DNA of 64,000 nt from a bacterium (GTDB lineage: Bacteria; Elusimicrobiota; Elusimicrobia; UBA1565; UBA9628). The position numbers and the translations under genes are program-made. Where the stretch lies: positions 1-64,000 of the forward strand of contig JAKAQO010000001.1 of the NCBI GenBank assembly GCA_021822495.1. Direction: 5' to 3'. Positions 1 to 64,000 of the stretch are shown one piece after another. The notes below the pieces were generated by a model, which was not told the DNA's origin, made no database searches, and saw only the letters and a list, made by a program, of their open reading frames with translations. Numbering within the stretch: position 1 is the first letter of the stretch; every line of letters begins with the position of its first letter.

Positions 1-875
1 CGATCTGGGACAGTCCCCTTTTCGGCTAAGGTTTCAAGAGTGCGGACAACCGTGGTCCCGACCGCGATAATTTTCCCGCCGCGTTTCTGGGTCTCTTCAA
101 GTTTTCGCAAATTTTCCGCGTCCACATGGTAATATTCCGCAAGCATGAGGTGTTTGCGGATGTCTCTTGAAATAATCGGTTTAAAGGTTCCGCGGCCGAC
201 ATGAAGAGTCAAGCGGCAAATGGAGATTCCCCGGCGTTCTATTTCCTCAAGAAGTTCCGGGGTAAAATGAAGCCCTGCGGTGGGCGCGGCGATAGAGCCC
301 AGGTTTCGCGCATAAACGGTTTGATAGGACTCCTCATCGTTTTTTTCGGATGAAACCGGCGCGGAAGAAGATTTTCTTTTTTTGAGTATGTAGGGAGGAA
401 GAGGCGGCAAACCGCTTTGAGCCATGTAAGTCTGAATGTCCTCGCGGTCAAACCATATCAGATATTCGCCGTCTTCGTTTAAACCCTCAATCTTTCCCGT
501 CAGATTTCCCGCAAAAATTAATTCCTGATCTTTCTTAAAACCGGAACCCAAAGCCGCCCAAAGCCCCGGCTCAATTTCGCGCGTGAGAAGAATTTCCGCT
601 TTCCCCCCGCTTTTTTTCTTTCCGACCAAGCGGCAGGAAAAAACCTTGGTCTCGTTGAGAACCAGGCAATCCCCCGGCGAGAGATAACTGGGAAGATCGC
701 AGAATCGCTGATGGAAAATCTCATCTTTCTGGCGATCAAAAATTAGTAAGCGACAATCATCTCTTTTATCCAGCGGGCTTGCGGCCAACAATTCCTCGGG
801 ATAGGAAAAACGATAGGCCTCAAGGTCAAAATCAACGGGAAGATTTAAATCGGACATAGGCGTATTCTCGCTCAT
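1..875 (-). CDS. queA: S-adenosylmethionine:tRNA ribosyltransferase-isomerase, 3' end cut by the window
   Basis: QueA transfers and isomerises the ribosyl part of S-adenosylmethionine onto preQ1-modified tRNA, making epoxyqueuosine in the cytoplasm. The ORF track shows only shadows here because the frame leaves the window. Reading the minus strand gives family-typical stretches in order: 'YPEELLAASPLDKRD', 'GDCLVLNETKVF', 'GSIAAPTAGLHFTPELLEE', 'GRGTFKPI' and 'GTTVVRTLE'. About 291 codons of the usual 340-350 are present. I chose the ATG at 875 because it forms an ATGA overlap with the stop of the caspase gene; an in-frame ATG at 857 is the alternative. The last visible residues, 'EKGTVPDR', are encoded by a GGGACAGTCCC palindrome in a variable part of the family. 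Identity is confident; the start is moderately so. Confidence 0.93.
   Translation of the reverse strand, partial: MSENTPMSDLNLPVDFDLEAYRFSYPEELLAASPLDKRDDCRLLIFDRQKDEIFHQRFCDLPSYLSPGDCLVLNETKVFSCRLVGKKKSGGKAEILLTREIEPGLWAALGSGFKKDQELIFAGNLTGKIEGLNEDGEYLIWFDREDIQTYMAQSGLPPLPPYILKKRKSSSAPVSSEKNDEESYQTVYARNLGSIAAPTAGLHFTPELLEEIERRGISICRLTLHVGRGTFKPIISRDIRKHLMLAEYYHVDAENLRKLEETQKRGGKIIAVGTTVVRTLETLAEKGTVPD
7..17. repeat. GGGACAGTCCC palindrome inside queA
   Basis: The 11-base near-perfect palindrome GGGACAGTCCC lies within the queA reading frame and encodes the G-T-V-P of 'EKGTVPDR'. The same core occurs at 11241-11331, 19183-19205, 19251-19274 and 63185-63275, so it belongs to a dispersed repeat family rather than being specific to queA. 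Confidence 0.6.
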
Positions 876-2935
876 GGAACTAAAATAATAGGATTTGCCT
901 CGGCCACGTTTCCAGGTAAAAGTTCGGGAGTTTGCGTGCGGTTTTTCATTCCCGCCGCGTCCTCAACTTTCGGACGCAAATAACTATAAAGAGACTGCAC
1001 CGATATTTCTTTAGACTTATTCTTAGCCGCGCCGTTAAGCCCCTTTAAAAAATAATAGGTAAAGAGCCCGTGCCCTTCCGAGTTGAGAACTTCCGCGATC
1101 TGAGCGCCAGAGGCTGCCGTCATCGCGGCTACCCTTGTCGATAAAGGAGCCGATGGTGAGACAGTCAATAAAGGGCGCATTCCCGTTGGAGATAGAGACC
1201 TCGCGCCTCGCCCGGAAAAACATGAGTCCAAAGCGGCCACCACTTGTCGAGCGGGTAATTTCCCAAGAGTCAAATAAAGTCGAGAAAGGGGATAGGCCGT
1301 CTCCTTAAGATAATTAGGATCGCCGTCGGCGGGAACCAAATAAGTTTGATGAGTCTCCGGATCGGCCGCCCCATGACCTGAGAAATAGACAAAAACGGTG
1401 GATGAAGAGGAAACGACCTGCGGCAGCCAACCCTCCAGATTCTTGACCAGGGCCGCGCGCGTCGCTTTCTCATCTTTCAGCCAATGGATATGGCGCGGAG
1501 CGTACCCTAAAGCCATAAGATGCGCGCGCATAGCCTCGGCGTCGTGATCGGCAAAATCCGCCGCCGGAAGATTGTTTTCGTAATGTTCTATGCCTATCAC
1601 CAAGGCAATCTTAAACGGGTCCTCGGGAAAATGATAGGGAATGGCGTCCACATCGGAATGAATGACGATACGCACGGGAGAGACATGTTCTCCATGGTTT
1701 GGCGCGGCGGGTTTTGAATAATTTTGACCGAGCAATGAGGAAATTTTTTGATTTTTCGAAAAATCTTCGGCGCTCAGCCCTTGATTATTTCTAATGCTCG
1801 GCCAAGCCCCGTATTGGAGAAGAATCTGGACCATGGGAAAATTCTGTCTTTTGGCCGCCTCCATCAAAGCGGTATTTCCTGAAGAGTCTTGAATATTAGG
1901 ATCCGCTCCTTTTTGAAGAAGCGCCTTAACCTGATTAAACGCCCCGCCTTGAACGGCCAACATCAGCGGAGTGACGCCCAAGAGCCTTCTCCGCGCGGCT
2001 TCAAGACCCAGAAGTTGAGATTCCTCTTTTTGCGTTTCTTTACGAGGATTAAGCGCATAAGATTTCTTCAAGGAATCCAAGGCCGGGCCAAACTGCCAGG
2101 AATACTCCTCGGCCAAAGCCGCGTCCCAATAAATTTCTGACAAAGACTCTTTGCTAAAATGAAGGTCCATCACCTTTGGGTTTTTAAGGGCCGCATTAAA
2201 ATCTCGGGCGGCTTGAGCTATTTTTCCGGCCCGCACATCTTTGATTCCCTGGGCCACTTCAGAGATATCTCCCACTTTCTTAAAATCCGGATAAAACATT
2301 TTCCTAGACGGCAAAAAAAGCTTCGCCAAATCACCCGCCGCGGCATTGACGCAATTCTCGGTTAATTGCCCGCGGTCAATAGCGCCTGGAGAGGCGTTTT
2401 TGGCCTGGGTTTGCGCTTGACAAACTTTTGCGATAGTTTGAGAATGAATTAATCGCCCGGTTTTAGCATCCGTCACGTCTAAATGCCCGCCGATGCGGAG
2501 TCTCCCCACGCGCGTTTTTAAAGGACAAGGATGGGCGCGGTTATTCCACTGACAGGTATCCGGAGATTCCCTCACAAACTCATAATAATTTTTATTGATG
2601 GTCCCGGAAATAAATGCCGCATCGTGAAGAAGCGCCTCAATGCTTCCTGTCTTGACGCTGGCCGCATCTTGATTTTTGGCCAAATCATATTCCGCGACCA
2701 GGACATTGAGCCGATCACGGTTCATGAAATTAAAATTTCTCGAACGCGACAAATCCACGGCCAAAGAATCCTTAAAGCGCTGTCCCGCATTCCCGTTCAT
2801 ATCCCCAAATGCAAAGCTCCGATAGGGAGACAAATCAATCGCCGAAGGAAAGGTGACCGCCATGGGAACCTGAACCGTAGAGCAGGAAATAAGAAGAAGC
2901 GGGATGAAAAAGCATACGATTCGCCGGAAAGTCAT
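872..2935 (-). CDS. lipoprotein with ankyrin repeats and a C-terminal caspase-like (C14) domain
   Basis: A 687-residue predicted lipoprotein. Residues 1-17 are a signal peptide ending in a lipobox ('LLISC', Cys18). Residues about 30-220 look like a CsgG/LPP-type lipoprotein domain ('FKDSLAVDLSRSRNF'), about 225-310 may be TPR-like helices, and about 320-395 carry ankyrin repeats ('GVTPLMLAVQGG', 'GNTALMEAAKRQ'). From about 440 there is a caspase/metacaspase fold: 'IALVIGIEHYENN', then 'YFSGHG' with His521 and 'ALDSCFSG' with Cys572, the expected catalytic dyad. It overlaps the upstream receiver-kinase by ATGA and queA by ATGA, so it is the sixth gene of a coupled signalling operon. Substrate is unknown. 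Domain calls for caspase and ankyrin are strong; the N-terminal domain assignment is tentative. Confidence 0.85.
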   Translation of the reverse strand: MTFRRIVCFFIPLLLISCSTVQVPMAVTFPSAIDLSPYRSFAFGDMNGNAGQRFKDSLAVDLSRSRNFNFMNRDRLNVLVAEYDLAKNQDAASVKTGSIEALLHDAAFISGTINKNYYEFVRESPDTCQWNNRAHPCPLKTRVGRLRIGGHLDVTDAKTGRLIHSQTIAKVCQAQTQAKNASPGAIDRGQLTENCVNAAAGDLAKLFLPSRKMFYPDFKKVGDISEVAQGIKDVRAGKIAQAARDFNAALKNPKVMDLHFSKESLSEIYWDAALAEEYSWQFGPALDSLKKSYALNPRKETQKEESQLLGLEAARRRLLGVTPLMLAVQGGAFNQVKALLQKGADPNIQDSSGNTALMEAAKRQNFPMVQILLQYGAWPSIRNNQGLSAEDFSKNQKISSLLGQNYSKPAAPNHGEHVSPVRIVIHSDVDAIPYHFPEDPFKIALVIGIEHYENNLPAADFADHDAEAMRAHLMALGYAPRHIHWLKDEKATRAALVKNLEGWLPQVVSSSSTVFVYFSGHGAADPETHQTYLVPADGDPNYLKETAYPLSRLYLTLGKLPARQVVAALDSCFSGRGARSLSPTGMRPLLTVSPSAPLSTRVAAMTAASGAQIAEVLNSEGHGLFTYYFLKGLNGAAKNKSKEISVQSLYSYLRPKVEDAAGMKNRTQTPELLPGNVAEANPIILVP

Positions 2936-4071
2936 GAATTCTTAGAGACTGGAATCGTAAAGAAAAAAGTCGCCCCGCGCCCAATTCCTTCGCTTTCAAC
3001 GCCCATTTTCCCGCCATGGGCTTCGACAATTTCTTTGGAGGTCGCCAGCCCCAAGCCAAGACGCCCGCCTTTGGAAGCGTCCGGACCTTGATAAAAACTT
3101 TGAAAAATTTTACTCAGTTCCGTCGGCAAAATTCCGTCTCCGGAATCCTTCACTCCGAATCGAACAGCGGGGCTCGATTTTTCATTTAGAACCGGCCGCG
3201 CATAAACCAAAATTTCCCCGCCCTTGGAAGTATAGCGAATGGCATTTTCAAGCAAATTGTTAAGAACCTGGGAAATGCGCCTCTTATCAGCGAAAATTTC
3301 CGGCAAGGATTTTTCTATTTTTTCCGTGAATTTAATTCCGCGGGCCGCCGCCCGCGCCTGGGAACCCGGCAAAACTTCTTGCAAAAGAATTTCGGGGTCG
3401 AAGGTTTCCCGCTCAATTCTAAATTTTCCGTTCTCAATGGCGGCCCAATCAACCAAGTCCGCGGTCAAGCGCGTCAATTGGCTGATGCTGGAAGAAATCG
3501 CGACCATTCTTTTTTTCTGTTCTTCCGAAGGGCTCATCGTTTGAGACAGAAGCTCAAAACTCGCCTGAAGGGCCATTAAAGCGTTCGATAAATCATGGGA
3601 AGCCATGGAAAGAAATTTGGATTTCATCCGGTCCAGATGCTCCAATTCCTCGTTGGTTTTTTTAAGTTCGAGATTCATTCTCTCGTTTTCCCGCATCAAG
3701 CGCAACTTTTCCAATGAGTTTGAAATCGAGTGTTTGAGGCGGTCTACGTCGACCGGCTTGACCAAGAAATCCGCGACCGATTCCTGAAGCGCCATTACGG
3801 CAGTTTCCTGGGTTCGGTCCGCCGTAAGCATTAAAACCTGGCTTTTCAAATCGATTTTTCTAATTTTCTTGATAATCTGAATTCCAGTTGAGTTCGGCAA
3901 ATTATAATCCATCAAGATCACGTCAAATGAGCGCGCCCGCACTTGGTCCAAAGCCTCCTGTTCTCCGGAGGCCTTAAATACTTCATAACCGGCATCTTCA
4001 AGAACGTCGGACAAGGACTCCCGAATATGCGGGTCATCGTCTACGATTAAAATGCGCGCCTTGGGTTCCAT
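2932..4071 (-). CDS. hybrid protein: N-terminal receiver plus histidine kinase
   Basis: A 379-residue soluble signalling protein. Residues 5-120 form a receiver with acidic pocket 'VDDDPH', phospho-acceptor Asp55 ('LMDYNLP') and Lys in 'LVKPVD'. A coiled-coil linker leads to a HisKA domain whose H-box is 'ASHDLSNAL' (His159), an unusual variant of SHELRTPL. The ATPase domain shows the N-box 'NNLLENAIRYT', G1 'DSGDGI' and G2 'GLGLATSKEIVEAHGG'. With the receiver first and no sensor domain, it is built to be switched by another kinase, most simply the Cache kinase encoded directly upstream, whose stop overlaps this start (TAATG). It in turn overlaps the caspase lipoprotein gene (ATGA). The phosphotransfer order is inferred. 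Confidence 0.9.
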   Translation of the reverse strand: MEPKARILIVDDDPHIRESLSDVLEDAGYEVFKASGEQEALDQVRARSFDVILMDYNLPNSTGIQIIKKIRKIDLKSQVLMLTADRTQETAVMALQESVADFLVKPVDVDRLKHSISNSLEKLRLMRENERMNLELKKTNEELEHLDRMKSKFLSMASHDLSNALMALQASFELLSQTMSPSEEQKKRMVAISSSISQLTRLTADLVDWAAIENGKFRIERETFDPEILLQEVLPGSQARAAARGIKFTEKIEKSLPEIFADKRRISQVLNNLLENAIRYTSKGGEILVYARPVLNEKSSPAVRFGVKDSGDGILPTELSKIFQSFYQGPDASKGGRLGLGLATSKEIVEAHGGKMGVESEGIGRGATFFFTIPVSKNS

Positions 4072-5951
4072 TATGCCTCAACCTTTTGCGAAATGGGAAT
4101 ATGGAGACGGAAAATAGTGCCTCTCCCGACTACGCTTGCAACTTCGACTTTGCCGCCGTGACGATCAATGACTTTTTTCACGACCGCAAGCCCCAAGCCC
4201 GTTCCACGCGCCTTGGTGGTAAAAAACGGAGCGAATATTTTTTCAAGCGTTTCCGGAGGAATGCCGGGGCCGGTGTCCGAAATTTCAATGGCCGCCATAT
4301 TAGCCTCGGACAAAAAGGTCTTGACTCCCAAAATTCCTTTTTCCGGCATCACCTCGATGGCGTTTCCAATAAGATTTCTCAGCGCCTGCTGCATCTCGGT
4401 CAGGTCAATCTCAACCGGAGGATTGGACGGAACAAAAATTTTTTGAAGCGTGATATGAGGCGGAAAGGGATAAACCGACAATAATTCTTCCAACCAATCA
4501 TTGAGACGAACGGTCTCGGGCTGAAGTTCGCGCTGTCTTGAATAGGTCAATATCTCGTTGATAATTCCGTTAGCCTGCTGAATCTCGGATTCGATAATCT
4601 TGACATGCTTGGAAACTTTTGGATCTTGCGAGAGAACGGAAGCGAGCTTGGTTTTAATGAAGTAGATGGAGTTATTGATGACCGCCAGAGGATTGCGTAT
4701 TTCATGGCCGACGACGGAAGCCATTTGTCCAATCGCGGCCAAACGCTCTTTTTTAATGAGCTCTTCTTGCGCCGCTTTCAGCTCACGAGTGCGCGCTTCA
4801 ACCCGTTTTTCAAGAGTTCGGTTCAAGCGCTCAAGCTCTTGCTTAGTGTCCACCAGTTCGCCGGTCTTTTCTTTCAAGGATTCGCTCATGGACAAAAACG
4901 CCTGCGCCAAATCTCCAATCTCATCATTGGTCGTCAAAACCTCGGGGAAATCCTCGAATTGTCCCATGCCTACTTTTCGCGCCGCGTCCTTAAGAGCTCT
5001 GAGGGGCTGCGTAATATGCCGGGAAACGGCTAGGGACAAAACGATGATGGCGATAATCACCCAAACCAAAAGCCTCAAGATTTGAGAACGCATCCGGGCG
5101 GCCGTGTGGTAAGCGGCTTGAATGGATTCTTGAACGTAGACGATCCAATCCAAACCGTTGACATCCGCATAAGCGCTTAAAAAACTTTGACCGCTTGAAA
5201 GAGTCATCTCTCCGCCGCCGGAATCGGCGACCTGGCTCGTTAAAATTTTCAAAATCTCGCCGTTTAGGCGGGCATCAGGCTTATAGACTTTTTCCGGGTC
5301 GGAATGGGCGATTAAAAACCCATCCGGACTGGCGACGGCGGCCGAGGTTTCGCTCGATGGCGGAAATTCCATCGACAGCATGGAAGAAAGCCCATTGAGG
5401 CTGATTTTTGCGGCCAAGACCCCGACAGGGGTTTGTCCGGGTTTTGGAGTTCCAATAGAAACCGCGATCGTCACCGTCGGATAAATGCCTTGAAATCTCT
5501 TTAAAGCGCCGATAAATTCTCCCCGGGCTAAAGCCGTATCAAAAAATCCCTCGGACTCCATATCGCGTAATTGGGGGTTGGGGCCGAGAAAGCGCCCTTC
5601 GCGAATTACTTCATGACCCGCGGAATCCAGGACAGAAAGTTCAAGAATGGCGACATGAAGGCTCATGAGATGTTTGAGATATTCATCCTCCAGCGCCTTG
5701 TTTCCGGAAACAAATTGGGGCAACGCTGCGGATTCTTCTAAGATGTCCCGATAGGTCGCGATATATTTATAGACCGTCTCGGCGAAACTCTGGGCCAAGG
5801 ATTTTTCCGTTCCCAGAATTTGTTGATGAAGAGAAGCCTGGGAAATATTAATGAGGTAAAGCCCCGCCACTCCCATGGGAATCAAGGAAATAATGAGAAA
5901 CCAGAGGAGAATCTTGTAAGCGAGTCTGCCTCTTTGAGTGGTGGATGGCAT
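4071..5951 (-). CDS. membrane sensor histidine kinase (extracytoplasmic Cache-like sensor, HAMP)
   Basis: A 626-residue inner-membrane kinase. TM1 lies at about 12-32 ('ILLWFLIISLIPMGVAGLYLI'-like segment), followed by a periplasmic sensor of about 255 residues resembling double Cache domains, TM2 at about 290-312, a HAMP linker ('ITQPLRALKDAARKV'), a coiled coil ending 'KKERLAAIGQMAS', the H-box 'GHEIRNPL' (His416), and a GHKL ATPase with 'LRNLIGNAIEVMP', 'DTGPGIPPE' and 'GTGLGLAVVKK'. The kinase half is of the NtrB/AtoS-like class. The ligand is not predictable. It lies 11 bases after a lone receiver gene and overlaps the downstream receiver-kinase by one base, so all are probably one operon. 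Confidence 0.92.
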   Translation of the reverse strand: MPSTTQRGRLAYKILLWFLIISLIPMGVAGLYLINISQASLHQQILGTEKSLAQSFAETVYKYIATYRDILEESAALPQFVSGNKALEDEYLKHLMSLHVAILELSVLDSAGHEVIREGRFLGPNPQLRDMESEGFFDTALARGEFIGALKRFQGIYPTVTIAVSIGTPKPGQTPVGVLAAKISLNGLSSMLSMEFPPSSETSAAVASPDGFLIAHSDPEKVYKPDARLNGEILKILTSQVADSGGGEMTLSSGQSFLSAYADVNGLDWIVYVQESIQAAYHTAARMRSQILRLLVWVIIAIIVLSLAVSRHITQPLRALKDAARKVGMGQFEDFPEVLTTNDEIGDLAQAFLSMSESLKEKTGELVDTKQELERLNRTLEKRVEARTRELKAAQEELIKKERLAAIGQMASVVGHEIRNPLAVINNSIYFIKTKLASVLSQDPKVSKHVKIIESEIQQANGIINEILTYSRQRELQPETVRLNDWLEELLSVYPFPPHITLQKIFVPSNPPVEIDLTEMQQALRNLIGNAIEVMPEKGILGVKTFLSEANMAAIEISDTGPGIPPETLEKIFAPFFTTKARGTGLGLAVVKKVIDRHGGKVEVASVVGRGTIFRLHIPISQKVEA

Positions 5952-5962
5952 GCGGCCCGAAA

Positions 5963-6355
5963 CTAGCCCTTGCGGCGAGTGAGCATTTGCCGAATTCGCG
6001 CGGAGAGTTCGACAATATCAAAAGGTTTGGTCAGGTAATCATCCGCTCCCAAGGCAAAACCTTGTTTTTTCTCGTCTAATGACAGAAAGCGCCCCGTCAT
6101 CATGATTAAGATCGTCGTTTTGGAGCGTTTGCGGAGTTCCTGACAAATCTGGAATCCCGAGGAATCCGGCAGTTGAATGTCCATGATCACGATATCGGGA
6201 TTAATTTTTGCCGCGCAATCAAGCCCAGACTGAGCTGTTCCGGCCAAGGAACACTCAAAACCGTCTAATTCCAAAACCTCGGCCAAACTTTCGCGCAAAT
6301 GAGCGTCGTCATCAATGACCAAAAGCTTGGCATGATTTTGTTTCGTCATTTTCAT
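5963..6355 (-). CDS. single-domain response regulator (CheY-like)
   Basis: A 130-residue stand-alone receiver with 'LLVIDDDAH' acidic pocket, phospho-acceptor Asp59 ('IVIMDIQLPDSSG'), Thr/Ser switch region 'IMMTGR' and Lys in 'DDYLTKPFD'. All residues needed for phosphorylation are present, unlike the upstream regulator. There is no output domain, so it probably relays or sinks phosphate within this operon. The start overlaps the stop of the upstream gene (TAATG); a second in-frame ATG two codons later is possible. It is close in sequence style to the receiver of the 2932-4071 protein. Confidence 0.92.
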   Translation of the reverse strand: MKMTKQNHAKLLVIDDDAHLRESLAEVLELDGFECSLAGTAQSGLDCAAKINPDIVIMDIQLPDSSGFQICQELRKRSKTTILIMMTGRFLSLDEKKQGFALGADDYLTKPFDIVELSARIRQMLTRRKG

Positions 6356-7179
6356 TACCTCCGCATTTCAGAACTCGGGGGAATCAATTTGTAGCCCACG
6401 CAGGGAATGGTCGTCACGTATTTCGCGGCGGGCCCCAATTTTTCCCGCAAGCGCCTCACGTGAACATCCACGGTCCGAGGGGAACCGAAATAGTTATAGC
6501 CCCAGACGCGCTCGATGAGATAGGGGCGGCTCAAGACGCGGTTGGATGAACTTAAAAACACGTAAAGCAAATCAAGTTCCTTGGAAGTCAGATTGACTTT
6601 TTTCCCGCTGATATGAAGGGTGTAGCTCGTTAAATTGAGTTCAATGAGCCCCATCTTGATGATTTCTTCCGAAGGCGCCGTCTGGGTGCGGCGAAGAAGC
6701 GCCTTGATGCGGGCCACGCACTCGGCCGCGTCCCAATTCAAGGATAAGCACTCATCCGCCCCCGCGTTAAAAAATGCGAGGCGAATGGCGGCTTGAGAGG
6801 AGCTGGAAACGGATGCGCCGTTGGCCGCTGCGTCGCCGGAAAATTTAACGCGAATAGCGTCCACCGGCTTTTTCCCAAAGGCGGCGTAAGCGCTCCGCTG
6901 CGGCGCCGCGGTTTGAGTTTCCCCATGTTCAACCACGGCGACAATCGGCATTTGCTTATAAAGCCCCTTCGCCCTTAAATTTTTGACAATCGCAACCCCG
7001 TCCATATCCGCCAATTTTTCTCCCACAAGGAGGAGACCGGCATTTTGTTTGGAAAGCTGCGTCAAAACCTCTTTTGATTTTTGCGCGACGGAAACCGCGA
7101 ACTGGTTCGCCGACAGCGCTTCAATCAAAACGGCCGCGCGATTAGGCTCGCGAGAGGCGTAAATGGCGCTGATTTTCAT
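6355..7179 (-). CDS. OmpR-family DNA-binding regulator with a degenerate (pseudo-)receiver
   Basis: A 274-residue protein with a clear OmpR/PhoB winged helix at about 175-270 ('VNLTSKELDLLYVFL', 'RPYLIERVWGYNY', 'RTVDVHVRRLREKLG'). The N-terminal 165 residues follow a receiver pattern but the phosphorylation site is gone: the acidic pocket is replaced ('ISAIYASREPN'), the acceptor Asp aligns with Gly53 ('LLLVGEKLADMDG'), and the conserved Lys-Pro aligns with 'SLNW'. About 40 extra residues, including an Ala/Ser-rich stretch, are inserted before the last helix. It should therefore bind DNA without classical phosphorylation, perhaps responding to a partner. It overlaps the upstream membrane-protein gene (ATGA) and the downstream receiver gene (TAATG). 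Confidence 0.88.
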   Translation of the reverse strand: MKISAIYASREPNRAAVLIEALSANQFAVSVAQKSKEVLTQLSKQNAGLLLVGEKLADMDGVAIVKNLRAKGLYKQMPIVAVVEHGETQTAAPQRSAYAAFGKKPVDAIRVKFSGDAAANGASVSSSSQAAIRLAFFNAGADECLSLNWDAAECVARIKALLRRTQTAPSEEIIKMGLIELNLTSYTLHISGKKVNLTSKELDLLYVFLSSSNRVLSRPYLIERVWGYNYFGSPRTVDVHVRRLREKLGPAAKYVTTIPCVGYKLIPPSSEMRR

Positions 7180-7613
7180 CCTTCGGTCTCTTCCTCCGCT
7201 TCCGCCTCGGATAATTCAAGGTGCAAGCCCGAAAGCCCTCCGGGCCCCACCAAAAAATTATAAATGACGGCCACGACCAAGAGCATCGCGTCCATCAACG
7301 CCGCATAAAACGCGGTAAAGAGGATGATGGAAACAAACTTAAGAGGAGCCGTCAAACTATCGGCATTAAGGCCGGGAGCGATTAAAAACGTGCTGATTCC
7401 CCCGAAAAGTCCAATCAAACAAAATAGAAGGGAAAAAACCGGCTTCACCGCCGCGAAAAGAGACAGACCCGCAATGCCGACCCCGATGATTTCGATAGCC
7501 GCCCTTTGCGCCACAAACCCCATGGCCGCGCAAATGACCCCCACAACGACTCCTGTCGGAATCATTGGGTGATTATGCCAATACGGATTGATTCGCTTCA
7601 GATGATAGTTCAT
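7176..7613 (-). CDS. small membrane protein of unknown function
   Basis: A 145-residue protein I do not recognise. It has about four hydrophobic segments (roughly 18-37, 39-60, 58-80 and 88-122) and a very acidic C-terminal tail ('SEAEAEEETEG'). A hydrophilic N-terminus contains His and Tyr residues. It is the first gene of the six-gene signalling cassette, with the ribosome-binding site GGGAG 7-8 bases before the ATG, and overlaps the pseudo-receiver regulator by ATGA. Position suggests it senses or anchors something for that module, but nothing in the sequence proves this. Confidence 0.65.
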   Translation of the reverse strand: MNYHLKRINPYWHNHPMIPTGVVVGVICAAMGFVAQRAAIEIIGVGIAGLSLFAAVKPVFSLLFCLIGLFGGISTFLIAPGLNADSLTAPLKFVSIILFTAFYAALMDAMLLVVAVIYNFLVGPGGLSGLHLELSEAEAEEETEG

Positions 7614-7724
7614 AGTAGTTCTCCCATTCTTCTAAACCCTGAAACCGCCAGCATCTTCAACAGATTAACAGAACTAGAACAAAGATTCAAGAGGCTGCAA
7701 TCCTAAAACGCGAAAAAACCATTC

Positions 7725-8870
7725 TTACTCGACGACAGAAAGAACCGAGCCTGGAAAATAAAATTTAAGTATCTTTTCGTAACTTCGGCCAAGCACGGCT
7801 TGCCCGCGCGCCCCCCATTGGCACAAGCCAACCCCGTGTCCGGAGCCTCCTCCATCAAATTCCACGCCATTGCCTTCTTTTTTCATCCTAAAAATCCGTA
7901 CGCTTTTCAGGCTGGAAGCCCCCAAGGCCAAGCGAAAGCGATTCGCGTCAACGACAATAGGCGTATTTCCAATTCGCGCCTTAAAAATTTTTATGTAGTC
8001 ATATTTTTCAGAGCCGAGCCTGAAAAACTTAAGCGCTCCGCCAATCAGATGGCGGTTTTCAAGAGCCGCCTTGATTTCATCGGTTCTAAAAAAAACCTTC
8101 CAACGGTAATAAGGAGAAATTTTACAATAGGGATCCGAAACGCCTCTCAGAGGCTTCGGCGTGCGCTTAAAACCCCACACCCATCCCGCGTCCGCGGTAT
8201 GCCCGCCGCAACAGGAATGGTAATAGACGCTTAGGAGCTTCCCTTTGTACCCCAAAACCTCGCCCTTGGTTTCACGAACCGCCAAAGTAATATTTTTCGG
8301 CGTTCGATCCACCCCGCCATACATCTGAGAGCCCGCGTCATCACTAAGATCGTAGCCATGAGTGTGGTATTTTTCAAGCTGAAAATACGCGAAGGTCCGG
8401 GCCATCACCGCCTGGGCTTTTAACGCCTCCAGCGGCCAGGACGCGTCCATTTCGTGTCCGACCACGCCCAAAAGATAAGTTTCCATTCCTAGAATTTCAA
8501 TTCCGGTGACCGTCTTATTGGAATTTAAAAGGATAAGAAAACTCCCCGGATAACGCCTCCCCCCGATCCATAAAGCGGCGTTTGAATCTTGACTCCTTAG
8601 CCACGCCTGGGCCGGCAAGGTCCATGTTCCCAACAATAAGAGTTTCGCCGAAGGTTTGACGGCGTAGGTTTTTCCATCAACAAGATTTTTTTGATGTCCT
8701 AAAAAATCAATGACCTGATAATGGCCGCGTGGAACAAAAACGAATGAATCCGCTTGCGGAACGATTCCCACGCGAATATTTCGCTCATGCGCCCAAGAAA
8801 TCCAAGGAATTAAAAAAATTGAAGTAATAAGGGCGCTGATTTTTAAAAATTTTTTAAAAAAGTCCGGCAT
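7725..8870 (-). CDS. SpoIID/LytB-domain protein, putative peptidoglycan-acting exported protein
   Basis: A 381-residue protein with an N-terminal signal/anchor ('[19 protein letters not shown]') followed by a SpoIID/LytB domain: '[19 protein letters not shown]', '[16 protein letters not shown]', '[11 protein letters not shown]', '[12 protein letters not shown]' and the C-terminal '[19 protein letters not shown]'. Family members bind or cleave denuded glycan strands; in non-sporulating bacteria the role is in cell-wall remodelling. The start lies inside the end of ruvB (17-base overlap), so the two are translationally linked. The gene is followed by a 111-base gap with no clear terminator. Confidence 0.9.
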
Positions 8871-9885
8871 CTTTTTGCATGGGAGGAACGGGAAAGTTTA
8901 AATGCCGATACGCTTTCTGAGAGGCGACTCTCCCTCGGGGAGTGCGGGACATGAACCCAGATTGAATTAAGAAAGGCTCAATCACATCGGTCAAGGTGTC
9001 CAACTCTTCTCCGATGGCAATCGCCAAGTTCTCAAGTCCCACCGGGCCGCCGGAGAATTTTTCGATGAGAGCGAGAAGAAGCCGGCGATCAATGGCGTCT
9101 AAGCCCATAGGGTCAACTTCAAGAGCGTCCAAGGCGTAACGAGCAATCGCGCCGTCAATGACTCCCTTTCCTTTAATATCGGCAAAATCTCGAACTCTCC
9201 GCAAAAGACGATTGGCAATCCTGGGAGTTTGACGGCAGCGGCTGGCAATCTCAAAGGCTCCGTCATCCAACATGCGAATCTTTAAAATGCCGGCGCTACG
9301 GAGAACGATTTTTTCAAGTTCTCCGTTCTCATAAAAACCGAGATTTCCAACGATGCCGAAGCGATCCCGCAAGGGCCCGGTCAAAAGCCCAGCCCTAGTC
9401 GTCGCCCCCACCAAGGTAAAACGCGGAACCGCCAATTTCAAGCTTGAGGCGGAAGGCCCCTTGCCGGTTGAAACAAAGAAAGTGAAATCCTCCATCACCG
9501 GATACAAGGCCTCTTCCACAATCGCATTTAAGCGGTGAATCTCATCAATAAAAAAAATATCGCCTTCGCTTAAGTCAGTCAAAAGAGCGGCTAAATCCCC
9601 CGCTCGCTCCAAAATGGGCCCGGAAGAGGTCCGTAAATTAACCCCCATCTCCCGCGCCAAGATGTAGGACAAAGTCGTTTTTCCCAAGCCCGGAGGAGAA
9701 TAAAACAAGCAGTGATCCAGAGGTTCTTTTCTCTTTCGCGCGGCCTCGATAAAAACGCGCAAATTCGCCTTTAATTTTTCTTGGCCGATAAACTCATCCA
9801 AGGTCTTAGGGCGAAGAGCCTTATCAAAGACCTCATCACCGGCGGAAGTTTCAGGAATTAAAATTGAGTCAGCTAAATCATCCAT
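8854..9885 (-). CDS. ruvB: Holliday junction branch migration ATPase RuvB
   Basis: RuvB is the hexameric AAA+ motor that drives RuvA-bound Holliday junctions during recombination repair. The 343-residue product shows '[19 protein letters not shown]', Walker A 'PPGLGKTT', Walker B '[10 protein letters not shown]', sensor '[17 protein letters not shown]', and the C-terminal winged helix '[18 protein letters not shown]', all in family order and at usual length. The start overlaps the ruvA stop (TAATG). No ruvC is seen in the window. Confidence 0.98.
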
Positions 9886-10508
9886 TAGAGTTTCTTAAGC
9901 GCCAGGCGGACAATTTCCTCCACTCCCAAATGCGCCGCTCCGTTTTCATCCATTACGGCCTGTAAAGCCGTTCGCGCTTCCGCGTTTTTATAGCCCAAAG
10001 CTGACAAGGCGCTGAGCGCTTGCGACAAGGATCCATTCGCCGGCATTTGTAGTCGAGCCATTTTCTCGGAACCGGATAAAGACACCTCTCCAATTTTATC
10101 CTTGAGACCGGCAATTAATTTATCGGCGGTCTTAGCCGTAAACCCAAAAATCCCGGCCAGAACCTTGGAATCTTTCTCAATAATGGCGCGCCGAAAATCA
10201 GGGAAAGATTTCGCGGCTTTCTCCACGTATTCCATGGCCTTCTTGGCCCCGGCGCCGGGAATATTGTCCTTAAAAAGGAAAAAAACATCTTTTTCCTCCG
10301 CCGTTAAAAATCCGTAAAGGGTTTCCCCGCCCCCATACATTCCGGAAACGGACACGATTTGAAACAAGGTCTCATCTTCCCCCTTTTCTCGAATCCGCTC
10401 TAAAACCCCCCGGGAAACCAAAACCTCATAGCCTACTCCCGAAACCTCTACCACCAAACGCTCGTTATTTGAGTCAATCACTCGCCCGCGCAAACTCGCA
10501 ATAGCCAT
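9885..10508 (-). CDS. ruvA: Holliday junction branch migration protein RuvA
   Basis: RuvA binds four-way junctions and loads RuvB. The 207-residue protein begins with the OB fold ('[12 protein letters not shown]', '[10 protein letters not shown]', '[15 protein letters not shown]'), then helix-hairpin-helix motifs ('[12 protein letters not shown]' and '[21 protein letters not shown]'), and a short C-terminal RuvB-binding domain ('[16 protein letters not shown]'). The first HhH has 'IPGAGAKKA' where most RuvA have GVGPKxA, a small deviation. It lies 12 bases downstream of the cytochrome lipoprotein gene with AGGA upstream of the ATG and overlaps ruvB. Confidence 0.96.
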
Positions 10509-10520
10509 TACGCCTTTATC

Positions 10521-11219
10521 CTACCAATTTCCCGCAGGTGATTTTTTGGATTTAAGCGAAAGCAAATAATCGGCAACTGCGGAGATTTCGCCATCGTCTA
10601 GAACCTGCCCCCAAGCTGGCATTTGAAGAAGCGGAGCCGGCCCCTTGGGATCGGCTTTTTGAGGGATTGCGCCAAATTTTATTTTTTGAACTAACTCCTT
10701 TTTAGTGAACGACTGGGAGACGGAATCAAGCGGAGGGATGAGCCCCCCCACCACGTTATTATCGGGATATCCGCCCGTTCCTTTAATTCCATGGCAGGTC
10801 ACGCAGCCAACTCCAATATAAATCATGTGCCCACGCAGAACTGGATCGCGGCGGAATTCCGGGGTATTCCAGGGACGCTGATCGCCCCAGACCTGTCCCT
10901 TGAGACTCGATAAATACTCGACTAAAGCTCTCCGCGCGGAAGAAGACAAATGAAAATTCGGCATCGGCGTTCGGGGGTTCCACGCCTGGGGATTTTTAAG
11001 CCAAAGGTTTAGCCACTCGGCGCTCTTTCGAAAACCCACAAAAGAAAGATCCGGGCCTTTCTGGGCGCCTCCCTCCGGTCCAATTCGGTGACAAACCTGG
11101 CAATTCAAAGCCTGGTAATAGGCGCGCCCGTTTCCTCCCGCTATTTTTTTATTCGAGCAGGCGCCCAAGAAAAACGCCGCCACGGCGCCAGCCCACAGAA
11201 AATAATTTAAACGCTTCAT
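10521..11219 (-). CDS. di-haem c-type cytochrome lipoprotein
   Basis: A 232-residue exported electron carrier. The signal peptide ends with the lipobox 'FLGAC' (Cys21). Two cytochrome c class I domains follow, each with a haem attachment motif: 'CQVCH' (40-44) with likely axial Met86 in 'PMPNF', and 'CVTCH' (139-143) with Met in 'LLQMPAWG'. It resembles membrane-anchored cytochromes that hand electrons to terminal oxidases, but the partner is not in the window. It is the first gene of the ruvA-ruvB-spoIID run. A TATCAT hexamer lies 8 bases before the ATG on the minus strand, so its mRNA may have almost no leader. Confidence 0.9.
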   Translation of the reverse strand: MKRLNYFLWAGAVAAFFLGACSNKKIAGGNGRAYYQALNCQVCHRIGPEGGAQKGPDLSFVGFRKSAEWLNLWLKNPQAWNPRTPMPNFHLSSSARRALVEYLSSLKGQVWGDQRPWNTPEFRRDPVLRGHMIYIGVGCVTCHGIKGTGGYPDNNVVGGLIPPLDSVSQSFTKKELVQKIKFGAIPQKADPKGPAPLLQMPAWGQVLDDGEISAVADYLLSLKSKKSPAGNW

Positions 11220-11240
11220 TTCGTGATATGATATATAAAG

Positions 11241-11331
11241 AGATAGGGACTGTGCATCTTCCTATTAATAATTCTTGCGGGCGGCGCTGTCCCAGCCTTA
11301 AGATTATTTAGGAAGAAGACTGTCCCTATCT
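11241..11331. repeat. 91-base nested inverted repeat (MITE/REP-like) between the cytochrome and tatA
   Basis: Outer arms AGATAGGGAC (11241-11250) and GTCCCTATCT (11322-11331) are perfect inverted copies. Inside them TCTTCCTA..AATAAT (11257-11272) pairs with ATTATTTAGGAAGA (11303-11316). The centre contains GCTGTCCCAGCCTTAA, which is similar to a segment at 24891-24905. The right arm ends directly before the tatA ribosome-binding site (GGAGG). The structure is that of a small non-autonomous palindromic element or of a bimodular REP/BIME pair. It fills the divergent promoter region, so it may affect expression of both flanking genes; that is inference. Confidence 0.7.
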
Positions 11332-11344
11332 TTGGAGGAATGTC

Positions 11345-11539
11345 ATGGACCTTTCTTTTGGAGAAATTCTCGTTGTTCTGATCGTAGCGCTTGTTTTGTT
11401 TGGCCCCAATAAAATTCCGGAATTCGCCAAGCAATGCGGACGCGCGGTCAATATGTTTAAACAAGGCCTCAAGGAAGGCTTGGAAGAAGACAAAAAAATT
11501 GAAGCGGCCAAAACCCCGGACGCTCTTCCCAAACTTTAA
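11345..11539 (+). CDS. tatA: Sec-independent translocase pore protein TatA
   Basis: TatA forms the size-variable pore of the twin-arginine pathway, which exports folded proteins. The 64-residue product has one N-terminal membrane helix ('EILVVLIVALVLF'), the family hinge 'FGPNKIPEFAKQCGRAVNMFK' in shortened form, an amphipathic helix and a charged tail. GGAGG lies 6-7 bases before the ATG. It is followed 4 bases later by a nucleotidyltransferase gene and then tatC. No tatB is present, so TatA may serve both roles as in two-component Tat systems. Confidence 0.93.
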   Translation: MDLSFGEILVVLIVALVLFGPNKIPEFAKQCGRAVNMFKQGLKEGLEEDKKIEAAKTPDALPKL

Positions 11540-11543
11540 CCCT

Positions 11544-11933
11544 TTGAGCGCCAAGCGTAAAGTCTTCACTGCCGGATGTTTTAACCGCATCCACAAAGCC
11601 CATCTTAAGATGCTTGAAAAAGCGCGTAGCTTGGGAGATGAACTGGTTATTGTTTTGTCCAGCGACAGCCACAACAAAAAACCCTACGCCGTCCCGGCTC
11701 AAATGAGGCTTAAGTGGCTCCAGGACCTCAAAATCGCCGATTCCGTGCGAGTGGGCGAAGAAAACAGTTTTGCCGAGTCTCTTCTTAAAGAAAAACCGGA
11801 TATTCTCGTCTTGGGATACGATCAAAAATTTCCAGACGAAGAGACGGAACGCTTGGTTAAAAGCTTGGGAATTGAGGTCGTGCGCCTTCCGTGGTTTGAA
11901 GGCAAGGAAGAAGTGGTCTTTACGGTCAAATGA
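11544..11933 (+). CDS. small cytidylyltransferase-like nucleotidyltransferase (RibL/GCT type)
   Basis: A 129-residue protein of the HxGH nucleotidyltransferase family, which moves NMP groups onto phosphate or alcohol substrates. It shows 'TAGCFNRIHKAHLKML' (the HxGH motif is HKAH, a variant), 'GDELVIVLSSD', 'MRLKWLQDLKIADSV' and 'KPDILVLGYDQKF', close to archaeal FAD synthase RibL and glycerol-3-phosphate cytidylyltransferases. The track start at 11391 lies inside tatA; the only sensible start is TTG at 11544, 4 bases after tatA. The stop overlaps tatC by ATGA. The substrate cannot be decided from sequence. Its location inside a tat operon is unusual. Confidence 0.75.
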   Translation: MSAKRKVFTAGCFNRIHKAHLKMLEKARSLGDELVIVLSSDSHNKKPYAVPAQMRLKWLQDLKIADSVRVGEENSFAESLLKEKPDILVLGYDQKFPDEETERLVKSLGIEVVRLPWFEGKEEVVFTVK

Positions 11934-12640
11934 GCGCAGAAGTCCTTGAAGCCCCTCTTCAGAAAGACGCACCCATGCCTTTTCTGTCGCATTTGGATGA
12001 ACTCAGAAAAAGAGTGACCACTTCCGTCGCGATTCTTTCCGTCGGCATCGCCATCGGATTTTATTTTTCAGGCCCCATTCTCTCATTTTTGGCTAGACCC
12101 GCAGGATATCTGGTCTTTATGGGCCCCACCGAGGCGTTCTTTACCCGTCTTGAGGTCGCAACTTTTGCGGGTCTCATTCTAACCTTGCCTTTTATTTTAG
12201 GACAGGCTTATCTTTTTGCGGCTCCGGCTCTATCGGCGCCCTGGAAAAGACGGATATTGACCATGATTCCAATTTCTTATCTTTTTTTTCTTATTGGTTC
12301 AGCCTTGGCCTTTTTTGTCGCCGTGCCCGCCGCGCTTAAATTTTTATTGTCTTACCGAACTGCCCGAATCAAACCCTTGATCGGTCTTGCGCATTACTTA
12401 AGTTTTGTCGTTCATCTGATGCTCGGTTGCGGGCTTCTCTTTCAATTTCCGCTCATTCTTTACGCCCTCAATCACGCCGGCATTCTTAAAAAATCGGTTT
12501 TAAGAGGATACTGGCGGCAAATTTATCTGGCTTGTTTTATCCTTCCCGTTCTCGTCACTCCCGATCCGGTGTCTCAAATCGCGCTTGCCGCGTTTTCAAT
12601 TCTTCTGTTTGAGGGAAGTCTTCTTTTAATGCGGAGTTGA
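11930..12640 (+). CDS. tatC: Sec-independent translocase receptor TatC
   Basis: TatC recognises twin-arginine signal peptides and recruits TatA. The 236-residue product opens with the diagnostic 'FLSHLDELRKRV', has six hydrophobic segments, the conserved 'GPTEAFFTRLEVATFAG' loop, and 'CFILPVLVTPDPVSQ' near the last helices, matching TatC 'ITPPD' signatures. It starts inside the stop of the upstream nucleotidyltransferase (ATGA). Confidence 0.96.
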   Translation: MSAEVLEAPLQKDAPMPFLSHLDELRKRVTTSVAILSVGIAIGFYFSGPILSFLARPAGYLVFMGPTEAFFTRLEVATFAGLILTLPFILGQAYLFAAPALSAPWKRRILTMIPISYLFFLIGSALAFFVAVPAALKFLLSYRTARIKPLIGLAHYLSFVVHLMLGCGLLFQFPLILYALNHAGILKKSVLRGYWRQIYLACFILPVLVTPDPVSQIALAAFSILLFEGSLLLMRS

Positions 12641-12649
12641 TTAATTTGG

Positions 12650-12655
12650 TATAAT
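12650..12655 (+). promoter_or_regulatory. -10 hexamer 9 bases before the DUF6580-like gene
   Basis: A perfect TATAAT preceded by TGG (extended -10, TGnTATAAT) lies 9 bases before the ATG at 12665. No good -35 is visible. Transcription would start at or within a couple of bases of the start codon. There is no Shine-Dalgarno sequence. Confidence 0.6.
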
Positions 12656-12664
12656 AAAAAACAT

Positions 12665-13177
12665 ATGAACCATAAGAGAACAATCTCCGTCACTCTCAGC
12701 GTTATCTTGTTGGGAGCCGTCGCTCGTCTTTTACCGCATCCGGCCAATGTCACGCCCATCACCGCGATCGCCCTTTTAGGCGGGGCTTATTTATCCCCGG
12801 CTTTAGCCTTGACCGTTCCATTAGGCGCTCTTTTCCTCAGCGACTTATTTCTAGGCTTTCATGTAACAATGCCTTTTGTCTATTTTTCTTTTATCTTAGT
12901 GTCAGCCATAGGGCTTCTTCTTAAGAACCGCCGAAATACGAAGACGGTCGTCTTCGCTTGCCTGGGAAGTTCCTTACTCTTTTTTATCCTGACCAATTTC
13001 GGGGTTTGGATGAGTTCCGGTCTTTACGCCCACAACGCCTCCGGCCTTGTGATGTGTTATACGGCCGCTCTTCCTTTCTTAAGAAACTCGGCCTTGGGCG
13101 ATCTATTTTTTACCGCTCTTCTTTTCTCGCTTGAAAACGCCGCTCTTAAACTAAGTCCGGTCACCGCGCAATATTAA
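12665..13177 (+). CDS. polytopic membrane protein (DUF6580-like, ECF S-component style)
   Basis: A 170-residue protein with about five hydrophobic helices. 'LLPHPANVTPITAIALLGGAYL' and 'PLGALFLSDLFLGFH' followed by a late 'SALGDLFFTALLF' are typical of a widespread bacterial family (DUF6580) that resembles substrate-binding subunits of ECF vitamin transporters. No ECF ATPase or T-component is next to it, so transport is only a possibility. It lies between tatC and hpnJ and has its own -10 element just upstream. Confidence 0.6.
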   Translation: MNHKRTISVTLSVILLGAVARLLPHPANVTPITAIALLGGAYLSPALALTVPLGALFLSDLFLGFHVTMPFVYFSFILVSAIGLLLKNRRNTKTVVFACLGSSLLFFILTNFGVWMSSGLYAHNASGLVMCYTAALPFLRNSALGDLFFTALLFSLENAALKLSPVTAQY

Positions 13178-13200
13178 GCAATATTAAGAGGTATATTCAA

Positions 13201-14658
13201 ATGGACACAATGAGAACGCTCTTTTTAAACCCGCCGTCTTTTGAAGGATTTGACGGCGGAGCGGGAGCCCGCTATCAAAACACCCGCGAAGTTCAATCGT
13301 TTTGGTATCCCACCTGGCTGGCCCAGCCCGCCGCGATGATTCCAAGCTCAAAACTCATTGACGCCCCGGCCGACAATCTCAGTCTCACCGAAGTCATTCA
13401 AAGGGCCAAGGGGTTTGAGCTTTGCGTGATTCATACCTCCACTCCTTCTTTTGACAGCGATGTCAAAATCGCCAAGGCTCTTAAAGACGCTTACCCTCAA
13501 ATGCTGATCGGTTTTGTCGGCGCCCATGTCGCGGTCTTGCCGCAAGAGTCCCTGGAAGCCGCCCCTCACCTTGATTTCGTCGGACGGGAAGAATTTGATT
13601 ACACCATTCTTGAAATCGCCCAGGGAAAACCCTGGGAGAGCATTTTAGGAATGAGCTACCGAAAGAATGGCACAATTTCACACAACAACGATCGTCCTCT
13701 GATTGAAAACATGGATGAACTTCCCTCAGTCATCGACGTCTATAAGAGAGATCTCACCATCGAGCATTATTTCAATGGGTATCTCCGCCACCCCTATTTG
13801 TCTGTTTACACCGGGCGCGGCTGTCCGGCGCGTTGCAGTTTTTGCCTGTGGCCGCAAACCGTAAGCGGACATCTTTACCGCGTGCGTTCCGCGCAAAGCG
13901 TTCTCGCTGAAATGGCTCGCGCCAAAGAAATGTTTCCCCAGGTCAAGGATTTCTTTTTTGACGATGACACCTTTACCGCCAATTTATCGCGCGCCGTTGA
14001 AATCGCCAAAGGACTTAAAAAACTGGGAATTACCTGGGCCTGTAATTCAAGAGCCAATATCCCCTACGAATATTTAAAGATATTTAAGGAAAATGGGCTG
14101 AGACTTTTTTTGGTGGGTTACGAATCGGGAAACCAGCAAATTCTCAATAACATTAAAAAAGGCGTCCGCACCGATATCGCGAAAGAATTCACGAAAAATT
14201 GCCGCAAATTGGGAATTGATATTCACGGTTGCTTTATTCTCGGCCTTCCGGGAGAGACCAAGGAAACCATCGAGGAAACGATGAAATACGCCTGCGAGCT
14301 CGATGTAAAGACGATCCAAGTTTCTCTCTCAGCTCCCTATCCCGGAACCGAACTCTATCGCCAAGCCATGGCCAACAAATGGTATGATGAAAGCGCCTTG
14401 TCCCGCTCGGACGGCACTCAAGCCTGCACTCTCCACTACCCGCATCTTTCCAGCGCTGAAATTGAGCAAGCGGTACTCCGTTTTTATTCCCGCTTTTACG
14501 CGCGCCCAAAACCCATTTTGCGGATACTTGCCGGGATGCTCAAAGACCCCAACGAACGTCGCCGGCGACTCCGGGAAGGAAAAGAATTTTTCCAATACCT
14601 GCGGAACCGAAAAACCGCTCAAACGGCGTCTCCCGCAAAAGACATGGCGTCGGTCTAA
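13201..14658 (+). CDS. hpnJ: hopanoid B12-binding radical SAM protein HpnJ
   Basis: HpnJ converts the glucosamine head group of bacteriohopanetetrol to the cyclitol ether (shown genetically in Burkholderia cenocepacia). The 485-residue product begins 'TLFLNPPSFEGFDGGAGAR', characteristic of HpnJ, has a cobalamin-binding-like N-terminal domain to about 170, then the radical SAM cluster motif 'GCPARCSFCLWPQT' (CxxxCxxC) near 205-215 and 'FFDDDTFTAN'. AGAGG lies about 9 bases before the ATG at 13201; an ATG three codons later is an alternative. hpnI follows after 8 bases. Confidence 0.9.
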   Translation: MDTMRTLFLNPPSFEGFDGGAGARYQNTREVQSFWYPTWLAQPAAMIPSSKLIDAPADNLSLTEVIQRAKGFELCVIHTSTPSFDSDVKIAKALKDAYPQMLIGFVGAHVAVLPQESLEAAPHLDFVGREEFDYTILEIAQGKPWESILGMSYRKNGTISHNNDRPLIENMDELPSVIDVYKRDLTIEHYFNGYLRHPYLSVYTGRGCPARCSFCLWPQTVSGHLYRVRSAQSVLAEMARAKEMFPQVKDFFFDDDTFTANLSRAVEIAKGLKKLGITWACNSRANIPYEYLKIFKENGLRLFLVGYESGNQQILNNIKKGVRTDIAKEFTKNCRKLGIDIHGCFILGLPGETKETIEETMKYACELDVKTIQVSLSAPYPGTELYRQAMANKWYDESALSRSDGTQACTLHYPHLSSAEIEQAVLRFYSRFYARPKPILRILAGMLKDPNERRRRLREGKEFFQYLRNRKTAQTASPAKDMASV

Positions 14659-14666
14659 AGCCCGCC

Positions 14667-15842
14667 ATGATTTTCGGACCGGGATACGTCTATACAGTTT
14701 TGACCTTGTGTGTTTACGGTATTGCCCTTTTTTCCATCGCTTTTTTTCTTATTACCGCTTTTATCTCGCCATCCATCGTCAAAAAGCGAAAGCTGGAAAA
14801 CAATGTTTATCCACCGGTCACTATTCTGAAACCGCTCAAGGGCGCGGAAACGGGGCTTTTTGAAAATCTAAAAAGCTTCTGCGAAATAGACTACCCTGAG
14901 TTTCAGATGATCTTAACTGTCACAACTCCAGATGATCCCGCTGCCGCCGTGGCGCAAAAAATAAAAGAGCAATTTCCTCACCTAGACATTCAATTAGTGT
15001 TTTCAGGAAACAATCCCCCCTTGGGGCTTAACCCCAAAATCAATAACGTCTCTTCCGCTCAGCCTTTTATTAAGCATGATTTTTTGATGATGACAGATTC
15101 TGACGTTCGGGTTCAAAAAGATTTCTTAAAACAAATGGTCGAACCATTTTTAGATCCCAATGTCGGGCTCGTGACCTCGTTTTATCAAGGAGCGCAAAGC
15201 CGAAAATTTTGGCCCACCATGGAAGCTTTGTCCATCAACGCCTATTTTCTCCCGCAGGCTCTCACGGCCTATGCCTTTGGCATGCGCTTTGCGATGGGGC
15301 CGGCGATGCTCATCCGTCGAGATATTTTTGAAGAAATTGGGGGATTCTCTTATCAGGCCAAGTACCTAGCCGATGATTTTATTTTAGGGGAAGCCGTTAA
15401 ATCCGTGGGGCTTAAAATCGCGGCTTCCCACTCGCTGATTGAATGCTTCACTGAAGATTCCGGGGGTCTAAAATATTTCAAACATCAGATACGATGGGCT
15501 CACACCATTCGCATCTGCCGCCCTTCCGGATACTTGGGACTTTTGTTCCTCCATGGATTTTCTTTGCTCGCCTTGCTTATCATTCCATTCGGGGTCAATT
15601 TCACCGCGCTCCTTCTCATGACTGCCGTCATTTTGGCTAAATTCCTGGCCCAAGAGCGAATTTTAAATGCCGCTGGCATAAAATCAAACTGGAAGTCCTT
15701 TTTCCTTTTGCCCATCAGCGAACTCATTATTTTTTGCGCTTGGGTTCTTGGTTGGCGAAGGCAACCCGTTTCCTGGAGAGGAAAAACCTATTCTTTCCCC
15801 CAGTCCAACACGGAACCTGTCTTAACCGCAGCCGAGAGATGA
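14667..15842 (+). CDS. hpnI: hopanoid-associated glycosyltransferase HpnI (GT2)
   Basis: HpnI adds N-acetylglucosamine to bacteriohopanetetrol at the inner membrane. The 391-residue product has an N-terminal membrane helix (about 8-30), the ceramide-glucosyltransferase-type GT2 core with 'VTILKPLKGAETGLFENL', the DxD site 'MTDSDVRV', 'GFSYQAKYLADDFILG' and 'HQIRWAHTIR' (QxxRW), then several C-terminal membrane helices. The stop overlaps the hpnL start (ATGA). Identity is supported by the hpnJ/hpnL/hpnK neighbours, since isolated ceramide glucosyltransferase-like proteins can be ambiguous. Confidence 0.88.
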   Translation: MIFGPGYVYTVLTLCVYGIALFSIAFFLITAFISPSIVKKRKLENNVYPPVTILKPLKGAETGLFENLKSFCEIDYPEFQMILTVTTPDDPAAAVAQKIKEQFPHLDIQLVFSGNNPPLGLNPKINNVSSAQPFIKHDFLMMTDSDVRVQKDFLKQMVEPFLDPNVGLVTSFYQGAQSRKFWPTMEALSINAYFLPQALTAYAFGMRFAMGPAMLIRRDIFEEIGGFSYQAKYLADDFILGEAVKSVGLKIAASHSLIECFTEDSGGLKYFKHQIRWAHTIRICRPSGYLGLLFLHGFSLLALLIIPFGVNFTALLLMTAVILAKFLAQERILNAAGIKSNWKSFFLLPISELIIFCAWVLGWRRQPVSWRGKTYSFPQSNTEPVLTAAER

Positions 15843-16846
15843 GCGCAGGCAAAAAAATACTCCTTTGGTTTCACCGCCTTGTCATCGTCATCGGCCTCAT
15901 CACCCTTTTTTTTCTCATCGAGCATCTCGGGCCTTCAAAAATCTTAGCCCATATCCGGGAGTTCGGGGTTTGGGGTTTTCTAGCCATTCTTCCCATTCCC
16001 ATTCTTGAACAAAGTCTGAACGCCTGGGCCTGGCGTTTTACTCTTGAGCCTAAAGACGCGGGCAAAGTTCCCTTTATGTCGTTAGCCCAGGGAAGACTCG
16101 CGGGAGACGGCGTCAATTATCTCACGCCTTCCGCCTCTATCGCCGGGGAATTTGTCCGCCCCCCTTTTTTGGGAAATGAACTTTCCTCCGAAGTCAAAAA
16201 CACCAGCGTCTTTATCGGCAAACTTTCCCAAAGCCTCGCCCAAATGGCTTTTATTTTAGTCGGAATTCTTTTTTTGATACTCGGGAAAATGAACGCCCTG
16301 GACGGAAGAGAAATCCTTTGGATTGTTCTTGGCGCTCTTTTTGTGGCGGCCCTGATTTCTTTTTCCCTTTTTATTCTTTCCTTTAAGAAAAAAGATGGAA
16401 AATTTTTTTGCGATATTGGAGGGCCCGGAATTTCAGCGATCAGGGAAAATATGCGCCGCTACCTTTTGTCTCATCCCATCCGCATGGGGCTTTCGGTTTT
16501 ATTTTTTACCGTCGGATACGCCAGCATGATGATTGAAGTGGCGGTCATCTGCTCTTTTATGAATTTGCCCATTGACGCCTTTACGGCCCTGGTCATTGAA
16601 GCTCTTTCCCATGCCTTTGAGGCAATATTTTTCATGGTCCCGGCTAAACTTGGAACCCAAGAGGTTGGGAAAGTTCTCATCTTCAAAGCTTTTGGCTACA
16701 CAGCCGGGCAAGGCCTTAGTTTCGCCATCATTCGCCATATCCGGGAAATTTTGTGGGCATCCCTGGGGTTTTTGATCTATCTCACACACCGGACTGGAAT
16801 AAAGAAATACCTCGGTGTTTCAGCATCTCTAAAACCCGCGGACTAG
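15839..16846 (+). CDS. hpnL: hopanoid-associated membrane protein HpnL (LPG synthase TM-like family)
   Basis: A 335-residue polytopic protein (about eight membrane helices) of the UPF0104/lysylphosphatidylglycerol-synthase TM family that accompanies hpnI-hpnK and has been proposed to help hopanoid or lipid movement; its function is not settled. Diagnostic stretches: 'EQSLNAWAWRFTL', 'LAGDGVNYLTPSASIAGEF' and 'VPAKLGTQEVGKVLIF'. The track start at 15734 is inside hpnI; ATG 15839 overlaps the hpnI stop (ATGA). The last 65 bases overlap the converging hpnK gene on the other strand. Confidence 0.85.
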   Translation: MSAGKKILLWFHRLVIVIGLITLFFLIEHLGPSKILAHIREFGVWGFLAILPIPILEQSLNAWAWRFTLEPKDAGKVPFMSLAQGRLAGDGVNYLTPSASIAGEFVRPPFLGNELSSEVKNTSVFIGKLSQSLAQMAFILVGILFLILGKMNALDGREILWIVLGALFVAALISFSLFILSFKKKDGKFFCDIGGPGISAIRENMRRYLLSHPIRMGLSVLFFTVGYASMMIEVAVICSFMNLPIDAFTALVIEALSHAFEAIFFMVPAKLGTQEVGKVLIFKAFGYTAGQGLSFAIIRHIREILWASLGFLIYLTHRTGIKKYLGVSASLKPAD

Positions 16847-17582
16847 TCAAAGTCTCAAACTCGGTCAAAGTCTGATGACTTAAAGTCGGGCGCTCGCCGC
16901 TAACGCGACTATTGGGGTCCAAAGAGGGATGAAAATAAATTTCGGTTTCCCCTTCCGGAAGGTTTTCAAGCAACCTTAAAACATAATCTTCCCTCATGCG
17001 CCCGGAGCGCAAAAGGCCAAAACAATGGGGAAGAATTTTTATTTCCGGCGCGATTTCTCGCGCTTTTTTTTTGAGATAAGGCCCGAGCGCCCCAAACGCC
17101 GCGTATTCAATTTGATTTGAAAATGGAATTTTTTTTAAAAACCGCCGAGCGAGAGAATATTCTCCCGCCGGAACCCGCACGCGAGAAACTCCGAATTTTT
17201 TGCAAACGCGCAAAAGAGCGGGGAAAATGACCGGATGAATATGGATATTGATATGTCCGTCTACGTGCGTCGGCTGAAGACCAAAACTTCTGATCTTTTC
17301 CATTTGGCGCTCAATTTCCGCGTCCACGCGCTTGCGCCAAGAAGGCAAGAAAAAATATTTAAGTCCGCACAACGCGGGATTTGAATCGCATAAATTGAGG
17401 TGGAGCCCGACTCCAAGACCTGGGTTGTCTTTCGCCAAGTCTGCCGCCTCTTGGGCGTACGGGGCGTCAACTAGTAAACTTGCGTAGCGCAAAATTCCTT
17501 CTTTAAATGCGCCAATGACGGCATGGTTGACCTCGGGGCTTGCCCCAAAATCATCGGCGGTGACAAACAATAGACGCTTCAC
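16782..17582 (-). CDS. hpnK: hopanoid N-acetylglucosamine deacetylase HpnK (ChbG/YdjC fold)
   Basis: HpnK removes the acetyl group from GlcNAc-bacteriohopanetetrol made by HpnI, giving the substrate for HpnJ. The 266-residue product has the YdjC metal motif 'VTADDFGASPEVN', 'GVGLHLNL' and 'PTHVDGHINIHIHP', with the hopanoid-subfamily ending 'RGISLF'. The track start at 17651 is wrong: GTG at 17582 gives the family N-terminus 'KRLLFVTADDFG' and overlaps the upstream pilin-like gene by GTGA. It is thus expressed as the tail of the pilus operon, while hpnJIL run towards it; the 3' ends overlap by 65 bases. Confidence 0.88.
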   Translation of the reverse strand: MKRLLFVTADDFGASPEVNHAVIGAFKEGILRYASLLVDAPYAQEAADLAKDNPGLGVGLHLNLCDSNPALCGLKYFFLPSWRKRVDAEIERQMEKIRSFGLQPTHVDGHINIHIHPVIFPALLRVCKKFGVSRVRVPAGEYSLARRFLKKIPFSNQIEYAAFGALGPYLKKKAREIAPEIKILPHCFGLLRSGRMREDYVLRLLENLPEGETEIYFHPSLDPNSRVSGERPTLSHQTLTEFETLTSPRVLEMLKHRGISLFQSGV

Positions 17583-18016
17583 TGGCAGGTGGGGGTCACC
17601 GAAGCAAAAGGCGGAAATGAATTGGTCGTGGTTTGCGCCGTAAAAGTGCACGGGGGATTTGCGCCATTAGGGCCATTGGTGACCGCCACTGTAAGGCCGG
17701 CCAAGGAGCCACTAGTAAAAGTGCATGTACAGTTACATTGTCCAGAAGTCCCCGAGCAACTAAAAAGTGGAGGGGCGCTACTACAAACCGGATCGGTCAC
17801 GCCCGCGGTTGAACTGAGCCTATCCCAGGTTGAAAAAAACTGGGCTGCCGCAAGCTGAACACAGCGGGCGTATTTCACATCCATCGTCGCTCTATTGGCA
17901 GCGGTATACCTCATCAAAACTAAGCGCATAAGACCCGCCGCGATTAAAACGACGACCAAGGCCGTTACAATCGTACTGACTAGAACCTGCCCTTTAAAAT
18001 TCTGGATGGATTTCAT
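17579..18016 (-). CDS. pilus-associated single-TM protein, PilX-like
   Basis: A 145-residue protein with a short basic N-terminus and one membrane helix ('VLVSTIVTALVVVLIAAGLMRL'), followed by a Cys-rich periplasmic region ('CSGTSGQCNCTC'). It lacks the GFTLIE prepilin motif; 'KGQVLVSTIV' resembles PilX/GspK-type proteins, whose leader is degenerate. Position after PilV- and PilW-like genes matches the pilE-V-W-X order of minor pilin clusters. It overlaps the upstream PilW-like gene by ATGA and hpnK by GTGA. Confidence 0.65.
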   Translation of the reverse strand: MKSIQNFKGQVLVSTIVTALVVVLIAAGLMRLVLMRYTAANRATMDVKYARCVQLAAAQFFSTWDRLSSTAGVTDPVCSSAPPLFSCSGTSGQCNCTCTFTSGSLAGLTVAVTNGPNGANPPCTFTAQTTTNSFPPFASVTPTCQ

Positions 18017-18651
18017 TGCAGGCGCCCAGTATCTGGAACAAAGGTCGTGTCAATCTGATAATAAGTCGGGGTTTGCTCGACAGCCGTCGCCACGGGATAA
18101 CCCACAACCAGGTGCATATCAATTCCCCCAAATTGAGAATTGAGATAAAAAGGGCTTGAAAAGCTGGGTTCCAAGTAAACATTTTGGTAAACCAAGGTTT
18201 GGCCTCCTCCTCCTCCGCACGAAATACTGCTACACCCCCCCGTGCTAGAATAGCGAACCAAATCATAGGGACCAGTGTAACCCGAAGGATCGCAAGGAAC
18301 CACTGACGAAGCACAGGGGTTCTGAACGCAATAGGCGAAAGAAGTCATGGGCGCAGCGGTATAGATTTGCGGGCCAAGATTAGTCGTCGAAGAATAATTC
18401 CCGCAACCTTGAATAGACAGGCTCGCGGGGCTTGATGTCGAAGGATTGGAGTAATAAGTCGCGGCCTCGATCTCAAGCCTCATCTGATCTAACGAATAAA
18501 GGGTTTCGGAGTCCACCGCCCCATGGCGAATTCCCTCAAAATGTCTTTGAAGCATGCTCGCGGTAATGTCAATCAACCCTACCATCACAATCGAACTTAA
18601 AGCGACGGCTACGATCATTTCCACCAAGGTGAACCCAGAATGCAATTTCAT
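18013..18651 (-). CDS. prepilin, PilW/GspJ-like minor pilin
   Basis: A 212-residue prepilin. The leader 'MKLHSG' is cut before 'FTLVEMIVAVALSSIVMVGL', with Glu5 present. The mature protein has the helical 'GLIDITASMLQRHFEG' continuation and a Ser/Cys/Gly-rich C-terminal domain ('CSSISCGGGGGQTLVY'). Minor pilins prime pilus assembly. It overlaps both neighbours by four bases (ATGA). Confidence 0.82.
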   Translation of the reverse strand: MKLHSGFTLVEMIVAVALSSIVMVGLIDITASMLQRHFEGIRHGAVDSETLYSLDQMRLEIEAATYYSNPSTSSPASLSIQGCGNYSSTTNLGPQIYTAAPMTSFAYCVQNPCASSVVPCDPSGYTGPYDLVRYSSTGGCSSISCGGGGGQTLVYQNVYLEPSFSSPFYLNSQFGGIDMHLVVGYPVATAVEQTPTYYQIDTTFVPDTGRLQ

Positions 18652-19229
18652 GGATTACTCCAGTTGATTGAAACCGTAACCTGTGGGCCGCCAATTTGTT
18701 GTCCCGAACTAATAGGCGGGGCCGCCACGAGATAAGACAAGGTCGCGTTATAAGGCGGCTGCCACATCCAAGGGGGCAAGCAAAAAGGCGTTCCCAAACT
18801 CGTCAAACCATTAGACCCAACCGTCAGTTGATGCGTACCCCCTACAAGGGCGTAGCAGCCGCTACAACTGTCAGTTACTCCCGAAGAAGCCCAAGTCCAT
18901 TGCGTGGAACTCCCAGAACCTGTAGAGCAACTCGCCGGGGACAAGGGCCCGCAAATTTCCGGCATAGTAGGATTAAAAGAATTTGTGCTGTAATTCCAAT
19001 AACCAGTCACAAAAGAGTGGAGTTCATTAGTCAATTGCGTCATGCACTGAGACGCCGCATTATGCTCTTCCGTAATTTTTGATTCTCCCTTGGCCCCCAA
19101 CGCCACGCTAAAAACAGCGGAAGTCATTACCGCCGCCAAAAGAACGGCGGCTAAAACCTCGATGAGAGTCGAACCCTCGCAGAAAAAAAGGGACAGTCCC
19201 TTTTTCCTACGGCCTCCTAATTCATTCAT
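18648..19229 (-). CDS. prepilin, PilV/GspI-like minor pilin with a repeat-derived leader
   Basis: A 193-residue prepilin-like protein. The cleavage motif is 'CEGSTLIEVLAAVLLAAV': Gly at -1, Ser instead of Phe at +1, Glu at +5. The unusually long leader 'MNELGGRRKKGLSLFF' contains the sequence AAAAAGGGACTGTCCCTTTTT of the dispersed palindrome family, so the start and leader appear to have been rebuilt by a repeat insertion. The C-terminal domain has Cys pairs ('CSGCY'). It may still be processed, since the leader is basic. The start is supported only by being the sole ATG in frame. Confidence 0.72.
   Translation of the reverse strand: MNELGGRRKKGLSLFFCEGSTLIEVLAAVLLAAVMTSAVFSVALGAKGESKITEEHNAASQCMTQLTNELHSFVTGYWNYSTNSFNPTMPEICGPLSPASCSTGSGSSTQWTWASSGVTDSCSGCYALVGGTHQLTVGSNGLTSLGTPFCLPPWMWQPPYNATLSYLVAAPPISSGQQIGGPQVTVSINWSNP
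19183..19205. repeat. A-tract/GGGACAGTCCC/T-tract palindrome inside the pilV-like gene
   Basis: AAAAAAAGGGACAGTCCCTTTTT, an almost perfect 23-base palindrome, lies within codons 9-16 of the PilV-like gene and is repeated 68 bases further on at 19251-19274. In other settings such a sequence would resemble an intrinsic terminator, but here it is translated. Confidence 0.7.
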
Positions 19230-19250
19230 TGACCCTCCATCATTTCAAAC

Positions 19251-19274
19251 AAAAAAAGGGACAGTCCCCTTTTT
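19251..19274. repeat. second A-tract/GGGACAGTCCC/T-tract palindrome, between pilin genes
   Basis: AAAAAAAGGGACAGTCCCCTTTTT lies in the 49-base gap between the main pilin gene and the PilV-like gene. A 4-5 bp GC stem flanked by A and T tracts could act as a bidirectional weak terminator or stabilise the pilin mRNA 3' end, separating abundant major pilin message from minor pilins. It is the twin of the copy at 19183. Confidence 0.65.
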
Positions 19275-19278
19275 CTTC

Positions 19279-19779
19279 TTACTGCGGCGGCGGCGGCACA
19301 TTGGTCCCCACCGCAGTGACAACCCCATTGGAATCAATATTATATCCCCAAGTCGTGTAAGGAGAAGTGTTCGTACAGGGAGAAGATCCCGTACAACGAC
19401 TCACGGTCACTAACGGCGAGCAAGGAGGAGTCGTACAACTCTGAATGGTAATCGTATAGGGTTTTTCACTGTAGTTATCCGCCGGCATATAGCCGCAGTA
19501 CACCAAATCACAAGCATTATTCTGAGGGCACGTAGCTCCGTTATCACAATTACTTGAACAAGAACCACTTCCACTCCCAATACACCCAGCGGTAACATAT
19601 TGACCGTTATGGTCCACCGCGTACATCCGATCGGCGTTCCCAGCCATGGTGAGATACCCCACCGCGTCATTGGCCTTGCTAGTCTCCATGGATTGAATGT
19701 AAGAAGGATAACCAATGGCCGCCAGTATACCAACAATCAGGATCACCACTAAAAGCTCAATCAAGGTAAAGCCTTTCAT
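19279..19779 (-). CDS. type IV prepilin, probable major pilin (PilA/PilE-like)
   Basis: A 166-residue prepilin with the minimal leader 'MKG' and a canonical mature start 'FTLIELLVVILIVGILAAIG', then 'YPSYIQSMETSKANDAV' and a Cys-rich C-terminal half with several Cys pairs ('CSSNCDNGATC', 'CDLVYC'). The canonical leader and its place directly after pilC, separated from the minor pilins by a terminator-like palindrome, make it the best major pilin candidate. The start overlaps the pilC stop (TAATG) with GGGAGGA just upstream. Confidence 0.86.
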   Translation of the reverse strand: MKGFTLIELLVVILIVGILAAIGYPSYIQSMETSKANDAVGYLTMAGNADRMYAVDHNGQYVTAGCIGSGSGSCSSNCDNGATCPQNNACDLVYCGYMPADNYSEKPYTITIQSCTTPPCSPLVTVSRCTGSSPCTNTSPYTTWGYNIDSNGVVTAVGTNVPPPPQ

Positions 19780-20999
19780 TATTTTCCTCCCATCGTCGAC
19801 ATCTTAAATATCGGCATGAAAACCGCAAGAACAATCACGCCGACAAGGCCGCCAATTCCAACGACCAGAATGGGGTCTATAATGGCGGTAAATCTTCTTG
19901 TAAACTGATCGATTTGGAGGCGATAAAATCCGGACATGGTTTGAAGCATATCCGGCAGTTTTCCCGATTCTTCGCCCATAAACATCATTTCGGTTACCAA
20001 GGGAGGTAAAACCTCAGATTTTCTAAAAGCCGAGGATATGGATTTCCCGGCCGCGACATCAAGTCGGATAGCGGATAAGGCCATCTGAAAAATAATATTG
20101 GCCGCAAAAACACCTTCCAAGACCGCAATCGCGTTTAAGATGCTGACTCCGCTTTCAATTAAAGTCGAGAGAGTCGTTAGAAGCCTTTCGACCATGACAT
20201 TTTTGATAAATTCCCCAAAGAATGGAATCTTAAATATCATGCTCCACTTGGCAATTTTTCCGGCATCGGTTGAAGTATAGGATTTCCAGGCCATATACCC
20301 GCCAATAACGCAAAATAGAATAAGTCCTATATGGTGGACGATAAGTTCAGAGGTGGAAACGACCATCTGCGTCAAGATGGGAAGCTTGATATTAAATTGT
20401 TTAAATATCTTGGCGAAAACGGGAACGATATGAATGACGAAAAAAGCGAGAACCCCTCCCGACATAAAGGCCAAAACCGCCGGATAAGCCAAGGCGGTAA
20501 TAATCTTTCCCCTCAGCTCCGCTTGAGCCGTCAAGTAACTGGAAATTTGACGCAAGACCTTGGGAAGTTGTCCGCCCATTTCTCCCGCCTGAACCAAGGA
20601 GACCCACAAGGTATCGAAAACAGCGGGATGTTTGGCCAGGGCTTTATAAAGCGCGGTTCCTCGGGATACGTCCTGGGTCACAGCGCCTACGATATCATGA
20701 AGAGCCGGAGAATTGGAATGTTCGCCAAGAAGGGATAAAGCTCTGACCAAGGGAACTCCGCCAGTTAAGAGGGTAGAAAGCTGTTCCGAGAAAAAAATCA
20801 AATCCTGCTGGGCGACTTTCTTTGTTTTTGAGGAACCAAATCCGCGCACGGAGGTTTTTGTATCCTTGGAAGACAAAGACAAAATAAAATAGCCCTTTGA
20901 TTGAAGGGCCGCGACTGCTTCGTTTTCATCTCCCGCCTCAAGAGTTCCGGAAACAGCCTCGCCTCTAGGATCCTGAACCACGTATGAAAATTGAGACAT
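19779..20999 (-). CDS. pilC: inner-membrane platform protein PilC/GspF
   Basis: PilC is the polytopic platform on which pilins are assembled and which the PilB ATPase rotates or pushes. The 406-residue product has an N-terminal cytoplasmic segment ('FSYVVQDPRGEAVSGTLEA') and two T2SF domains: 'LSTLLTGGVPLVRALSLLGEHS' and 'LSTLIESGVSILNAIAVLEGV', with 'MGEESGKLPDMLQTMSGFYR' near the end and three to four membrane helices. The track start at 21095 lies inside pilB; ATG 20999 has AGGGGGC upstream and 8 bases from the pilB stop. Confidence 0.94.
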   Translation of the reverse strand: MSQFSYVVQDPRGEAVSGTLEAGDENEAVAALQSKGYFILSLSSKDTKTSVRGFGSSKTKKVAQQDLIFFSEQLSTLLTGGVPLVRALSLLGEHSNSPALHDIVGAVTQDVSRGTALYKALAKHPAVFDTLWVSLVQAGEMGGQLPKVLRQISSYLTAQAELRGKIITALAYPAVLAFMSGGVLAFFVIHIVPVFAKIFKQFNIKLPILTQMVVSTSELIVHHIGLILFCVIGGYMAWKSYTSTDAGKIAKWSMIFKIPFFGEFIKNVMVERLLTTLSTLIESGVSILNAIAVLEGVFAANIIFQMALSAIRLDVAAGKSISSAFRKSEVLPPLVTEMMFMGEESGKLPDMLQTMSGFYRLQIDQFTRRFTAIIDPILVVGIGGLVGVIVLAVFMPIFKMSTMGGK

Positions 21000-21007
21000 A
21001 GCGCCCC

Positions 21008-22762
21008 CTATTCCTTCATCGTCACCGACAACACTTCTTCCATGGTCGTCAGCCCCGCTAAAACCTTTCGCCAACCGCTCGCCCTCAAATCCCACATGCC
21101 GCTTTTCATTGCCACCTCGCGCAACCGCGCTAAATCGCCGCCGTATTTATAAATGATTTCCCTCATTTCGGGAATAATACGGTAAATTTCGTAAATGGCC
21201 CGCCGTCCCATATATCCGGTTTGGGCGCATTTATCGCAACCCCTCTGTTTGTAAAAAACGATATTGGCTGGATTGGGAATTGAAGCTTGCGGCAAATAAG
21301 ATTCCTTGATGCACATACTTAACTGCTCTGGATCCGGCTTATAGGGCCTTTTGCAATGAGGGCAAAGAATGCGAACCAGCCGCTGCGCCGCAGCCAGAAG
21401 AAGGCTTCCTGAAAGTAAAAACGGCTCTATTCCTAAATCAATGAGACGCACGACCGTCGACATCGCGTCGTTAGTGTGCAAGGTGGAAAGCACCAGGTGT
21501 CCGGTCAACGCCGCGCGCAAACAAGTTTGAGCGGTTTCCTGGTCGCGAACCTCTCCAACCAGAATCACATCCGGGTCTTGACGTAAAAAAGATCGCAAAG
21601 CCGCCGCGAAGGTGAGTCCGACATCGGAACGAACCTGGACCTGGTTTAATCCATCGAGCTTTATTTCAACTGGGTCTTCAATCGTCATGAAATTCAGCTC
21701 GGGAGTTTTAATAGTATTTAAGACGGAATAAAGAGTGGTCGTTTTTCCAGAACCCGTTGGACCGGTCAAAAAGATTAATCCATGGGGTTGTTTGGCGGCG
21801 TCCAGAAAATCCGCTTTTTGTTTCGGCTCAAAGCCTATTTTATCGACATCAAGGTTTACCGCCCCCTTGTCCAAAATACGCATGACCACTTTCTCTCCAT
21901 AAACCGTCGGGCAAATAGACACGCGCAAATCAATATTGCGGTTTTGAAGTTTAATCGCGAAAGTTCCGTCTTGAGGCAGGCGCCTTTCCGCGATGTCGAG
22001 TTTTGAAAGAATTTTAATGCGAGAAACCAAGGATGAGAACATCGCTTTAGGAGGCGAACTTCTTTCATATAAAATCCCGTCAATGCGGAAACGCAGACTT
22101 GCCCGGCTGTCGAAACTCTCCAGATGAATATCCGAGCATCTTTCCGTCACGGCTTGTTTTAAAATCGCGTTGATGAGAGAAACAATTTGGGCGTCATTTG
22201 AGCCCAGAATAGCTTTATCCAGGTCTACACGGACATCTCCCGCTTCGGATTCCTCGGGCAGAGCGGCAACATTGGTTTTTTGGTTTTCCTCCAGCGTCCG
22301 CGCGACGAGCCCACCTCCCATCCCGCCGTAAAGTTCATCAATAGATTTTAAAATTTGCGTTTTTGCCGCCACAAAGGGATGAATCGTTTTTGAAGTGAGG
22401 ACCCGAATATTATCCTGAAGCATGACGTTGGTCGGATCCACCATGGCGACCCCCAGCGTTCCATCCTCAAGAAAGAGAGGAACCATCAAATGTTCCCGCG
22501 CAAAATTTTCCGGAATCAATTTCTCGAGTCCTTGGCTTTTTTCCGGGATTAAAATCTTGTTTTCCCTAGAAGCCAGGGGAATACCCAATTGCTTGGACAA
22601 AGCCGCGGTAATGACGCTCTCCGAGGCAAAGCCGAGCTTAATCACCGCCTCTTCAAAACTGCATTGAGCCTCTCTGGAAATTTTAAGGGCTTTGTCTTTT
22701 TGCTCCGCAGTCAAAGACCCCGCGGAAACCATCACATCAGCCAAGAGCGCTCTATCAGCCAT
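21008..22762 (-). CDS. pilB: pilus assembly / type II secretion ATPase PilB/GspE
   Basis: The hexameric ATPase powering pilin assembly. The 584-residue product has an N-terminal MshEN-type domain ('LADVMVSAGSLTAEQKDKAL', a fold that binds cyclic di-GMP in some relatives), then Walker A 'GPTGSGKTTTLYSVL', Asp box 'MTIEDPVEIKLDG', Walker B 'DPDVILVGEVRDQETA', His box 'GHLVLSTLHTNDA', and a tetracysteine zinc site ('CPHCKRP' and 'CDKCAQTG'). A good sigma-70 promoter precedes it, so pilB to hpnK can be transcribed separately from the secretin part. Confidence 0.95.
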   Translation of the reverse strand: MADRALLADVMVSAGSLTAEQKDKALKISREAQCSFEEAVIKLGFASESVITAALSKQLGIPLASRENKILIPEKSQGLEKLIPENFAREHLMVPLFLEDGTLGVAMVDPTNVMLQDNIRVLTSKTIHPFVAAKTQILKSIDELYGGMGGGLVARTLEENQKTNVAALPEESEAGDVRVDLDKAILGSNDAQIVSLINAILKQAVTERCSDIHLESFDSRASLRFRIDGILYERSSPPKAMFSSLVSRIKILSKLDIAERRLPQDGTFAIKLQNRNIDLRVSICPTVYGEKVVMRILDKGAVNLDVDKIGFEPKQKADFLDAAKQPHGLIFLTGPTGSGKTTTLYSVLNTIKTPELNFMTIEDPVEIKLDGLNQVQVRSDVGLTFAAALRSFLRQDPDVILVGEVRDQETAQTCLRAALTGHLVLSTLHTNDAMSTVVRLIDLGIEPFLLSGSLLLAAAQRLVRILCPHCKRPYKPDPEQLSMCIKESYLPQASIPNPANIVFYKQRGCDKCAQTGYMGRRAIYEIYRIIPEMREIIYKYGGDLARLREVAMKSGMWDLRASGWRKVLAGLTTMEEVLSVTMKE

Positions 22763-22785
22763 TGAGAATTTTAACCCCTTTTAGA

Positions 22786-22813
22786 AGTATAACGGGTTTC
22801 CCTGATATGTCAA
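22786..22813 (-). promoter_or_regulatory. sigma-70 promoter upstream of pilB
   Basis: Read on the minus strand: TTGACA (22813-22808), a 16-base spacer and TATACT (22791-22786), then a leader of roughly 17 bases with AAGGGG before the ATG at 22762. This is one of the best promoter matches in the window and sits in the 57-base gap between the secretin and ATPase genes. Confidence 0.72.
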
Positions 22814-22819
22814 GGCCTA

Positions 22820-24844
22820 TTAGTCATTGATAATGGTCGGCGTAATAAAGATGACGAGATCCGTGTTTTTGCGCTGAGCTTGAACGCTGGTAAAGAGCCA
22901 CCCAATCACGGGAATATATCCCAAGAAGGGAACCTTATCAACGGTCTTTTGTTCGGTGGAATGGAGAAGCCCGCCCAGAACCAAGGTCTCCCCATTTTTG
23001 ACACGAACCAGGGTTCGAGCGGAGCGGTTTAAAGTGTCATAGACAGGATTTGCGGCAGTTGAGATCACCGACGCCTGGGCATCGGTGAAGCTGGGAGCCA
23101 CCATCATCGTAATATACCCATCGCCATTGACTTGGGGCGTCACTGTTAAAGAAAGTCCAGTTTGCGCAGTCGTTGGAGTATAGGCCGCCTGGGTAATTCC
23201 CATTCCGCCGCCGGTCGTTTGCTCCGACATATAAAGAGCTGTATTTCCTGTAATCGAAATAGTCGCAGGGGTATTATTGACCGTCAGGATTTTGGGCTTT
23301 CCCAGATATCGCGCTTCTGAACGGGAAACCAACATGCGAAGGGTCACAGTCAGTTGGCTTAAGTTAAGAACACTGGTCATAACGCTCGAACCCAACATGG
23401 GGAGCCCCGTGAGCGGATTGATTCCTGCTTGGGTTGTTGGAATGGCCAAGGTCGCCCCCGATGAACCAATACCACCCAAGGTTGATGAAAACCCACCGCC
23501 GCCCATCATGCCACCGCCCATACCACCACCACCGCCACCACTCATTCCACCGCCTTCAAGGGCCAGGGTGCTCATGACGTTTTGGACCGGGTCAAAAAAA
23601 CGAGCTTGACCGGAAGCTCCCGTTAAAACCATGGGAAAAGTCGTATCTCTCTGACCGCCCGTAAAGGTTCCCATTTCGCCGTTAGGGCCTCCCCATTCAA
23701 AACCCAGATCGTTAGCACGAGTGGAATCAATTTCCACAATTTGCGCCTCAATCATGACCTGCGGAACTTTCTTATCCAACTCCGCAATCAACTGATCGAC
23801 CTGCGGAAAAACCTCGGGCACATCGGTGACAATCAAGGAGTTCGTTCTTGGGTCCACCGCCACTCGCCCGGCTTTGGTTAAAACCGATTGGACAACCGTA
23901 ACAATAGAACTCGCGCCTCCTGCCCCTGCTCCCGGCATTCCACCCGCGCCTTGAGCTCCACCTGCCGCCCCGCCCATTAACGATCCCATTCCCAAAGCTT
24001 GACCGCCTTGTCCCGGAGAAAGCCCGCCACCGCCAGGTGCGCCGCCCGCCCCGCCAGCGCCCCCTCCGGCGCCACCGGCGGGAGATCCCCCCCCGCCAGA
24101 GGAAGGCCCACCCATTCCTCCCAACATTCCCGCGGCGCCTCCGGCGGCGCCCCCCATGGCGCCTTGCTGACCTTGAGTTCCTTGTTGAGAGATATTGACC
24201 AAGGGTATATAGGAGAGAGAATAAATCCGCGTGATAAAATCAGGGGCGTTCTTTGATCTCTTCTTAATGACATAGGTATTGCTTCTTCCAATTTGCCGAT
24301 AGGTAAGCCCTTTGATTTCAAGAAGTATCTGCAGCGCCTCCCGCACCGTCACATGCTGCAAAAAGGCGGTAATTTTGATGGATTCAAGGCCTTCCGTGAC
24401 AAGAAAGTTTATTCTTGCTTGAGCTGAAATAGCGTCTAAAAAAGTCGCCAAAGGCGCGGCCTTAACTCGAATAGAGATACGCGTATCCAGAGGAGAAATG
24501 ATTTTTTTCTTTGGCGGCGCATGAGGCGTCGAAGCGCCAATTTGTATTCCCTGGGGAGACGCGCTTGTTTGGGAGGCCGAAGTTGCTTGGTCTAACGCTT
24601 TAGAGGCGGTAGCGGCGTGAGCCTTGACCGCAGAAACGCTTCCTACCGGCCCACCGGAATTAGATTGAGGAGCTTGCACTGAATTTTGAAACTGAGGATT
24701 CGCTTCTGGAGTCGAGCTATCAGACTGAGCCCAAGCCGTCAAACCCGGCAAAAGCCCCAACTCCAAGGCGGATAAAAGACACAAGGCGCGTCCAAAAAAT
24801 CGTCCCCACGCTCTACCTCTAGGATACCTGATCTGGATGTTCAT
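22820..24844 (-). CDS. pilQ: outer-membrane secretin PilQ/GspD with glycine-rich insertions
   Basis: The secretin forms the outer-membrane channel for the pilus. The 674-residue product has a signal peptide (1-39, ending 'LTAWAQ'), an STN/N0-like domain at about 125-200 ('DTRISIRVKAAPLATFLDAI'), an N1-type domain ('VDPRTNSLIVTDVPE'), and the C-terminal secretin domain ending 'VPFLGYIPVIGWLF' and 'DLVIFITPTIIND'. Two low-complexity inserts stand out: about 75 residues of Gly/Ala/Met/Pro near 225-305 and a Gly/Met run ('GGGMSGGGGGGMGGGMMGG') near 430-450. GAGGAGAG lies 6-7 bases before the ATG. The glycine blocks are at domain junctions. Confidence 0.92.
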   Translation of the reverse strand: MNIQIRYPRGRAWGRFFGRALCLLSALELGLLPGLTAWAQSDSSTPEANPQFQNSVQAPQSNSGGPVGSVSAVKAHAATASKALDQATSASQTSASPQGIQIGASTPHAPPKKKIISPLDTRISIRVKAAPLATFLDAISAQARINFLVTEGLESIKITAFLQHVTVREALQILLEIKGLTYRQIGRSNTYVIKKRSKNAPDFITRIYSLSYIPLVNISQQGTQGQQGAMGGAAGGAAGMLGGMGGPSSGGGGSPAGGAGGGAGGAGGAPGGGGLSPGQGGQALGMGSLMGGAAGGAQGAGGMPGAGAGGASSIVTVVQSVLTKAGRVAVDPRTNSLIVTDVPEVFPQVDQLIAELDKKVPQVMIEAQIVEIDSTRANDLGFEWGGPNGEMGTFTGGQRDTTFPMVLTGASGQARFFDPVQNVMSTLALEGGGMSGGGGGGMGGGMMGGGGFSSTLGGIGSSGATLAIPTTQAGINPLTGLPMLGSSVMTSVLNLSQLTVTLRMLVSRSEARYLGKPKILTVNNTPATISITGNTALYMSEQTTGGGMGITQAAYTPTTAQTGLSLTVTPQVNGDGYITMMVAPSFTDAQASVISTAANPVYDTLNRSARTLVRVKNGETLVLGGLLHSTEQKTVDKVPFLGYIPVIGWLFTSVQAQRKNTDLVIFITPTIIND

Positions 24845-24876
24845 AATTATTCTCTCCTCATGCCTTTCCTCATAGT

Positions 24877-24924
24877 CTTAAGGTCGGCATTGTCCCAACC
24901 TTAATATCTTTACAAGAAAGGGAC
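24877..24924. repeat. divergent copy of the 11241-11331 palindromic element
   Basis: CTTAAGGTCGGCATTGTCCCAACCTTAA forms a hairpin (TTAAGGT/ACCTTAA). GTCCCAACCTTAATAT..TTTA..AAGAAAGGGACT resembles GTCCCAGCCTTAAGAT..TTTA..AAGAAGACTGTCCC of the tatA-upstream element. It occupies most of the gap between the PilP-like gene and the secretin, where it could modulate read-through. Confidence 0.5.
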
Positions 24925-25680
24925 TCAAAATTTACTGCTCATGGCTTTAATAATGCGCCTGCCACGGTAAGAAAAAGTCACCTTCTTTTTTTCAATTTTA
25001 ACGATTTTTGCCCCATGAACCAGTTCGCCCACTTTCATAATATTCCCATTAATAATAGCCTTGGCATTTACGGGAGAGACAAAGATGATCCCCTCCAAAT
25101 CAATGAGACTCTCAATTGGCGGCCCTTTTTTCTTTTTGGGACGGTAATGGACAATCTTAGGCTTGGGCTTGGGTTTTGGATGAAGAATGTCGTAGATTTC
25201 TTTTCTGTCAGCGGGAGAAAGAGTTGGATCTCGTTTCAGTTGCGGAATCGTCAATTTTTGATTTTGAGAACTCATGGCCACAGACGTTGAAGGGGCAGAA
25301 ACAGGCGGCGTCTTTGAGACAGATTTCGCTATATTGCTGATATTGCGAGACTGAGACGCGGGTAATCCCGCAGGAACAGCCGCTTGAGGTGATTGCGGAG
25401 AAGCCGATGAATGCGGAAGAGAAGTCAAAAGAGCTTTGGCCGCAGCTGAAGATTGAGTCGCAGTTTGAGCGACCGGAACAGCAAGTTTAACGGGAATAGA
25501 ATTAAGAACTCTTACTCCTGGAGGGGCAGAATTAAAAACCTGCCCTAAGGGAGGACGCGCGCCAAAACGGCGAGACACGCGTTTTTCCCTCAAGCGAACC
25601 CATCCAAAGTAGAAAATCACGCCTGGAAGAGCCAAAACCAAAATAAGAATAATCCACCCGGCCGGACTTTTCTTGGCCAT
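24925..25680 (-). CDS. pilus alignment protein PilP/GspC-like
   Basis: A 251-residue bitopic protein: one membrane helix at about 8-28 ('GWIILILVLALPGVIFYFGW'), a long Ala/Ser/Pro/Gln-rich linker, a basic Lys-Pro block ('KPKPKPKIV'), and a small C-terminal beta domain ('LEGIIFVSPVNAKAIINGN', 'VTFSYRGRRIIKAM') resembling the homology region of GspC/PilP, which contacts the secretin. It follows the PilO-like gene by 2 bases. Lipoprotein-type PilP usually lacks a TM helix, so it is closer to GspC in layout. Confidence 0.65.
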   Translation of the reverse strand: MAKKSPAGWIILILVLALPGVIFYFGWVRLREKRVSRRFGARPPLGQVFNSAPPGVRVLNSIPVKLAVPVAQTATQSSAAAKALLTSLPHSSASPQSPQAAVPAGLPASQSRNISNIAKSVSKTPPVSAPSTSVAMSSQNQKLTIPQLKRDPTLSPADRKEIYDILHPKPKPKPKIVHYRPKKKKGPPIESLIDLEGIIFVSPVNAKAIINGNIMKVGELVHGAKIVKIEKKKVTFSYRGRRIIKAMSSKF

Positions 25681-25682
25681 GC

Positions 25683-26270
25683 CTAGGAATTCCCTCCACG
25701 CCCACTTGATTTAATCAAGGTTGAAAGAGTGCAACTCACTTTATTTTCATCCAGCCCTTTCTTATGAATCCGCAAAAAATCCACGTGGATGAGATAGCGA
25801 TTATGTTCAGCCCGATATAACCAGGCGAAAATCTCCGGAAACTTCGCCAGGAACTCAACAGAAATAGTTTCCTTGATCAATTTTTTGCTCTTAAATTGAT
25901 GGACAGACGAGACGGAATCAGGGGAAATATTTTCTTTCTCAAGCGAAGAAATGACCGTGTCGCTGAGCCATTGAGTCCCGCTATTGGGCGGCGGAAGACG
26001 GCGTTGAACAACCAAGAGTTCTTCTAAGGCGTCATTATAAGACTTCGCGTATTTTCCGGCCACCCTCGCGGTCTTAATTCTCATTTCCAAAGATGAAACT
26101 TCATCGTTCATGGTCTGATAAAAAAATTTATACGGTACAAACATGATCAAAAACGCCGCAATCCATACGCGCTGAAAGTATTTAAGCCCTTTATTCTGGA
26201 GGATAAAAACCGTTTCGCTGAAATCCCTCTGAAGATGGCGTATTGTTTGCTCAATTTCTTTAATATTCAT
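25683..26270 (-). CDS. pilus alignment protein PilO-like
   Basis: A 195-residue bitopic protein with a cytoplasmic N-terminus, one membrane helix (about 35-52, 'VWIAAFLIMFVPYKFF'), a coiled coil ('DEVSSLEMRIKTARVAGKY') and a periplasmic ferredoxin-like domain ('KETISVEFLAKFPEIFAWLYRAEHNR'). Family and position between PilMN and PilP make PilO the best assignment. In the pilus machine it links the PilMN complex with PilP and the secretin. Confidence 0.72.
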   Translation of the reverse strand: MNIKEIEQTIRHLQRDFSETVFILQNKGLKYFQRVWIAAFLIMFVPYKFFYQTMNDEVSSLEMRIKTARVAGKYAKSYNDALEELLVVQRRLPPPNSGTQWLSDTVISSLEKENISPDSVSSVHQFKSKKLIKETISVEFLAKFPEIFAWLYRAEHNRYLIHVDFLRIHKKGLDENKVSCTLSTLIKSSGRGGNS

Positions 26271-26282
26271 AGTCGCTAAAAA

Positions 26283-27902
26283 TTAATTATACTGCGACTG
26301 ACCGGTAATCTCAAAACCGGTTCGTTCTTCCTGCTTGCGCTCCTTTTCGTAAGGGTCTTGAAGAACGCCGCCGTACAGCATCTGATTTTGCTGTTCCTTA
26401 AATTGAATTTGAATAGGCAATTCTTTAAAGTCCGGCAATTCGCCCAAGGACTCTTTAAAATTCTTAGCCGCGTCTTGTTCTTCCATGATAGAACTGGCGG
26501 TGGAATAGCCGGATAATTTCATCGACAGTTGCTCTCCTCCCCTCGTTCCCGGCTTGGGAAGAGAATCATCAAATTCAATATCGGTCAACCATAAATTTTC
26601 CGGAATATTATCAGAGATATCTTGAAAAAAATCAGGCAACGAGTTTTTTTTCTTGCTGGCCCCACCCAAATAAGCGGTTTCTTTTTCTATTTTCGCAATC
26701 ATCTTTTGAATATCATTGGCAGATTTCCCCCGAAAGAGGGCTTCCACATGGGGATCCCGTTTAATGCTGGAAAGCTCCCGGGATTTCATAAAAACCTGGA
26801 AACTCGAATAAAGCCCTAAAAGAATAAAAAAGGCGGCGACCAAAACGGAAGCTCCTCCAATAAATAAGGCGGCCTTTCTCTCGCCATCGGTCACCTTCAT
26901 GGCCGCGGAAAAATCCATATTGACCGGAGCAGGAGCGGTAAAACGAAACGAACTTCCAATAGTGGCCAAGGGCTCGAAATCCGCATTTTTAAGACCTAAA
27001 GGGAGACCCGGATTTTTTAGTTCAGCCCGGAGATTAATCTCTTGAGAAATCCTCTCTAAGAGAACCTCATTGGCCGCGCCGCTCACTAAACATTTTTGAA
27101 CAGGCCCAAAACCCAATTTATGGCTCACAAAATCAACCACGCCGGTCAACCCCAGGCTTCGAATATCGCCGTTGGGATACCAGTCGGCTTCTCTAAACAA
27201 AAGAGGAATTCCTTTAGCGAAGGCCAAAACGCGAGCCTTTGTATCGGAAAAATGGACCCATAGGCCAACAGGCTCCGCGATAGTCTTATCCATGGACAAG
27301 AGAAATCTCAAGTAAGCGCTGACCGCGGTTTCCACCGCGACCATATCCAAGTTGAGACCTTTCATCAAAACACTCACTCCTTCCCAAGTAGACTTTGAGG
27401 TCACCGCAAACAAAACCCCCTGCATCGCCTTCTCATCCGAAACCGCTCCAGCGGAAGGAAAAACCTGAAAATCGCTAATGAGACCCTGAAACGAGAAAGG
27501 AATATATTTCTTCGCTTCCAGGGGGATGGCCGTTCTCCAAAATCTCTGATCAATTTGAGGCATTTGAAAATAACGGAGAAGACTCAATTCCGGCGCGAGA
27601 CAAACTACGACTTCCTTCGGGGCACGAACGAGCTTTCCAAAGGCGGGCTTTAAAACATCCAAGATGTCGTTAAAGTCTGCCCATAACTCCGCGCCCGGCA
27701 TTTGAGAAGCATCTTTCGGCGGCGCCACTGCCTTCGGTTTTGGAAGAGCAATTCTAAAAAGCTGGTCTATGACCAAATGGCCCTTTTCACTATGAGACTG
27801 GGTAATATAAACTAGACTTGAACTGAGATAAACGCCTAAATTTTGGGAGATATTGCGGGGCTTGATTCCAAAGGCCCATTCATCAATGAGCTTTTCGTTC
27901 AC
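26283..27902 (-). CDS. fused PilM-PilN (GspL-like) pilus assembly protein
   Basis: A 539-residue protein. Residues 1-330 form an actin-like PilM domain ('VVVCLAPELSLLRYFQMPQ', 'AIPLEAKKYIPF', 'MVAVETAVSAYLRFL'). A membrane helix follows at about 345-367 ('AALFIGGASVLVAAFFILLG'), then a coiled-coil and a periplasmic PilN-like domain ('FFQDISDNIPENLWLTDIEF'). In most type IV pilus loci these are two genes; the fused layout is that of GspL in type II secretion. It overlaps the upstream OmpA-like gene by 20 bases. Confidence 0.85.
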   Translation of the reverse strand: MNEKLIDEWAFGIKPRNISQNLGVYLSSSLVYITQSHSEKGHLVIDQLFRIALPKPKAVAPPKDASQMPGAELWADFNDILDVLKPAFGKLVRAPKEVVVCLAPELSLLRYFQMPQIDQRFWRTAIPLEAKKYIPFSFQGLISDFQVFPSAGAVSDEKAMQGVLFAVTSKSTWEGVSVLMKGLNLDMVAVETAVSAYLRFLLSMDKTIAEPVGLWVHFSDTKARVLAFAKGIPLLFREADWYPNGDIRSLGLTGVVDFVSHKLGFGPVQKCLVSGAANEVLLERISQEINLRAELKNPGLPLGLKNADFEPLATIGSSFRFTAPAPVNMDFSAAMKVTDGERKAALFIGGASVLVAAFFILLGLYSSFQVFMKSRELSSIKRDPHVEALFRGKSANDIQKMIAKIEKETAYLGGASKKKNSLPDFFQDISDNIPENLWLTDIEFDDSLPKPGTRGGEQLSMKLSGYSTASSIMEEQDAAKNFKESLGELPDFKELPIQIQFKEQQNQMLYGGVLQDPYEKERKQEERTGFEITGQSQYN

Positions 27903-29811
27903 GTTTTTGAGCTCTCCTTTTTTTAGCGACCACCCGCTTCAAGACGACGACGCGATCCCCTTTTGAACTTGACGTCTTTGCGCTGATTTTGAGTCTTTTT
28001 AAGCTAATCCGGTACTTGTTGATTAGGAATCCCGCGACAATCTGCGCCCGTTGCCGACATAAGTTTTTAGCATTTTTCTCCGCGGGTTTGGCATAACCGA
28101 TGATATCATATCCCGCTTTCCTATTTTTAGCCATATCGCGAGCAATCTTTAAAATTTTATTTTTCATCGCCTTGGTCAACTGATAGCTATTGTTTTCGAA
28201 AGAAAACTCTCCCACAATTTGGGGACCACGTCTCCGGGATTTAATTTTTTTTCGGCGCCGCGCTATTTTCTTTCCATGATGCGCGGCTAATTCGACGTAA
28301 GCGACTTTCTTGTGTCCATGAAAGGATTTTTTAATCGGATGAAGGCGAGTCAAAGAAGATGAAATCTTAGCCGCCACTTTACGCTTTGAAGAACTTTTTT
28401 TCGCCGCTTTCGCTTGAGCATGATCCGCGTGTTTTTTCTTGGAAGCATTTTGAGTTCCGGGAGGCCCCGCAAGTTCCACCCAGCGATGAATCGTTCGCGT
28501 CCGCCCTGCACCGTCTTCCGCCGTCAATAAACACTCGTAAGAACCGTAGGGCTCATGCGAACCGGAATAATTTTTTCTGCCGTCCCAATAAACTTGATGA
28601 AAGACCGGGCCGCTTCCCACAACTTCTTCAATCGTCTGTTGTTTGTTATCTTCCGGGCCCAAAATTTTAAATTTCCAAAAACGCACGCCAGAACGCGGCT
28701 TTTCAACGGAAAACTCAATCAACACGCCTTGCCCCTTATCCGCACGAAAGCGGGAAGAAGAAAGGCCCATGGACAAAGGAGGCCCGTCTTCATCCGGCGG
28801 CGCCTTGAGATCCAGAGTTTCATGATAATCGAAAACAAGAATAATCCCCTTAAACGACAGGAGAGAGCTGGGAATTCGGTAAGAGCTTCCGGTCAAAAGC
28901 TCCGCCTGCACCCGGCTTGGGGAAACTCCCAAAGAGACAAGCGAATCGGCCACCGCCACCGCCCGGCGCATGGCAACGACCTTTACGTCTCCTAAAGCGG
29001 CCCCTTCAGGGAAAACGAATATTTTCGCTTTCCCTTCCCCATAAGAAACCGAAGCTAAATTGGAAATGATTTTATCAGCGTTATTTTTAAACTCGATCTG
29101 TTTTTCAAACAACAAGCTTGAAGGCAAAGCGATCGCCCAAGGCCGGCCATCATGCTTTCGAAGAATGACAATTCGGCGAATACGTTCTAAATGTTTCAAG
29201 CCCGCAACCGTCAAATTTTGAATTTGTCCTTTGATTTCCCTCTGAAGAACGGCGGCGCTCATGGGCGGAGATTGAACGATTTTAGGGGATTTTGGAGCCG
29301 CCGAGATTTGCGCTGAAGCTGGATGAGACGTTTCCTCGGTTGAGGAAGAAGGTTGCAAAACCTTGGATTTTTGAACCGGTTTTTTAAAGGCAGACTGAGA
29401 AGTTGCAGGCGCTTGATGGGACTCTGCCGCGACAGGAGAAGAAGCAGAAGCTCTGGGAACGGCAGATTTTTGAACCGCTTTTTTCAAGGCAGGTTGAGAA
29501 GTTTGAGAACTCTTGCGGGGTGAAGATTTTTTCTTTTTTGGTTTTGAAGGCACCTCCGTCCCCGACATACGTCGAGTAATGCGGTTTAAATATTTATTGG
29601 CCAGGACTTGCTCGGCGGGATCTCCCCCATTAAGAACTTCGATAAAACGATCCATCGCCTCCGAATCTTCTCCTTTTTTGAAATAAAAAATTCCTAATCG
29701 CATATCCCGGCTCAAGGGCGGCTCCGCGCCCGAAATAATTCCACCCCAGGCGCCGATGGCAACCGAACTAAAAAGAAAACTCCAAAAAAATTTTCGCCTG
29801 CTCTTAGGCAT
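27883..29811 (-). CDS. exported protein with two OmpA-like domains and a FlgD-Ig-like domain
   Basis: A 642-residue protein with a signal peptide or anchor (1-27), a short TPR-like segment ('LGIFYFKKGEDSEAMDRFIEV'-type, near 35-75), a Lys/Ser/Ala/Pro-rich linker, an OmpA-like domain at about 225-330 ('IEFKNNADKIISNLASVS'), a FlgD-type immunoglobulin fold at about 345-450 ('QVYWDGRKNYSGSHEPYG'), another basic linker and a second OmpA-like domain to the end ('FENNSYQLTKAMKNKILKIA'). OmpA-like domains bind peptidoglycan, so it may anchor the pilus or secretin to the wall, like FimV or TsaP in other systems. It precedes and overlaps the PilMN gene. AAAGGAAA lies upstream of its ATG. Confidence 0.75.
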   Translation of the reverse strand: MPKSRRKFFWSFLFSSVAIGAWGGIISGAEPPLSRDMRLGIFYFKKGEDSEAMDRFIEVLNGGDPAEQVLANKYLNRITRRMSGTEVPSKPKKKKSSPRKSSQTSQPALKKAVQKSAVPRASASSPVAAESHQAPATSQSAFKKPVQKSKVLQPSSSTEETSHPASAQISAAPKSPKIVQSPPMSAAVLQREIKGQIQNLTVAGLKHLERIRRIVILRKHDGRPWAIALPSSLLFEKQIEFKNNADKIISNLASVSYGEGKAKIFVFPEGAALGDVKVVAMRRAVAVADSLVSLGVSPSRVQAELLTGSSYRIPSSLLSFKGIILVFDYHETLDLKAPPDEDGPPLSMGLSSSRFRADKGQGVLIEFSVEKPRSGVRFWKFKILGPEDNKQQTIEEVVGSGPVFHQVYWDGRKNYSGSHEPYGSYECLLTAEDGAGRTRTIHRWVELAGPPGTQNASKKKHADHAQAKAAKKSSSKRKVAAKISSSLTRLHPIKKSFHGHKKVAYVELAAHHGKKIARRRKKIKSRRRGPQIVGEFSFENNSYQLTKAMKNKILKIARDMAKNRKAGYDIIGYAKPAEKNAKNLCRQRAQIVAGFLINKYRISLKRLKISAKTSSSKGDRVVVLKRVVAKKRRAQKRERKAH

Positions 29812-29914
29812 AGTTAAAAATATTTCCTTTAATTGATCCGCCGCTCATCTTAATCATTATTGCGCCAAAGTGCGCTAAAGTGTTTACTAAATTATTACAG
29901 ACTCAAGCGCTTCC

Positions 29915-32167
29915 TTATAGATGGGAATGGGTCAAGACTTCCAAATTTTTTCGCGCGGCGGTCAAAGCCGGATTGATTTGGAGGGCCCTTTGGTAATCGC
30001 TGACGGCCTCGGAATAATTTTTGTTGAGAGTTTCAAGATAACCTAAATTATTCCAGAATCCGGCGGATTGAGGGAAGACCTTAACTCCGTAAGAGAGAAG
30101 GTCCAAAGCGGGAGATAAATACCTGACCGGATTCCGCAAATAAAGGGCGCCTAAACTATTGTAGACATCTCGAAGCAACGGGTTAATCCACCACGAAACG
30201 CGGAAATTATCAATCGCCGTGGGAATATCGCCAAGATGATTGGCCTCAATGGAACCTTTATTAAAGAAAATCTCATCATAACCCGCATTCGCATCCAAAG
30301 CCGCCTGATAGCTTTCTTCAGCTCTTTTGAAATCTCCTGAACGCGCATAGGCATTCCCCAATTCATAAATGGCATTTACCTCCGGCGGCCCCCAACGCTT
30401 TGAAATCTCAAGCTGTTCGATCGCACCGGCCATGTCTCCCTGCCTTGCCAGTTTAAAACCGGAAAAATAATGAACCTCTCTTTCCCAAACGCAGCTCCAG
30501 CGTCCGACCATCCAGACACATAGACATAAGGCCAGTGCAGGAACCCAAAAATTTTTCAAGTTTTTTTTCGTCGAAGACGGCTCGGAAGCGGGTATTCGTC
30601 CCATTCCAGAGGTCATTCCCACAACCCACCAAAAAAGAAAAGCCGGAACCGCGAAATGAAGAGACACATTCAAAAGATTGTCCGCCATCATGCCTAAAAC
30701 TGCGGCCGTCCCCGCGGAAACCCATAGACCCTCGAATGAGTCTTCGTCTTTTATAAAATCACTGGTCAAGCGGAAAAAAACAATCCAAATCCAAATAAAT
30801 AATCCGAGCCCGACAATTCCTGTTTGGGACAAAACCTCGAGGATCTCGTTATGAGCGTTGTTGGCATGGGTTCTCAACCCCCAATAAAAAGGCCTGGCTC
30901 GCAAAACAGGCCCCTGATAAAACGGATAAAATAATTCGAAAAGTCCAAAACCCTGGCCGGTCAAGGGGTTGTCCTTGGCCATGAGCCAGGCGCAGGTCCA
31001 AATCATCACTCGTTGATCCCAAGGGCTATAAGCTTGTTTTTCTTTTCCCGGTTTTAAAATCGTCGAGGCTTCCTCCAAACGACCCAAGACGCTGGGATGA
31101 TATCCCGCCGAAAGAAGGCTGTGCGGCCACAAAATAAAAACGGCGAAACCAAGTCCGAAAAAAAGCCCGAACAGACGCACTTCTTTACGGAGCGCCTTAA
31201 GAAATCCCTTGGAAAAAAAGAGAAAGGAAATCGCGACGAAAACCCCCAACCAAGAAGAGCGGGTCAGGCTGCATAAAAGCCCCGCTTCCAGAGTCAACGC
31301 GCACAACCCGTATCCCGCGCGCGCAAAGCCCTTGGCTTTCGTCCACAAAATCACGCAGAAGGGAATTAAAATGACGTTATAAGAAGAAAGGAAATTGGGA
31401 TTTCCAAAAGTCGAAACCGCGCGCCCGCCGTAGGGATTGAGCGCATGCGGCCAGATAAATTCAAAATTAAAATACTGAAGAACTCCGTACGCGGAAGCCA
31501 AAAAACCCGCGGCCAAGGCCAAATGGAGATAATCAATCCTGCGCCTTTTAAAGCTCAGCCATAGACAAAGCCCGACGCCCAAGGCCCATAAAAAAGCGCC
31601 GTAGCCGTTCCAGACCAAGGAAGCGATATCGGTAGGAGGAGAATTCAAACTTCTCATCAGCGGAAAGAAAAGCCACAATCCTCCCCATAAGATACAAAAG
31701 CCCGCCCATGCCCCGAAGTTGACAGCCTCATCTCGGCCTTGCTCCTCTCGAACGGCCGCTACTCCGAGAAAAAAAGCCCCCACGCAATTAATGATCCAAA
31801 AAATTTCGTGATTAAGCCCTTCGTTAAAAACGGAAGGCCGGAAAAACTTCACGTGCCTAAAAAAGGCGTATCCCCAACTGGCAAAAACAATCAAGGTCCA
31901 AAACAAAAGCGGCAGATTAAGCGCGGTCTTTAGTTCTTTCAATCGGTCTCGATTTTGAAATATCCAGAGAGTCAAGGCGACTGAAATCGAAATATTGAGA
32001 AGGCAGATTTGAGTGATGTAGGGATTGCGAGTAAGATTCGTAAAGAAAATAAGCGGCGAAACAAAAAAAGCGATGACTAAAAAAAAGTGTCGGGCAAAGT
32101 CTAGTCCTGAAAAAGATTCCAAGACGGGTTCCGCAACAACTTTTGAGCGCGCCATCTTGTTAATCAT
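29915..32167 (-). CDS. O-antigen ligase / Wzy_C-type membrane protein with TPR tail
   Basis: A 750-residue protein with about 12 membrane helices, a Wzy_C/O-antigen-ligase core near 230-450 ('GRAVSTFGNPNFLSSYNVIL', 'LTRSSWLGVFVA', 'RTHANNAHNEILEVLSQTG'), and a C-terminal TPR array from about 560 ('NAIYELGNAYARSGDFKRAEE', 'AGFWNNLGYLETLNKNYSEA'). Such proteins polymerise or ligate lipid-linked glycans to LPS or protein. Its location at the head of the pilus locus suggests pilin O-glycosylation (PglL-like), which is inference. An in-frame ATG at 32155 is preceded by TATGAT at 7 bases and may be the real start; the annotated ATG at 32167 would lie within that promoter. Confidence 0.78.
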   Translation of the reverse strand: MINKMARSKVVAEPVLESFSGLDFARHFFLVIAFFVSPLIFFTNLTRNPYITQICLLNISISVALTLWIFQNRDRLKELKTALNLPLLFWTLIVFASWGYAFFRHVKFFRPSVFNEGLNHEIFWIINCVGAFFLGVAAVREEQGRDEAVNFGAWAGFCILWGGLWLFFPLMRSLNSPPTDIASLVWNGYGAFLWALGVGLCLWLSFKRRRIDYLHLALAAGFLASAYGVLQYFNFEFIWPHALNPYGGRAVSTFGNPNFLSSYNVILIPFCVILWTKAKGFARAGYGLCALTLEAGLLCSLTRSSWLGVFVAISFLFFSKGFLKALRKEVRLFGLFFGLGFAVFILWPHSLLSAGYHPSVLGRLEEASTILKPGKEKQAYSPWDQRVMIWTCAWLMAKDNPLTGQGFGLFELFYPFYQGPVLRARPFYWGLRTHANNAHNEILEVLSQTGIVGLGLFIWIWIVFFRLTSDFIKDEDSFEGLWVSAGTAAVLGMMADNLLNVSLHFAVPAFLFWWVVGMTSGMGRIPASEPSSTKKNLKNFWVPALALCLCVWMVGRWSCVWEREVHYFSGFKLARQGDMAGAIEQLEISKRWGPPEVNAIYELGNAYARSGDFKRAEESYQAALDANAGYDEIFFNKGSIEANHLGDIPTAIDNFRVSWWINPLLRDVYNSLGALYLRNPVRYLSPALDLLSYGVKVFPQSAGFWNNLGYLETLNKNYSEAVSDYQRALQINPALTAARKNLEVLTHSHL

Positions 32168-32201
32168 AGGAATTTCCCCTAGCCTAATGTAAGAGTTTCT
32201 A

Positions 32202-32210
32202 TGCTAAACT
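32202..32210 (+). promoter_or_regulatory. extended -10 element directly before the transglycosylase gene
   Basis: TGCTAAACT (TGn plus a TAAACT hexamer at 32205-32210) ends exactly 6 bases before the ATG at 32217. There is no Shine-Dalgarno sequence between, which suggests transcription starting at the ATG. Confidence 0.45.
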
Positions 32211-32216
32211 TAAAAT

Positions 32217-33140
32217 ATGAATATCAAAAAATTGCCGATAGCCTTGGCCGCCGCTCTATTTGCCGGGAGTCTTCCCATAACACAAGCGGAAAGTTTGCCG
32301 CAGACGGATTCCGCCTTCTTTAACCAAGTCGGACAAATCCAAGTCCTCTTAAAACAGAAAACCTCTTCCCTCGGGCATTTAACCGAAAGTAAAAAAGCCC
32401 TGAGCAAACGAAGTATTTACCGCGATATTCTCCACCGCCTGGCTAATACTAACGTTCCCCCATCTTTTGTCCGACAAGCCCTCTTTAACCCCAAAACTAA
32501 AATCATCCCGGCTATTATTTCTCTCTTTCGAAGGCCCGCCGAGAAAATGCCCTACGAAAAATACCGCAAACGTTTTATCACGAAAGCCAATATCAATTAT
32601 GGCGCCGCTTTTTACCAGAGGCACGCGGAACTTCTGTCCCAAATTCAAAGCCACTACAAAGTCGACCCCTTGGTTTTAGTCAGCCTGGTTGGAGTTGAAA
32701 CGCGTTGGGGGCGTGTCACTGGAAATATTCCGGTCATCTCAGCCCTTTACACCATCGCGGCCAAAATTCCAGCCCTCTCCGATTGGGCGCGCCAGGAACT
32801 CGCCGCTTACATGGAGCTCTGTTATAAAGGAAACATCCCGCCGCAATCAATTGACGGCTCTTACGCCGGGGCTTTCGGCTATTTTCAATTCATGCCGTCC
32901 AGCTACAACGCCTATGCCGTAGATTTTGATGGAGACGGGGTTAAAGATTGGAAAACTTGGCCGGATGTCTTGGCCAGCGTCGCCCATTACCTCATCGCTC
33001 ATGGATACGCGCCCGGAGATATGACTCAAGGTTCTGCGATCTGGAATTCCATTTACGCCTATAACCCTTCCGACAATTACGTCCGAGCGATTCTCGAACT
33101 GCGCGGAAAAATTTCCGATCGCCTTTCAAAAGGAAACTGA
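32217..33140 (+). CDS. lytic murein transglycosylase, MltB family
   Basis: A 307-residue exported peptidoglycan lyase. Signal peptide 1-24 ('LAAALFAGSLPITQAE'), then an SLT_2/MltB catalytic domain: 'DPLVLVSLVGVETRWGRVTG' with the catalytic Glu, 'GSYAGAFGYFQFMPSSYNAYAVDFDGD' and 'ASVAHYLIAHGY'. It cleaves glycan strands to anhydromuramyl ends, which could make room for the pilus or secretin encoded divergently next door. The Cys lipidation site of E. coli MltB is missing, so it is probably soluble in the periplasm. Confidence 0.93.
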   Translation: MNIKKLPIALAAALFAGSLPITQAESLPQTDSAFFNQVGQIQVLLKQKTSSLGHLTESKKALSKRSIYRDILHRLANTNVPPSFVRQALFNPKTKIIPAIISLFRRPAEKMPYEKYRKRFITKANINYGAAFYQRHAELLSQIQSHYKVDPLVLVSLVGVETRWGRVTGNIPVISALYTIAAKIPALSDWARQELAAYMELCYKGNIPPQSIDGSYAGAFGYFQFMPSSYNAYAVDFDGDGVKDWKTWPDVLASVAHYLIAHGYAPGDMTQGSAIWNSIYAYNPSDNYVRAILELRGKISDRLSKGN

Positions 33141-33170
33141 GGAATTTCACTTCGGAAAGCCGCAAAACTC

Positions 33171-33179
33171 TGATACAAT
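33171..33179 (+). promoter_or_regulatory. extended -10 element directly before the 717-residue secreted protein
   Basis: TGATACAAT (TGn plus TACAAT at 33174-33179) ends 6 bases before the ATG at 33186. No ribosome-binding site is present. It fits the leaderless pattern seen at other genes in the window. Confidence 0.5.
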
Positions 33180-33185
33180 AAAGAT

Positions 33186-35339
33186 ATGCGGTTGATTTTT
33201 CTTCTCTCTTGTCTTGTCTCGTGGAAGGCCCACGCCGGGCCTCAAGGCATCAAGATAGAAACCCCGTCAAGCGATAATTCGCCTGTCCTCACCCAACCCC
33301 AAACCCCGGATCAGGACCTAGGCGTTCAGGAAAACACTCTCCCAAACACCGCGCCGTCTGAATCAGAAGTTCTTCCCAGCGTCCAAACTCAAAACGCTCA
33401 AATTGTTTCGCAAACAAAAATCGCTCTAACTCCCCAAACGCAAACGACGCAGGGTTCATCTCTCTTAAAAGCCTCTCCAGCTCAAGCCAACGCCGTCCAA
33501 ACCGCTGGCCAAAATCTCCCTGTCGGGCTTCCGCCGAAAAGTAAAGCCTGGAAAAAAGAAAAACAAGGGCTCAATTCTCTCCAAACCGCAAACCCCGAAG
33601 ACGTCGAGGCGCTTCAAAATGAGCTGCGAAAAATTTTTGACCGTGAAATCGCCACGCCCTCACGCGAACCCCAAACCCCAACGGCTCAAATTCAGGGAAA
33701 AACGGAAAACGCCTTTGACCGCATTTATCAGGCGGCCTCCGTCGCCGCTTCCGCCTCTATTTACGACGCCCCGGTTTTATTTCAATCCGCTCTTAAAACG
33801 ACAAATGAATCCGTTAAAAAGGGAGAAATTCTCCACGCAATCGCCGCTCAGTTTAAGCGCGCCATCTTTCAATCAGCCGCAAAAAAAGCGCGGCAAGCCC
33901 TGCCGCAACTCTTAGAGGAAACTGCAACAGCGGCGCTCAACCGCAGGACTTCCGTCTTTGAGCGCGGACTCAAGGCCTTTGAGTCCTGGAACGGGCTTTT
34001 GGGAAGCCCTCAAAAACCGCTGATTCTCAACTGGCCGGAAACCCAAAGTTATCTTCAAAACCTTAAAAAATCCGCGCCTCAAGAGAGTTCCTCGTTGCTT
34101 GAGTCTAATTCCAGCCTGCGTTTGGAAGAGACGCCTTCCCGGCAATTTAAGGCGCTTTTGCCGCCTTTTAGCTTGGCAAACCTCTCTCTCAAACTTCTGC
34201 CGCAATCTCCCGCCGGAAACCTGGCGTTAATTTTCGGCGGCCAAAAAATTTTCGCTCCTTCCCTTAACCTCACCTGGAAGGCTTTTTACGATTTAGAAAG
34301 AAACCTTGCGGGGAAATCTCTCTTTGCGGCGGCCTTAAGCGCGGCAAAATATTCCGCCCAGATATGGGCTCATGGACTATGGAATTGGTTTTGGCGTGTC
34401 GTCGCTATGTTCAGGGCGCCCACGCGCATAAATTTTGGAAACGGAATTGAGTTTCAAACCCACACCCCCGCGTTTAAACGCATTCTCCATTTCTTGGACA
34501 AAAATTCAAACGCGCCCATTTCAGGTTCTTCAGTCGTCTTTCTCAATCTTCAACCCCTCACCGAACCTTATTTTAATTTCAAGCGCGCCCCTTCTGTTGA
34601 GGACGCTGAAAACTTGGCCAAGGCTTATCAAAATTTAAGCGGCGACTCTTCCGGCCTTCAAGGCCTTTCAGCTATAGCGCAAAGCCTCAAAACCGCGCCC
34701 GCCAAAAGCGCCGATCCTCGGATTTTAAACTACTGGACCGAAAGAATTGACGCATCCGCAATCGCCTTTTTATTTCAAGCATTAAAGCGCGCGGCAAAAA
34801 ACCTCAAGAAACCCGTCTTTTTCGCGGATCAGGGGAAAAATCAGGACACAGGAACCATTCTCTTAGTTTTTCACGAATCAGAAAATAGCCGCGCAGTTTC
34901 TCTCCTTAAAGAAGCCGGCTTTGACGACTCCCTTCAATCCGCTTGGGTTTACGCCTTGAAATACCCTAAACCAAGCGAGGTTCAATCTGATATTTCGCTG
35001 GCTGAAAAAACCGCATCGGGCCAAATTAAAAGCCTGCCCACAAAAAATCTATCTCAAATCTCAAAGCCGATTGAAGATGCGCGCATCAACCAAGCTGTTT
35101 TAACTTACCAGGGACTTAAGGATCAGCAGGCGCTTCTTAACTGGTGGAATCAATTTGCCTTAACGCCCAACGCAACGCCCATGGCTATCGCTTTAAGCCG
35201 GAAGTTATGGGCGCTCAGAAAAAAACCTGGAATGTCCCCTCATTCTCTTTTGTCAATCTTTAAAGCCCTCAAGCAAAGCCTCCCGAGTCCCGCTCAAAAG
35301 CGAGAGTTTGGCGCCGCCCTTCAAGCGTTGACGCGCTAA
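33186..35339 (+). CDS. exported Gln/Ser/Pro-rich protein of unknown function
   Basis: A 717-residue protein I do not recognise. It has a signal peptide (1-18, 'LIFLLSCLVSWKAHA'), then about 120 residues of Gln/Thr/Pro/Ser-rich low complexity, then mostly helical sequence with many Leu/Ala/Lys. A 'SLFAAALSAAKYSAQIWAHG' segment near 385-405 could be weakly hydrophobic. No catalytic motif is visible. The layout (signal peptide, disordered Q/P/S region, helical body) recurs in the proteins at 57374 and 62694. A weak terminator follows the stop. Confidence 0.7.
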   Translation: MRLIFLLSCLVSWKAHAGPQGIKIETPSSDNSPVLTQPQTPDQDLGVQENTLPNTAPSESEVLPSVQTQNAQIVSQTKIALTPQTQTTQGSSLLKASPAQANAVQTAGQNLPVGLPPKSKAWKKEKQGLNSLQTANPEDVEALQNELRKIFDREIATPSREPQTPTAQIQGKTENAFDRIYQAASVAASASIYDAPVLFQSALKTTNESVKKGEILHAIAAQFKRAIFQSAAKKARQALPQLLEETATAALNRRTSVFERGLKAFESWNGLLGSPQKPLILNWPETQSYLQNLKKSAPQESSSLLESNSSLRLEETPSRQFKALLPPFSLANLSLKLLPQSPAGNLALIFGGQKIFAPSLNLTWKAFYDLERNLAGKSLFAAALSAAKYSAQIWAHGLWNWFWRVVAMFRAPTRINFGNGIEFQTHTPAFKRILHFLDKNSNAPISGSSVVFLNLQPLTEPYFNFKRAPSVEDAENLAKAYQNLSGDSSGLQGLSAIAQSLKTAPAKSADPRILNYWTERIDASAIAFLFQALKRAAKNLKKPVFFADQGKNQDTGTILLVFHESENSRAVSLLKEAGFDDSLQSAWVYALKYPKPSEVQSDISLAEKTASGQIKSLPTKNLSQISKPIEDARINQAVLTYQGLKDQQALLNWWNQFALTPNATPMAIALSRKLWALRKKPGMSPHSLLSIFKALKQSLPSPAQKREFGAALQALTR

Positions 35340-35374
35340 GGGCTTGGAAAGAAATAAGCATATAAAATGAGCAT

Positions 35375-35395
35375 GGGCGAAAACGCCGCCTTTTT
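35375..35395 (+). terminator. weak intrinsic terminator between converging genes
   Basis: GGGCGAAAACGCCGCCTTTTT: a short GC stem (GGCG/CGCC) closed by AAAA and followed within three bases by five T residues. ATGGGC and GCCCAT flank it, adding a longer alternative stem. It lies in the 62-base gap between the secreted-protein gene and the converging aldehyde dehydrogenase gene. Confidence 0.45.
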
Positions 35396-35401
35396 AGCCC
35401 A

Positions 35402-36733
35402 TCACCCAGGATTAATCACAAGCGTCCTAATTTCTGAATATTCCTCCATCGCGTAACGCACGCCTTCCCGCCCGATGCCGGAATCTTTGTTGCCGCCGTA
35501 AGGCATAGCGTCTGATCGAAAAGCGGGAATATCGTTGATGATAATTCCGCCATAAGGAAGTTCCCGCCAAGCGCGGTGGGCCAGTTTTAAATCCCGGGTA
35601 AAAATTCCGGCTTGAAGCCCGTAAGAGCCCTCGGACATTTTTTTAAGCGCTTGATCCGAGTCCTCAACTTTTTCGAGAGTCGCCACCGGCCCGAACGCCT
35701 CCTCACAACTAAGCAGGCAGTTTTTTGGCGCGTTTTCAATCAAGGTCGCAGGGAAAATGCCGTTTCCCATGCGCTTTCCCCCGCACAAAATTTTTGCACC
35801 TTGACCGACCGCTTCCGAAACCCAATCTTCAACGCGTTCTTCGGATTTTGGGTCAATTAAGGGGCCGATGTCGGTCTTTTCATCCATCGGATCGCCGACC
35901 TTTAAAGCCGCTATTTCCTTAAGCAACAAGTCTTTAAATTTCTCATAGACAGGCGCGGCCGCAAAGATTTTCTGAACCGAAATGCAGACCTGACCGCTGT
36001 AATAAAAAGCCCCCCACGCCGCTCTTTTAGCCGCATAAACCAAGTCCGCAGTTTCATCCACATAAAGCGGAGCGGTTCCGCCCAATTCCAGAATCACGCG
36101 CTTTTTCCCGGCCAGGGATTTAAGTTTCCAGCCGACCGCCGCGCTGCCGGTAAAAGAAAGAATGGAAAACAAATCGCTTTGAACCAGTTTTTCCGCAATT
36201 TCGTTGGAACAAAACGCGGCCGCGGCGGCGCGATCAGGCCACCCGGATTCAAAAATAATCTCCATTAATTTTTGGGCGGTCTTGGGCGCTTGGGGCGCGG
36301 GTTTTAGAACAAAGGGAATTCCTAAGGCGATCGCGGGCGCGACTTTATGGGCTACCAAATTGAGCGGAAAGTTAAAAGGAGAAATCAAAAGCGCGGGGCC
36401 GCGCGGAAAACGCCGGGTCAAGGCCGAGCGTCCCACGCTGGATGAATCCAAATCCAGCGGCAAAACTTCCCCGCCAAAGCGTTTGGCTTCTTCAGAGGCC
36501 CAATTAAAAGTAAACACCGCGCGCGCGACCTCTCTTCGCGCTTCCTTGATTGGCTTTTTCACTTCCTCGCAGATCAGGCGCGCGAAATCCTCGGAAGACG
36601 CCGCTATTTTGCCGGAAATTTTTTGCAAAATCTCGGCGCGCGCGTAAGAAGGCAAGGCCGCCGTCTCTCCAATATGTCCCACAACCTTTGCCGCTAAATC
36701 CAGTGTTTCGTCCAGGTCTTGATTTTTTTTCAT
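35402..36733 (-). CDS. NAD(P)-dependent aldehyde dehydrogenase
   Basis: A 443-residue aldehyde dehydrogenase oxidising an aldehyde to its acid. Visible: 'FPRGPALLISPFNFPLNLVAHK' region with the Asn of 'PFNFP', 'SFTGSAAVGWKL', the Glu motif 'LELGGTAPLYV', catalytic Cys in 'YYSGQVCISVQ', and 'CEEAFGPVATLEKV'. It is somewhat shorter than the usual 470-500. The closest subfamilies by feel are semialdehyde or GapN-like dehydrogenases; the substrate cannot be told. GACGGAG precedes the ATG and a TATACT hexamer lies further upstream, so unlike many neighbours it has a normal leader. Confidence 0.92.
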   Translation of the reverse strand: MKKNQDLDETLDLAAKVVGHIGETAALPSYARAEILQKISGKIAASSEDFARLICEEVKKPIKEARREVARAVFTFNWASEEAKRFGGEVLPLDLDSSSVGRSALTRRFPRGPALLISPFNFPLNLVAHKVAPAIALGIPFVLKPAPQAPKTAQKLMEIIFESGWPDRAAAAAFCSNEIAEKLVQSDLFSILSFTGSAAVGWKLKSLAGKKRVILELGGTAPLYVDETADLVYAAKRAAWGAFYYSGQVCISVQKIFAAAPVYEKFKDLLLKEIAALKVGDPMDEKTDIGPLIDPKSEERVEDWVSEAVGQGAKILCGGKRMGNGIFPATLIENAPKNCLLSCEEAFGPVATLEKVEDSDQALKKMSEGSYGLQAGIFTRDLKLAHRAWRELPYGGIIINDIPAFRSDAMPYGGNKDSGIGREGVRYAMEEYSEIRTLVINPG

Positions 36734-36757
36734 GAAATTTTCTCCGTCTTTTTAAAT

Positions 36758-36799
36758 AGTATAGCGCATCATTGACAGGCGCAAGGCGTAATTTATAGC
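36758..36799. promoter_or_regulatory. overlapping divergent promoters (aldehyde dehydrogenase / CheY-fixCX)
   Basis: Plus strand: TTGACA (36772-36777), a 16-base spacer and TATAGC (36794-36799), 8 bases before the CheY-like ATG. Minus strand: TATACT (36763-36758) serving the aldehyde dehydrogenase, with a TTGC-containing -35 about 15-16 bases upstream. The two promoters overlap, so they may compete. Confidence 0.6.
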
Positions 36800-36807
36800 T
36801 TAAGGAC

Positions 36808-37182
36808 ATGGAAAAGAAAGTTCTAATTATTGATGACGAACCCGAAATGCTCAAAATGATTTCTTACGCCCTTGAAAAGGCGGGATTTAAAACCGCGACC
36901 TGCGACAGCGGAAAGCAGGCTCTGGCCGCCATTTCCTCGCATAAGCCAGACCTTCTGATTTTGGACGTTATGCTTCCAGGAATTGATGGCTATTCCCTGG
37001 GGCAACAAATCGCGGGGAACCCGGAAACCAAAGGGATTCCAGTGATCGTTTTAACCGCCCTTGAGCCTTCAAAGCCTCTCTTTCAAAAATTCTCGCAAGT
37101 GGTTGCCTTCATGACCAAACCCTGCAATATTGACGAGCTGGTTTCCCAGGTTCAAAAAGCAGTCGGGCAAGCGGCGGCGTAA
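36808..37182 (+). CDS. single-domain response regulator (CheY-like)
   Basis: A 124-residue stand-alone receiver: acidic pocket 'LIIDDEPEM', phospho-acceptor Asp53 ('LLILDVMLPGIDG'), switch Thr in 'VIVLTAL' and Lys in 'FMTKPCNIDEL'. It lies 2 bases before fixC, so redox electron-transfer genes and a receiver share a transcript. No cognate kinase is adjacent; the receiver-kinase at 41242 is the nearest. Confidence 0.92.
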   Translation: MEKKVLIIDDEPEMLKMISYALEKAGFKTATCDSGKQALAAISSHKPDLLILDVMLPGIDGYSLGQQIAGNPETKGIPVIVLTALEPSKPLFQKFSQVVAFMTKPCNIDELVSQVQKAVGQAAA

Positions 37183-37184
37183 CC

Positions 37185-38480
37185 ATGGCTGATGAATATG
37201 ACGCGCTCGTCGTCGGAGCCGGCCCGGCCGGTCTCTCCTGCGCGATCACGATAGCCCGCGCGGGCCTTAGAGTCGTCGTTTTAGAGCGGGGAGAATATCC
37301 CGGAGCTAAGAATGTCCAAGGCGCCGTTCTTTATTCCAAGATGCTCCATGAAATTGTCCCTCATTTCTGGAAAGAAGAAAACGCGCCGGTTGAGAGGCCC
37401 GTTGTCGAGCAAAAGCTTTGCATTACGACCGAAGACTCCTGGGTTACGACCGGATATCGTTCGCTTAAATTTCTTGAGGATGTTCCCAACTGCTACACCA
37501 TCATCCGCGTCAAATTCGACCGCTGGTACGCGCGTAAAGCGGAGGAAGCAGGGGCCGAGGTTTTCTGCGGCGTCACCGTAAAAGACATAATCAAGGAAAA
37601 TGGAAAAATCGTCGGCATTAAAACCTCCGAAGGAGACGAGCTTAGGGCTTCGGTCGTCATCGCCGCCGACGGGGTCAATTCCATGATCGCGCAAAAAGCG
37701 GGCTTTATTGACGAGCTTAAGCCCGCGGAAGTCGCCTTGGGCGCCAAGGAAGTCATCGCGCTCGATCCCAAGGTGATTGAAGACCGCTTTCAGCTTAATC
37801 CCGGAGAGGGTTCGACCATGGAAATGTTCGGTTCAACCACTCTTGGCATGATGGGATACGTTTTTCTCTATACCAATAAAGAAAGCCTTTCTTTGGGCGT
37901 TGGGTGTAAATTCTCGGATTATCAAAAGAAAAATATCCGTCCTTCGGATCATCTTGAATACGTTAAAACCCATCCCTTGATTAAGAAGCTGATCTCCGGC
38001 GGGAAAACTCTTGAATATTCCGCGCATCTCATCCCCGAGGGCGGACTCAAATCCATGCCTCCCTTGGCCGCGGACGGGTTTCTCGTAGCCGGAGATGCGG
38101 CGCAAATGACCAACCCCGCTTACCGGGAAGGCTCAAATCTCGCCATGACTTCGGGCAAGCTCGCGGGAGAGACGGTTATCGAAGCCAAAAAGAAAAATGA
38201 TTTTTCTAAAGCTTCGCTTTCAGCTTATGTTCAAAAACTCAAGGAAAGCTACGTCCTTCAGGACATGGAAGAGGTCAAAGATTTGGAAGACGCGGTTGAA
38301 AAAAGTCCGGGCTTTTTGGATTTCTATCCGAAACTCGCCTGCGATTTGGCCCATTTGCGCTTCTCCGCCGACGGCCGTCCCAAAAAAGGCCATTTAAAAG
38401 AAGCCCTTAGCCTGGTCGGAAAACGCGGGTTATTTAGAATCGCCAAAGACTTGTGGCCGCTCAGAAAGGTTGGAATCTAA
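37185..38480 (+). CDS. fixC: electron-transfer flavoprotein-quinone oxidoreductase, FixC type
   Basis: FixC passes electrons from an electron-transfer flavoprotein to quinone and, in FixABCX complexes, takes part in flavin-based electron bifurcation at the inner membrane. The 431-residue product has the FAD dinucleotide fold 'VVGAGPAGLSCAITIARAG', 'ERGEYPGAKNVQGAVLYSKM', 'VIAADGVNSMIAQKAG' and 'GFLVAGDAAQMTNPAYREGSN'. Its stop overlaps the fixX start (TAATG). fixA and fixB are not in the window, so the electron donor is encoded elsewhere. Confidence 0.93.
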   Translation: MADEYDALVVGAGPAGLSCAITIARAGLRVVVLERGEYPGAKNVQGAVLYSKMLHEIVPHFWKEENAPVERPVVEQKLCITTEDSWVTTGYRSLKFLEDVPNCYTIIRVKFDRWYARKAEEAGAEVFCGVTVKDIIKENGKIVGIKTSEGDELRASVVIAADGVNSMIAQKAGFIDELKPAEVALGAKEVIALDPKVIEDRFQLNPGEGSTMEMFGSTTLGMMGYVFLYTNKESLSLGVGCKFSDYQKKNIRPSDHLEYVKTHPLIKKLISGGKTLEYSAHLIPEGGLKSMPPLAADGFLVAGDAAQMTNPAYREGSNLAMTSGKLAGETVIEAKKKNDFSKASLSAYVQKLKESYVLQDMEEVKDLEDAVEKSPGFLDFYPKLACDLAHLRFSADGRPKKGHLKEALSLVGKRGLFRIAKDLWPLRKVGI

Positions 38481-38803
38481 TGGAAGAAAATAAACTCGCC
38501 GGCATCATTAAAGAAACAACCGAGACCAAACTGGGAACCCTTGAATGGAAAAAATCTCCCAACCCCCACATTCATCTTAAAGACTCTTCCGCCAATTCTC
38601 CCTGCGCCACGCAATGCAAGGATAAAACCTGCGTCACCGTCTGCCCGGCAAAGGTCTATGAATGGCACGGCGAGAAAAACTCAATCGTCGTCAACTACGA
38701 AAATTGTATTGAGTGCGGCGGATGCCGGATGCTGTGCCCTTTTGACAATATCGTCTGCGATTGGCCCGAAGGCGGCATGGGCGTCAAATACAAATACGGT
38801 TAA
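38480..38803 (+). CDS. fixX: ferredoxin-like protein FixX
   Basis: FixX is the iron-sulfur partner of FixC. The 107-residue product has Cys motifs 'CATQCKDKTCVTVCPAKVYEW' region and 'CIECGGCRMLCPFDNI', as in the single [4Fe-4S]-binding ETF-QO C-terminal domain. The track start at 38453 lies inside fixC; the ATG at 38480 overlaps the fixC stop and gives the family length. The 3' end overlaps the converging HEAT-protein gene by four bases. Confidence 0.93.
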   Translation: MEENKLAGIIKETTETKLGTLEWKKSPNPHIHLKDSSANSPCATQCKDKTCVTVCPAKVYEWHGEKNSIVVNYENCIECGGCRMLCPFDNIVCDWPEGGMGVKYKYG

Positions 38804-41223
38804 TTCAGCCCCAGCCGCCCAAGTTCCGACTGATACAAATATCCAAAATGCCAGGGGCCCACAATTTCAGGAAAACGTTTTGGCATTTGAGATTCCAAGT
38901 TCTTGCCGACTTTCCGCCAAGAAACGCCTTTTGAAAGCCAGTCCAGGGCGGAAAACAAAACCTCATTGTCCACCCGGTAATAGCCTGTTCCCTCATTGGC
39001 CAAGACCACGCACTTGGGGCAGGCTTTTTTAATTTCAGTAATTTGATCGACCGAGCGGCAGGAACCTAAAAAAACCAGTTTTGGCTTATTGCCCGCGTAA
39101 TTTTTCAGCAAATCCGGAGTGGTCGCCGTAAACCAGGGCTCTCCCCGCATCGCCATCCACTGAGAGCCCAAAACCCGGCTTTTAAGGTGAACGGTTTTCT
39201 CCCACTCTTTCCATTCCTCGCTGGTGCGATGAACCCAGCGAAAACCCTCTTGACCCCTGGGCGGACCAATGAGCTCTATGAGAATAAAACCGCGCTTTAA
39301 GACGATCCTCGGGCCAGTTTCAATGACCTTATATCCGCGAGATAAGGCCGCTTTCAAAAAATCCCTAAATTGCCGATATTGGTCAAAGGCGATAAAGCCT
39401 TTCATTTGTCTTCGATTTTTTCCAAAAATGAGATCAGGGTTAATCGCGGGAGAACGGGCAAAATTTCCGGGCAAGGTGACGGCAGAATTAATTAAATTTT
39501 TCTCTTCTGGGTTCAGGCGACGGCCATAATAATCGCGAATGGCCGACAAAAGGGCGTCTAAACGCTTGGAGTCAATGCCGGTGGAACGGCTCTTTTGACG
39601 GATCAATCCCTTAATAAAAGCGAAGCGATCTTTTTGGGGCCAGGAAGAGAGAGCCTCATCGCAAAAAGCCCCCATCCGCACGGCATCCCATCCGCCGTGG
39701 GCGTCATCCAACCCAGGCGGAAAAACATAGGAGGCAAGATTCATCGCCAGCCTCGGGTTTTGACTGAGAAGCGGGGTTAATAAATCCATCTCGGAAAGCC
39801 TCAAGAAAAAATTTCTCGTCTCGGATTTACCTGGGTCCTCGGCATTGAGCCAATCAAGAAGACCCTCATTTTTACTTTTTATTTTTTTCTCAACATTGGA
39901 AAGTGCCGCCTCTCCCACGTCATGGGCATGAATGGGACTTATCGCCAAAACCGCGTAAAGAGCGTCCGAATTAGTTAAAGAATCAAAAAGGCGTTGCTGG
40001 TCCTTGGGACTTGAATCCGATAATAAGTGCGCTTGCTCGACCATATACCCTAAAACGCTTTGAGCCTGATATTTGAGGGAATGAGCCTGAGACCAAGAAT
40101 TTTCGCTGGATAAAACCTTCGTAAAAACGGCCACCTCCGTCATCATCTTGGAAGCTTGAGGATCCAAGGAGAAAGAGACGCTGGACTTGAGCCCCAGGCG
40201 TTCCAAAAATAAGGAAAGCCCTAGGTTATGATTTTGTTCCTCGGCTTTATTTAGTCGGATAAAATCCGCGCGTAAGATGTTGAGAGCCACTCCCAAGGAT
40301 TCTCCTCTGGCCGCTTTGGAATCAATGGCGTCAGAAACCATGTTCAAAGCGGCCGTTAAAGAACGCGTATCCCGACTGCGGTTTAAGGCGGTCAAGATTT
40401 TACCACGGACATAATCGTCATCTTCTTTTTGGAACAAATCCCAGAGATCGTCAACCGCCTCCGGCCCCCCCAAGGTTCCCAACCAGTGAACGGCGGCGGC
40501 GCGAACCCAGCGGGAATTATCCGTTTTCGCGATTTGACCCAGTTTTGGCAAAGACGCAAAGCCGGAGAGCCCCAAAAGTCGCACTCCACTGATTCGCTCA
40601 AATTCGTTGGGGCTTTTCAATTCCGTTTGAAGCAGGGGAGAATTTAAAGAAATAGCCCTCGGCTTGCCCGAAGCGGCGGGCTCTCCGACGGAAGAAGAAG
40701 GCGAGTTTGCGCCGTCAAAAAGCCAACCCCAGGAATTATTTCCGGAAGATAAAGATGCGCGAATTTTAGCCATGACGCGGGAGTTAAGACGCGCCGTCAA
40801 TAACGAACGCAAAATCTCGGGATGAGACGATAAATAATCCTGCGCTGATTTTTGAGAAGAAACGGGAAGGTTCAAGCGGCTGACCACGAAGGCCGCCGAA
40901 GACGAGTTAAAATTTTTTAAGTTGTCGATGACTTGGCGAAGCTCCCCGCTTCCGGCGTATTGGAGAGGCTTGATGACAGAAAAATTCTCTAAATCTAAAT
41001 GAACAAAAGTCCCGTCTTCGACTCCGAGGCCGTAAGACTTGAGGAACTCAAAACGAGAGCCGACTAGCGCTGAGATTCTTTGTCCTAAACCTCCATCCGT
41101 AAAATGCGGGCGATGGGCAATCACGCGCTCGGGCAGGCGAAAAGAAGAAAACGTATTTGAACGCGGGGATAAAGCGGCAAAAAGCGGAGAAAGAAAAAAA
41201 GCAAGGAGCAGGCGAAGTTTCAT
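38800..41223 (-). CDS. exported HEAT-repeat protein with an unknown C-terminal domain
   Basis: An 807-residue protein with a signal peptide (1-17, 'LLLAFFLSPLFAAL'), HEAT/PBS-type repeats at about 200-300 ('FERISGVRLLGLSGFASLPKL', 'WVRAAAVHWLGTLGGPEAVDD', 'YVRGKILTALNRSRDTRSL'), a long helical middle, and a C-terminal alpha/beta region with 'KPKLVFLGSCRSVDQI' and 'VLANEGTGYYRVDNEVLFSAL'. The strand-ending Cys resembles clan CD peptidases (caspase, CHAT, gingipain), and 'FRWVHRTSEEW' about 50 residues earlier could supply the His, but the usual HG motif is absent, so this is speculative. Last gene of the fabG-acpP-rnc run. Confidence 0.7.
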   Translation of the reverse strand: MKLRLLLAFFLSPLFAALSPRSNTFSSFRLPERVIAHRPHFTDGGLGQRISALVGSRFEFLKSYGLGVEDGTFVHLDLENFSVIKPLQYAGSGELRQVIDNLKNFNSSSAAFVVSRLNLPVSSQKSAQDYLSSHPEILRSLLTARLNSRVMAKIRASLSSGNNSWGWLFDGANSPSSSVGEPAASGKPRAISLNSPLLQTELKSPNEFERISGVRLLGLSGFASLPKLGQIAKTDNSRWVRAAAVHWLGTLGGPEAVDDLWDLFQKEDDDYVRGKILTALNRSRDTRSLTAALNMVSDAIDSKAARGESLGVALNILRADFIRLNKAEEQNHNLGLSLFLERLGLKSSVSFSLDPQASKMMTEVAVFTKVLSSENSWSQAHSLKYQAQSVLGYMVEQAHLLSDSSPKDQQRLFDSLTNSDALYAVLAISPIHAHDVGEAALSNVEKKIKSKNEGLLDWLNAEDPGKSETRNFFLRLSEMDLLTPLLSQNPRLAMNLASYVFPPGLDDAHGGWDAVRMGAFCDEALSSWPQKDRFAFIKGLIRQKSRSTGIDSKRLDALLSAIRDYYGRRLNPEEKNLINSAVTLPGNFARSPAINPDLIFGKNRRQMKGFIAFDQYRQFRDFLKAALSRGYKVIETGPRIVLKRGFILIELIGPPRGQEGFRWVHRTSEEWKEWEKTVHLKSRVLGSQWMAMRGEPWFTATTPDLLKNYAGNKPKLVFLGSCRSVDQITEIKKACPKCVVLANEGTGYYRVDNEVLFSALDWLSKGVSWRKVGKNLESQMPKRFPEIVGPWHFGYLYQSELGRLGLN

Positions 41224-41241
41224 GGAATTCCCGGCGACGCC

Positions 41242-42459
41242 CTATTGTAGCAATTTGCCGACGAAGAGAGGTAAAACCTTCGTCCCAAAGGCTGAAAAAG
41301 CCGTCAAGGAACACAAATTCGCGAGCAAACGAGAAAACGTATGGGGCCTTACTTGCATGGGGATTTTGACCGTAAAAACGCTTCCGCCCTGAGGCAAATT
41401 ATCCCCGAAAATACTCCCTTGAAGGGTTTCCACCGCTATTTTACAAAAGGCTAGACCAATACCCGTCCCGCCAATCCCGCTCAAAATCTCACGCGCGGAT
41501 CCCGTCGCATATTTCTTGAAAAGATTTTTCTTCACTGATTCGCTCAGCCCCGGGCCTTGATCTAAAACGGAAAAAACCGCCATAGGTCCCTCTTGTTGCC
41601 CGCGAATTTCCACAACACCGCCACTCGGAGAGAATTTGACGGCGTTAGAAACCAAATTAACCAGGACTCGTAAAAACAGGTTTTCGTCTGTATCCAATTC
41701 TCCTAGTCCTTTTTCGATATAGGCCATGATTTTAACCTGGCGCCTCAGGCAAACTCCCTCAAAGAGCTTTTCTATCTTGTCCAGGATATCGGCCAGCAAG
41801 AAACGGCTCGGTTGAATTTGGAGCCCTTGTTCTTCGTATCGGGAAAGGTCTAGAAGATTATTAACCATCAAAAGCATATAATTGGCGGATTCTCCGGCGT
41901 GGGCGAGCAACTGGGAAACCCGCTCATCGCTGACAAGTCCACGAGAATTGATGATATCCAAACTCCCCTTGATTGAGGCCAACGGCACCTTTAAATCATG
42001 GATGGTCATATCCAGCATATCCTGATGGACCCGGGAAACAATTTCCTCGTTCATCTCCTTTGAAGGATTGGATTTGATGGAATTTTTTAATGGAAGATGA
42101 ACATTGACGCGGGCAAGCAATTCTTCAATGACAAAAGGCTTCTGGATATAATCCTGGGCTCCGGCTTTAAAAGCGTCCAGCTTGCTTTGAATATCGCCGC
42201 GGGCAGTCAAAATAATAAAAGGAATAGGGTTGCCTTGAGATCGAAGGCGCTTCAGCACATCCAAGCCGCTTCCGTCTGGCAACCCTATGTCCGCGATGAT
42301 TAAGTCGGGACGAGACGAACTCAAGGCATCAAGAGCCTTAGACACGGAATCAGTGGGCAAAACCGAGAAATGCGCATAACCTAAAGACTTCTCAAGCAAG
42401 CTTAAGGTCTCCGGATCATCTTCAATGACAAGAATGATTCCGCCGGATTCCTCCACCAT
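41242..42459 (-). CDS. receiver-histidine kinase hybrid (no sensor domain)
   Basis: A 405-residue soluble protein. The N-terminal receiver has 'VIEDDPE', phospho-acceptor Asp57 ('LIIADIGLPDGSG') and 'YIQKPFVIEEL'. The kinase has H-box 'TIHDLKVPLASI' (His154), N-box 'LVNLVSNAVKFSP', G1 'DQGPGLSES' and G2 'GTGIGLAFCKIAVE'. The architecture is the same as the 2932-4071 protein, but it is linked here with acyl-CoA dehydrogenase and rnc genes. The last ~35 residues ('VRPHTFSRLLANLCSLTAFSAF') are an odd hydrophobic tail beyond the ATPase domain, perhaps a membrane-associating helix. Confidence 0.9.
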   Translation of the reverse strand: MVEESGGIILVIEDDPETLSLLEKSLGYAHFSVLPTDSVSKALDALSSSRPDLIIADIGLPDGSGLDVLKRLRSQGNPIPFIILTARGDIQSKLDAFKAGAQDYIQKPFVIEELLARVNVHLPLKNSIKSNPSKEMNEEIVSRVHQDMLDMTIHDLKVPLASIKGSLDIINSRGLVSDERVSQLLAHAGESANYMLLMVNNLLDLSRYEEQGLQIQPSRFLLADILDKIEKLFEGVCLRRQVKIMAYIEKGLGELDTDENLFLRVLVNLVSNAVKFSPSGGVVEIRGQQEGPMAVFSVLDQGPGLSESVKKNLFKKYATGSAREILSGIGGTGIGLAFCKIAVETLQGSIFGDNLPQGGSVFTVKIPMQVRPHTFSRLLANLCSLTAFSAFGTKVLPLFVGKLLQ

Positions 42460-42504
42460 ATTCTCTTTTCTCTCCGCAATCCACTTTTCGCTGATTGGCC
42501 GACC

Positions 42505-43749
42505 TTAAGCGAGAACCGCTTCCTTTTGCTTTGAAGCTGACTCCTTAATAATCATCATCGCGATTTCGTTGCGCTGAATTTGATTAGTGCCCTCGTAGAT
42601 TTGGGTGATTTTCGCGTCCCGCATGTATTTTTCAATCGGGAAATCCCGCATATACCCAATTCCGCCGCACATTTGGACGCAGTCGGTCGCCACCTTCATG
42701 GCGGTATCTGAGCAGAGAACCTTGCACATTCCAGATTCCTTCGTCCAGCGTTTCACGTTAAGCTTGTTCATCTCGTCATAGACGATGGTTTGATTCTGAA
42801 CCGCGGCATCTATCGCCGGCTGCATGGCCCTGTCCATCGCCTTGGCCGTCGAATAGAGAAGCGCGCGCCCGGCCTCAAGAGCGGTCGCGCAATCAGCCAA
42901 CATGTGTTGAATGGCCTGGAAACTGGCGATGGCTTGACCGAATTGTTTTCTGGCCCGCACATAGGACAAGGTCTCATCCAAAGCCCCTTGACCGATGCCC
43001 AAGGCCTGCGCCGCAACCCCCGGCCTGGACATATCAAAGGTGTTTTGAGCCACAAAAAGGCCATAGCCTTCTTTATAAAGGATGTTTGATTTCGGAATCT
43101 TGCAGTTGTTGAAGACGAGTTCATAGGTTGAAGAAGCCCGAATTCCCATCTTCTGCTCTTTTTTGCCGAAAGAAAACCCCGGGGTTCCTTTTTCAACCAC
43201 GAACGCCGTAATTCCGCGCGCGCCACGATTCGGATTGGTCGTCGCGAAAGTCGTGTAGATTTCGGCAGCGTTTCCGCTCGAGCAGAAATTCTTGATTCCA
43301 TTGACGATATAATGATCGCCTTCGAGTTTCGCCGAGCATTTAGTCGCGGTCGCGTCCGAACCGGCGCCCGGCTCGGTCAAGGCAAAAGCCCCCAGGCGTT
43401 TTCCCGAAGCCAAATCCGGAATCCATCTTTTTCTTTGCTCAGCATTGGCAAAAAGGAGAATCGGTATCGCGCAAAGCCCGGAAGCCGCCATGGACAGAGC
43501 GATTCCGCCGCAAGCGCGGGAAAGCTGCTCGACGACCAAGACAAAGTCCATCGTGCCGCCGCCCAAGCCCCCGTATTCCTGGGGAAGATAAACGCCGAAC
43601 AAATCCGCTTTTCTCATTTCCTCGATAATCGGCCACGGAAATTCTTCCGTCTGATCGTAGTGTTCGCGCACGGGACGAATTTTCTGCTGACCCAGTTGAT
43701 AAGCCAAGGACGCCACTTCCTGCTGTTGTTCGTTTAATTCGTAATCCAT
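42505..43749 (-). CDS. acyl-CoA dehydrogenase (short/medium-chain type)
   Basis: A 414-residue flavoenzyme making the alpha-beta double bond in acyl-CoA and handing electrons to ETF, which in turn may feed the FixCX proteins encoded 4 kb away. Signatures: 'GAFALTEPGAGSDATATKC', 'NGIKNFCSSGNAAEIY', 'MGIRASSTYELVF', 'RKQFGQAIASFQAIQHMLADC', 'CVQMCGGIGYMRDFPIEKYMRDAKI' and catalytic Glu in 'IYEGTNQIQR'. AAGGAG lies 6-7 bases before the ATG. Slightly longer than the typical 380. Chain length specificity cannot be decided. Confidence 0.95.
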   Translation of the reverse strand: MDYELNEQQQEVASLAYQLGQQKIRPVREHYDQTEEFPWPIIEEMRKADLFGVYLPQEYGGLGGGTMDFVLVVEQLSRACGGIALSMAASGLCAIPILLFANAEQRKRWIPDLASGKRLGAFALTEPGAGSDATATKCSAKLEGDHYIVNGIKNFCSSGNAAEIYTTFATTNPNRGARGITAFVVEKGTPGFSFGKKEQKMGIRASSTYELVFNNCKIPKSNILYKEGYGLFVAQNTFDMSRPGVAAQALGIGQGALDETLSYVRARKQFGQAIASFQAIQHMLADCATALEAGRALLYSTAKAMDRAMQPAIDAAVQNQTIVYDEMNKLNVKRWTKESGMCKVLCSDTAMKVATDCVQMCGGIGYMRDFPIEKYMRDAKITQIYEGTNQIQRNEIAMMIIKESASKQKEAVLA

Positions 43750-43758
43750 AATTTCTCC

Positions 43759-44514
43759 TTAGTGAGCTTTTTTAGAGCCCTCTCCTTTAATTAATTTTAA
43801 AGCTTCACGAGCGGCATTTTGCTCCGCCGCTTTTTTATTTTTGCCATGGCCATAACCGCGAATGGTTTCGCCAATAAGAACCGTCACCTCGAAAGTTTTA
43901 TCATGATCAGGCCCCACCATCTTGGTCACTTGATAGACCGGCATCATGCGCGATTTTTTTTGAGCGTATTCCTGTAGTTCGCTTTTGTAATCAAATTCTC
44001 CCTCGGAAGATTCCTGACCTATCTCAAGAAGACGATGAATAAATTTTTCAGCGGACGCATATCCACCGTCCAAATAAATCGCCCCGATCAAAGCCTCTAA
44101 AGCGTTTCCCAAAAGACTGGGCCTTGCGCGGCCTCCGGACTGCTCCTCGCCAACCCCCAAATAGAGATACGCGCCCAGGTTAATCCGCGCCGCCCAACGA
44201 GCCAAGCTTAGGCGGGAAACAATCCGCGATTTGCGTTTTGAGAGATGCCCCTCGTCTTCTTGAGAATATTCCTGATAGAGGCGATGAGCAACCACCGTGG
44301 AAAGAACGCTGTCTCCCAAAAACTCCAAGCGTTCATTGCAAACGCTGTTGCCCGACTCCGAAGCGTAGGAACGATGGGAAAGAGCTTCCTTAAGCAAATT
44401 CACGGAAGAAAAGCGATAACCGATAACCCCCTCTAAAGGAGGGTTATCGGTCGCATTCCCCTCGAAAGCGCCGCCCTTGGGGACAAGCGTCATTAGACCT
44501 CCGCCCGCCGACAT
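43759..44514 (-). CDS. rnc: ribonuclease III
   Basis: RNase III cuts double-stranded RNA, processing rRNA precursors and regulating mRNAs. The 251-residue product has 'GYRFSSVNLLKEALSHRSYA', the signature 'NERLEFLGDSVLS', the second acidic motif 'GNALEALIGAIYLDGG', and a C-terminal dsRNA-binding domain ('DYKSELQEYAQKKS', 'GYGHGKNKKAAEQNAAREAL'). It has about 25 extra N-terminal residues compared with many family members, and that extension is encoded by a strong RNA hairpin (44419-44451). It follows acpP by 12 bases. Confidence 0.96.
   Translation of the reverse strand: MSAGGGLMTLVPKGGAFEGNATDNPPLEGVIGYRFSSVNLLKEALSHRSYASESGNSVCNERLEFLGDSVLSTVVAHRLYQEYSQEDEGHLSKRKSRIVSRLSLARWAARINLGAYLYLGVGEEQSGGRARPSLLGNALEALIGAIYLDGGYASAEKFIHRLLEIGQESSEGEFDYKSELQEYAQKKSRMMPVYQVTKMVGPDHDKTFEVTVLIGETIRGYGHGKNKKAAEQNAAREALKLIKGEGSKKAH
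44419..44451 (-). other. strong RNA hairpin in the early coding region of rnc
   Basis: ACCGATAACCC (44419-44429) and GGGTTATCGGT (44441-44451) are perfect 11-base inverted repeats; three more pairs form inside with a one-base bulge and a four-base loop. In the mRNA this gives a roughly 14-bp stem encoding 'TDNPPLEGVIG' of RNase III. RNase III genes are known to be autoregulated through stem cleavage in their own leader (E. coli), so this could be a self-cleavage site, although it lies in the coding region. It may also be an inserted palindrome. Confidence 0.65.
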
Positions 44515-44526
44515 TGGGCGAAACCG

Positions 44527-44781
44527 CTATTTCTTCGCGTGCGCCGTGACGTAGTCTATGGCTTGGCCAACGGTCTGAATCTTCTCGGCTTGATCGTCGG
44601 GAATCTCGGTGTCAAACTCTTCTTCAAGCGCCATGACCAACTCGACGGTATCCAAAGAATCCGCGCCCAAATCGTTGACGAAATGAGCTTGGGGATTGAC
44701 TTCTCCCGGATCCACGCCCAATTGCTCAACGATAATTTTCTTTACGCGATCGCTAATGCTGCCGCTTGCTGTCTCAGTCAT
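44527..44781 (-). CDS. acpP: acyl carrier protein
   Basis: AcpP carries growing fatty acyl chains on a phosphopantetheine arm. The 84-residue acidic product has the attachment motif '[19 protein letters not shown]' with Ser42, plus '[13 protein letters not shown]' as helix I. GGGGG lies 5-6 bases before the ATG. It follows fabG by 16 bases and precedes rnc, the standard order, but fabF, usually between acpP and rnc, is missing. Confidence 0.98.
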
Positions 44782-44797
44782 GTTTCCCCCTGTTTTT

Positions 44798-45583
44798 TTA
44801 CATGTACCCGCCGCCGTTCACATTCAGAACGTGGCCGGTAATATACGACGAATCCTCTGACGCCAAGAATAAAACGGCCTTGGCGATTTCAATGGGTTCT
44901 CCAATGCGTCCTAGAAGGATGCCGGATAAAAATTTTTGCTTTTCCGCCTCCGGCACCATATCGGTCATGCGGGTCTTGACAAACCCGGGCGCCACGGCGT
45001 TGCACAAAATATTGCGGGAAGCGAATTCTCTCGCGCAAGACTTGGTAAAGGAAATGAGACCTCCCTTAGAAGCCGCGTAATTGGCCTGCCCGGCGTTTCC
45101 TTCCTCTCCAATGACAGACGCAATATTCACGATACGCCCATAGTGGGCTTTAAGCATCGGGCGAATGGCGGCCTTCGTAAAATTAAAGGGACCTTTCAGA
45201 TTGATGCTGAGAACCAAATCCCAATCCGCATCGGACATCCTCATCAACAAATTATCCCGGGTGACGCCGGCGTTATTGATTAAAATGTCAATTTTTCCAA
45301 ACTTAGCCACCGTTTCTTTAACCACTTCCTCGCAAGACTCAAATTTGGTCACATCACAAGCCATTCCCAACGCCGTAAAACCTTGGGAGTTAAGGCCTTG
45401 GGCGGCGCCCGAAACTTTTTGAGCATCCACGTCGACCAAAACCACCTTGGCTCCTTCTCTTGAGAAAAGCTCCGCAATCGCTAGTCCAATGCCTTGGGCC
45501 GAGCCGGTCACAATCGCCACGCGATCCTTAAGCCTTTGATACGCCGCAACTGAAGATTGATTTGCCGCCATTGTCGTTTCCAT
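44798..45583 (-). CDS. fabG: 3-oxoacyl-ACP reductase FabG
   Basis: FabG reduces 3-oxoacyl-ACP with NADPH in fatty acid elongation. The 261-residue SDR has the Rossmann motif '[16 protein letters not shown]', '[15 protein letters not shown]', catalytic Ser in '[14 protein letters not shown]', 'YAASKGG' and '[12 protein letters not shown]', and ends '[12 protein letters not shown]' as FabG does. AGGGAG precedes the ATG; a few extra N-terminal residues suggest a downstream start is possible. Linkage to acpP supports FabG over other SDRs. Confidence 0.95.
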
Positions 45584-45670
45584 AACTAACTCCCTTAAAG
45601 TGATATTGCAAAATTAAAAAAGCGTTTGCAACACTCTTGTCCCGTTTCCAGAACACATCCTAAAAATAGA

Positions 45671-45676
45671 TATACT
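45671..45676 (+). promoter_or_regulatory. -10 hexamer before the CbiX-like gene
   Basis: TATACT lies 8 bases before the ATG at 45685 within an AT-rich stretch, with no ribosome-binding site. No clear -35 is seen. Consistent with a nearly leaderless mRNA. Confidence 0.45.
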
Positions 45677-45684
45677 ATATTGCT

Positions 45685-46188
45685 ATGAAGAAATACACAA
45701 TCCTAGTCGGACACGGCGCCGTGCCCAAGGACGCCCCCAAATCCTTGGTGGAAGAATTTAAGCGTCTTGAGCGCGTTTCTCCAAACTCTCCTGAATTGCG
45801 GGAAGCCGACCGCAAGCTTCGCGCTTGGCCCAGAAATTCCGAAACCGATCCTTATAAAGAAGGCCTTGAACGAATCGCGGCTTCTCTCCAAAAACAAATG
45901 TCTGATCACGTGGTCATTGAGGCCTATAACGAATTTTGCTCTCCAAGCCTCGAAGAAGCGCTGGATTTTGCCGCTCAAAAAAATGCGGACAGCATCACCG
46001 TCATTCCAACCATGTTTACCCGCGGGGGCATTCACAGCGAAACGGAAATCCCAGACATCATCAGCAAATTTTCAAAAACCCACCCCGATATTTCGACCAA
46101 TTACGTCTGGCCTTTCAACCTAAACGTTATCGCCCAAATGCTGGCCGAAGAAGTTGTTCGCGTCGAAAAATCAACTGTTTCTTCCTAG
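45685..46188 (+). CDS. CbiX/SirB-like chelatase-fold protein
   Basis: A 167-residue single-domain member of the CbiX family, whose known members insert Co or Fe into sirohydrochlorin or, as paralogues, nickel. It shows 'ILVGHGAVPKDAPK' at the N-terminus, 'VIEAYNEFCSPSLEEALDFA' and 'ITVIPTMFTRGGIHSETEIPDII', where His in 'GGIHSETEIP' matches the family metal-binding site and Glu is retained. No cobalamin or sirohaem genes are nearby, so the metal and substrate are open. About 20-30 residues near 25-55 are extra compared with short CbiX. Confidence 0.75.
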   Translation: MKKYTILVGHGAVPKDAPKSLVEEFKRLERVSPNSPELREADRKLRAWPRNSETDPYKEGLERIAASLQKQMSDHVVIEAYNEFCSPSLEEALDFAAQKNADSITVIPTMFTRGGIHSETEIPDIISKFSKTHPDISTNYVWPFNLNVIAQMLAEEVVRVEKSTVSS

Positions 46189-46205
46189 GGCTTTCGCACG
46201 CTCAA

Positions 46206-48041
46206 ATGGAGAAGCCGACCCTCCTTTATGATGGCGACTGTTACTTTTGCCGCGGCTGGGTCAATCGCTGGAAAGCAACCTCCGGCCATGCCGTTGAATT
46301 TCGCGCCTCTCAGGAAGCCGGCCATTTATTTTCCAACATTCCAGATGAGGAACTAAAAACCGCCGTCCAACTCATCGACTCCACCAAAAGATACTCCGGC
46401 GCGGAAGCCGTTTTTAAAACCCTCGCCTACGGAGGAAAAACCTGTCCCTTTTTTTTGTATCAGAAACTCCCGTTTTTCAAAACCTTCAGCGAAGCCTTTT
46501 ACCGCTTTGTCGCCTCTCGCCGCGCTTTTTTTTCAAAGCTGACCCGGCTTTTCTGGGGAGCGCATTTAGAAAAACCAAGATACGCTTTTGCCTCTTGGGT
46601 TTTTATGCGCTTAGTCGGGCTCTCGTATTTTTTCGCTTTTGGGGCGTTGGTTTTTCAGTGGAAAGGTTTGTGGGGACATCAGGGAATATTGCCCGCCCAA
46701 CTTTATCTCGATGCGCTCAAGTCTCATTTCGGATCTAAAGCTTATTTTCTCTCGCCCACTCTTTGCTGGGCGTTTAAGTCTGACGCATTTTTAGGATTTA
46801 TGGCGTGGAGCGGAACCTTTTGTTCCTTATTAATAGTCTTGGGAATCGCGGAAGGCCCTTTGACTCTACTCTGCTGGCTTCTTTATCTTTCTCTCGTCTC
46901 AGCGGGACAGGATTTTTTGAGTTTCCAATGGGACATCTTGCTTTTGGAAATCGGTCTCATCAGCTTTTGGACGCTTCCCTGGAAACTTTGGCGAGGTTTT
47001 GAAATTGAAGAACCCCGACTCGTCGCGCGAATACTTCTTTTTTTTCTCCTTTTTAAACTTTTCTTTGAATCGGGACTTGTTAAGATTTTAAGCGGAGACC
47101 CTCACTGGCGCAATTTCACGGCGCTTTTTTACCATTTTCAAACCCAGCCTCTCCCAACCTGGATTGGTTGGTGGGCGGCTCAAAGCCCCAACTGGTTTCT
47201 CAAGATTTCTACAGCCGCTACTCTGGCCATCGAGCTCATCGCGCCTTTGCTGCTTTTTTTCCCCCGCCGCGCCAAGATGTTAGGCGCTATACTCATGATT
47301 TTTCTTCAAAGTCTTATCGCCCTGACCGGAAATTACGGCTTTTTCAATTTACTGACGATTTCTCTTTGCGTTCTTTGTTTCGACGATTTTTTCTTTCAGG
47401 ATTTTTTCAGGAAATGGTTTTCAAAATTTAATCTTGACACCGAGACAAAGCCGCTAAACCGCTTCAAACGCCATCTCATTTTTTCTTTTGCAGGTCTTTG
47501 GGGAATTCTCTCTTTATCCCAGCTTATGGCCATGATCATTCCCCAAACCATTCCGAGGCCTCTTGAGAATTTAGACGCCGTTCTAAGCCCGCTTCACATC
47601 GCCAGTTCCTACGGTCCTTTCGCTGTGATGACCACCCATCGCTATGAAATCGTTATTCAAGGAAGCGAGGACGGAGTTTCTTGGGAAGATTATTATTTTA
47701 AGTGGAAGCCTCAAGACCTCGGACGCGCGCCTTCTTTTGTCGAACCCTATCAGCCTCGGCTTGACTGGCAAATGTGGTTTGCCGCCCTTGAGCCCTATCA
47801 AAGGCGTTCCTGGTTCACCGCTTTTCTCGTCCGGTTGCTTGAGGGTTCTCCCAGCGTTTTGTCTCTTTTAAGAAATAATCCTTTTGAGCAAAATCCTCCC
47901 AAATACGTGCGCGCTCTTTTTTATGAGTATCAGTTTACTTCGCCCGCAGCACGCCGCTTAAACGGGCATTGGTGGAAACGCGAATTTCAAGGGTCCTATT
48001 GCCCTATTCTTGCCCTCAAAGGAAATCGAAATGGCGCTTAA
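46206..48041 (+). CDS. fusion of a DCC thiol-oxidoreductase domain with a lipase-maturation-factor-like membrane protein
   Basis: A 611-residue protein. Residues 1-120 are a DUF393/DCC domain ('LLYDGDCYFCRGWVNRW', CxxC-type site), followed by an LMF1-like membrane protein: several hydrophobic helices from about 145 to 460 ('AGQDFLSFQWDILLLEIGLI', 'DPHWRNFTALFYHFQTQPLP', 'IALTGNYGFFNLLTISLCVL') and a soluble C-terminal domain ('YEIVIQGSEDGVSWEDYYFKWKP'). LMF1 helps disulfide-rich lipases fold in the eukaryotic ER. A disulfide-active N-terminal domain fits a redox-folding role, which is inference. The track start at 45936 lies inside the CbiX gene; ATG 46206 is supported by the domain boundary. 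Confidence 0.85.
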   Translation: MEKPTLLYDGDCYFCRGWVNRWKATSGHAVEFRASQEAGHLFSNIPDEELKTAVQLIDSTKRYSGAEAVFKTLAYGGKTCPFFLYQKLPFFKTFSEAFYRFVASRRAFFSKLTRLFWGAHLEKPRYAFASWVFMRLVGLSYFFAFGALVFQWKGLWGHQGILPAQLYLDALKSHFGSKAYFLSPTLCWAFKSDAFLGFMAWSGTFCSLLIVLGIAEGPLTLLCWLLYLSLVSAGQDFLSFQWDILLLEIGLISFWTLPWKLWRGFEIEEPRLVARILLFFLLFKLFFESGLVKILSGDPHWRNFTALFYHFQTQPLPTWIGWWAAQSPNWFLKISTAATLAIELIAPLLLFFPRRAKMLGAILMIFLQSLIALTGNYGFFNLLTISLCVLCFDDFFFQDFFRKWFSKFNLDTETKPLNRFKRHLIFSFAGLWGILSLSQLMAMIIPQTIPRPLENLDAVLSPLHIASSYGPFAVMTTHRYEIVIQGSEDGVSWEDYYFKWKPQDLGRAPSFVEPYQPRLDWQMWFAALEPYQRRSWFTAFLVRLLEGSPSVLSLLRNNPFEQNPPKYVRALFYEYQFTSPAARRLNGHWWKREFQGSYCPILALKGNRNGA

Positions 48042-48807
48042 AAGAATTCTCATCACCGGGGCTTCTTCCGGAATTGGCCGCGAAATGGCCCTTCTTCTCG
48101 CAAAAGAAAAACATCAAATTGCCATCACAGGCCGGAGAGAAGAAGCTTTGCGGGAAACCGCTGAACAAATTGAACAAGCGGGCGGAAAAGCTTTGGTCTT
48201 AGTTGGAGACACAACCGACCCCAAAATCGTCGCCCGACATTACGGCGAGATTAAAGACCAATGGGGAGGGCTTGATTGGGCCATTCTGAATGCCGGCATC
48301 AGTCTCAGAAACGATGGAACAGAATTTTCCGCCGCAATCTATAAAAAAACTTTTGAGACCAATGTTTTTGGCGCCGCCTATTGGCTTGAAGCCATTATCC
48401 CCGACATGGTCAAGGCTCAAAGCGGGACCATCGCGGGCATCGCAAGTTTAGCGGGTTTTGTCGGGCTTCCGCGCTCGGGAGCGTACTCTTCAAGTAAATC
48501 CGCCTTGATGGTCCTTTTGGAATCTTTGCGAGTCGATCTCGCCGCGTCAAAAATTTCCGTCGTGACTATTTGCCCAGGATTTATCAAAAGCGAGATGACC
48601 GATAAAAACGACCCCCGGGACATGGTTTTTGTTTTAGACGCCGAAACCGGCGCAAAAAAAATCATCCAAGCGATCGAAAAGAAAAAACGCTTGTTTTATT
48701 TTCCCTGGCCGCTGGCCATTCCCATGACCTGGATTTTGCCCAATCTCCCAAGAGGCGTTTATGATTTCATCGCCCGACGCGCGCTCAAGAGACGTCTTAA
48801 AAAATGA
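48031..48807 (+). CDS. short-chain dehydrogenase/reductase
   Basis: A 258-residue classical SDR: 'LITGASSGIGREMALLLAK' NAD(P) motif, 'NAGISLRNDG', Ser in 'GIASLAGFVG', 'YSSSKSAL' catalytic Tyr/Lys and 'CPGFIKSEMTDK'. The C-terminus ('LFYFPWPLAIPMTWILPNLP', 'DFIARR') is the hydrophobic tail of DltE/YqjQ-like membrane-associated SDRs acting on lipidic substrates. The track start (TTG 48010) lacks a signal; ATG 48031 has AAGGAAA upstream and overlaps the previous gene by 11 bases. Confidence 0.9.
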   Translation: MALKRILITGASSGIGREMALLLAKEKHQIAITGRREEALRETAEQIEQAGGKALVLVGDTTDPKIVARHYGEIKDQWGGLDWAILNAGISLRNDGTEFSAAIYKKTFETNVFGAAYWLEAIIPDMVKAQSGTIAGIASLAGFVGLPRSGAYSSSKSALMVLLESLRVDLAASKISVVTICPGFIKSEMTDKNDPRDMVFVLDAETGAKKIIQAIEKKKRLFYFPWPLAIPMTWILPNLPRGVYDFIARRALKRRLKK

Positions 48808-48820
48808 GCTTAAATTTCCC

Positions 48821-48849
48821 TTGCAAAAATTCCCGGGGCCTGCTATAGT
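48821..48849 (+). promoter_or_regulatory. sigma-70 promoter of the copper/silver efflux operon
   Basis: TTGCAA (48821-48826), a perfect 17-base spacer and TATAGT (48844-48849) with an extended TGC before it. The ATG at 48856 begins 6 bases after the -10, so the transcript would start on or next to the start codon. The spacer is GC-rich (CCCGGGG), but I see no clear MerR- or CopY-type operator. Confidence 0.7.
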
Positions 48850-48855
48850 GTAGAT

Positions 48856-49194
48856 ATGAGGAGTTTAACGCGCGGGCTTGTCGCGCTGGTTTTTCTGGCT
48901 GGTTTTTGTCCGCGTCCGGTTTCCGCCGCCTGCGCCCAAATGCCTTGTTGCGCGGGACATACGACCCACAAAATTCCTACTCACGCGAAATCCTGCCATT
49001 TTAAAAATTTACCGGCCACTTTTGGTATTAACTCTTCTTTTTCCTCGCCAAATCCGAAAAACAACTTGGCTTTCACCTCAACGATTTCATCCCTCATTGA
49101 TTTATCTGCCTCTTCCAGTCAAACGCGAACATTCTTGCCGATAGGCCCACCTAGAGACTTTGAATCTCTCGGTCGTTCCCCGCCTCTCGCCTAA
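48856..49194 (+). CDS. small exported Cys/His-rich protein leading the efflux operon
   Basis: A 112-residue protein of unknown family. It has a signal peptide (1-24, 'GLVALVFLAGFCPRPVSAA'), then a short Cys/His cluster ('CAQMPCCAGHTTHKIPTHAKSCH') that could bind Cu(I) or Ag(I), followed by a Ser/Thr/Pro-rich tail. It is the first gene after the operon promoter and lies 63 bases before the TolC-like gene, so a periplasmic metal buffer or sensor is plausible but unproven. Reading frame conservation outside this window has not been tested. Confidence 0.55.
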   Translation: MRSLTRGLVALVFLAGFCPRPVSAACAQMPCCAGHTTHKIPTHAKSCHFKNLPATFGINSSFSSPNPKNNLAFTSTISSLIDLSASSSQTRTFLPIGPPRDFESLGRSPPLA

Positions 49195-49257
49195 GCCGTC
49201 CTTCACTTAATTCCGTCTTTTATTTCATCTATTGTTTCGTTCGCTTAAGGAGAAAAT

Positions 49258-50511
49258 GTGTTTAAGAGTCTAATTTTAATCGCTTTAATGATGCCGGCCT
49301 GGGGAAGCGAAAACCCGCCTCAGGGTTTGGATGACCTCATCAGTATCGCCGAAAAGAACAATCCCGATATTTCGCGGGCCAAGGAGCATTGGAAATCTCT
49401 CATGGCCCAAGTTCCCGCCGAGGCAAGCTGGAATGATCCAACAATCGGCTTTCAGCGAATGAATTTTCAAGGCGGAGACGCCGGCAATTATTGGTCCGTC
49501 GCGCAAGACGTGCCGTTTCCAGGGAAACTATCCAAAAGCGCGGAGATGAAACGCCATGAAGCGCTCATTGCCTATCAGGAATACCGCGCCGAGAAACTCA
49601 ATGTCATAGCCCAAGTGGCGATTGCCTACGCGCGCATCTATTGGCTTAAAAACACCGCCCAAATTCTTAAAAAAGATTCTGAGACTTTACGAGCGCTGTC
49701 AAAAGTCGTGGAGGCTTCCGTCGCCTCCGGCCGCGCCAAAGCCGATGAGGCCTTATCGGCCCAGGCCGCTTTTATTAAGGTAAGAAATGCGGCGATGGAG
49801 AGAAACGCGGAAAGCCGTGTCCAGGAAGAATCTCTCGACTCTCTTCTCAATCAACCGGCGGGAAAGCGTTGGCATCTTCTTCCGCCGTCTCAGCCGCAAG
49901 AACTTAAAATTAGCGCCGCAGGTCTCGATCAACTCGCCCAAAAAATCAGCCCGGATTACATGAAAGCTCTTCATCTCATTTCCCACGCCCAAGCCATGGT
50001 GAGCCTGGGGAAAATGGGTTTTTTGCCGGATTTTCAACTCACCGCGACCCAAGAATCCGGCCGTCCCGTTCCCGCCATGGAGGAAAGCGCCTATGGCGTC
50101 AATCTCACGATTCCCCTGTGGTTTTGGAAAGAAAAGGCCATGCTCAAATCGGCTCAAGCTCACGAGCGCGAAGCCGCAGCAGAATCGAAACAAGCCCGCA
50201 ACGAAATTTTTAGGGAAATTCACTCGGAACTCATCGAGGTCAACCTACACCAAGAATTGGCTCTCAGCGCCCGACAAGAACTCATCCCATTAGCCCAAGG
50301 AGCTTTTAAAATCGCGGAAAAAGGCTACGAAGCGGGCCGCGAGAGCTTTTCCCAGCTTTCCGAAGCCGTGCGCGCGCTTTTGGACGCGCAACTAAAATAT
50401 CCGACCGAAGTTGAGCTCTATCAGGAACATTTAGCGCGCCTTGAACGCGCTTTAGGTGGGCCGCCCAACACACAGCCTAACGCCATGTCTAGCCAGGAGA
50501 TGAACCCATGA
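49258..50511 (+). CDS. outer-membrane efflux channel, CusC/TolC family
   Basis: A 417-residue outer-membrane factor: a signal peptide ('LIALMMPAWGSE'), then two OEP-type coiled-coil repeats ('LDDLISIAEKNNPDISRAKEHW', 'IAYARIYWLKNTAQILKKDSE', and 'EIHSELIEVNLHQELALSARQEL', 'IAEKGYEAGRESFSQLSEAVRALLDA'). It would form the exit duct of the RND pump encoded downstream. The start is GTG with TAAGGAG upstream. The stop overlaps cusB (ATGA). Confidence 0.9.
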   Translation: MFKSLILIALMMPAWGSENPPQGLDDLISIAEKNNPDISRAKEHWKSLMAQVPAEASWNDPTIGFQRMNFQGGDAGNYWSVAQDVPFPGKLSKSAEMKRHEALIAYQEYRAEKLNVIAQVAIAYARIYWLKNTAQILKKDSETLRALSKVVEASVASGRAKADEALSAQAAFIKVRNAAMERNAESRVQEESLDSLLNQPAGKRWHLLPPSQPQELKISAAGLDQLAQKISPDYMKALHLISHAQAMVSLGKMGFLPDFQLTATQESGRPVPAMEESAYGVNLTIPLWFWKEKAMLKSAQAHEREAAAESKQARNEIFREIHSELIEVNLHQELALSARQELIPLAQGAFKIAEKGYEAGRESFSQLSEAVRALLDAQLKYPTEVELYQEHLARLERALGGPPNTQPNAMSSQEMNP

Positions 50512-51611
50512 AATCAAAAACTCCCGTTTTTTTGACCGTCCTTTTTTTACTCATCGGCGGTTTTTTTCTAATTAAAAAAACGAACTATCCGCCCGCGCCT
50601 CCCGTCGTGGCGAAAAAAAACCTCTATCAATGTCCAATGCACCCGCAAATTATTCGCTCTAGTCCCGGAGAATGCCCCATTTGCGGAATGGATTTAAGGC
50701 CGATGGAGAATCTCAAGGAAACAGGCTCTTCCGTCCCCAATCGCGCGCCTATTTCAATTTCCGCGCGAAGAAAACAATTAATCGGAGTCACCTACGGCGA
50801 GGTGAAAATGAGGGATATTGTCAAAAAAATCGATTCTCCCGGACGCATCGCCTACGATCCCAAGCTCTATCAAGCGATCGAGGAATACCGCCAGGCTTTG
50901 GAAGCTCTTAAATCTGTTGAGCGTGCGTCTTCCGAAACGGCCTGGGCCCAATCCATGAAAAAGGCTGCGGCCTTAAAGCTCAAGCTTCTCGGATTCTCCC
51001 CGCGGCAAGTTTCGCAATGGCTTCAAAATCCGGAGTCCGCTCAAAGTCTTCTTCTGGGAAAGCGCGGAGAAGCGGTTTGGGTTTACGCCGACGTTTACGA
51101 ATACGATACGCCCTTGGTCCGTCCGGGAATGTCTATGGAAATTCGCTCTCAGACTCTTCCGGGAAGAATTTGGACGGCCAAGATTATCTCGATAGACCCC
51201 GTCATTAATCCCGAGACCAGAACCGCCCGCGTTCGCGCGCGTTTAGACGATGTTCTGGGGCTTCTCAAACCCGGAACCTATGTCGATGTCGCAATTGAAT
51301 CCCCCTTGGGAAAATTATTGAGCGTTCCAGAGGGCGCGATCCTAGACACCGGAGAAAACCAATACGCTTTTGTCGCCAATGAGGACGGAACCTTGACCCC
51401 GACTCCAGTCGCCATCGGAAAGAAAGCCCAAGGTTATGTTGAAATTTTATCCGGCCTCAAAGCCGGACAAACCGTCGTCACCTCGGCCAATTTTCTCATT
51501 GACGCGGAATCACAGTTTCAGAATGCGATCAAATCCTTCGCCCCACCCGATGGCTCAAAAAGCGAGTCTCAATCCAATTCAATGGGTTCCATGCCCGGGA
51601 TGAAAATGTGA
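50508..51611 (+). CDS. cusB: periplasmic adaptor CusB with heavy-metal-binding domain
   Basis: A 367-residue membrane-fusion protein linking CusA and the outer-membrane channel. An N-terminal anchor (7-25) is followed by the heavy-metal-binding motif 'YQCPMHPQIIRSSPGECPICGMDL' region (CxMHP..CPxCGM) at about 40-65, a barrel-sandwich/hairpin region ('APISISARRKQLIGVTYGEV'), beta-barrel ('VWVYADVYEYDTPLVRPGM') and membrane-proximal domain. A Met-rich tail ('SMGSMPGMKM') adds likely Cu/Ag ligands. It overlaps the upstream gene by ATGA. cusA follows after 303 bases that carry a tRNA on the other strand. Confidence 0.93.
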   Translation: MKSKTPVFLTVLFLLIGGFFLIKKTNYPPAPPVVAKKNLYQCPMHPQIIRSSPGECPICGMDLRPMENLKETGSSVPNRAPISISARRKQLIGVTYGEVKMRDIVKKIDSPGRIAYDPKLYQAIEEYRQALEALKSVERASSETAWAQSMKKAAALKLKLLGFSPRQVSQWLQNPESAQSLLLGKRGEAVWVYADVYEYDTPLVRPGMSMEIRSQTLPGRIWTAKIISIDPVINPETRTARVRARLDDVLGLLKPGTYVDVAIESPLGKLLSVPEGAILDTGENQYAFVANEDGTLTPTPVAIGKKAQGYVEILSGLKAGQTVVTSANFLIDAESQFQNAIKSFAPPDGSKSESQSNSMGSMPGMKM

Positions 51612-51628
51612 TGAAAAATGATGAGTCT

Positions 51629-51659
51629 AAAAAAGAAGGCCCCGGTTTCCCGAGGCCTT
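51629..51659 (-). terminator. intrinsic terminator of the tRNA-Asp gene
   Basis: On the minus strand AAGGCCTCGGGAAACCGGGGCCTTCTTTTTT forms a GC-rich stem (AAGGCC-CGG / CCG-GGCCTT) with a short loop and is followed by CTTTTTT. It lies about 130 bases downstream of the tRNA 3' end. The reverse orientation has no T tract, so it should not stop the cus transcript. Confidence 0.72.
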
Positions 51660-51785
51660 GGGTAGCTATTGGCCCATCTGTCAGAATTAGTGTAACAGAA
51701 GCGATGAACATTGTCAAGAAAGTTCTAAAAACGGGGCGGACCCTCACCCCCCATCTGTCTGGAGAAAGGCAAATATCCATGAGAC

Positions 51786-51857
51786 CTGCCGGGGCGGGAC
51801 TCGAACCCGCATCTCTCCATTTGACAGATGGGCGCTCTACCATTAAGCTACCCGGCA
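51786..51857 (-). tRNA. tRNA-Asp (anticodon GTC)
   Basis: The minus strand reads TGCCGGG..CCCGGCA as a perfect 7-bp acceptor stem, a D-arm 'GCTTAATGGTAGAGC', an anticodon arm 'CCCATCTGTCAAATGGA' with loop CTGTCAA (anticodon GTC, Asp) and one C-A mismatch at the top of the stem, and a TpsiC arm 'GCGGGTTCGAGTCCCGC'. The discriminator base is G, as expected for Asp; CCA is not encoded. It sits antisense between cusB and cusA. A TATGAT hexamer lies about 15 bases upstream on its strand. Confidence 0.93.
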
Positions 51858-51914
51858 AGGTCCTACCTATCATACGGGTGGAGAGTCAAAAAAGTTCCCT
51901 CAAGGAGCCGCTTC

Positions 51915-54900
51915 ATGATCGCTAAAATCATCGAATTTTCCGCGCGCAATAAATTTCTTGTGATATTACTCACACTGGCCGCGATTTTAGGCGCCTTTTA
52001 CGCCGTTCAAAAAATGCCGCTTGACGCTCTTCCGGATTTATCCGACACTCAAGTCATCATCGTTTCCAAATGGGATCAGGCGCCGGAGGTCTTGGAGGAT
52101 CAGGTCACCTATCCCATCGTTTCCGCTCTTTTGGGCGCGCCCAAGGTCAAGGCCATTCGCGCGACCAATGAATTTGGAATTTCCCTGGTCTATGTCATTT
52201 TTCAGGATGGAACCGATCTCTATTGGGCTAGAAGCCGCGTTTTGGAGTATCTCTCAAAAATCAGCGCGGATCTTCCCAAGGGAGTTAAAACTGAAATCGG
52301 CCCGGACGCGACCAGTCTTGGCTGGATATATCAGTACGCCTTGGTGGATGATTCCCACGCGCTTAATCTTTCGCAATTGCGAGCTCTGGAAGATTGGCAA
52401 ATTCGCTACCAGCTTCAAAGCGTTCCTGGAGTAGCCGAGGTTGCCTCCATCGGCGGATACCAAAAAGAATACCAAGTCAAAATCAACCCTCGCGCCCTGT
52501 GGAGCTACGGAATTCCCTTAACCCGCGTTCTTAAAGCCGTTGCCGAGTCAAACAGCGAAAAAAGCGGCGGCGCTATTGAATTTTCAGGACGGGAATTTAT
52601 GATCTTGGGAAAAGGCTACTTGAAAGGACTTAAAGACATCGCCCAAATTCCCCTGGGGCGCGATCCCAAAACCGGAACGCCGGTTGTGCTTAAAGACGTA
52701 GCCACTCTCAGTCTTGGCCCGGCCCGAAGAAGGGGAGCGGCGGATTTAAACGGCCTTGGCGACGCCGTTGGCGGCATCGTCATCATGAGAAACGGAGAAA
52801 ACGCCCTCAATGTCATTTCCCGCGTCAAAGAGAAAATCAAGGAAATTACGCCTTCTCTTCCGCCCGGGGTTCGCTTCGTTTCAGTCTATGACCGCTCGCG
52901 CTTGATTCATCGCGCCATCCACACCTTGACGGAAACTCTAATGGAAGAAATGCTGATAGTCAGCCTGGTCATTTTATTTTTTCTATGGCATTTTCCATCG
53001 GCGATTGTTCCCATTCTCACCATTCCCGTCTCTATTTTCCTTGCGTTTATCCCGATGGCGGCCTTCGGAATTACCACCAACATCATGTCTTTATCGGGAA
53101 TCGCGATCTCAATCGGCATTTTGGTCGACGGCGCCATTGTCGAGGTCGAAAATGCCTATAAGCGTTTGGAAGAATGGCAAGCCTCGGGACGAAAGGGAGA
53201 TTTTCACGAAGTGCGCCTCAAAGCCCTGACCCAGGTGGGGCCATCGGTTTTTTTCTCCCTTCTCATTATCGGAGCGGCTTTTTTGCCGATTTTCGCCTTG
53301 ACCGGGCAAGAAGGACGCCTCTTTAAGCCCCTGGCTTATTCCAAAACCTTCGCCATGACCTTAGCTGCGATTTTAGCCGTCACTCTTGATCCGGCCGTCC
53401 GAATGATTTTTACCCGCATGGAGGGATTTAATTTCAAAACTCCCTGGCTCAAAAAAATCGCCGACACTTTACTCGTTGGCCGCTATTATCCGGAAGAAAA
53501 ACATCCCGTCAGCCGAAGGCTTTTTAAAATTTATTCTCCCGTCGTCCGTTGGGTTCTGGAAAGGCCCAAAACCGTTATTTTATCCGCGGCCGCGCTTTTT
53601 GTCTTGAGCCTGCCGCTTTTTTGGCGCCTGGGTTCTGAATTTATGCCGCCCTTAAATGAGGGAACCATCCTTTATATGCCGACCACTCTTCCGGGAATCT
53701 CGATTGCCGAGGTCAGCCGCGTCCTTCAAATTCAAGATGAAATATTAAAGTCTTTTCCCGAGGTTAAAACAGTTTACGGAAAAGCCGGACGCGCCGACAC
53801 CGCCACCGACCCGGCGCCTCTTTCGATGATGGAAACGACCGTCGTCTTAAAACCAAGAAAAGATTGGCCGAGAGTTCTCTGTTTGGGCGGGCTTTGGAAA
53901 TGCCGCTTAAGTTACAAAGAACTTATCGCCCAAATGGATCAAAAGCTCAAGATTCCGGGCTTTCCCAATATTTGGACGCAACCCATTCGAAACCGCATCG
54001 ATATGCTTTCGACCGGCATGAGAACGCCGGTCGGCGTTAAAATTTTCGGCCCCGATTTGTCCGGCATTCAAAAACTGGGAACTCAAATCGAAAAAGTCTT
54101 AAGCGCGGTCCCTGGAACCCGCCGGGCGGTGGCGGAAAGAACCGTCCAGGGTTATTACATCAATATTCATCTCAACCGCCTGGCCCTGGCCCGCTATAAT
54201 CTATCGGTCAATGAGGCCAATACCGTTATTGCCGCCGCCTTGGGAGGAACAAATCTCACCGCGACTGTCGAAGGCCGAAAGCGTTTCCCCGTCAACGTCC
54301 GCTACGCTCCGGACTTTAGAAATAGCCTTGAAAAAATTAAAGAGACGCTCATTCCCATTTCCGGAAAAACCCAAATTCCTCTCGCGGAAATCGCCGACAT
54401 CCGCAAAAGCCCCGGCCCGGACATGATTCGAGATGAAAATGGAGAACTGACCGGATATGTCTATCTTGATTTAGATACTTCCAACCTTGGCGACTATGTC
54501 CAAAAAGCCAAAGCGGCGATTCAAAAGTCGGTTTCCATTCCTCCAGGATACCGGTACGAACTGACCGGTCAATATCGGCAGATGAAAGCGGCCGATAAAC
54601 GGCTTACACGCATTATCCCGCTGACCTTGTTTTTAATTTTCCTTCTTCTGTACTTTAACACGGGTTCCTGGACGGAGGCGGGAATCGTCCTTCTGGCCGT
54701 ACCTTTTTCCGCGATCGGCGCGATCTGGCTTTTGTGGATTTTGGGATACCATCTATCAGTCGCCGTCTGGGTTGGGTTTATCGCGCTTTTAGGGCTTGAC
54801 GCCGAAACGGGGATTTTCATGCTTCTCTACCTTGATCTTGAAAGAAAGGCTCGCATGGCCTCCGGACATCTCAACACCCTGTCCGATTTAAAAGAGGCGA

Positions 54901-55127
54901 TTCACGACGGCGCGGCTAAAAGGCTTCGCCCCAAATTAATGACGGTTTCCTGCGCGTTTTTGGGGCTTTTGCCCGCGATGATGGCCCGCGGCGCGGGAGC
55001 TTCTCTCATGAAGCGCATCGCCGCCCCCATAGTCGGCGGACTTTTCACCTCGTTTCTGCTCGAACTTCTCGTCTATCCCGCGCTTTATCTTTGGTGGCGC
55101 GGGCCCAAAGGCCTAGGCCATCCCTAG
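51915..55127 (+). CDS. cusA: heavy-metal RND efflux pump CusA/CzcA
   Basis: The inner-membrane proton-driven pump of a tripartite metal exporter. The 1070-residue product has 'MPLDALPDLSDTQVIIVSKWDQAP' near the N-terminus, 'ISIGILVDGAIVEVENAYKRLEEW' in TM4 (the Asp/Glu pair of heavy-metal RNDs), a second half with 'LGSEFMPPLNEGTILYMPTTLPG', 'MRTPVGVKIFGPDLSGI' and 'GLDAETGIFMLLYLDL' and 12 TM segments. 'DPAPLSMMETTVVLKPRKDWP' and the Met content favour Cu/Ag over Zn/Co. The track start at 51828 lies in the tRNA region; ATG 51915 has AAGGAG upstream. Confidence 0.93.
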   Translation: MIAKIIEFSARNKFLVILLTLAAILGAFYAVQKMPLDALPDLSDTQVIIVSKWDQAPEVLEDQVTYPIVSALLGAPKVKAIRATNEFGISLVYVIFQDGTDLYWARSRVLEYLSKISADLPKGVKTEIGPDATSLGWIYQYALVDDSHALNLSQLRALEDWQIRYQLQSVPGVAEVASIGGYQKEYQVKINPRALWSYGIPLTRVLKAVAESNSEKSGGAIEFSGREFMILGKGYLKGLKDIAQIPLGRDPKTGTPVVLKDVATLSLGPARRRGAADLNGLGDAVGGIVIMRNGENALNVISRVKEKIKEITPSLPPGVRFVSVYDRSRLIHRAIHTLTETLMEEMLIVSLVILFFLWHFPSAIVPILTIPVSIFLAFIPMAAFGITTNIMSLSGIAISIGILVDGAIVEVENAYKRLEEWQASGRKGDFHEVRLKALTQVGPSVFFSLLIIGAAFLPIFALTGQEGRLFKPLAYSKTFAMTLAAILAVTLDPAVRMIFTRMEGFNFKTPWLKKIADTLLVGRYYPEEKHPVSRRLFKIYSPVVRWVLERPKTVILSAAALFVLSLPLFWRLGSEFMPPLNEGTILYMPTTLPGISIAEVSRVLQIQDEILKSFPEVKTVYGKAGRADTATDPAPLSMMETTVVLKPRKDWPRVLCLGGLWKCRLSYKELIAQMDQKLKIPGFPNIWTQPIRNRIDMLSTGMRTPVGVKIFGPDLSGIQKLGTQIEKVLSAVPGTRRAVAERTVQGYYINIHLNRLALARYNLSVNEANTVIAAALGGTNLTATVEGRKRFPVNVRYAPDFRNSLEKIKETLIPISGKTQIPLAEIADIRKSPGPDMIRDENGELTGYVYLDLDTSNLGDYVQKAKAAIQKSVSIPPGYRYELTGQYRQMKAADKRLTRIIPLTLFLIFLLLYFNTGSWTEAGIVLLAVPFSAIGAIWLLWILGYHLSVAVWVGFIALLGLDAETGIFMLLYLDLERKARMASGHLNTLSDLKEAIHDGAAKRLRPKLMTVSCAFLGLLPAMMARGAGASLMKRIAAPIVGGLFTSFLLELLVYPALYLWWRGPKGLGHP

Positions 55128-55131
55128 GCCT
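55109..55131. other. perfect hairpin over the cusA stop codon
   Basis: AGGCCTAGG (55109-55117) and CCTAGGCCT (55123-55131) form a perfect 9-bp stem with a CCATC loop. It spans the last cusA codons and the stop, and is not followed by a T tract, so it is a poor intrinsic terminator. It might protect the 3' end or act in Rho-dependent termination. Confidence 0.4.
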
Positions 55132-55138
55132 AAAGGCC

Positions 55139-55168
55139 CTGACTAAATTTGAAAGATAAGTTTATCCT
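55139..55168 (+). promoter_or_regulatory. putative promoter of the M3 peptidase gene
   Basis: CTGACT (55139-55144), an 18-base spacer and TATCCT (55163-55168), ending 6 bases before the ATG at 55175. Hexamer matches are moderate. Position relative to the ATG repeats the pattern of neighbouring genes. Confidence 0.4.
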
Positions 55169-55174
55169 AACGTT

Positions 55175-57271
55175 ATGAATACTCAGCGCCGCCCCAAACA
55201 AAAGTGGCTGGCCCTTCTTCTCGTTTTTTGTCTTATTTCCCAAAGCGCGCTTTCAATCGCCGCTGATTTTGGGGAAGTCCGGGAAAGTATCCCGCAAAAT
55301 TCAGGCCTCGGGCATTCCCTGACAGGACCCGAACTGTCTTTTTTCCTCACGCCGCAGGAAATGTTAGGGCAATATCAGGAGGCCGAAGCCCACTATCAAA
55401 CTCAAATTCAAAGAGTTCTCTCGCTTCCCCCGGATCAAATTAATTTCGAGAATACCGCGAAAGCCCTTGAAACGGCCTCCGCCGAATATTCAGATAAAAT
55501 CCAGCCCCTCATTTTCTTAAGCCAGGTTTCCCCTAATCCGCAAATCCGGGAAACAGCGGAGCGAATTGAAGAAAAAGCCCAGAATTTTGGAAACCATATC
55601 GACCGCGAGGCCCTTTACCATGTTTTGCGCCGTTGCGCCGATCAAAAAGAAAATCTTGATGAAAAAGACGCGGAATTACTGAAGAGCAGTCTCCAAAGTT
55701 TTGAATCCGGCGGAATCGGACTTAAACCCGAAGCGAGAGAACGCCTTCAAGCCATTGAGGAGCGTTTGGGGCAAATCTCAATGGAATTTCAAAAGAACAT
55801 CAATGAAAACAATGATTTCATCGCCGTGGATGAAGAAGGACTCAAAGGCCTGCCAAAAGATTATGCCGACGGTCTCAAAAAAGACGAAAGCGGGAAGTAT
55901 CTCGTAACCCTCAAATACCCGGACTATGTCCCCTTCATGCAGCAAGCCGAAAACGCTTCTTTAAGAAAACAGCTTGAGTTTAAATTTAACAACCGCGCGT
56001 CCGAAAAGAACGTCCCTCTATTAACGGAGGCCTTGCGGCTTCGGGATGAATCGGCCAAGATTCAAGGATACCCCTCTTATCCGGACATGGCTTTGGAAGA
56101 CCGAATGGCCGAAAAGCCGGAAAATGTCTGGAAGTTCTTAAACGGGCTTTTGCCTCTTTTGAGTTCCAGAGGCAACGCGGAGCTTCAAGAGCTTCTGAAA
56201 ATTAAGCAAAAAGATTTCCCCGAGGCCAAAGAGGTTTATTCTTGGGAAAAAAATTATTACCTGGCGAAGTGGCACAAGGCTCAAAGCAAGATTGATGAGG
56301 GCTCGGTCAAGCAATATTTTCCGGTCAATCAGGTTGTTGAAGGAACTCTTAAAACCTATCAAAAGATTTTGGGAATTAAATTTTCCGAGATTCAAAATCC
56401 AGATGTTTGGCATAAAGATGTCCGCGCCTTTGAAATTAGAGACGCCCAAACCAGTCAACGCATCGGACATTTTTATCTTGATCTCTATCCTAGGCAGGGC
56501 AAATTCGGACATGCCGCGGCTTTCTCTTTAATCAACGGCCGAGAACTCAAAAATGGATACCAAAAGCCTGTCGCGGCCATGGTGGCCAACTTGAGCCCGC
56601 CTCGCGCAGATCGTCCGGCCCTGCTTAATTTTGACGAGGTGGAAACCTTCTTCCATGAGTTCGGGCATCTCATGCACCAAACGCTGACCAAGGCTCGATA
56701 CGCGAGTTTCGCGGGTTCTAATGTCGCGTTAGATTTTGCGGAAGCGCCGTCCCAGATGATGGAAAATTTCATTTGGGAGCCCGAGGTTTTAAACGAGATT
56801 TCCGGCCATTATCAAGACCCTTCAAGGAAACTCCCCCAAGAAATTCTTAATGAGATGAAAAAATCCAAAAAAATGGGAGAAGCCCTGGCTTATCTAAGAC
56901 AACTGGCCCAGGCCCTCGCCGACATGACTCTTCACGCGACGGTCCCCAATGACGCCAACACTCTTTTCAATCAAATCATGGGCTGGATTGGACTTTTCCC
57001 GCCGCAGGAAAACACTCATCCCGTCGCGAGTTTCGGACATTTACTGGGCGGCTACGGGGCGGGCTATTACGCCTATCTGTGGTCGGAAGTTTTTGCCGAT
57101 GACCTTTTCTCGCGCTTTAAGAAAGAGGGAATTTTAAATCCCCAGGTCGGCATGGACTACCGCAAAAAAATCCTTGAGAAAGGCGGCGAACGCTCCGAAA
57201 TGGAATCTATGAAAGATTTCTTAGGCCGCGAACCCAACAACGAGGCTTTTTTAAATAAAATCCTCAACTGA
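55175..57271 (+). CDS. exported M3-family zinc oligopeptidase (Dcp/thimet type)
   Basis: A 698-residue metallopeptidase. A signal peptide (about 1-30, 'WLALLLVFCLISQSALSIAA') precedes an M3A catalytic domain with 'VETFFHEFGHLMHQTL' (His494, Glu495, His498) and 'YASFAGSNVALDFAEAPSQMMENF' with the third zinc ligand Glu. 'YYAYLWSEVFADDLFSRF' is the Dcp-type C-terminus. Most M3A enzymes are cytoplasmic, so an export signal is notable. It would degrade short peptides in the periplasm or outside. Confidence 0.92.
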   Translation: MNTQRRPKQKWLALLLVFCLISQSALSIAADFGEVRESIPQNSGLGHSLTGPELSFFLTPQEMLGQYQEAEAHYQTQIQRVLSLPPDQINFENTAKALETASAEYSDKIQPLIFLSQVSPNPQIRETAERIEEKAQNFGNHIDREALYHVLRRCADQKENLDEKDAELLKSSLQSFESGGIGLKPEARERLQAIEERLGQISMEFQKNINENNDFIAVDEEGLKGLPKDYADGLKKDESGKYLVTLKYPDYVPFMQQAENASLRKQLEFKFNNRASEKNVPLLTEALRLRDESAKIQGYPSYPDMALEDRMAEKPENVWKFLNGLLPLLSSRGNAELQELLKIKQKDFPEAKEVYSWEKNYYLAKWHKAQSKIDEGSVKQYFPVNQVVEGTLKTYQKILGIKFSEIQNPDVWHKDVRAFEIRDAQTSQRIGHFYLDLYPRQGKFGHAAAFSLINGRELKNGYQKPVAAMVANLSPPRADRPALLNFDEVETFFHEFGHLMHQTLTKARYASFAGSNVALDFAEAPSQMMENFIWEPEVLNEISGHYQDPSRKLPQEILNEMKKSKKMGEALAYLRQLAQALADMTLHATVPNDANTLFNQIMGWIGLFPPQENTHPVASFGHLLGGYGAGYYAYLWSEVFADDLFSRFKKEGILNPQVGMDYRKKILEKGGERSEMESMKDFLGREPNNEAFLNKILN

Positions 57272-57361
57272 AGAGATTTTTCGACTCCGCTCCGCGGCAA
57301 TGGGCCTTTTGCCGGAATTAACCTAGGCCCTTTGGCCCTTCTCTTTTCTCAAGTTTGACCC

Positions 57362-57367
57362 CATAAT
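57362..57367 (+). promoter_or_regulatory. -10-like hexamer before the metzincin gene
   Basis: CATAAT ends exactly 6 bases before the ATG at 57374, with ATTTAT between and no ribosome-binding site. The -35 region is poor. Confidence 0.4.
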
Positions 57368-57373
57368 ATTTAT

Positions 57374-59227
57374 ATGAAAGAAATAAAAAAAGTCCGGTCC
57401 GCGGCGTGGATTTCTTTCCTTATTCTTCTCTCTCTTGGCCAGAGGCGCCGCGGCGCCCTGGCGCAAGAAGCCAGGATAGAAGCCGCGCCCATGGGGAATT
57501 TCGAAATACCTTTATCTCCCGGTGAAGACTCATTAAACCCGCAAATCCTCCCCTCGAACATTCCCTCGGACGATCATTTGGAACTTAAACAAGAAAACGC
57601 CAAGGTTCCGCGGAATTTGAGGGAAGAAATTTTGCCAATCACGCAAGAGACAAAAACCTCAAAATCGCCGAATACCCTTGGCGGAAATACGAGGGACTCT
57701 TTCATTCACGCTCCAGAGACTATTCCGAGCGGCGCCGAGAGCGGCGTCCAAAGCCTTCGGGAAAATGCGGCACATTCTTTAAGCCGCGCCCGGAAAGCCA
57801 TTACCGAGTTCACGGATGGAACCGCCGGCCGGCCCTCGGACGGCTCCTTGCATTCCGATTTAGCGCCCACCACAATGCCGGAAGAAATGACTGCGGCTAA
57901 AATGCGCCGCCGCGAATCCGGTTTCCTTGCAAAGACCCTGGGTTATTCCCCGGAATTAAAAAAGCTCTTGCCATCCTTAATTTTCAAACGCGACGCCAAG
58001 GACTCGGACTGGGAGAATCTCGCGAATTTCCTGGGAAGACAGCATCCCTGCGACGTTACATGGGGCCTCTATAATTCCATTCGGAATGTCGCCATGGCCG
58101 AGAAACCCGCGCGCGAAAGAGCCGCTCTTGCGCTCCATCTCTCCAGCGAATACGCCAAATTTCTCGATAAAATCGTAGACGACCAGCGAATGCCGGTTGC
58201 GTTTAGGAAAGAAGCCAAGGCCGCCGTTAAACCCTTCTCGGACGGAACGCTGGTGCAGGCGCTCCTTCTTGCCCGCCAAGACCGCAATCAATGGAAGCAA
58301 ACAGCATCCTTAAGCGCTCCCCAGGAGAAAAGAAATCCAAAAGCCTCGCCCCAAGACGCCAAGGAACCGGAAACAATCGCGCCCTGGCTTGTTCCGACGC
58401 CGGAGGCCGAGAATAAAACTGGAAAAGCCGGAGAAGTCAACTCTTTCCAATGGTCCCTCCGCGAAATCTCGACTAAGCTTGTCAATCGATATTTCTTTTA
58501 TGAGAAGGCCTTGTCGAGAAGGCGTCTCGCGTCGGCGGGACCTATCCGCTTTTCAAGGAAACTTAAGACTCGTTTAACCTATAAGATTAGTAAAGAATTC
58601 AAGACTCTGCGCAATTTTATTTATTATTACGATACAGATATCGACCGTTTCATTGACTTTACAATCTACAGAGGTCTTTTTCCGGAGAAAAAGCGGCGGG
58701 TCATAAGCGTTGCCAACTACGATGGCTTGGAAATGGCGGAAACTGCATCAGGCTTCGTAATTCGCGCTCATTTTCTAACGGACATCGACAATCAAGCCGT
58801 CCTGGACGCCGTGAAAACCTCCATCGAGGACTACTGGCGGGGAGAATTCTCCTACAGCGGCAAAACCTACAATCTGCAAACCGAGGTTTCCATCGAACGC
58901 ATCAAGCCGGGGACGCTTCCTTCCTCTAAGCAATTGCAAATCCTCGACGGCTTCAACCAAACCAGCCATGTTGGGAGAGGCGAGCCCATCATTGTCTTGG
59001 GAAGAACATCCCTATCCTATACAACCGCCGCTCATGAATTTGGGCATATTCTCGGATTAAACGACGAATACCAGGAAAGTTATAATTTTTCATCGCATCA
59101 AGGAAGCTCAATAGCGCCTTATGACAGTCTAATGGCCCAGGATCGGACTGGAAACGTTTTGCCGCGGCATCTTAAGATCGTCTACCAGCTCCTGCGCCGC
59201 CATTCGCTTGCGAGGGAAAGACATTAG
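57374..59227 (+). CDS. exported metzincin-like zinc metalloprotease with a long pro-region
   Basis: A 617-residue protein. A signal sequence ('AAWISFLILLSLGQRRRGALA') is followed by about 350 residues of low-complexity and helical sequence without known motifs, then an alpha/beta domain ('SVANYDGLEMAETASGFVIRA', 'DIDNQAVLDAVKTSIEDYW') ending in 'TAAHEFGHILGLNDEYQE'. HExxHxxGxxD (His554, Glu555, His558, Asp564) is a metzincin zinc motif with Asp as the third ligand, as in snapalysin, and 'DSLMAQ' about 30 residues later can be the Met-turn. I cannot place it in a named family. The N-terminal half may be a propeptide or a surface-binding region. Confidence 0.72.
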   Translation: MKEIKKVRSAAWISFLILLSLGQRRRGALAQEARIEAAPMGNFEIPLSPGEDSLNPQILPSNIPSDDHLELKQENAKVPRNLREEILPITQETKTSKSPNTLGGNTRDSFIHAPETIPSGAESGVQSLRENAAHSLSRARKAITEFTDGTAGRPSDGSLHSDLAPTTMPEEMTAAKMRRRESGFLAKTLGYSPELKKLLPSLIFKRDAKDSDWENLANFLGRQHPCDVTWGLYNSIRNVAMAEKPARERAALALHLSSEYAKFLDKIVDDQRMPVAFRKEAKAAVKPFSDGTLVQALLLARQDRNQWKQTASLSAPQEKRNPKASPQDAKEPETIAPWLVPTPEAENKTGKAGEVNSFQWSLREISTKLVNRYFFYEKALSRRRLASAGPIRFSRKLKTRLTYKISKEFKTLRNFIYYYDTDIDRFIDFTIYRGLFPEKKRRVISVANYDGLEMAETASGFVIRAHFLTDIDNQAVLDAVKTSIEDYWRGEFSYSGKTYNLQTEVSIERIKPGTLPSSKQLQILDGFNQTSHVGRGEPIIVLGRTSLSYTTAAHEFGHILGLNDEYQESYNFSSHQGSSIAPYDSLMAQDRTGNVLPRHLKIVYQLLRRHSLARERH

Positions 59228-59230
59228 GGC

Positions 59231-59725
59231 TTAAGGCGTCAACTTCGCCCCGGATTGCTGATACCAATATTTAGGGGCGTTGGAATCAAGAGGATAGCGT
59301 AGAGGAGCGGTCGCGTCCACAAAAGCAATCACCTGGCTTCCACTTACGACATACCCCCAGCCCCCGGTATTTTTAATCTTAGATCCGTCAACTTGTCCGT
59401 TTTTTAAAATCGTAGGTGGATAGACCGTGACTAAGCGAGTGCTCCGGTAGCTGGGAATTCCCATCTCCACAATTGGAATTTCAAATAAGTATTTGGGAAC
59501 CAAGGATTGAATATCCGGAGGAATTGTCCCCTGGTCATGATAATAAGCCGCGATAGCGGAATCAATATTTCCCAAAAATGAAAGAGTCTGGGATTCATCC
59601 GCCTGAACCTGGATTTTGGAAGCTTCCTTATCCATCGCGCGCGAGGATGAGTCGGTAAAAAGTTTAGTCGAAGACGCGCAAGCCGAAAATGAAAACGCAA
59701 CCGCTAAGAAAAAGAACTTTTTCAC
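59231..59725 (-). CDS. lipoprotein with a pseudopilin (GspG)-like C-terminal domain
   Basis: A 164-residue protein. The track start at 59932 lies inside mnmA; GTG 59725 has GGGAGGT upstream and overlaps the mnmA stop (GTGA). The signal peptide ends 'AFSFSAC' (likely lipidated Cys). The rest looks like the globular part of a major pseudopilin: 'LGNIDSAIAAYYHDQGTIPPDIQSLVP' and 'NTGGWGYVVSGSQVIAFVD', but without a prepilin leader or the long N-terminal hydrophobic helix. The resemblance is by pattern only. It is the last gene of the nifS-mnmA operon. Confidence 0.68.
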   Translation of the reverse strand: MKKFFFLAVAFSFSACASSTKLFTDSSSRAMDKEASKIQVQADESQTLSFLGNIDSAIAAYYHDQGTIPPDIQSLVPKYLFEIPIVEMGIPSYRSTRLVTVYPPTILKNGQVDGSKIKNTGGWGYVVSGSQVIAFVDATAPLRYPLDSNAPKYWYQQSGAKLTP

Positions 59726-60795
59726 CGTAAGACCTCCCTGATTGTTCCGCCTCCGACAACCTCCGTTCCATGATACAAAACCGCTGATTGCCCAGGAGTA
59801 ATGGCTCTCTGTGGGGAATCGAAATGAACGCGCACCCGTCCGCTTTCCGTCAATAAAAATTCCGAAGACGCGGGCGCGTGGCGATGGCGAATGCGAACCT
59901 CGGCACGCCCGCCTGAAATGGGACGGCCGCAAGTCCAGCTCATGTCGGAAACTTCAAAAGAAGACGCCATCGTCTCTTTCTTTTCTCCAACAATCACCGT
60001 TTGGTTTTGAGGATCCAGGCGCACAACATATTTTGGATCCATTAGTCCCGCGACCAAACCTTTTCTCTGCCCAATCGTATAACCAACAGTCCCTTCATGA
60101 CGCCCAATCTCCTTCCCGGAAACATCTTTGATGGGGCCAGACTTAAGCGCGGAACTCATTTGCGAACTCAAGGGATGAGACTTCACAAACCCGCGATAAT
60201 CGCGATTCGGAATAAAACAAATTTCTTGACTCTCCGGTTTTTCCGCTGTTTCAAGCCCCAGGCGCCTTGCGTAATTTCTGACCTCGGGTTTTGAAAGTTC
60301 TCCCACGGGAAAAATCAACCGGGATAATTCTCGCGAACCCAAATTATAGAGAAAATAAGTCTGGTCCTTATTTTCATCCCGCGCCCGGTAGAGTTTTCCG
60401 TCTTGAACCCGCGCATAATGGCCGGTGGCCAAAAATCTCGCATTCCATGCCTGGGAAAGACCCAAAAGATGGCCGAATTTGACGAAGCGGTTACAGAGAG
60501 CGCAGGGGTTGGGCGTATCCCCCTGAAGATACGATTCGACAAAAGGGCGAATGACCTTATCCTCAAAAAGTTCATCGGTTGTCACCACATAGTGGGGAAT
60601 ATTCAGGCGGGAAGCGACCGCTTTCGCATCCGCAATATCTGCCGGAGAGCCGCAACAGCCAAAGCCCGTGGGCGCGCCCGGTAAAAGCTGAAGAGTCACG
60701 CCAATAGTTTCAAAGCCTTGTTCAACGAGCAGCGCGGCGGCGACAGAACTGTCCACCCCCCCTGACATCGCGACAACGGCGCGTTCTTTTTTCAT
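59722..60795 (-). CDS. mnmA: tRNA-specific 2-thiouridylase MnmA
   Basis: MnmA puts the s2 group on U34 of tRNA-Lys, -Glu and -Gln using sulfur relayed from a cysteine desulfurase. The 357-residue product has the PP-loop 'VAMSGGVDSSVAAALL', 'DAKAVASRLNIPHYVV', the catalytic Cys motif 'TPNPCALCNRFVKFG', 'GHYARVQDGKLYRARDENKDQTYFL', the second Cys in 'SQEICFIPNRDY', and 'VGYTIGQRKGL'. It overlaps the desulfurase gene by ATGA, so donor and acceptor enzymes are coupled. Confidence 0.97.
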   Translation of the reverse strand: MKKERAVVAMSGGVDSSVAAALLVEQGFETIGVTLQLLPGAPTGFGCCGSPADIADAKAVASRLNIPHYVVTTDELFEDKVIRPFVESYLQGDTPNPCALCNRFVKFGHLLGLSQAWNARFLATGHYARVQDGKLYRARDENKDQTYFLYNLGSRELSRLIFPVGELSKPEVRNYARRLGLETAEKPESQEICFIPNRDYRGFVKSHPLSSQMSSALKSGPIKDVSGKEIGRHEGTVGYTIGQRKGLVAGLMDPKYVVRLDPQNQTVIVGEKKETMASSFEVSDMSWTCGRPISGGRAEVRIRHRHAPASSEFLLTESGRVRVHFDSPQRAITPGQSAVLYHGTEVVGGGTIREVLR

Positions 60796-61949
60796 GCCGC
60801 GACCAAAGAAGCCGAACGCATTTTTTGAACCGCGCCCGGAAATATTTCAATAAACCGGTTCACTTCTTCTTGTTTGGTGTTCCAACCAGTGGAAACGCGC
60901 AAAGCTCCCTTGATTAAATTTTTGGGGAGGCCCATAGCGCGCAGCACATGAGACGGGCTTGAAAGTCCCGCCGCGCAAGCTGAACCGGATGAAACGCAAA
61001 GGCCCTCCAAATCAAGGGCAATGGATAAGGAATGTCCATCCACTCCCTCAATTGAGAAATTAGAAGTGTTCGGCAGGCGTTTGGCGCCGCGGCCGTTGAG
61101 CCTCACGCCTTCAACTGAAAGACACGCTTTCTCAATCTGAGCCTGCCATGCCAAATATTTGGCGGAATGATTAAGTTCCTCTAAAGCCAGTTTTACCGCT
61201 TCGCCCAAGCTGACAATCCCAACAACATTTTCCGTCCCTCCCCGGCGTCTTTTTTCTTGAAGTCCGCCAATCAACGGAAACAGTTTGACTCCCTCTCCGA
61301 TATAGAGGGCCCCAACGCCCTTAAGCGCCCCTAATTTGTGTCCAGAGATAGACAATAAGTCTACCCCCCAAGATGAGGCCGCAATTTCAATTTTTCCAGC
61401 GGACTGAACCGCGTCAGAATGAAACAAAACTTTTTTTCCCCGGCAATAATTCGCGATTTTTTCAATGGGCTCAATCACTCCGGTCTCATTATTGGCGTGC
61501 ATAACCGAAACCAAGGCCGTTTCCCCATCAATAGCGTCACAGAGAGAATCGCAATCAACAATCCCGTTTGAATCCACCTGGGTTTCGTAAATTTTAAATC
61601 CCTGGCTGGATAAGACGGGAAGCATCTCCCGAACGCTATCGTGTTCAATAGAGCTCACGATAATTTTATTTCCGCCTTTCTGCTGGCGAGAATGCCAAGC
61701 GGCTCCGTAAAGAGCGGCGGAATTTGATTCCGATCCGGAAGAAGTGAAAACGATTTCTTGCGGGCTGTTCGCCCCTAATAAGCGCGCAACCGCCTCTCGA
61801 GCGGACTCAACAGCCCGTCGCGCTTCCTGGCCCAGGCGATAAGGACTGTTGGGATTGGCAAAGTTTTCTCTTAAATACGGTTCGACCGCTCGCGCCACCT
61901 CCGGGCGAAGAGGAGCCGTTGCGTTGTAATCGAGATAAACCGCTTGCAT
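60792..61949 (-). CDS. cysteine desulfurase (NifS/IscS-like)
   Basis: A PLP enzyme releasing sulfur from cysteine as a protein persulfide, here most likely for MnmA. The 385-residue product has 'AVYLDYNATAPLRPEV', 'IVFTSSGSESNSAAL', 'SVMHANNETGVIEPI', PLP-lysine in 'SISGHKLGALKG', and catalytic Cys in 'VSSGSACAAGLSSPSHVL', the short class I-type loop. The track start at 62120 extends into the upstream gene; ATG 61949 is 4 bases after that gene's stop and gives the family N-terminus. The C-terminal IscU-binding tail of IscS is absent. Confidence 0.94.
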   Translation of the reverse strand: MQAVYLDYNATAPLRPEVARAVEPYLRENFANPNSPYRLGQEARRAVESAREAVARLLGANSPQEIVFTSSGSESNSAALYGAAWHSRQQKGGNKIIVSSIEHDSVREMLPVLSSQGFKIYETQVDSNGIVDCDSLCDAIDGETALVSVMHANNETGVIEPIEKIANYCRGKKVLFHSDAVQSAGKIEIAASSWGVDLLSISGHKLGALKGVGALYIGEGVKLFPLIGGLQEKRRRGGTENVVGIVSLGEAVKLALEELNHSAKYLAWQAQIEKACLSVEGVRLNGRGAKRLPNTSNFSIEGVDGHSLSIALDLEGLCVSSGSACAAGLSSPSHVLRAMGLPKNLIKGALRVSTGWNTKQEEVNRFIEIFPGAVQKMRSASLVAA

Positions 61950-61953
61950 GATG

Positions 61954-62697
61954 TTAAGGGCCGAAACCAAATCCCTTAAAAAGACTATCCTCGGACTGGG
62001 CGGCAGGAGCGGCAGCTTCTTTTTTCTTCTTGGGAGAAGCGGGAGAAGACGCGGGCGGCAAGGTTCCAGGTAGTGGAGCGGCGGCGGTACCCCCGGATAA
62101 ACTTCGAACCGGCGCCACAATCACTTTCCGAATTCCTTCCGCAAAAACAATCATCCCGGTTTTTTGCTCATAATAAAGCCTAAAGGGACTCTGCTTCATC
62201 TGCGGATCATAAGCCTTTCCCAGATTAGCTTTCTCTTCCTCCCACCCGGGGTTATACACCAATTTTCCCCTGACGTCCACGATTCCGTCTACAATCGGCA
62301 AAGAAAAACGAATTCGGTAAAAACCGTTTGAATCGCTGACCCCGGGATCGAAAGAACTAACCGCCAAGGCTTTTTCCCCCGTATCGAATTGATCTTGATT
62401 CTCTTGTCCTTCAGCGGAAGCCACCGCGCGAACGACCACGCCTTGAATGGGATTATCCGCATAATCGGTGACCACTCCCTGAATATAGCCGTCTAAAAAA
62501 TCGCTTTTCTTCGGAAGAGAGAAAAAAACGTAATCACTGACGCCCGTCAATTTTTCCGTGATGGAAAGGTCCACCACTCGGCCTTCGGCAAAATCCAGAA
62601 CGACAATCTTTCGAGGAGCCCCGCCGCAACCCCAAAGAGTTAAAAGCGCGGCCAGGAAAAGCAGTCCCGCTTGATGGCGCGTTTTTATTTTTTTCAT
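61954..62697 (-). CDS. lipoprotein with a carboxypeptidase-regulatory-like domain
   Basis: A 247-residue lipoprotein: signal peptide with lipobox 'LLTLWGCGG', a domain at about 65-135 of the carboxypeptidase regulatory type ('IQGVVTDYADNPIQGVVVRAV', 'SDSNGFYRIRF'), and a Pro/Ala/Ser/Lys-rich tail. These Ig-like domains often serve in adhesion or surface assembly. It overlaps the upstream secreted-protein gene (ATGA) and is immediately followed by the desulfurase gene. Function unknown. Confidence 0.75.
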   Translation of the reverse strand: MKKIKTRHQAGLLFLAALLTLWGCGGAPRKIVVLDFAEGRVVDLSITEKLTGVSDYVFFSLPKKSDFLDGYIQGVVTDYADNPIQGVVVRAVASAEGQENQDQFDTGEKALAVSSFDPGVSDSNGFYRIRFSLPIVDGIVDVRGKLVYNPGWEEEKANLGKAYDPQMKQSPFRLYYEQKTGMIVFAEGIRKVIVAPVRSLSGGTAAAPLPGTLPPASSPASPKKKKEAAAPAAQSEDSLFKGFGFGP

Positions 62698-63830
62698 AGA
62701 AAGGAACGCCTGAAAAGGATGGCCGCAACCAGAATCGGCAAGAGGCTAAGCGAAAGCCACCACCGAGCCAAATTATCGGAGTCAGACAGAGGCGGCAATT
62801 TCGGAAAGGAAACCGCGTTTAATTGAGCCTTGGAAGCGTCTGACCTGGAAACAGAAGAGAACGGAACGAAGAAATTCCATTTCGGATTTAATCTCGGAGA
62901 AATTTGATCGCGCAAACCTTGATAGACTCCCCGCATTTGATCAAACAATGAGAAATCTAAAATCCGCCTAGAGACGGTCATGACAATCAAAACCGGAAAT
63001 CGGCCGATCTCGGAAATGCCTGAAAGAAAACCGCCTCCCACGCCGTTTCCGGCTTCATAAACTTGGGATGGGGCCGTCCACGAACGCAGCAAACCTCTTT
63101 TATTTGAATCTTCAGGAGAAGGAATTTCTCCAACCGGAGAAGCAGCAGGGTCTCGTCCCAAAGAAACAGACGACGCATAGTTATGGACAGTCCCTAATTC
63201 TTCTGTTGTTAGCTCCTCGCTCGCCTGAGACGGGGAAGCTAAATTCAGTAAACCAGTGGAATTTGGGACTGTCCCTAACTCCCCGATAGACAAACGCTGT
63301 TTTGAAGGCGTTTTGGATTTTCCTTGCGATAAAAGCCGCCAAAGATCATCGCTGATTTGGCGCCCCTCTTCAACTGATTTCTTTGCGCCCTTTTCCCAAA
63401 CCCTCAGATTCTGGAGAGGTTTTTTAATATCGAGTTCCCGACGCCGAATGTGTTTCGAGAAAGGCAAATTTTGGTTCCGCGGGAAAAGAACGGAAGCCCC
63501 AGCCGCTGGAACAGGCTCGACGTTATTGGTCGCCGGGCGAGTCTCCGGAGACTTTGAGGGTAAATTGGGGCTCATAGTCATCTCTGAAAGAACTCCCAAG
63601 GGAATCATTTGAGGAAGACCGGTTTGAGGATAGGTCTGGGTCAAGGGCGCGCCAATCCCTGAAGGCAAACCCGCATTTTGAGGCAAGGCCTCGAAATTCG
63701 CGGATCCCGAAAAAGCCATCGGCATCACGCCATTAGAGCCTACGATATTGCGCGAAAAAGTTCCGGCGAGGAGATTTCCCCCAAAAAGACAAAGGGCCAG
63801 AACTATTAACGCCGATGTTTTAATCTTCAT
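62694..63830 (-). CDS. exported low-complexity protein with a C-terminal membrane anchor
   Basis: A 378-residue protein I do not recognise: signal peptide (1-22, 'ALIVLALCLFGGNLLAG'), a Pro/Ser/Asn-rich region, a helical stretch ('NLRVWEKGAKKSVEEGRQI'), and a C-terminal membrane helix followed by Arg ('WWLSLSLLPILVAAILFRRSF'). The end resembles a sorting signal (hydrophobic helix plus basic tail), but no clear LPXTG or PEP motif is seen. It contains a repeated peptide 'ELGTVPNS' / 'ELGTVHNY' encoded by two copies of the GGGACAGTCCC family. First gene of a five-gene overlapping operon. Confidence 0.68.
   Translation of the reverse strand: MKIKTSALIVLALCLFGGNLLAGTFSRNIVGSNGVMPMAFSGSANFEALPQNAGLPSGIGAPLTQTYPQTGLPQMIPLGVLSEMTMSPNLPSKSPETRPATNNVEPVPAAGASVLFPRNQNLPFSKHIRRRELDIKKPLQNLRVWEKGAKKSVEEGRQISDDLWRLLSQGKSKTPSKQRLSIGELGTVPNSTGLLNLASPSQASEELTTEELGTVHNYASSVSLGRDPAASPVGEIPSPEDSNKRGLLRSWTAPSQVYEAGNGVGGGFLSGISEIGRFPVLIVMTVSRRILDFSLFDQMRGVYQGLRDQISPRLNPKWNFFVPFSSVSRSDASKAQLNAVSFPKLPPLSDSDNLARWWLSLSLLPILVAAILFRRSFL
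63185..63275. repeat. two GGGAC(A/T)GTCCC repeats within a secreted-protein gene
   Basis: GGACAGTCCCTAATTC (63185 on) and GGGACTGTCCCTAACTC (63265 on) lie 80 bases apart in the 62694-63830 gene. In frame they give 'EELGTVHNY' and 'GELGTVPNS'. They match the arms of the tatA-upstream element (TAGGGAC) and the copies in queA and pilV. Confidence 0.6.
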
Positions 63831-63838
63831 TCCTTAGA

Positions 63839-63844
63839 ATTATA
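63839..63844 (-). promoter_or_regulatory. -10 hexamer of the nifS-mnmA operon
   Basis: On the minus strand TATAAT (63844-63839) lies 8 bases before the ATG at 63830, with TCTAAGGA between. The AAGGA touches the ATG and would be too close for a normal ribosome-binding site. The hexamer overlaps the stop codon of the upstream partial gene. Confidence 0.5.
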
Positions 63845-64000
63845 GAACATTCTTCCCACGCTTTTTCTTCTTAAAAAGCGCGTTTAAAATTCCCGCCAGG
63901 CTTCCAAAGAAAAGCGTTATTTTAGCGGCATAGGAAAGAATTCTATCTTTAAGCGAAACCGCCGCATGAGGGATAAAGGAAACCGCGAGCGCAGGTTCTA
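63840..64000 (-). CDS. C-terminal end of an unknown protein cut by the right edge
   Basis: The minus-strand frame from the edge reads through 52-53 codons to a TAA at 63842-63840, ending with a hydrophobic segment and a basic tail ('ITLFFGSLAGILNALFKKKKRG'). The same layout (C-terminal hydrophobic helix plus Lys/Arg) closes the next gene in the operon, at 62694. No family is recognisable from this fragment. Confidence 0.5.
   Translation of the reverse strand, partial: EPALAVSFIPHAAVSLKDRILSYAAKITLFFGSLAGILNALFKKKKRGKNVL

Follow-up and report, generated by a model that had tools for sequence, protein, structure and literature searches.

What could a caspase do at the end of a bacterial lipoprotein, and does such a protein stand alone? 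Caspases of bacteria are mostly treated in the literature as regulators within the cytoplasm or as executioners of cell death. In the window—the whole stretch of 64,000 nucleotides analysed here, from a genome of the Elusimicrobiota—one gene appears to place a caspase in the cell envelope. The first-pass annotation had read a lipobox, a CsgG/LPP-like domain, ankyrin repeats and a caspase in a single polypeptide, and the open reading frame, the Pfam matches and the stand-alone homologs described below agree with this reading. The gene, its parts and its neighbours are as follows.

872..2935, minus strand: whole gene, CsgG-like/TPR/ankyrin/caspase lipoprotein of 687 aa (open reading frame; ATG at 2935, stop 872-874)
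2882..2935, minus strand: signal peptide and lipobox LISC, with predicted lipidated Cys18 and Ser at +2 (from sequence; lipobox kept in orthologs)
2291..2848, minus strand: CsgG-like domain, residues about 30-215 (Pfam, stand-alone homologs, Foldseek)
1988..2290, minus strand: TPR-type helical region, residues 216-316 (TPR_2 in stand-alone homologs; helices of the model, at low confidence)
1751..1987, minus strand: two ankyrin repeats and a partial cap, residues 317-395 (Pfam Ank/Ank_5, about 4e-15)
1634..1657, minus strand: family linker motif SDVDxPxY, here SDVDAIPY, residues 427-434 (family conservation)
920..1612, minus strand: caspase (Peptidase_C14) domain, residues 442-672 (Pfam 5e-16; AlphaFold2; Foldseek)
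1541..1543, minus strand: Asp465, predicted S1-pocket acid (invariant in the family; aligned with the ND Asp of TbMCA2 and Yca1)
1373..1375, minus strand: predicted catalytic His521 (SGHG motif aligned with metacaspase GHG)
1226..1228, minus strand: Asp570, second predicted S1-pocket acid (Asp of the family DSC; motif position)
1220..1222, minus strand: predicted catalytic Cys572 (DSCFSG motif aligned with metacaspase DSC)
1169..1201, minus strand: loop RSLSPTGMRPL, in the family GxRSVxxxGxRPLV, residues 579-589; may serve for activation or self-cleavage (family conservation)
2932..4071, minus strand: upstream gene, hybrid response regulator-histidine kinase, overlapping the caspase gene by start and stop codons (likewise in genus members)
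3..875, minus strand: downstream gene, queA, cut by the window edge, its start overlapping the caspase stop (gene order)

The caspase domain and its predicted specificity

The C14 match of Pfam (5e-16) covers positions 2-223 of the 233 of the model. An AlphaFold2 model of the domain, built with 76 family sequences, reaches a mean pLDDT of 92.5 and a pTM of 0.91; its best PDB match by Foldseek is MALT1 (E 4e-12, TM 0.65-0.68, the value of 0.68 being that against the MALT1 caspase-domain structure), followed by animal caspases, the Geobacter protein GSU0716 and metacaspases. Structure prediction, which the first-pass annotation had named as a check, thus returns a caspase fold, in which the strands continue past the catalytic Cys. 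Among solved chains, the metacaspases of yeast, plant and trypanosome come closest by sequence profile, with GHG and DSC aligned. The motif alignment places the His in GHG and the Cys in DxC, as in Peptidase C14, and His521 and Cys572 fall exactly where they had been claimed, within SGHG and DSCFSG.

An acidic pair of Asp in the S1 pocket selects Arg or Lys in metacaspases and MALT1 (PMC5756287). Since D465 and D570 match this pair, the window caspase is predicted to cleave after Arg or Lys, and the preference suggested in the first-pass annotation keeps its place as a prediction from the S1 residues. An Asp-specific caspase of the metazoan type was rejected, these positions being Asp, as in metacaspases, and not basic. 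The protein shares with MALT1 and metacaspases an equivalent dyad and S1 Asp, MALT1 giving the best fold and metacaspases the best sequence-profile match. Unlike MALT1, however, it has neither Ig nor death domains, is only 16% identical and stands in the context of a bacterial lipoprotein; the Pfam scan gave no Ig match N-terminal of the p20, so that a MALT1-type paracaspase was not retained. The nearest named subfamily model is NF047832 (EACC1-associated caspase, 4.6e-26), but its 91.6 bits lie below the cut-off of 140 and membership was rejected.

Bacterial orthocaspases, such as MaOC1 of Microcystis, are prokaryotic caspases with a p20 but without the p10 (calcium-binding small domain) of metacaspases. 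They resemble the window protein by a caspase fold, a His-Cys dyad, an acidic S1 pair (predicted for the window protein) and extra interaction domains, and likewise occur in multicopy genomes. The extra domains of orthocaspases are commonly C-terminal (PMC5756287), whereas in the window protein it is the caspase that forms the C-terminal domain, and of a predicted exported lipoprotein.

Predicted envelope anchoring and the N-terminal modules

The protein begins with MTFRRIVCFFIPLLLISC18, a signal peptide with lipobox by a simple rule—all signal peptides and lipoboxes reported here were called in this way, and not by a trained predictor. The source genome encodes two Lgt, one LspA and one LolA, each above the curated cut-off. 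From the sequence, then, the protein has the features of a bacterial lipoprotein, a LISC18 signal peptide together with the processing enzymes. Because the sequence and the lipidation and sorting machinery of the genome agree, we infer that the caspase protein is exported and lipid-fixed to the envelope, in line with the tether proposed in the first-pass annotation. Ser at +2 fits outer-membrane sorting under the rule of E. coli.

The CsgG-like domain is a remote match. On the whole 687-aa protein the CsgG Pfam model scores 20.0 bits, just under the cut-off of 20.8, and on the N-terminal part alone 22.0 bits. Stand-alone homologs of the CsgG-TPR segment, of about 350 residues, were found in other genera (genomes G037, G132 and G020), aligning at 26-29% identity over nearly the entire N-terminal segment; the two that were scanned (L135 and L137) match CsgG down to 1.4e-12, LpoB, and TPR_2 at 1e-6. 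As these homologs match both CsgG and TPR_2, the assignment stands despite the marginal score of the window copy. A model of the module from 15 sequences is fair overall (pLDDT 68.6), better in the CsgG-like half and poor in the TPR half; with the CsgG-like half, Foldseek retrieves CsgG, HpaA, FlgT and PelC at E about 1e-5 to 1e-4, at a TM of at most 0.34 by query length. Profile, homologs and fold matches thus all place a CsgG-type core in the N-terminal part. Of the CsgG/LPP-like domain first proposed, the CsgG half is therefore retained, while LPP20 gave no match in the caspase polypeptide. LPP20 appears instead beside a stand-alone gene: in G132 both neighbours match it, one above the cut-off, although none was found among the neighbours in G020. 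More generally, the stand-alone CsgG-TPR genes adjoin further exported proteins.

The protein is comparable with the CsgG/FlgT/LpoB/HpaA class by its N-terminal lipobox and by an alpha/beta core recognised by profile and by fold. The fold likeness to CsgG is one of single-chain models; the oligomeric outer-membrane pore with transmembrane hairpins is a feature of CsgG. What distinguishes the window protein from this class is the fusion of the CsgG-like module to TPR, ankyrin and caspase. In view of the stand-alone CsgG-TPR homologs and the CsgG-type fold matches, an envelope lipoprotein seems to have been fused to an ankyrin-caspase unit to give the window gene. The ankyrin part is recognised by Pfam at 4e-15 over residues 318-389, as two repeats. 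That it binds a substrate or partner, as first proposed, is plausible, although such repeats occur in no more than about 40% of the family.

The two kinds of domain are also joined elsewhere, as separate genes. In G037 and G132 a caspase gene is directly preceded, with overlap, by a CsgG-DUF4384 gene, the caspase of the G037 operon bearing ankyrin repeats as well; in G242, which belongs to a different family, a homologous CsgG-DUF4384 gene likewise overlaps the start of the caspase gene, and in G006 a DUF4384-type gene is the convergent neighbour. An FlgT_N-DUF4384 lipoprotein gene adjoins one caspase paralog (C7) in all five genomes of the genus, the source genome having only two DUF4384 genes in all. 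In the regions sampled, such a neighbour is absent from most family members. The fusion in the window gene and the operons elsewhere nonetheless join the same two kinds of domain. Outside the phylum, the plasmid caspase WP_207563255 of Sulfurimonas aquatica resembles the window protein by its signal-peptide-like N-terminus and C-terminal caspase, and its gene is overlapped by that of an LPP20 lipoprotein (WP_207563256); it differs by a low identity (30%) and by having no ankyrin, SDVD linker or RS/RP loop.

A family of predicted exported caspases in the order

The window protein is not isolated. Five further caspase genes occur in the source genome, 43-50% identical to the window caspase over the matching parts; a search for relatives gave matches in 34 of 38 genomes (ankyrin-only matches included). 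Across the Elusimicrobiota a caspase domain was found in 70 of 295 genomes, with high copy numbers in this order only. The family as read comprises 111 copies, 101 of them with a complete start. Among the latter, 61 bear a lipobox, as against 1 of 28 control ORFs of the window under the same rule, and 32 more have a signal-peptide-like N-terminus, a class weak by itself as a hydrophobic N-terminus is also seen in 18 of the 28 controls. Nearly all of the roughly one hundred family copies are thus predicted to be exported in this lineage. The idea that an exported caspase would be an exception does not hold here; besides, 15% of the sequences from other groups in a 2012 survey of prokaryotic caspases had transmembrane helices, most of which lay N-terminally and may be signal peptides (PMC3501461). 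The same survey found no homologs in Elusimicrobia, few genomes being available then (PMC3501461), and the non-subscription papers searched gave nothing further on caspases of this group, nor any report of a CsgG domain, a caspase domain and ankyrin repeats together. Within these papers the expansion of exported caspases in Elusimicrobiota is apparently undescribed. The first-pass annotation mentioned neither the many paralogs nor the CsgG-TPR homologs that stand alone, nor the operons of CsgG-DUF4384 and caspase genes; it gave no strand either, which is minus.

The N-terminal modules are diverse: ankyrin repeats in 34 of 88 members (about 40%), Sel1 in five and WD40 in three, many of the remaining N-termini having no common Pfam match. 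Despite these differing N-termini, columns 427, 429, 430 and 432 of the SDVDxPxY linker are at least 81% conserved across the 111 members, and in the family alignment the GxRSVxxxGxRPLV loop is nearly invariant (R579 97%, S580 100%, R587 93%, P588 97%). Five caspases from other phyla lack both motifs; linker and loop are family-specific among the sequences compared, and provide a sequence signature for finding more members. In the window protein the loop is the least confident part of the caspase model (pLDDT about 61-63). Being nearly invariant, placed after the catalytic Cys and modelled with the lowest confidence, it may be a mobile loop for activation or self-cleavage. We regard the family as one lineage-specific caspase cassette joined to many N-terminal modules. 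Domain shuffling is not proven by the tree: ankyrin labels change 17 times against 21.7 when shuffled, but the caspase tree is too weakly resolved and its well-supported branches force only 2 changes.

Within the genus, orthologs of the window protein from four other members are 77-80% identical. The order ruvA-ruvB-spoIID-membrane protein-RR-RR-HK-RR/HK-caspase-queA-tgt is identical in the members whose contigs reach, and the start/stop overlaps on both sides of the caspase gene are kept. Between these orthologs the CsgG-like, TPR, ankyrin and caspase modules show dN/dS values of 0.06-0.17, the linker being looser and the caspase domain among the most conserved parts; all modules outside the linker are thus under purifying selection. 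This low dN/dS in every module but the linker, together with the conserved gene order, indicates that the architecture is not due to chance. A phage or mobile origin was not retained: the caspase has no match in 50,697 phage records, viral contigs gave no confirmed relative, and no plasmid caspase exceeds 32% identity to the window protein. A role in a defence system was set aside as well, PADLOC returning only generic caspase and ankyrin-type models.

Possible functions of the window caspase

We consider it probable that the protein is an envelope-anchored, Arg/Lys-specific orthocaspase positioned and regulated by its N-terminal modules. The architecture, the caspase fold, the dyad residues, the S1 acids, the selection, the family expansion and the fusion or operon linkage with CsgG are results of the analysis; export and lipidation, the P1 preference, regulation and the site of action are predictions. 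Guided by its signal peptide and lipobox, the protein would leave the cytoplasm and become attached through a lipid to the envelope, probably at the outer membrane. Its CsgG-like/TPR module would descend from an envelope lipoprotein that once stood alone and would place the caspase in an envelope assembly, where a partner or substrate may be bound by the ankyrin repeats. Proteins in the periplasm or on the cell surface would then be cut after Arg or Lys by the C-terminal caspase, its activity being probably restrained until a conformational change or a self-cleavage in the loop after Cys572.

Self-cleavage could also be the main activity, the caspase cutting its own chain at R579 or near the SDVD linker, and in this way releasing either the CsgG/ankyrin part or itself from the membrane; it would then have no further substrate. 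In favour of this, R-S and R-P pairs that hardly vary stand in a low-confidence loop directly after the catalytic Cys; the orthocaspase MaOC1 does process itself (PMC5756287) and caspase-like domains release toxins in polymorphic toxins (PMC3482391). But the chain ends with the caspase, which leaves no C-terminal part to be freed, the SDVD linker holds no conserved Arg or Lys, and the conservation of the loop is equally compatible with substrate binding, which makes this reading unlikely in our opinion. Polymorphic toxins suggest yet another function, that of a surface-exposed antagonistic or predatory effector whose caspase warhead is secreted on variable N-terminal carriers. C-terminal caspases have indeed been proposed as toxin domains (PMC3482391), and the family combines a constant C-terminal domain with highly variable N-termini, many copies and predicted export. 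Against this, no immunity gene was recognised among the neighbours inspected—for which reason, and because polymorphic toxins vary at the C-terminus whereas here it is the N-terminus that varies, membership in the polymorphic toxins was rejected—and no RHS, HINT or secretion-specific domain was seen; strong purifying selection and fixed synteny are at odds with fast turnover, and a lipid anchor suggests retention. We hold such an effector to be rather improbable.

The neighbourhood of the gene might indicate an envelope-stress protease made together with sensor kinases, as the output of the adjacent two-component system: the caspase gene overlaps that of the upstream hybrid kinase by 4 bases, in an order kept in the genus, and the neighbouring kinase bears a dCache sensor domain. 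The caspase gene overlaps the housekeeping gene queA just as well, however, and the RR1-RR2-HK-RR/HK cluster is conserved across the order whereas, in the genomes examined, a caspase adjoins it in this genus only. The two-component system and the caspase were consequently rejected as a general functional unit outside the genus, and we see a dedicated output as quite improbable in the window too. Least of all do we favour a pseudo-protease, a non-proteolytic scaffold using the caspase fold as a binding module. Pseudo-orthocaspases are known (PMC6426788), and in one tandem paralog of G028 the His is replaced by Tyr; but dyad and S1 acids are intact in the window protein and in all but this one of about 115 copies read—a count partly circular, since members were picked by dyad motifs, the matches missed by this filter being read by eye—and the strong conservation of the caspase domain in the genus also argues against a loss of activity, so that a mere scaffold seems most improbable.

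If the anchored orthocaspase is the right reading for the window protein, what of its relatives? That the order runs an envelope protease network is a tentative extension that we find possible and rather doubtful. The network would comprise exported caspases, up to dozens of them, whose sensor N-termini are interchangeable; fusion or operon would tie some to CsgG/FlgT/DUF4384 envelope proteins. Were it true, it would mean a caspase-based system of signalling, remodelling or death outside the cytoplasm. The exported family is in any case a more interesting finding than the single window protein, and invites one to ask which role caspases play beyond the cytoplasm: the whole order apparently possesses envelope caspases, some fused to CsgG-like modules or linked to them in operons, and one genome (G015) carries at least 23 copies.

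Caspase genes beside envelope-lipoprotein genes

In three genomes (G037, G132 and G242; stretches L222, L233 and L235 respectively) a CsgG-DUF4384 gene overlaps a caspase gene, forming a two-gene unit, and this pair may represent an older, unfused version of the CsgG/caspase combination. The pairing is resembled, but in another phylum, by that of a Sulfurimonas aquatica plasmid (L213:1427-4233), where a caspase gene with a signal-peptide-like start overlaps an LPP20 lipoprotein gene. A CsgG-TPR lipoprotein is also found clustered with one or two more exported proteins (L135, L136 and L137), with LPP20 matches inside the L136 cluster; these clusters represent an uncharacterised envelope system.

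Variant caspases and lipidation

The second of two tandem caspase genes in L059 (G028 contig C22) carries Tyr in place of the catalytic His (YAGYGAPD) and retains the Cys, and the adjoining copy is intact; the altered protein may be a pseudo-protease partner. The G003 ortholog of the window caspase gene bears a 66-base tandem repeat of at least six units (L013:1041-1568), in frame and upstream of the lipobox, and its true start probably lies at the end of this repeat or downstream. The lipoprotein-lipidating enzyme, Lgt, is duplicated: two genes, each exceeding the cut-off, stand in tandem at G000:C4:602736-604266.

Other exported-looking proteins

Two exported-looking proteins are encoded in the window:

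38800-41223, minus strand, HEAT-repeat protein of 807 aa
57374-59227, plus strand, protein whose metalloprotease signature (HEFGHILG, M6/astacin-like) is weak

The C-terminal domain of the HEAT-repeat protein is unassigned, with no Pfam match, and contains FLGSCRS. On contig C15 of G000, a small exported-looking protein occurs in three tandem copies (L048:795-3243), which have near-identical segments in common (MGKNQNSQAAQTLKGLKNIK...).

Follow-up and report, generated by a model that had tools for sequence, protein, structure and literature searches.

The 64-kb stretch of Elusimicrobiota DNA analysed here (the window) carries, between positions 13201 and 17582, four genes that are predicted to build a hopanoid head group (Table 1). 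hpnJ, hpnI and hpnL run head to tail on the forward strand, and hpnK converges on them from the reverse strand. This is the arrangement given in the initial annotation; its coordinates and strands are correct, and curated models give the four genes the same names. The spacing of hpnJ-hpnI-hpnL is operon-like, with a gap of 8 nt between the first two genes and an overlapping ATGA at the junction of hpnI with hpnL; hpnL and hpnK overlap by 65 bp at their 3' ends. The start of HpnK is most likely the GTG at 17582, judging from its overlap with the stop of a reverse-strand ORF (17579-18016). The same gene order is kept across the family of the host (f1, most likely UBA9628) and in f2, another family of the order, indicating that the arrangement is not due to chance. 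A DUF6580 (ECF-transporter-like) membrane protein is encoded directly upstream of hpnJ (12665-13177, forward strand); among the loci examined, this gene adjoins hpnJ only in those of the same genus. On its other side the locus meets a reverse-strand set of genes (17579-24844) for pilin-like proteins, a PilC-like membrane protein and a secretin, the junction between hpnK and the last pilin-like ORF being a GTGA overlap.

Table 1. Genes of the predicted hopanoid head-group locus (window coordinates)
Gene	Position	Strand	Product and predicted role
hpnJ	13201..14658	+	Radical SAM enzyme with a B12-binding domain; predicted to contract the sugar ring of BHT-glucosamine, yielding BHT cyclitol ether
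hpnI	14667..15842	+	GT2/GT21-type glycosyltransferase; predicted GlcNAc transfer to BHT
hpnL	15839..16846	+	Multi-pass membrane protein, LPG_synthase_TM superfamily; possibly lipid flipping
hpnK	16782..17582	-	YdjC-type metal-dependent deacetylase; predicted substrate BHT-GlcNAc; GTG start

We scored the four proteins against the curated NCBIfam models. HpnJ reaches 766.6 bits against TIGR03471 (cut-off 577.6) with a match spanning positions 1-471 of 472, and it has the Radical_SAM and B12-binding Pfam domains. Its CxxxCxxC motif (GRGCPARCSFC) aligns with those of alphaproteobacterial and Nitrospirota HpnJ, leaving the iron-sulfur cluster ligands intact. An identity as an HpnR-type methylase was ruled out (76 bits against the HpnR model, cut-off 650). 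HpnI scores 297.2 bits against TIGR03472, under the cut-off of 310, and this is the best name for it among the curated models. In 30 Elusimicrobiota genomes a syntenic HpnI orthologue exceeds this cut-off, nearly always adjoining hpnJ; one of these genomes is G223, of the same genus (312.3 bits). The window HpnI, which retains the glycosyltransferase motifs DSD (DxD), ADD and RW, is by sequence an orthologue of the TIGR03472 members rather than a model-certified member. HpnL (111.9 bits against TIGR03476, under the cut-off of 195.65) has no other NCBIfam match; it scores 93.2 bits against PF03706, and its place in the cluster is conserved.

HpnK likewise carries its best name among the curated models with a score under the cut-off (198.8 bits against TIGR03473, cut-off 232.6), and it matches PF04794 with 180.8 bits. 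The deficit arises because a loop of about 20 residues is missing after the GLHL metal-ligand motif (profile positions ~65-88), as in most f1 clusters; where order-mates retain more of this loop, their HpnK comes close to the cut-off or exceeds it, and those of G270, G278 and G295 pass it. The aspartate and two histidines that serve as metal ligands (D10/H60/H109 equivalents) are invariant. ChbG-type enzymes act on soluble oligosaccharides, whereas the substrate of HpnK would be a lipid-linked GlcNAc. The structure predicted for HpnK (mean pLDDT 83) has its best solved matches in the YdjC deacetylases EF3048, ChbG and CmCBDA, and shares with enzymes of this type (PDB 7vi8, 8jqe, 2i5i) a similar fold (TM ~0.7) and the metal-ligand motifs. 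By fold and ligands HpnK is thus predicted to be a YdjC-type deacetylase, for which BHT-GlcNAc is the predicted substrate. The HpnK of JA2.bin36, a MAG of the same genus, contains an in-frame, palindromic-repeat-like insert (TPTKVGVQ...GFRRND; locus L012, 13933-14031), of which similar copies occur on contig C14 of the window genome (L011).

None of shc, hpnH and hpnG lies within the 64-kb window, as the initial annotation had stated; they are found instead on contig C14 of the same genome (2.2 Mb, 94.7% complete), in one run of genes comprising shc, hpnH, hpnA, hpnG, FPPS, dxs and ispH. Scores exceed the cut-offs for shc (706 vs 431 bits), hpnH (500 vs 225), hpnA (437 vs 368) and FPPS (350 vs 275); the SHC translation contains a DIDD motif, and the HpnH cluster motif reads CNLECAGC. 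The search for these genes elsewhere in the genome, which the initial annotation had called for, was less clear for HpnG, whose candidate is a weak match (69.7 bits, cut-off 187.1) with a PNP_UDP_1 domain and the right place in the operon. Absence of shc and hpnH had been named beforehand as grounds for rejecting the pathway; since both are present, it is not refuted. A second contig (C6) carries hpnC-hpnD-hpnE, with HpnC (323 bits, cut-off 250) and HpnE (352 bits, cut-off 283) over and HpnD (253 bits, cut-off 279) under their cut-offs. SHC, HpnH and the genes for squalene synthesis are therefore all contained within one genome. No HpnN-type exporter, which is not required for synthesis, was found in the genome (best match 21.5 bits, cut-off 751.85).

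From gene presence, orthology, intact motifs, conservation and co-occurrence, we infer each catalytic step of the following route and its end product. FPP would be supplied by the FPPS of the shc operon, where dxs and ispH of the MEP pathway also lie, and would be converted to squalene by HpnC/D/E and then to hopene by SHC. HpnH would add adenosine, HpnG would take off the adenine, and a further step would convert ribosylhopane to bacteriohopanetetrol (BHT). HpnI would then transfer GlcNAc onto BHT, HpnK would remove the acetyl group from BHT-GlcNAc to leave BHT-glucosamine, and BHT cyclitol ether would result from contraction of the glucosamine ring by the radical SAM enzyme HpnJ; HpnL may aid movement of the lipid across the inner membrane. 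The three-step route HpnI-HpnK-HpnJ has been established in Burkholderia (PMC12583986, citing Schmerk 2015). Since the genome encodes all three catalytic proteins as well as the pathway to their substrate, BHT cyclitol ether is the likeliest product, and it may coexist with BHT-glucosamine, by analogy with other bacteria. Overall, with a probability of roughly 0.8, the locus would supply the head group in a complete hopanoid pathway that is native to this Elusimicrobiota lineage and ends in BHT cyclitol ether. Set against completeness are the scores of HpnI, HpnL, HpnK and HpnD under their curated cut-offs, the loop missing from HpnK, the weak HpnG and the lack of HpnN. The initial description of the head-group pathway as complete is correct as regards the three head-group steps; it is less secure for the supply of BHT, given the weak HpnG and an enzyme for ribosylhopane to BHT that is established in no organism (PMC12583986).

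To place the locus among its relatives, we surveyed 295 Elusimicrobiota genomes. HpnJ over the cut-off occurs in 34 of them: 32 belong to family f1, which has 34 genomes in all, and two to f2 in the same order. The f3 genomes have HpnJ fragments at contig ends. An SHC match is present in 33/34 f1 genomes and in 40/43 genomes of the order, and eight more genomes of the class pass the hopene-cyclase cut-off; no SHC was found in the compact genomes of f4 and f15 in this survey. HpnH accompanies SHC in 45 of the 48 SHC genomes, and all 34 HpnJ genomes have a strong HpnI match. Three order-mates (G210, G224 and G273) have SHC, HpnH, HpnI and HpnK and no HpnJ over the cut-off, and their pathway should therefore end at BHT-glucosamine. 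A second HpnI-HpnK pair is seen in G125, in G237 and in f2 genus g13 (L111, L112, L115, L116); its HpnK is full-length and over the cut-off (330-354 bits), and in the HpnI tree its glycosyltransferase lies apart from the clustered Elusimicrobiota sequences.

It is possible, though unlikely, that the pathway of the window genome also halts at BHT-glucosamine or mainly accumulates it, with HpnJ being weak or active on demand. BHT-glucosamine is the dominant bacteriohopanepolyol (up to 90%) in many Alphaproteobacteria that have all three genes (PMC12583986), and the HpnJ-less clade just described makes a glucosamine end product plausible within the order. But HpnJ is the top-scoring and best-conserved gene of the cluster in the window genome, and its iron-sulfur ligands are intact, which speaks against a glucosamine endpoint.

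Even less probable is that the cluster acts on another membrane or surface glycolipid instead of hopanoids. This idea draws on HpnJ-like radical SAM proteins (~365-410 bits) in Elusimicrobiota without SHC, which suggest that the wider family need not be hopanoid-only, and on the separate contigs that carry hpnJ and shc in the window genome. However, these paralogues score far under the cut-off and form a separate clade, whereas of the 34 genomes with true HpnJ in the phylum all but one also have SHC (33; hypergeometric 6e-31, a value that ignores relatedness), and in 11 relatives hpnJ and shc lie on one contig, 19-36 kb apart. The single exception is G180 (93% complete), which has the HpnJ cluster and no detectable SHC. 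HpnJ-like paralogues were located at L141 8526-9983 and L142 6523-7989, with matches in G066, G054 and G037; the neighbours at the two loci read are glycosyltransferase and sugar-nucleotide genes, both of the kind found in surface-polysaccharide clusters, and a related rearrangement on another glycolipid is a possible role.

The closest HpnJ sequences (94-95% identical) come from the MAGs JA2.bin36, YF2.bin97 and Elusimicrobia MAG clean4882, which presumably derive from acid mine sites, going by their isolate names; further Elusimicrobia, including GWA2_66_18, follow at 76-77%. Within the genus, HpnI is less conserved (69-78%) than HpnJ. The HpnJ tree compares 32 sequences from Elusimicrobiota with 14 from Alphaproteobacteria and two from Nitrospirota, and it sets the Elusimicrobiota apart as a single group (91/97); the HpnJ of the two sampled Nitrospirae MAGs is only 56% identical and sits on its own branch. 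Quick trees likewise gave an Elusimicrobiota group for clustered HpnI (99) and for SHC (100), so that the phylogeny proposed initially for HpnI and HpnJ returns a group of the phylum's own for each. These groupings speak against both contamination and a recent transfer from Alphaproteobacteria or Nitrospirota; as far as sequences can tell, the hopanoid genes would be an old trait and not a recent import from the sampled outgroups. An older transfer into the lineage may have occurred, for example from a donor in Acidobacteria, Gammaproteobacteria or NC10. An origin of the locus by misbinning or misassembly of proteobacterial or Nitrospirota DNA is hardly credible: acid-mine communities commonly carry hopanoid genes (e.g., hpnIJ of Leptospirillum; PMC7231039), but the locus sits on a 779-kb contig, its HpnJ, HpnI and SHC group with Elusimicrobiota, and the cluster recurs together with flanking tatC, DUF6580 and cytochrome genes in independent close MAGs, which makes contamination very unlikely.

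The predicted native pathway to BHT cyclitol ether resembles that of Burkholderia cenocepacia and the Alphaproteobacteria, with the same HpnI-HpnK-HpnJ by curated models, the same motifs, and the upstream SHC/HpnH, a candidate HpnG and HpnC/D/E also present. It differs in layout: the alphaproteobacterial loci seen have hpnI-hpnJ(-hpnK) in one direction, often in one hpn region with shc, whereas the Elusimicrobiota have hpnJ-hpnI-hpnL with a convergent hpnK, a shorter HpnK loop and no HpnN that we could find. Acidobacteria likewise have ispA/shc/hpnH and hpnA/hpnG groupings along with hpnI and hpnJ; subdivisions 1 and 3 are without hpnK, and only Chloracidobacterium thermophilum B among the cultured genomes examined has all three of hpnI, hpnJ and hpnK (PMC5462960). 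Leptospirillum (Nitrospirota), from acid-mine settings, also carries hpnCDE, shc, hpnH and hpnIJ (PMC7231039).

In keeping with the condition set in the initial annotation, the head-group genes reside in a candidate-phylum host, an uncultured member of the Elusimicrobiota with shc and hpnH in the same genome, which would make it a candidate source of the lipid. The accompanying view of BHT cyclitol ether as a biomarker of a few lineages is not supported by published work, in which cyclitol ethers occur in a wide range of bacteria, precluding source assignment (PMC9232131); since the compound was never specific, no diagnostic biomarker is overturned. The chemistry is known, and what seems new is the lineage, apparently unrecognised as a source in the open literature: we found no report of hopanoids in Elusimicrobiota among open-access publications. 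On balance we favour the broader proposal that BHT cyclitol ether synthesis is an old, conserved trait of the uncultured order UBA1565, above all of UBA9628 (groundwater and acid-mine settings), to the exclusion of the compact-genome families. The order would then be an unrecognised environmental producer of bacteriohopanepolyols, alongside a sister clade ending at BHT-glucosamine. A deep-branching, largely uncultured phylum would in this way join the likely makers of composite hopanoids, with genes conserved family-wide. This bears on how hopanoids from groundwater, soil or acid drainage are interpreted, as well as on the evolutionary history of SHC and HpnJ. A link between hopanoids of the cyclitol type and tolerance of low pH has been reported (PMC7231039 and PMC9232131, both citing Schmerk 2015) and would fit the apparent acid-mine relatives.

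Three other features of the window deserve mention. A forward-strand gene (45936-48041) encodes a DCC1-like thiol-disulfide domain fused to a lipase maturation factor (LMF1, LMF1_C), a family best known in animals. A caspase-domain (Peptidase C14) protein with ankyrin repeats is encoded on the reverse strand at 872-2935, and a heavy-metal RND efflux set, consisting of an OEP, an HlyD with a heavy-metal-binding domain and an AcrB-type pump, occupies 49258-55127 on the forward strand.
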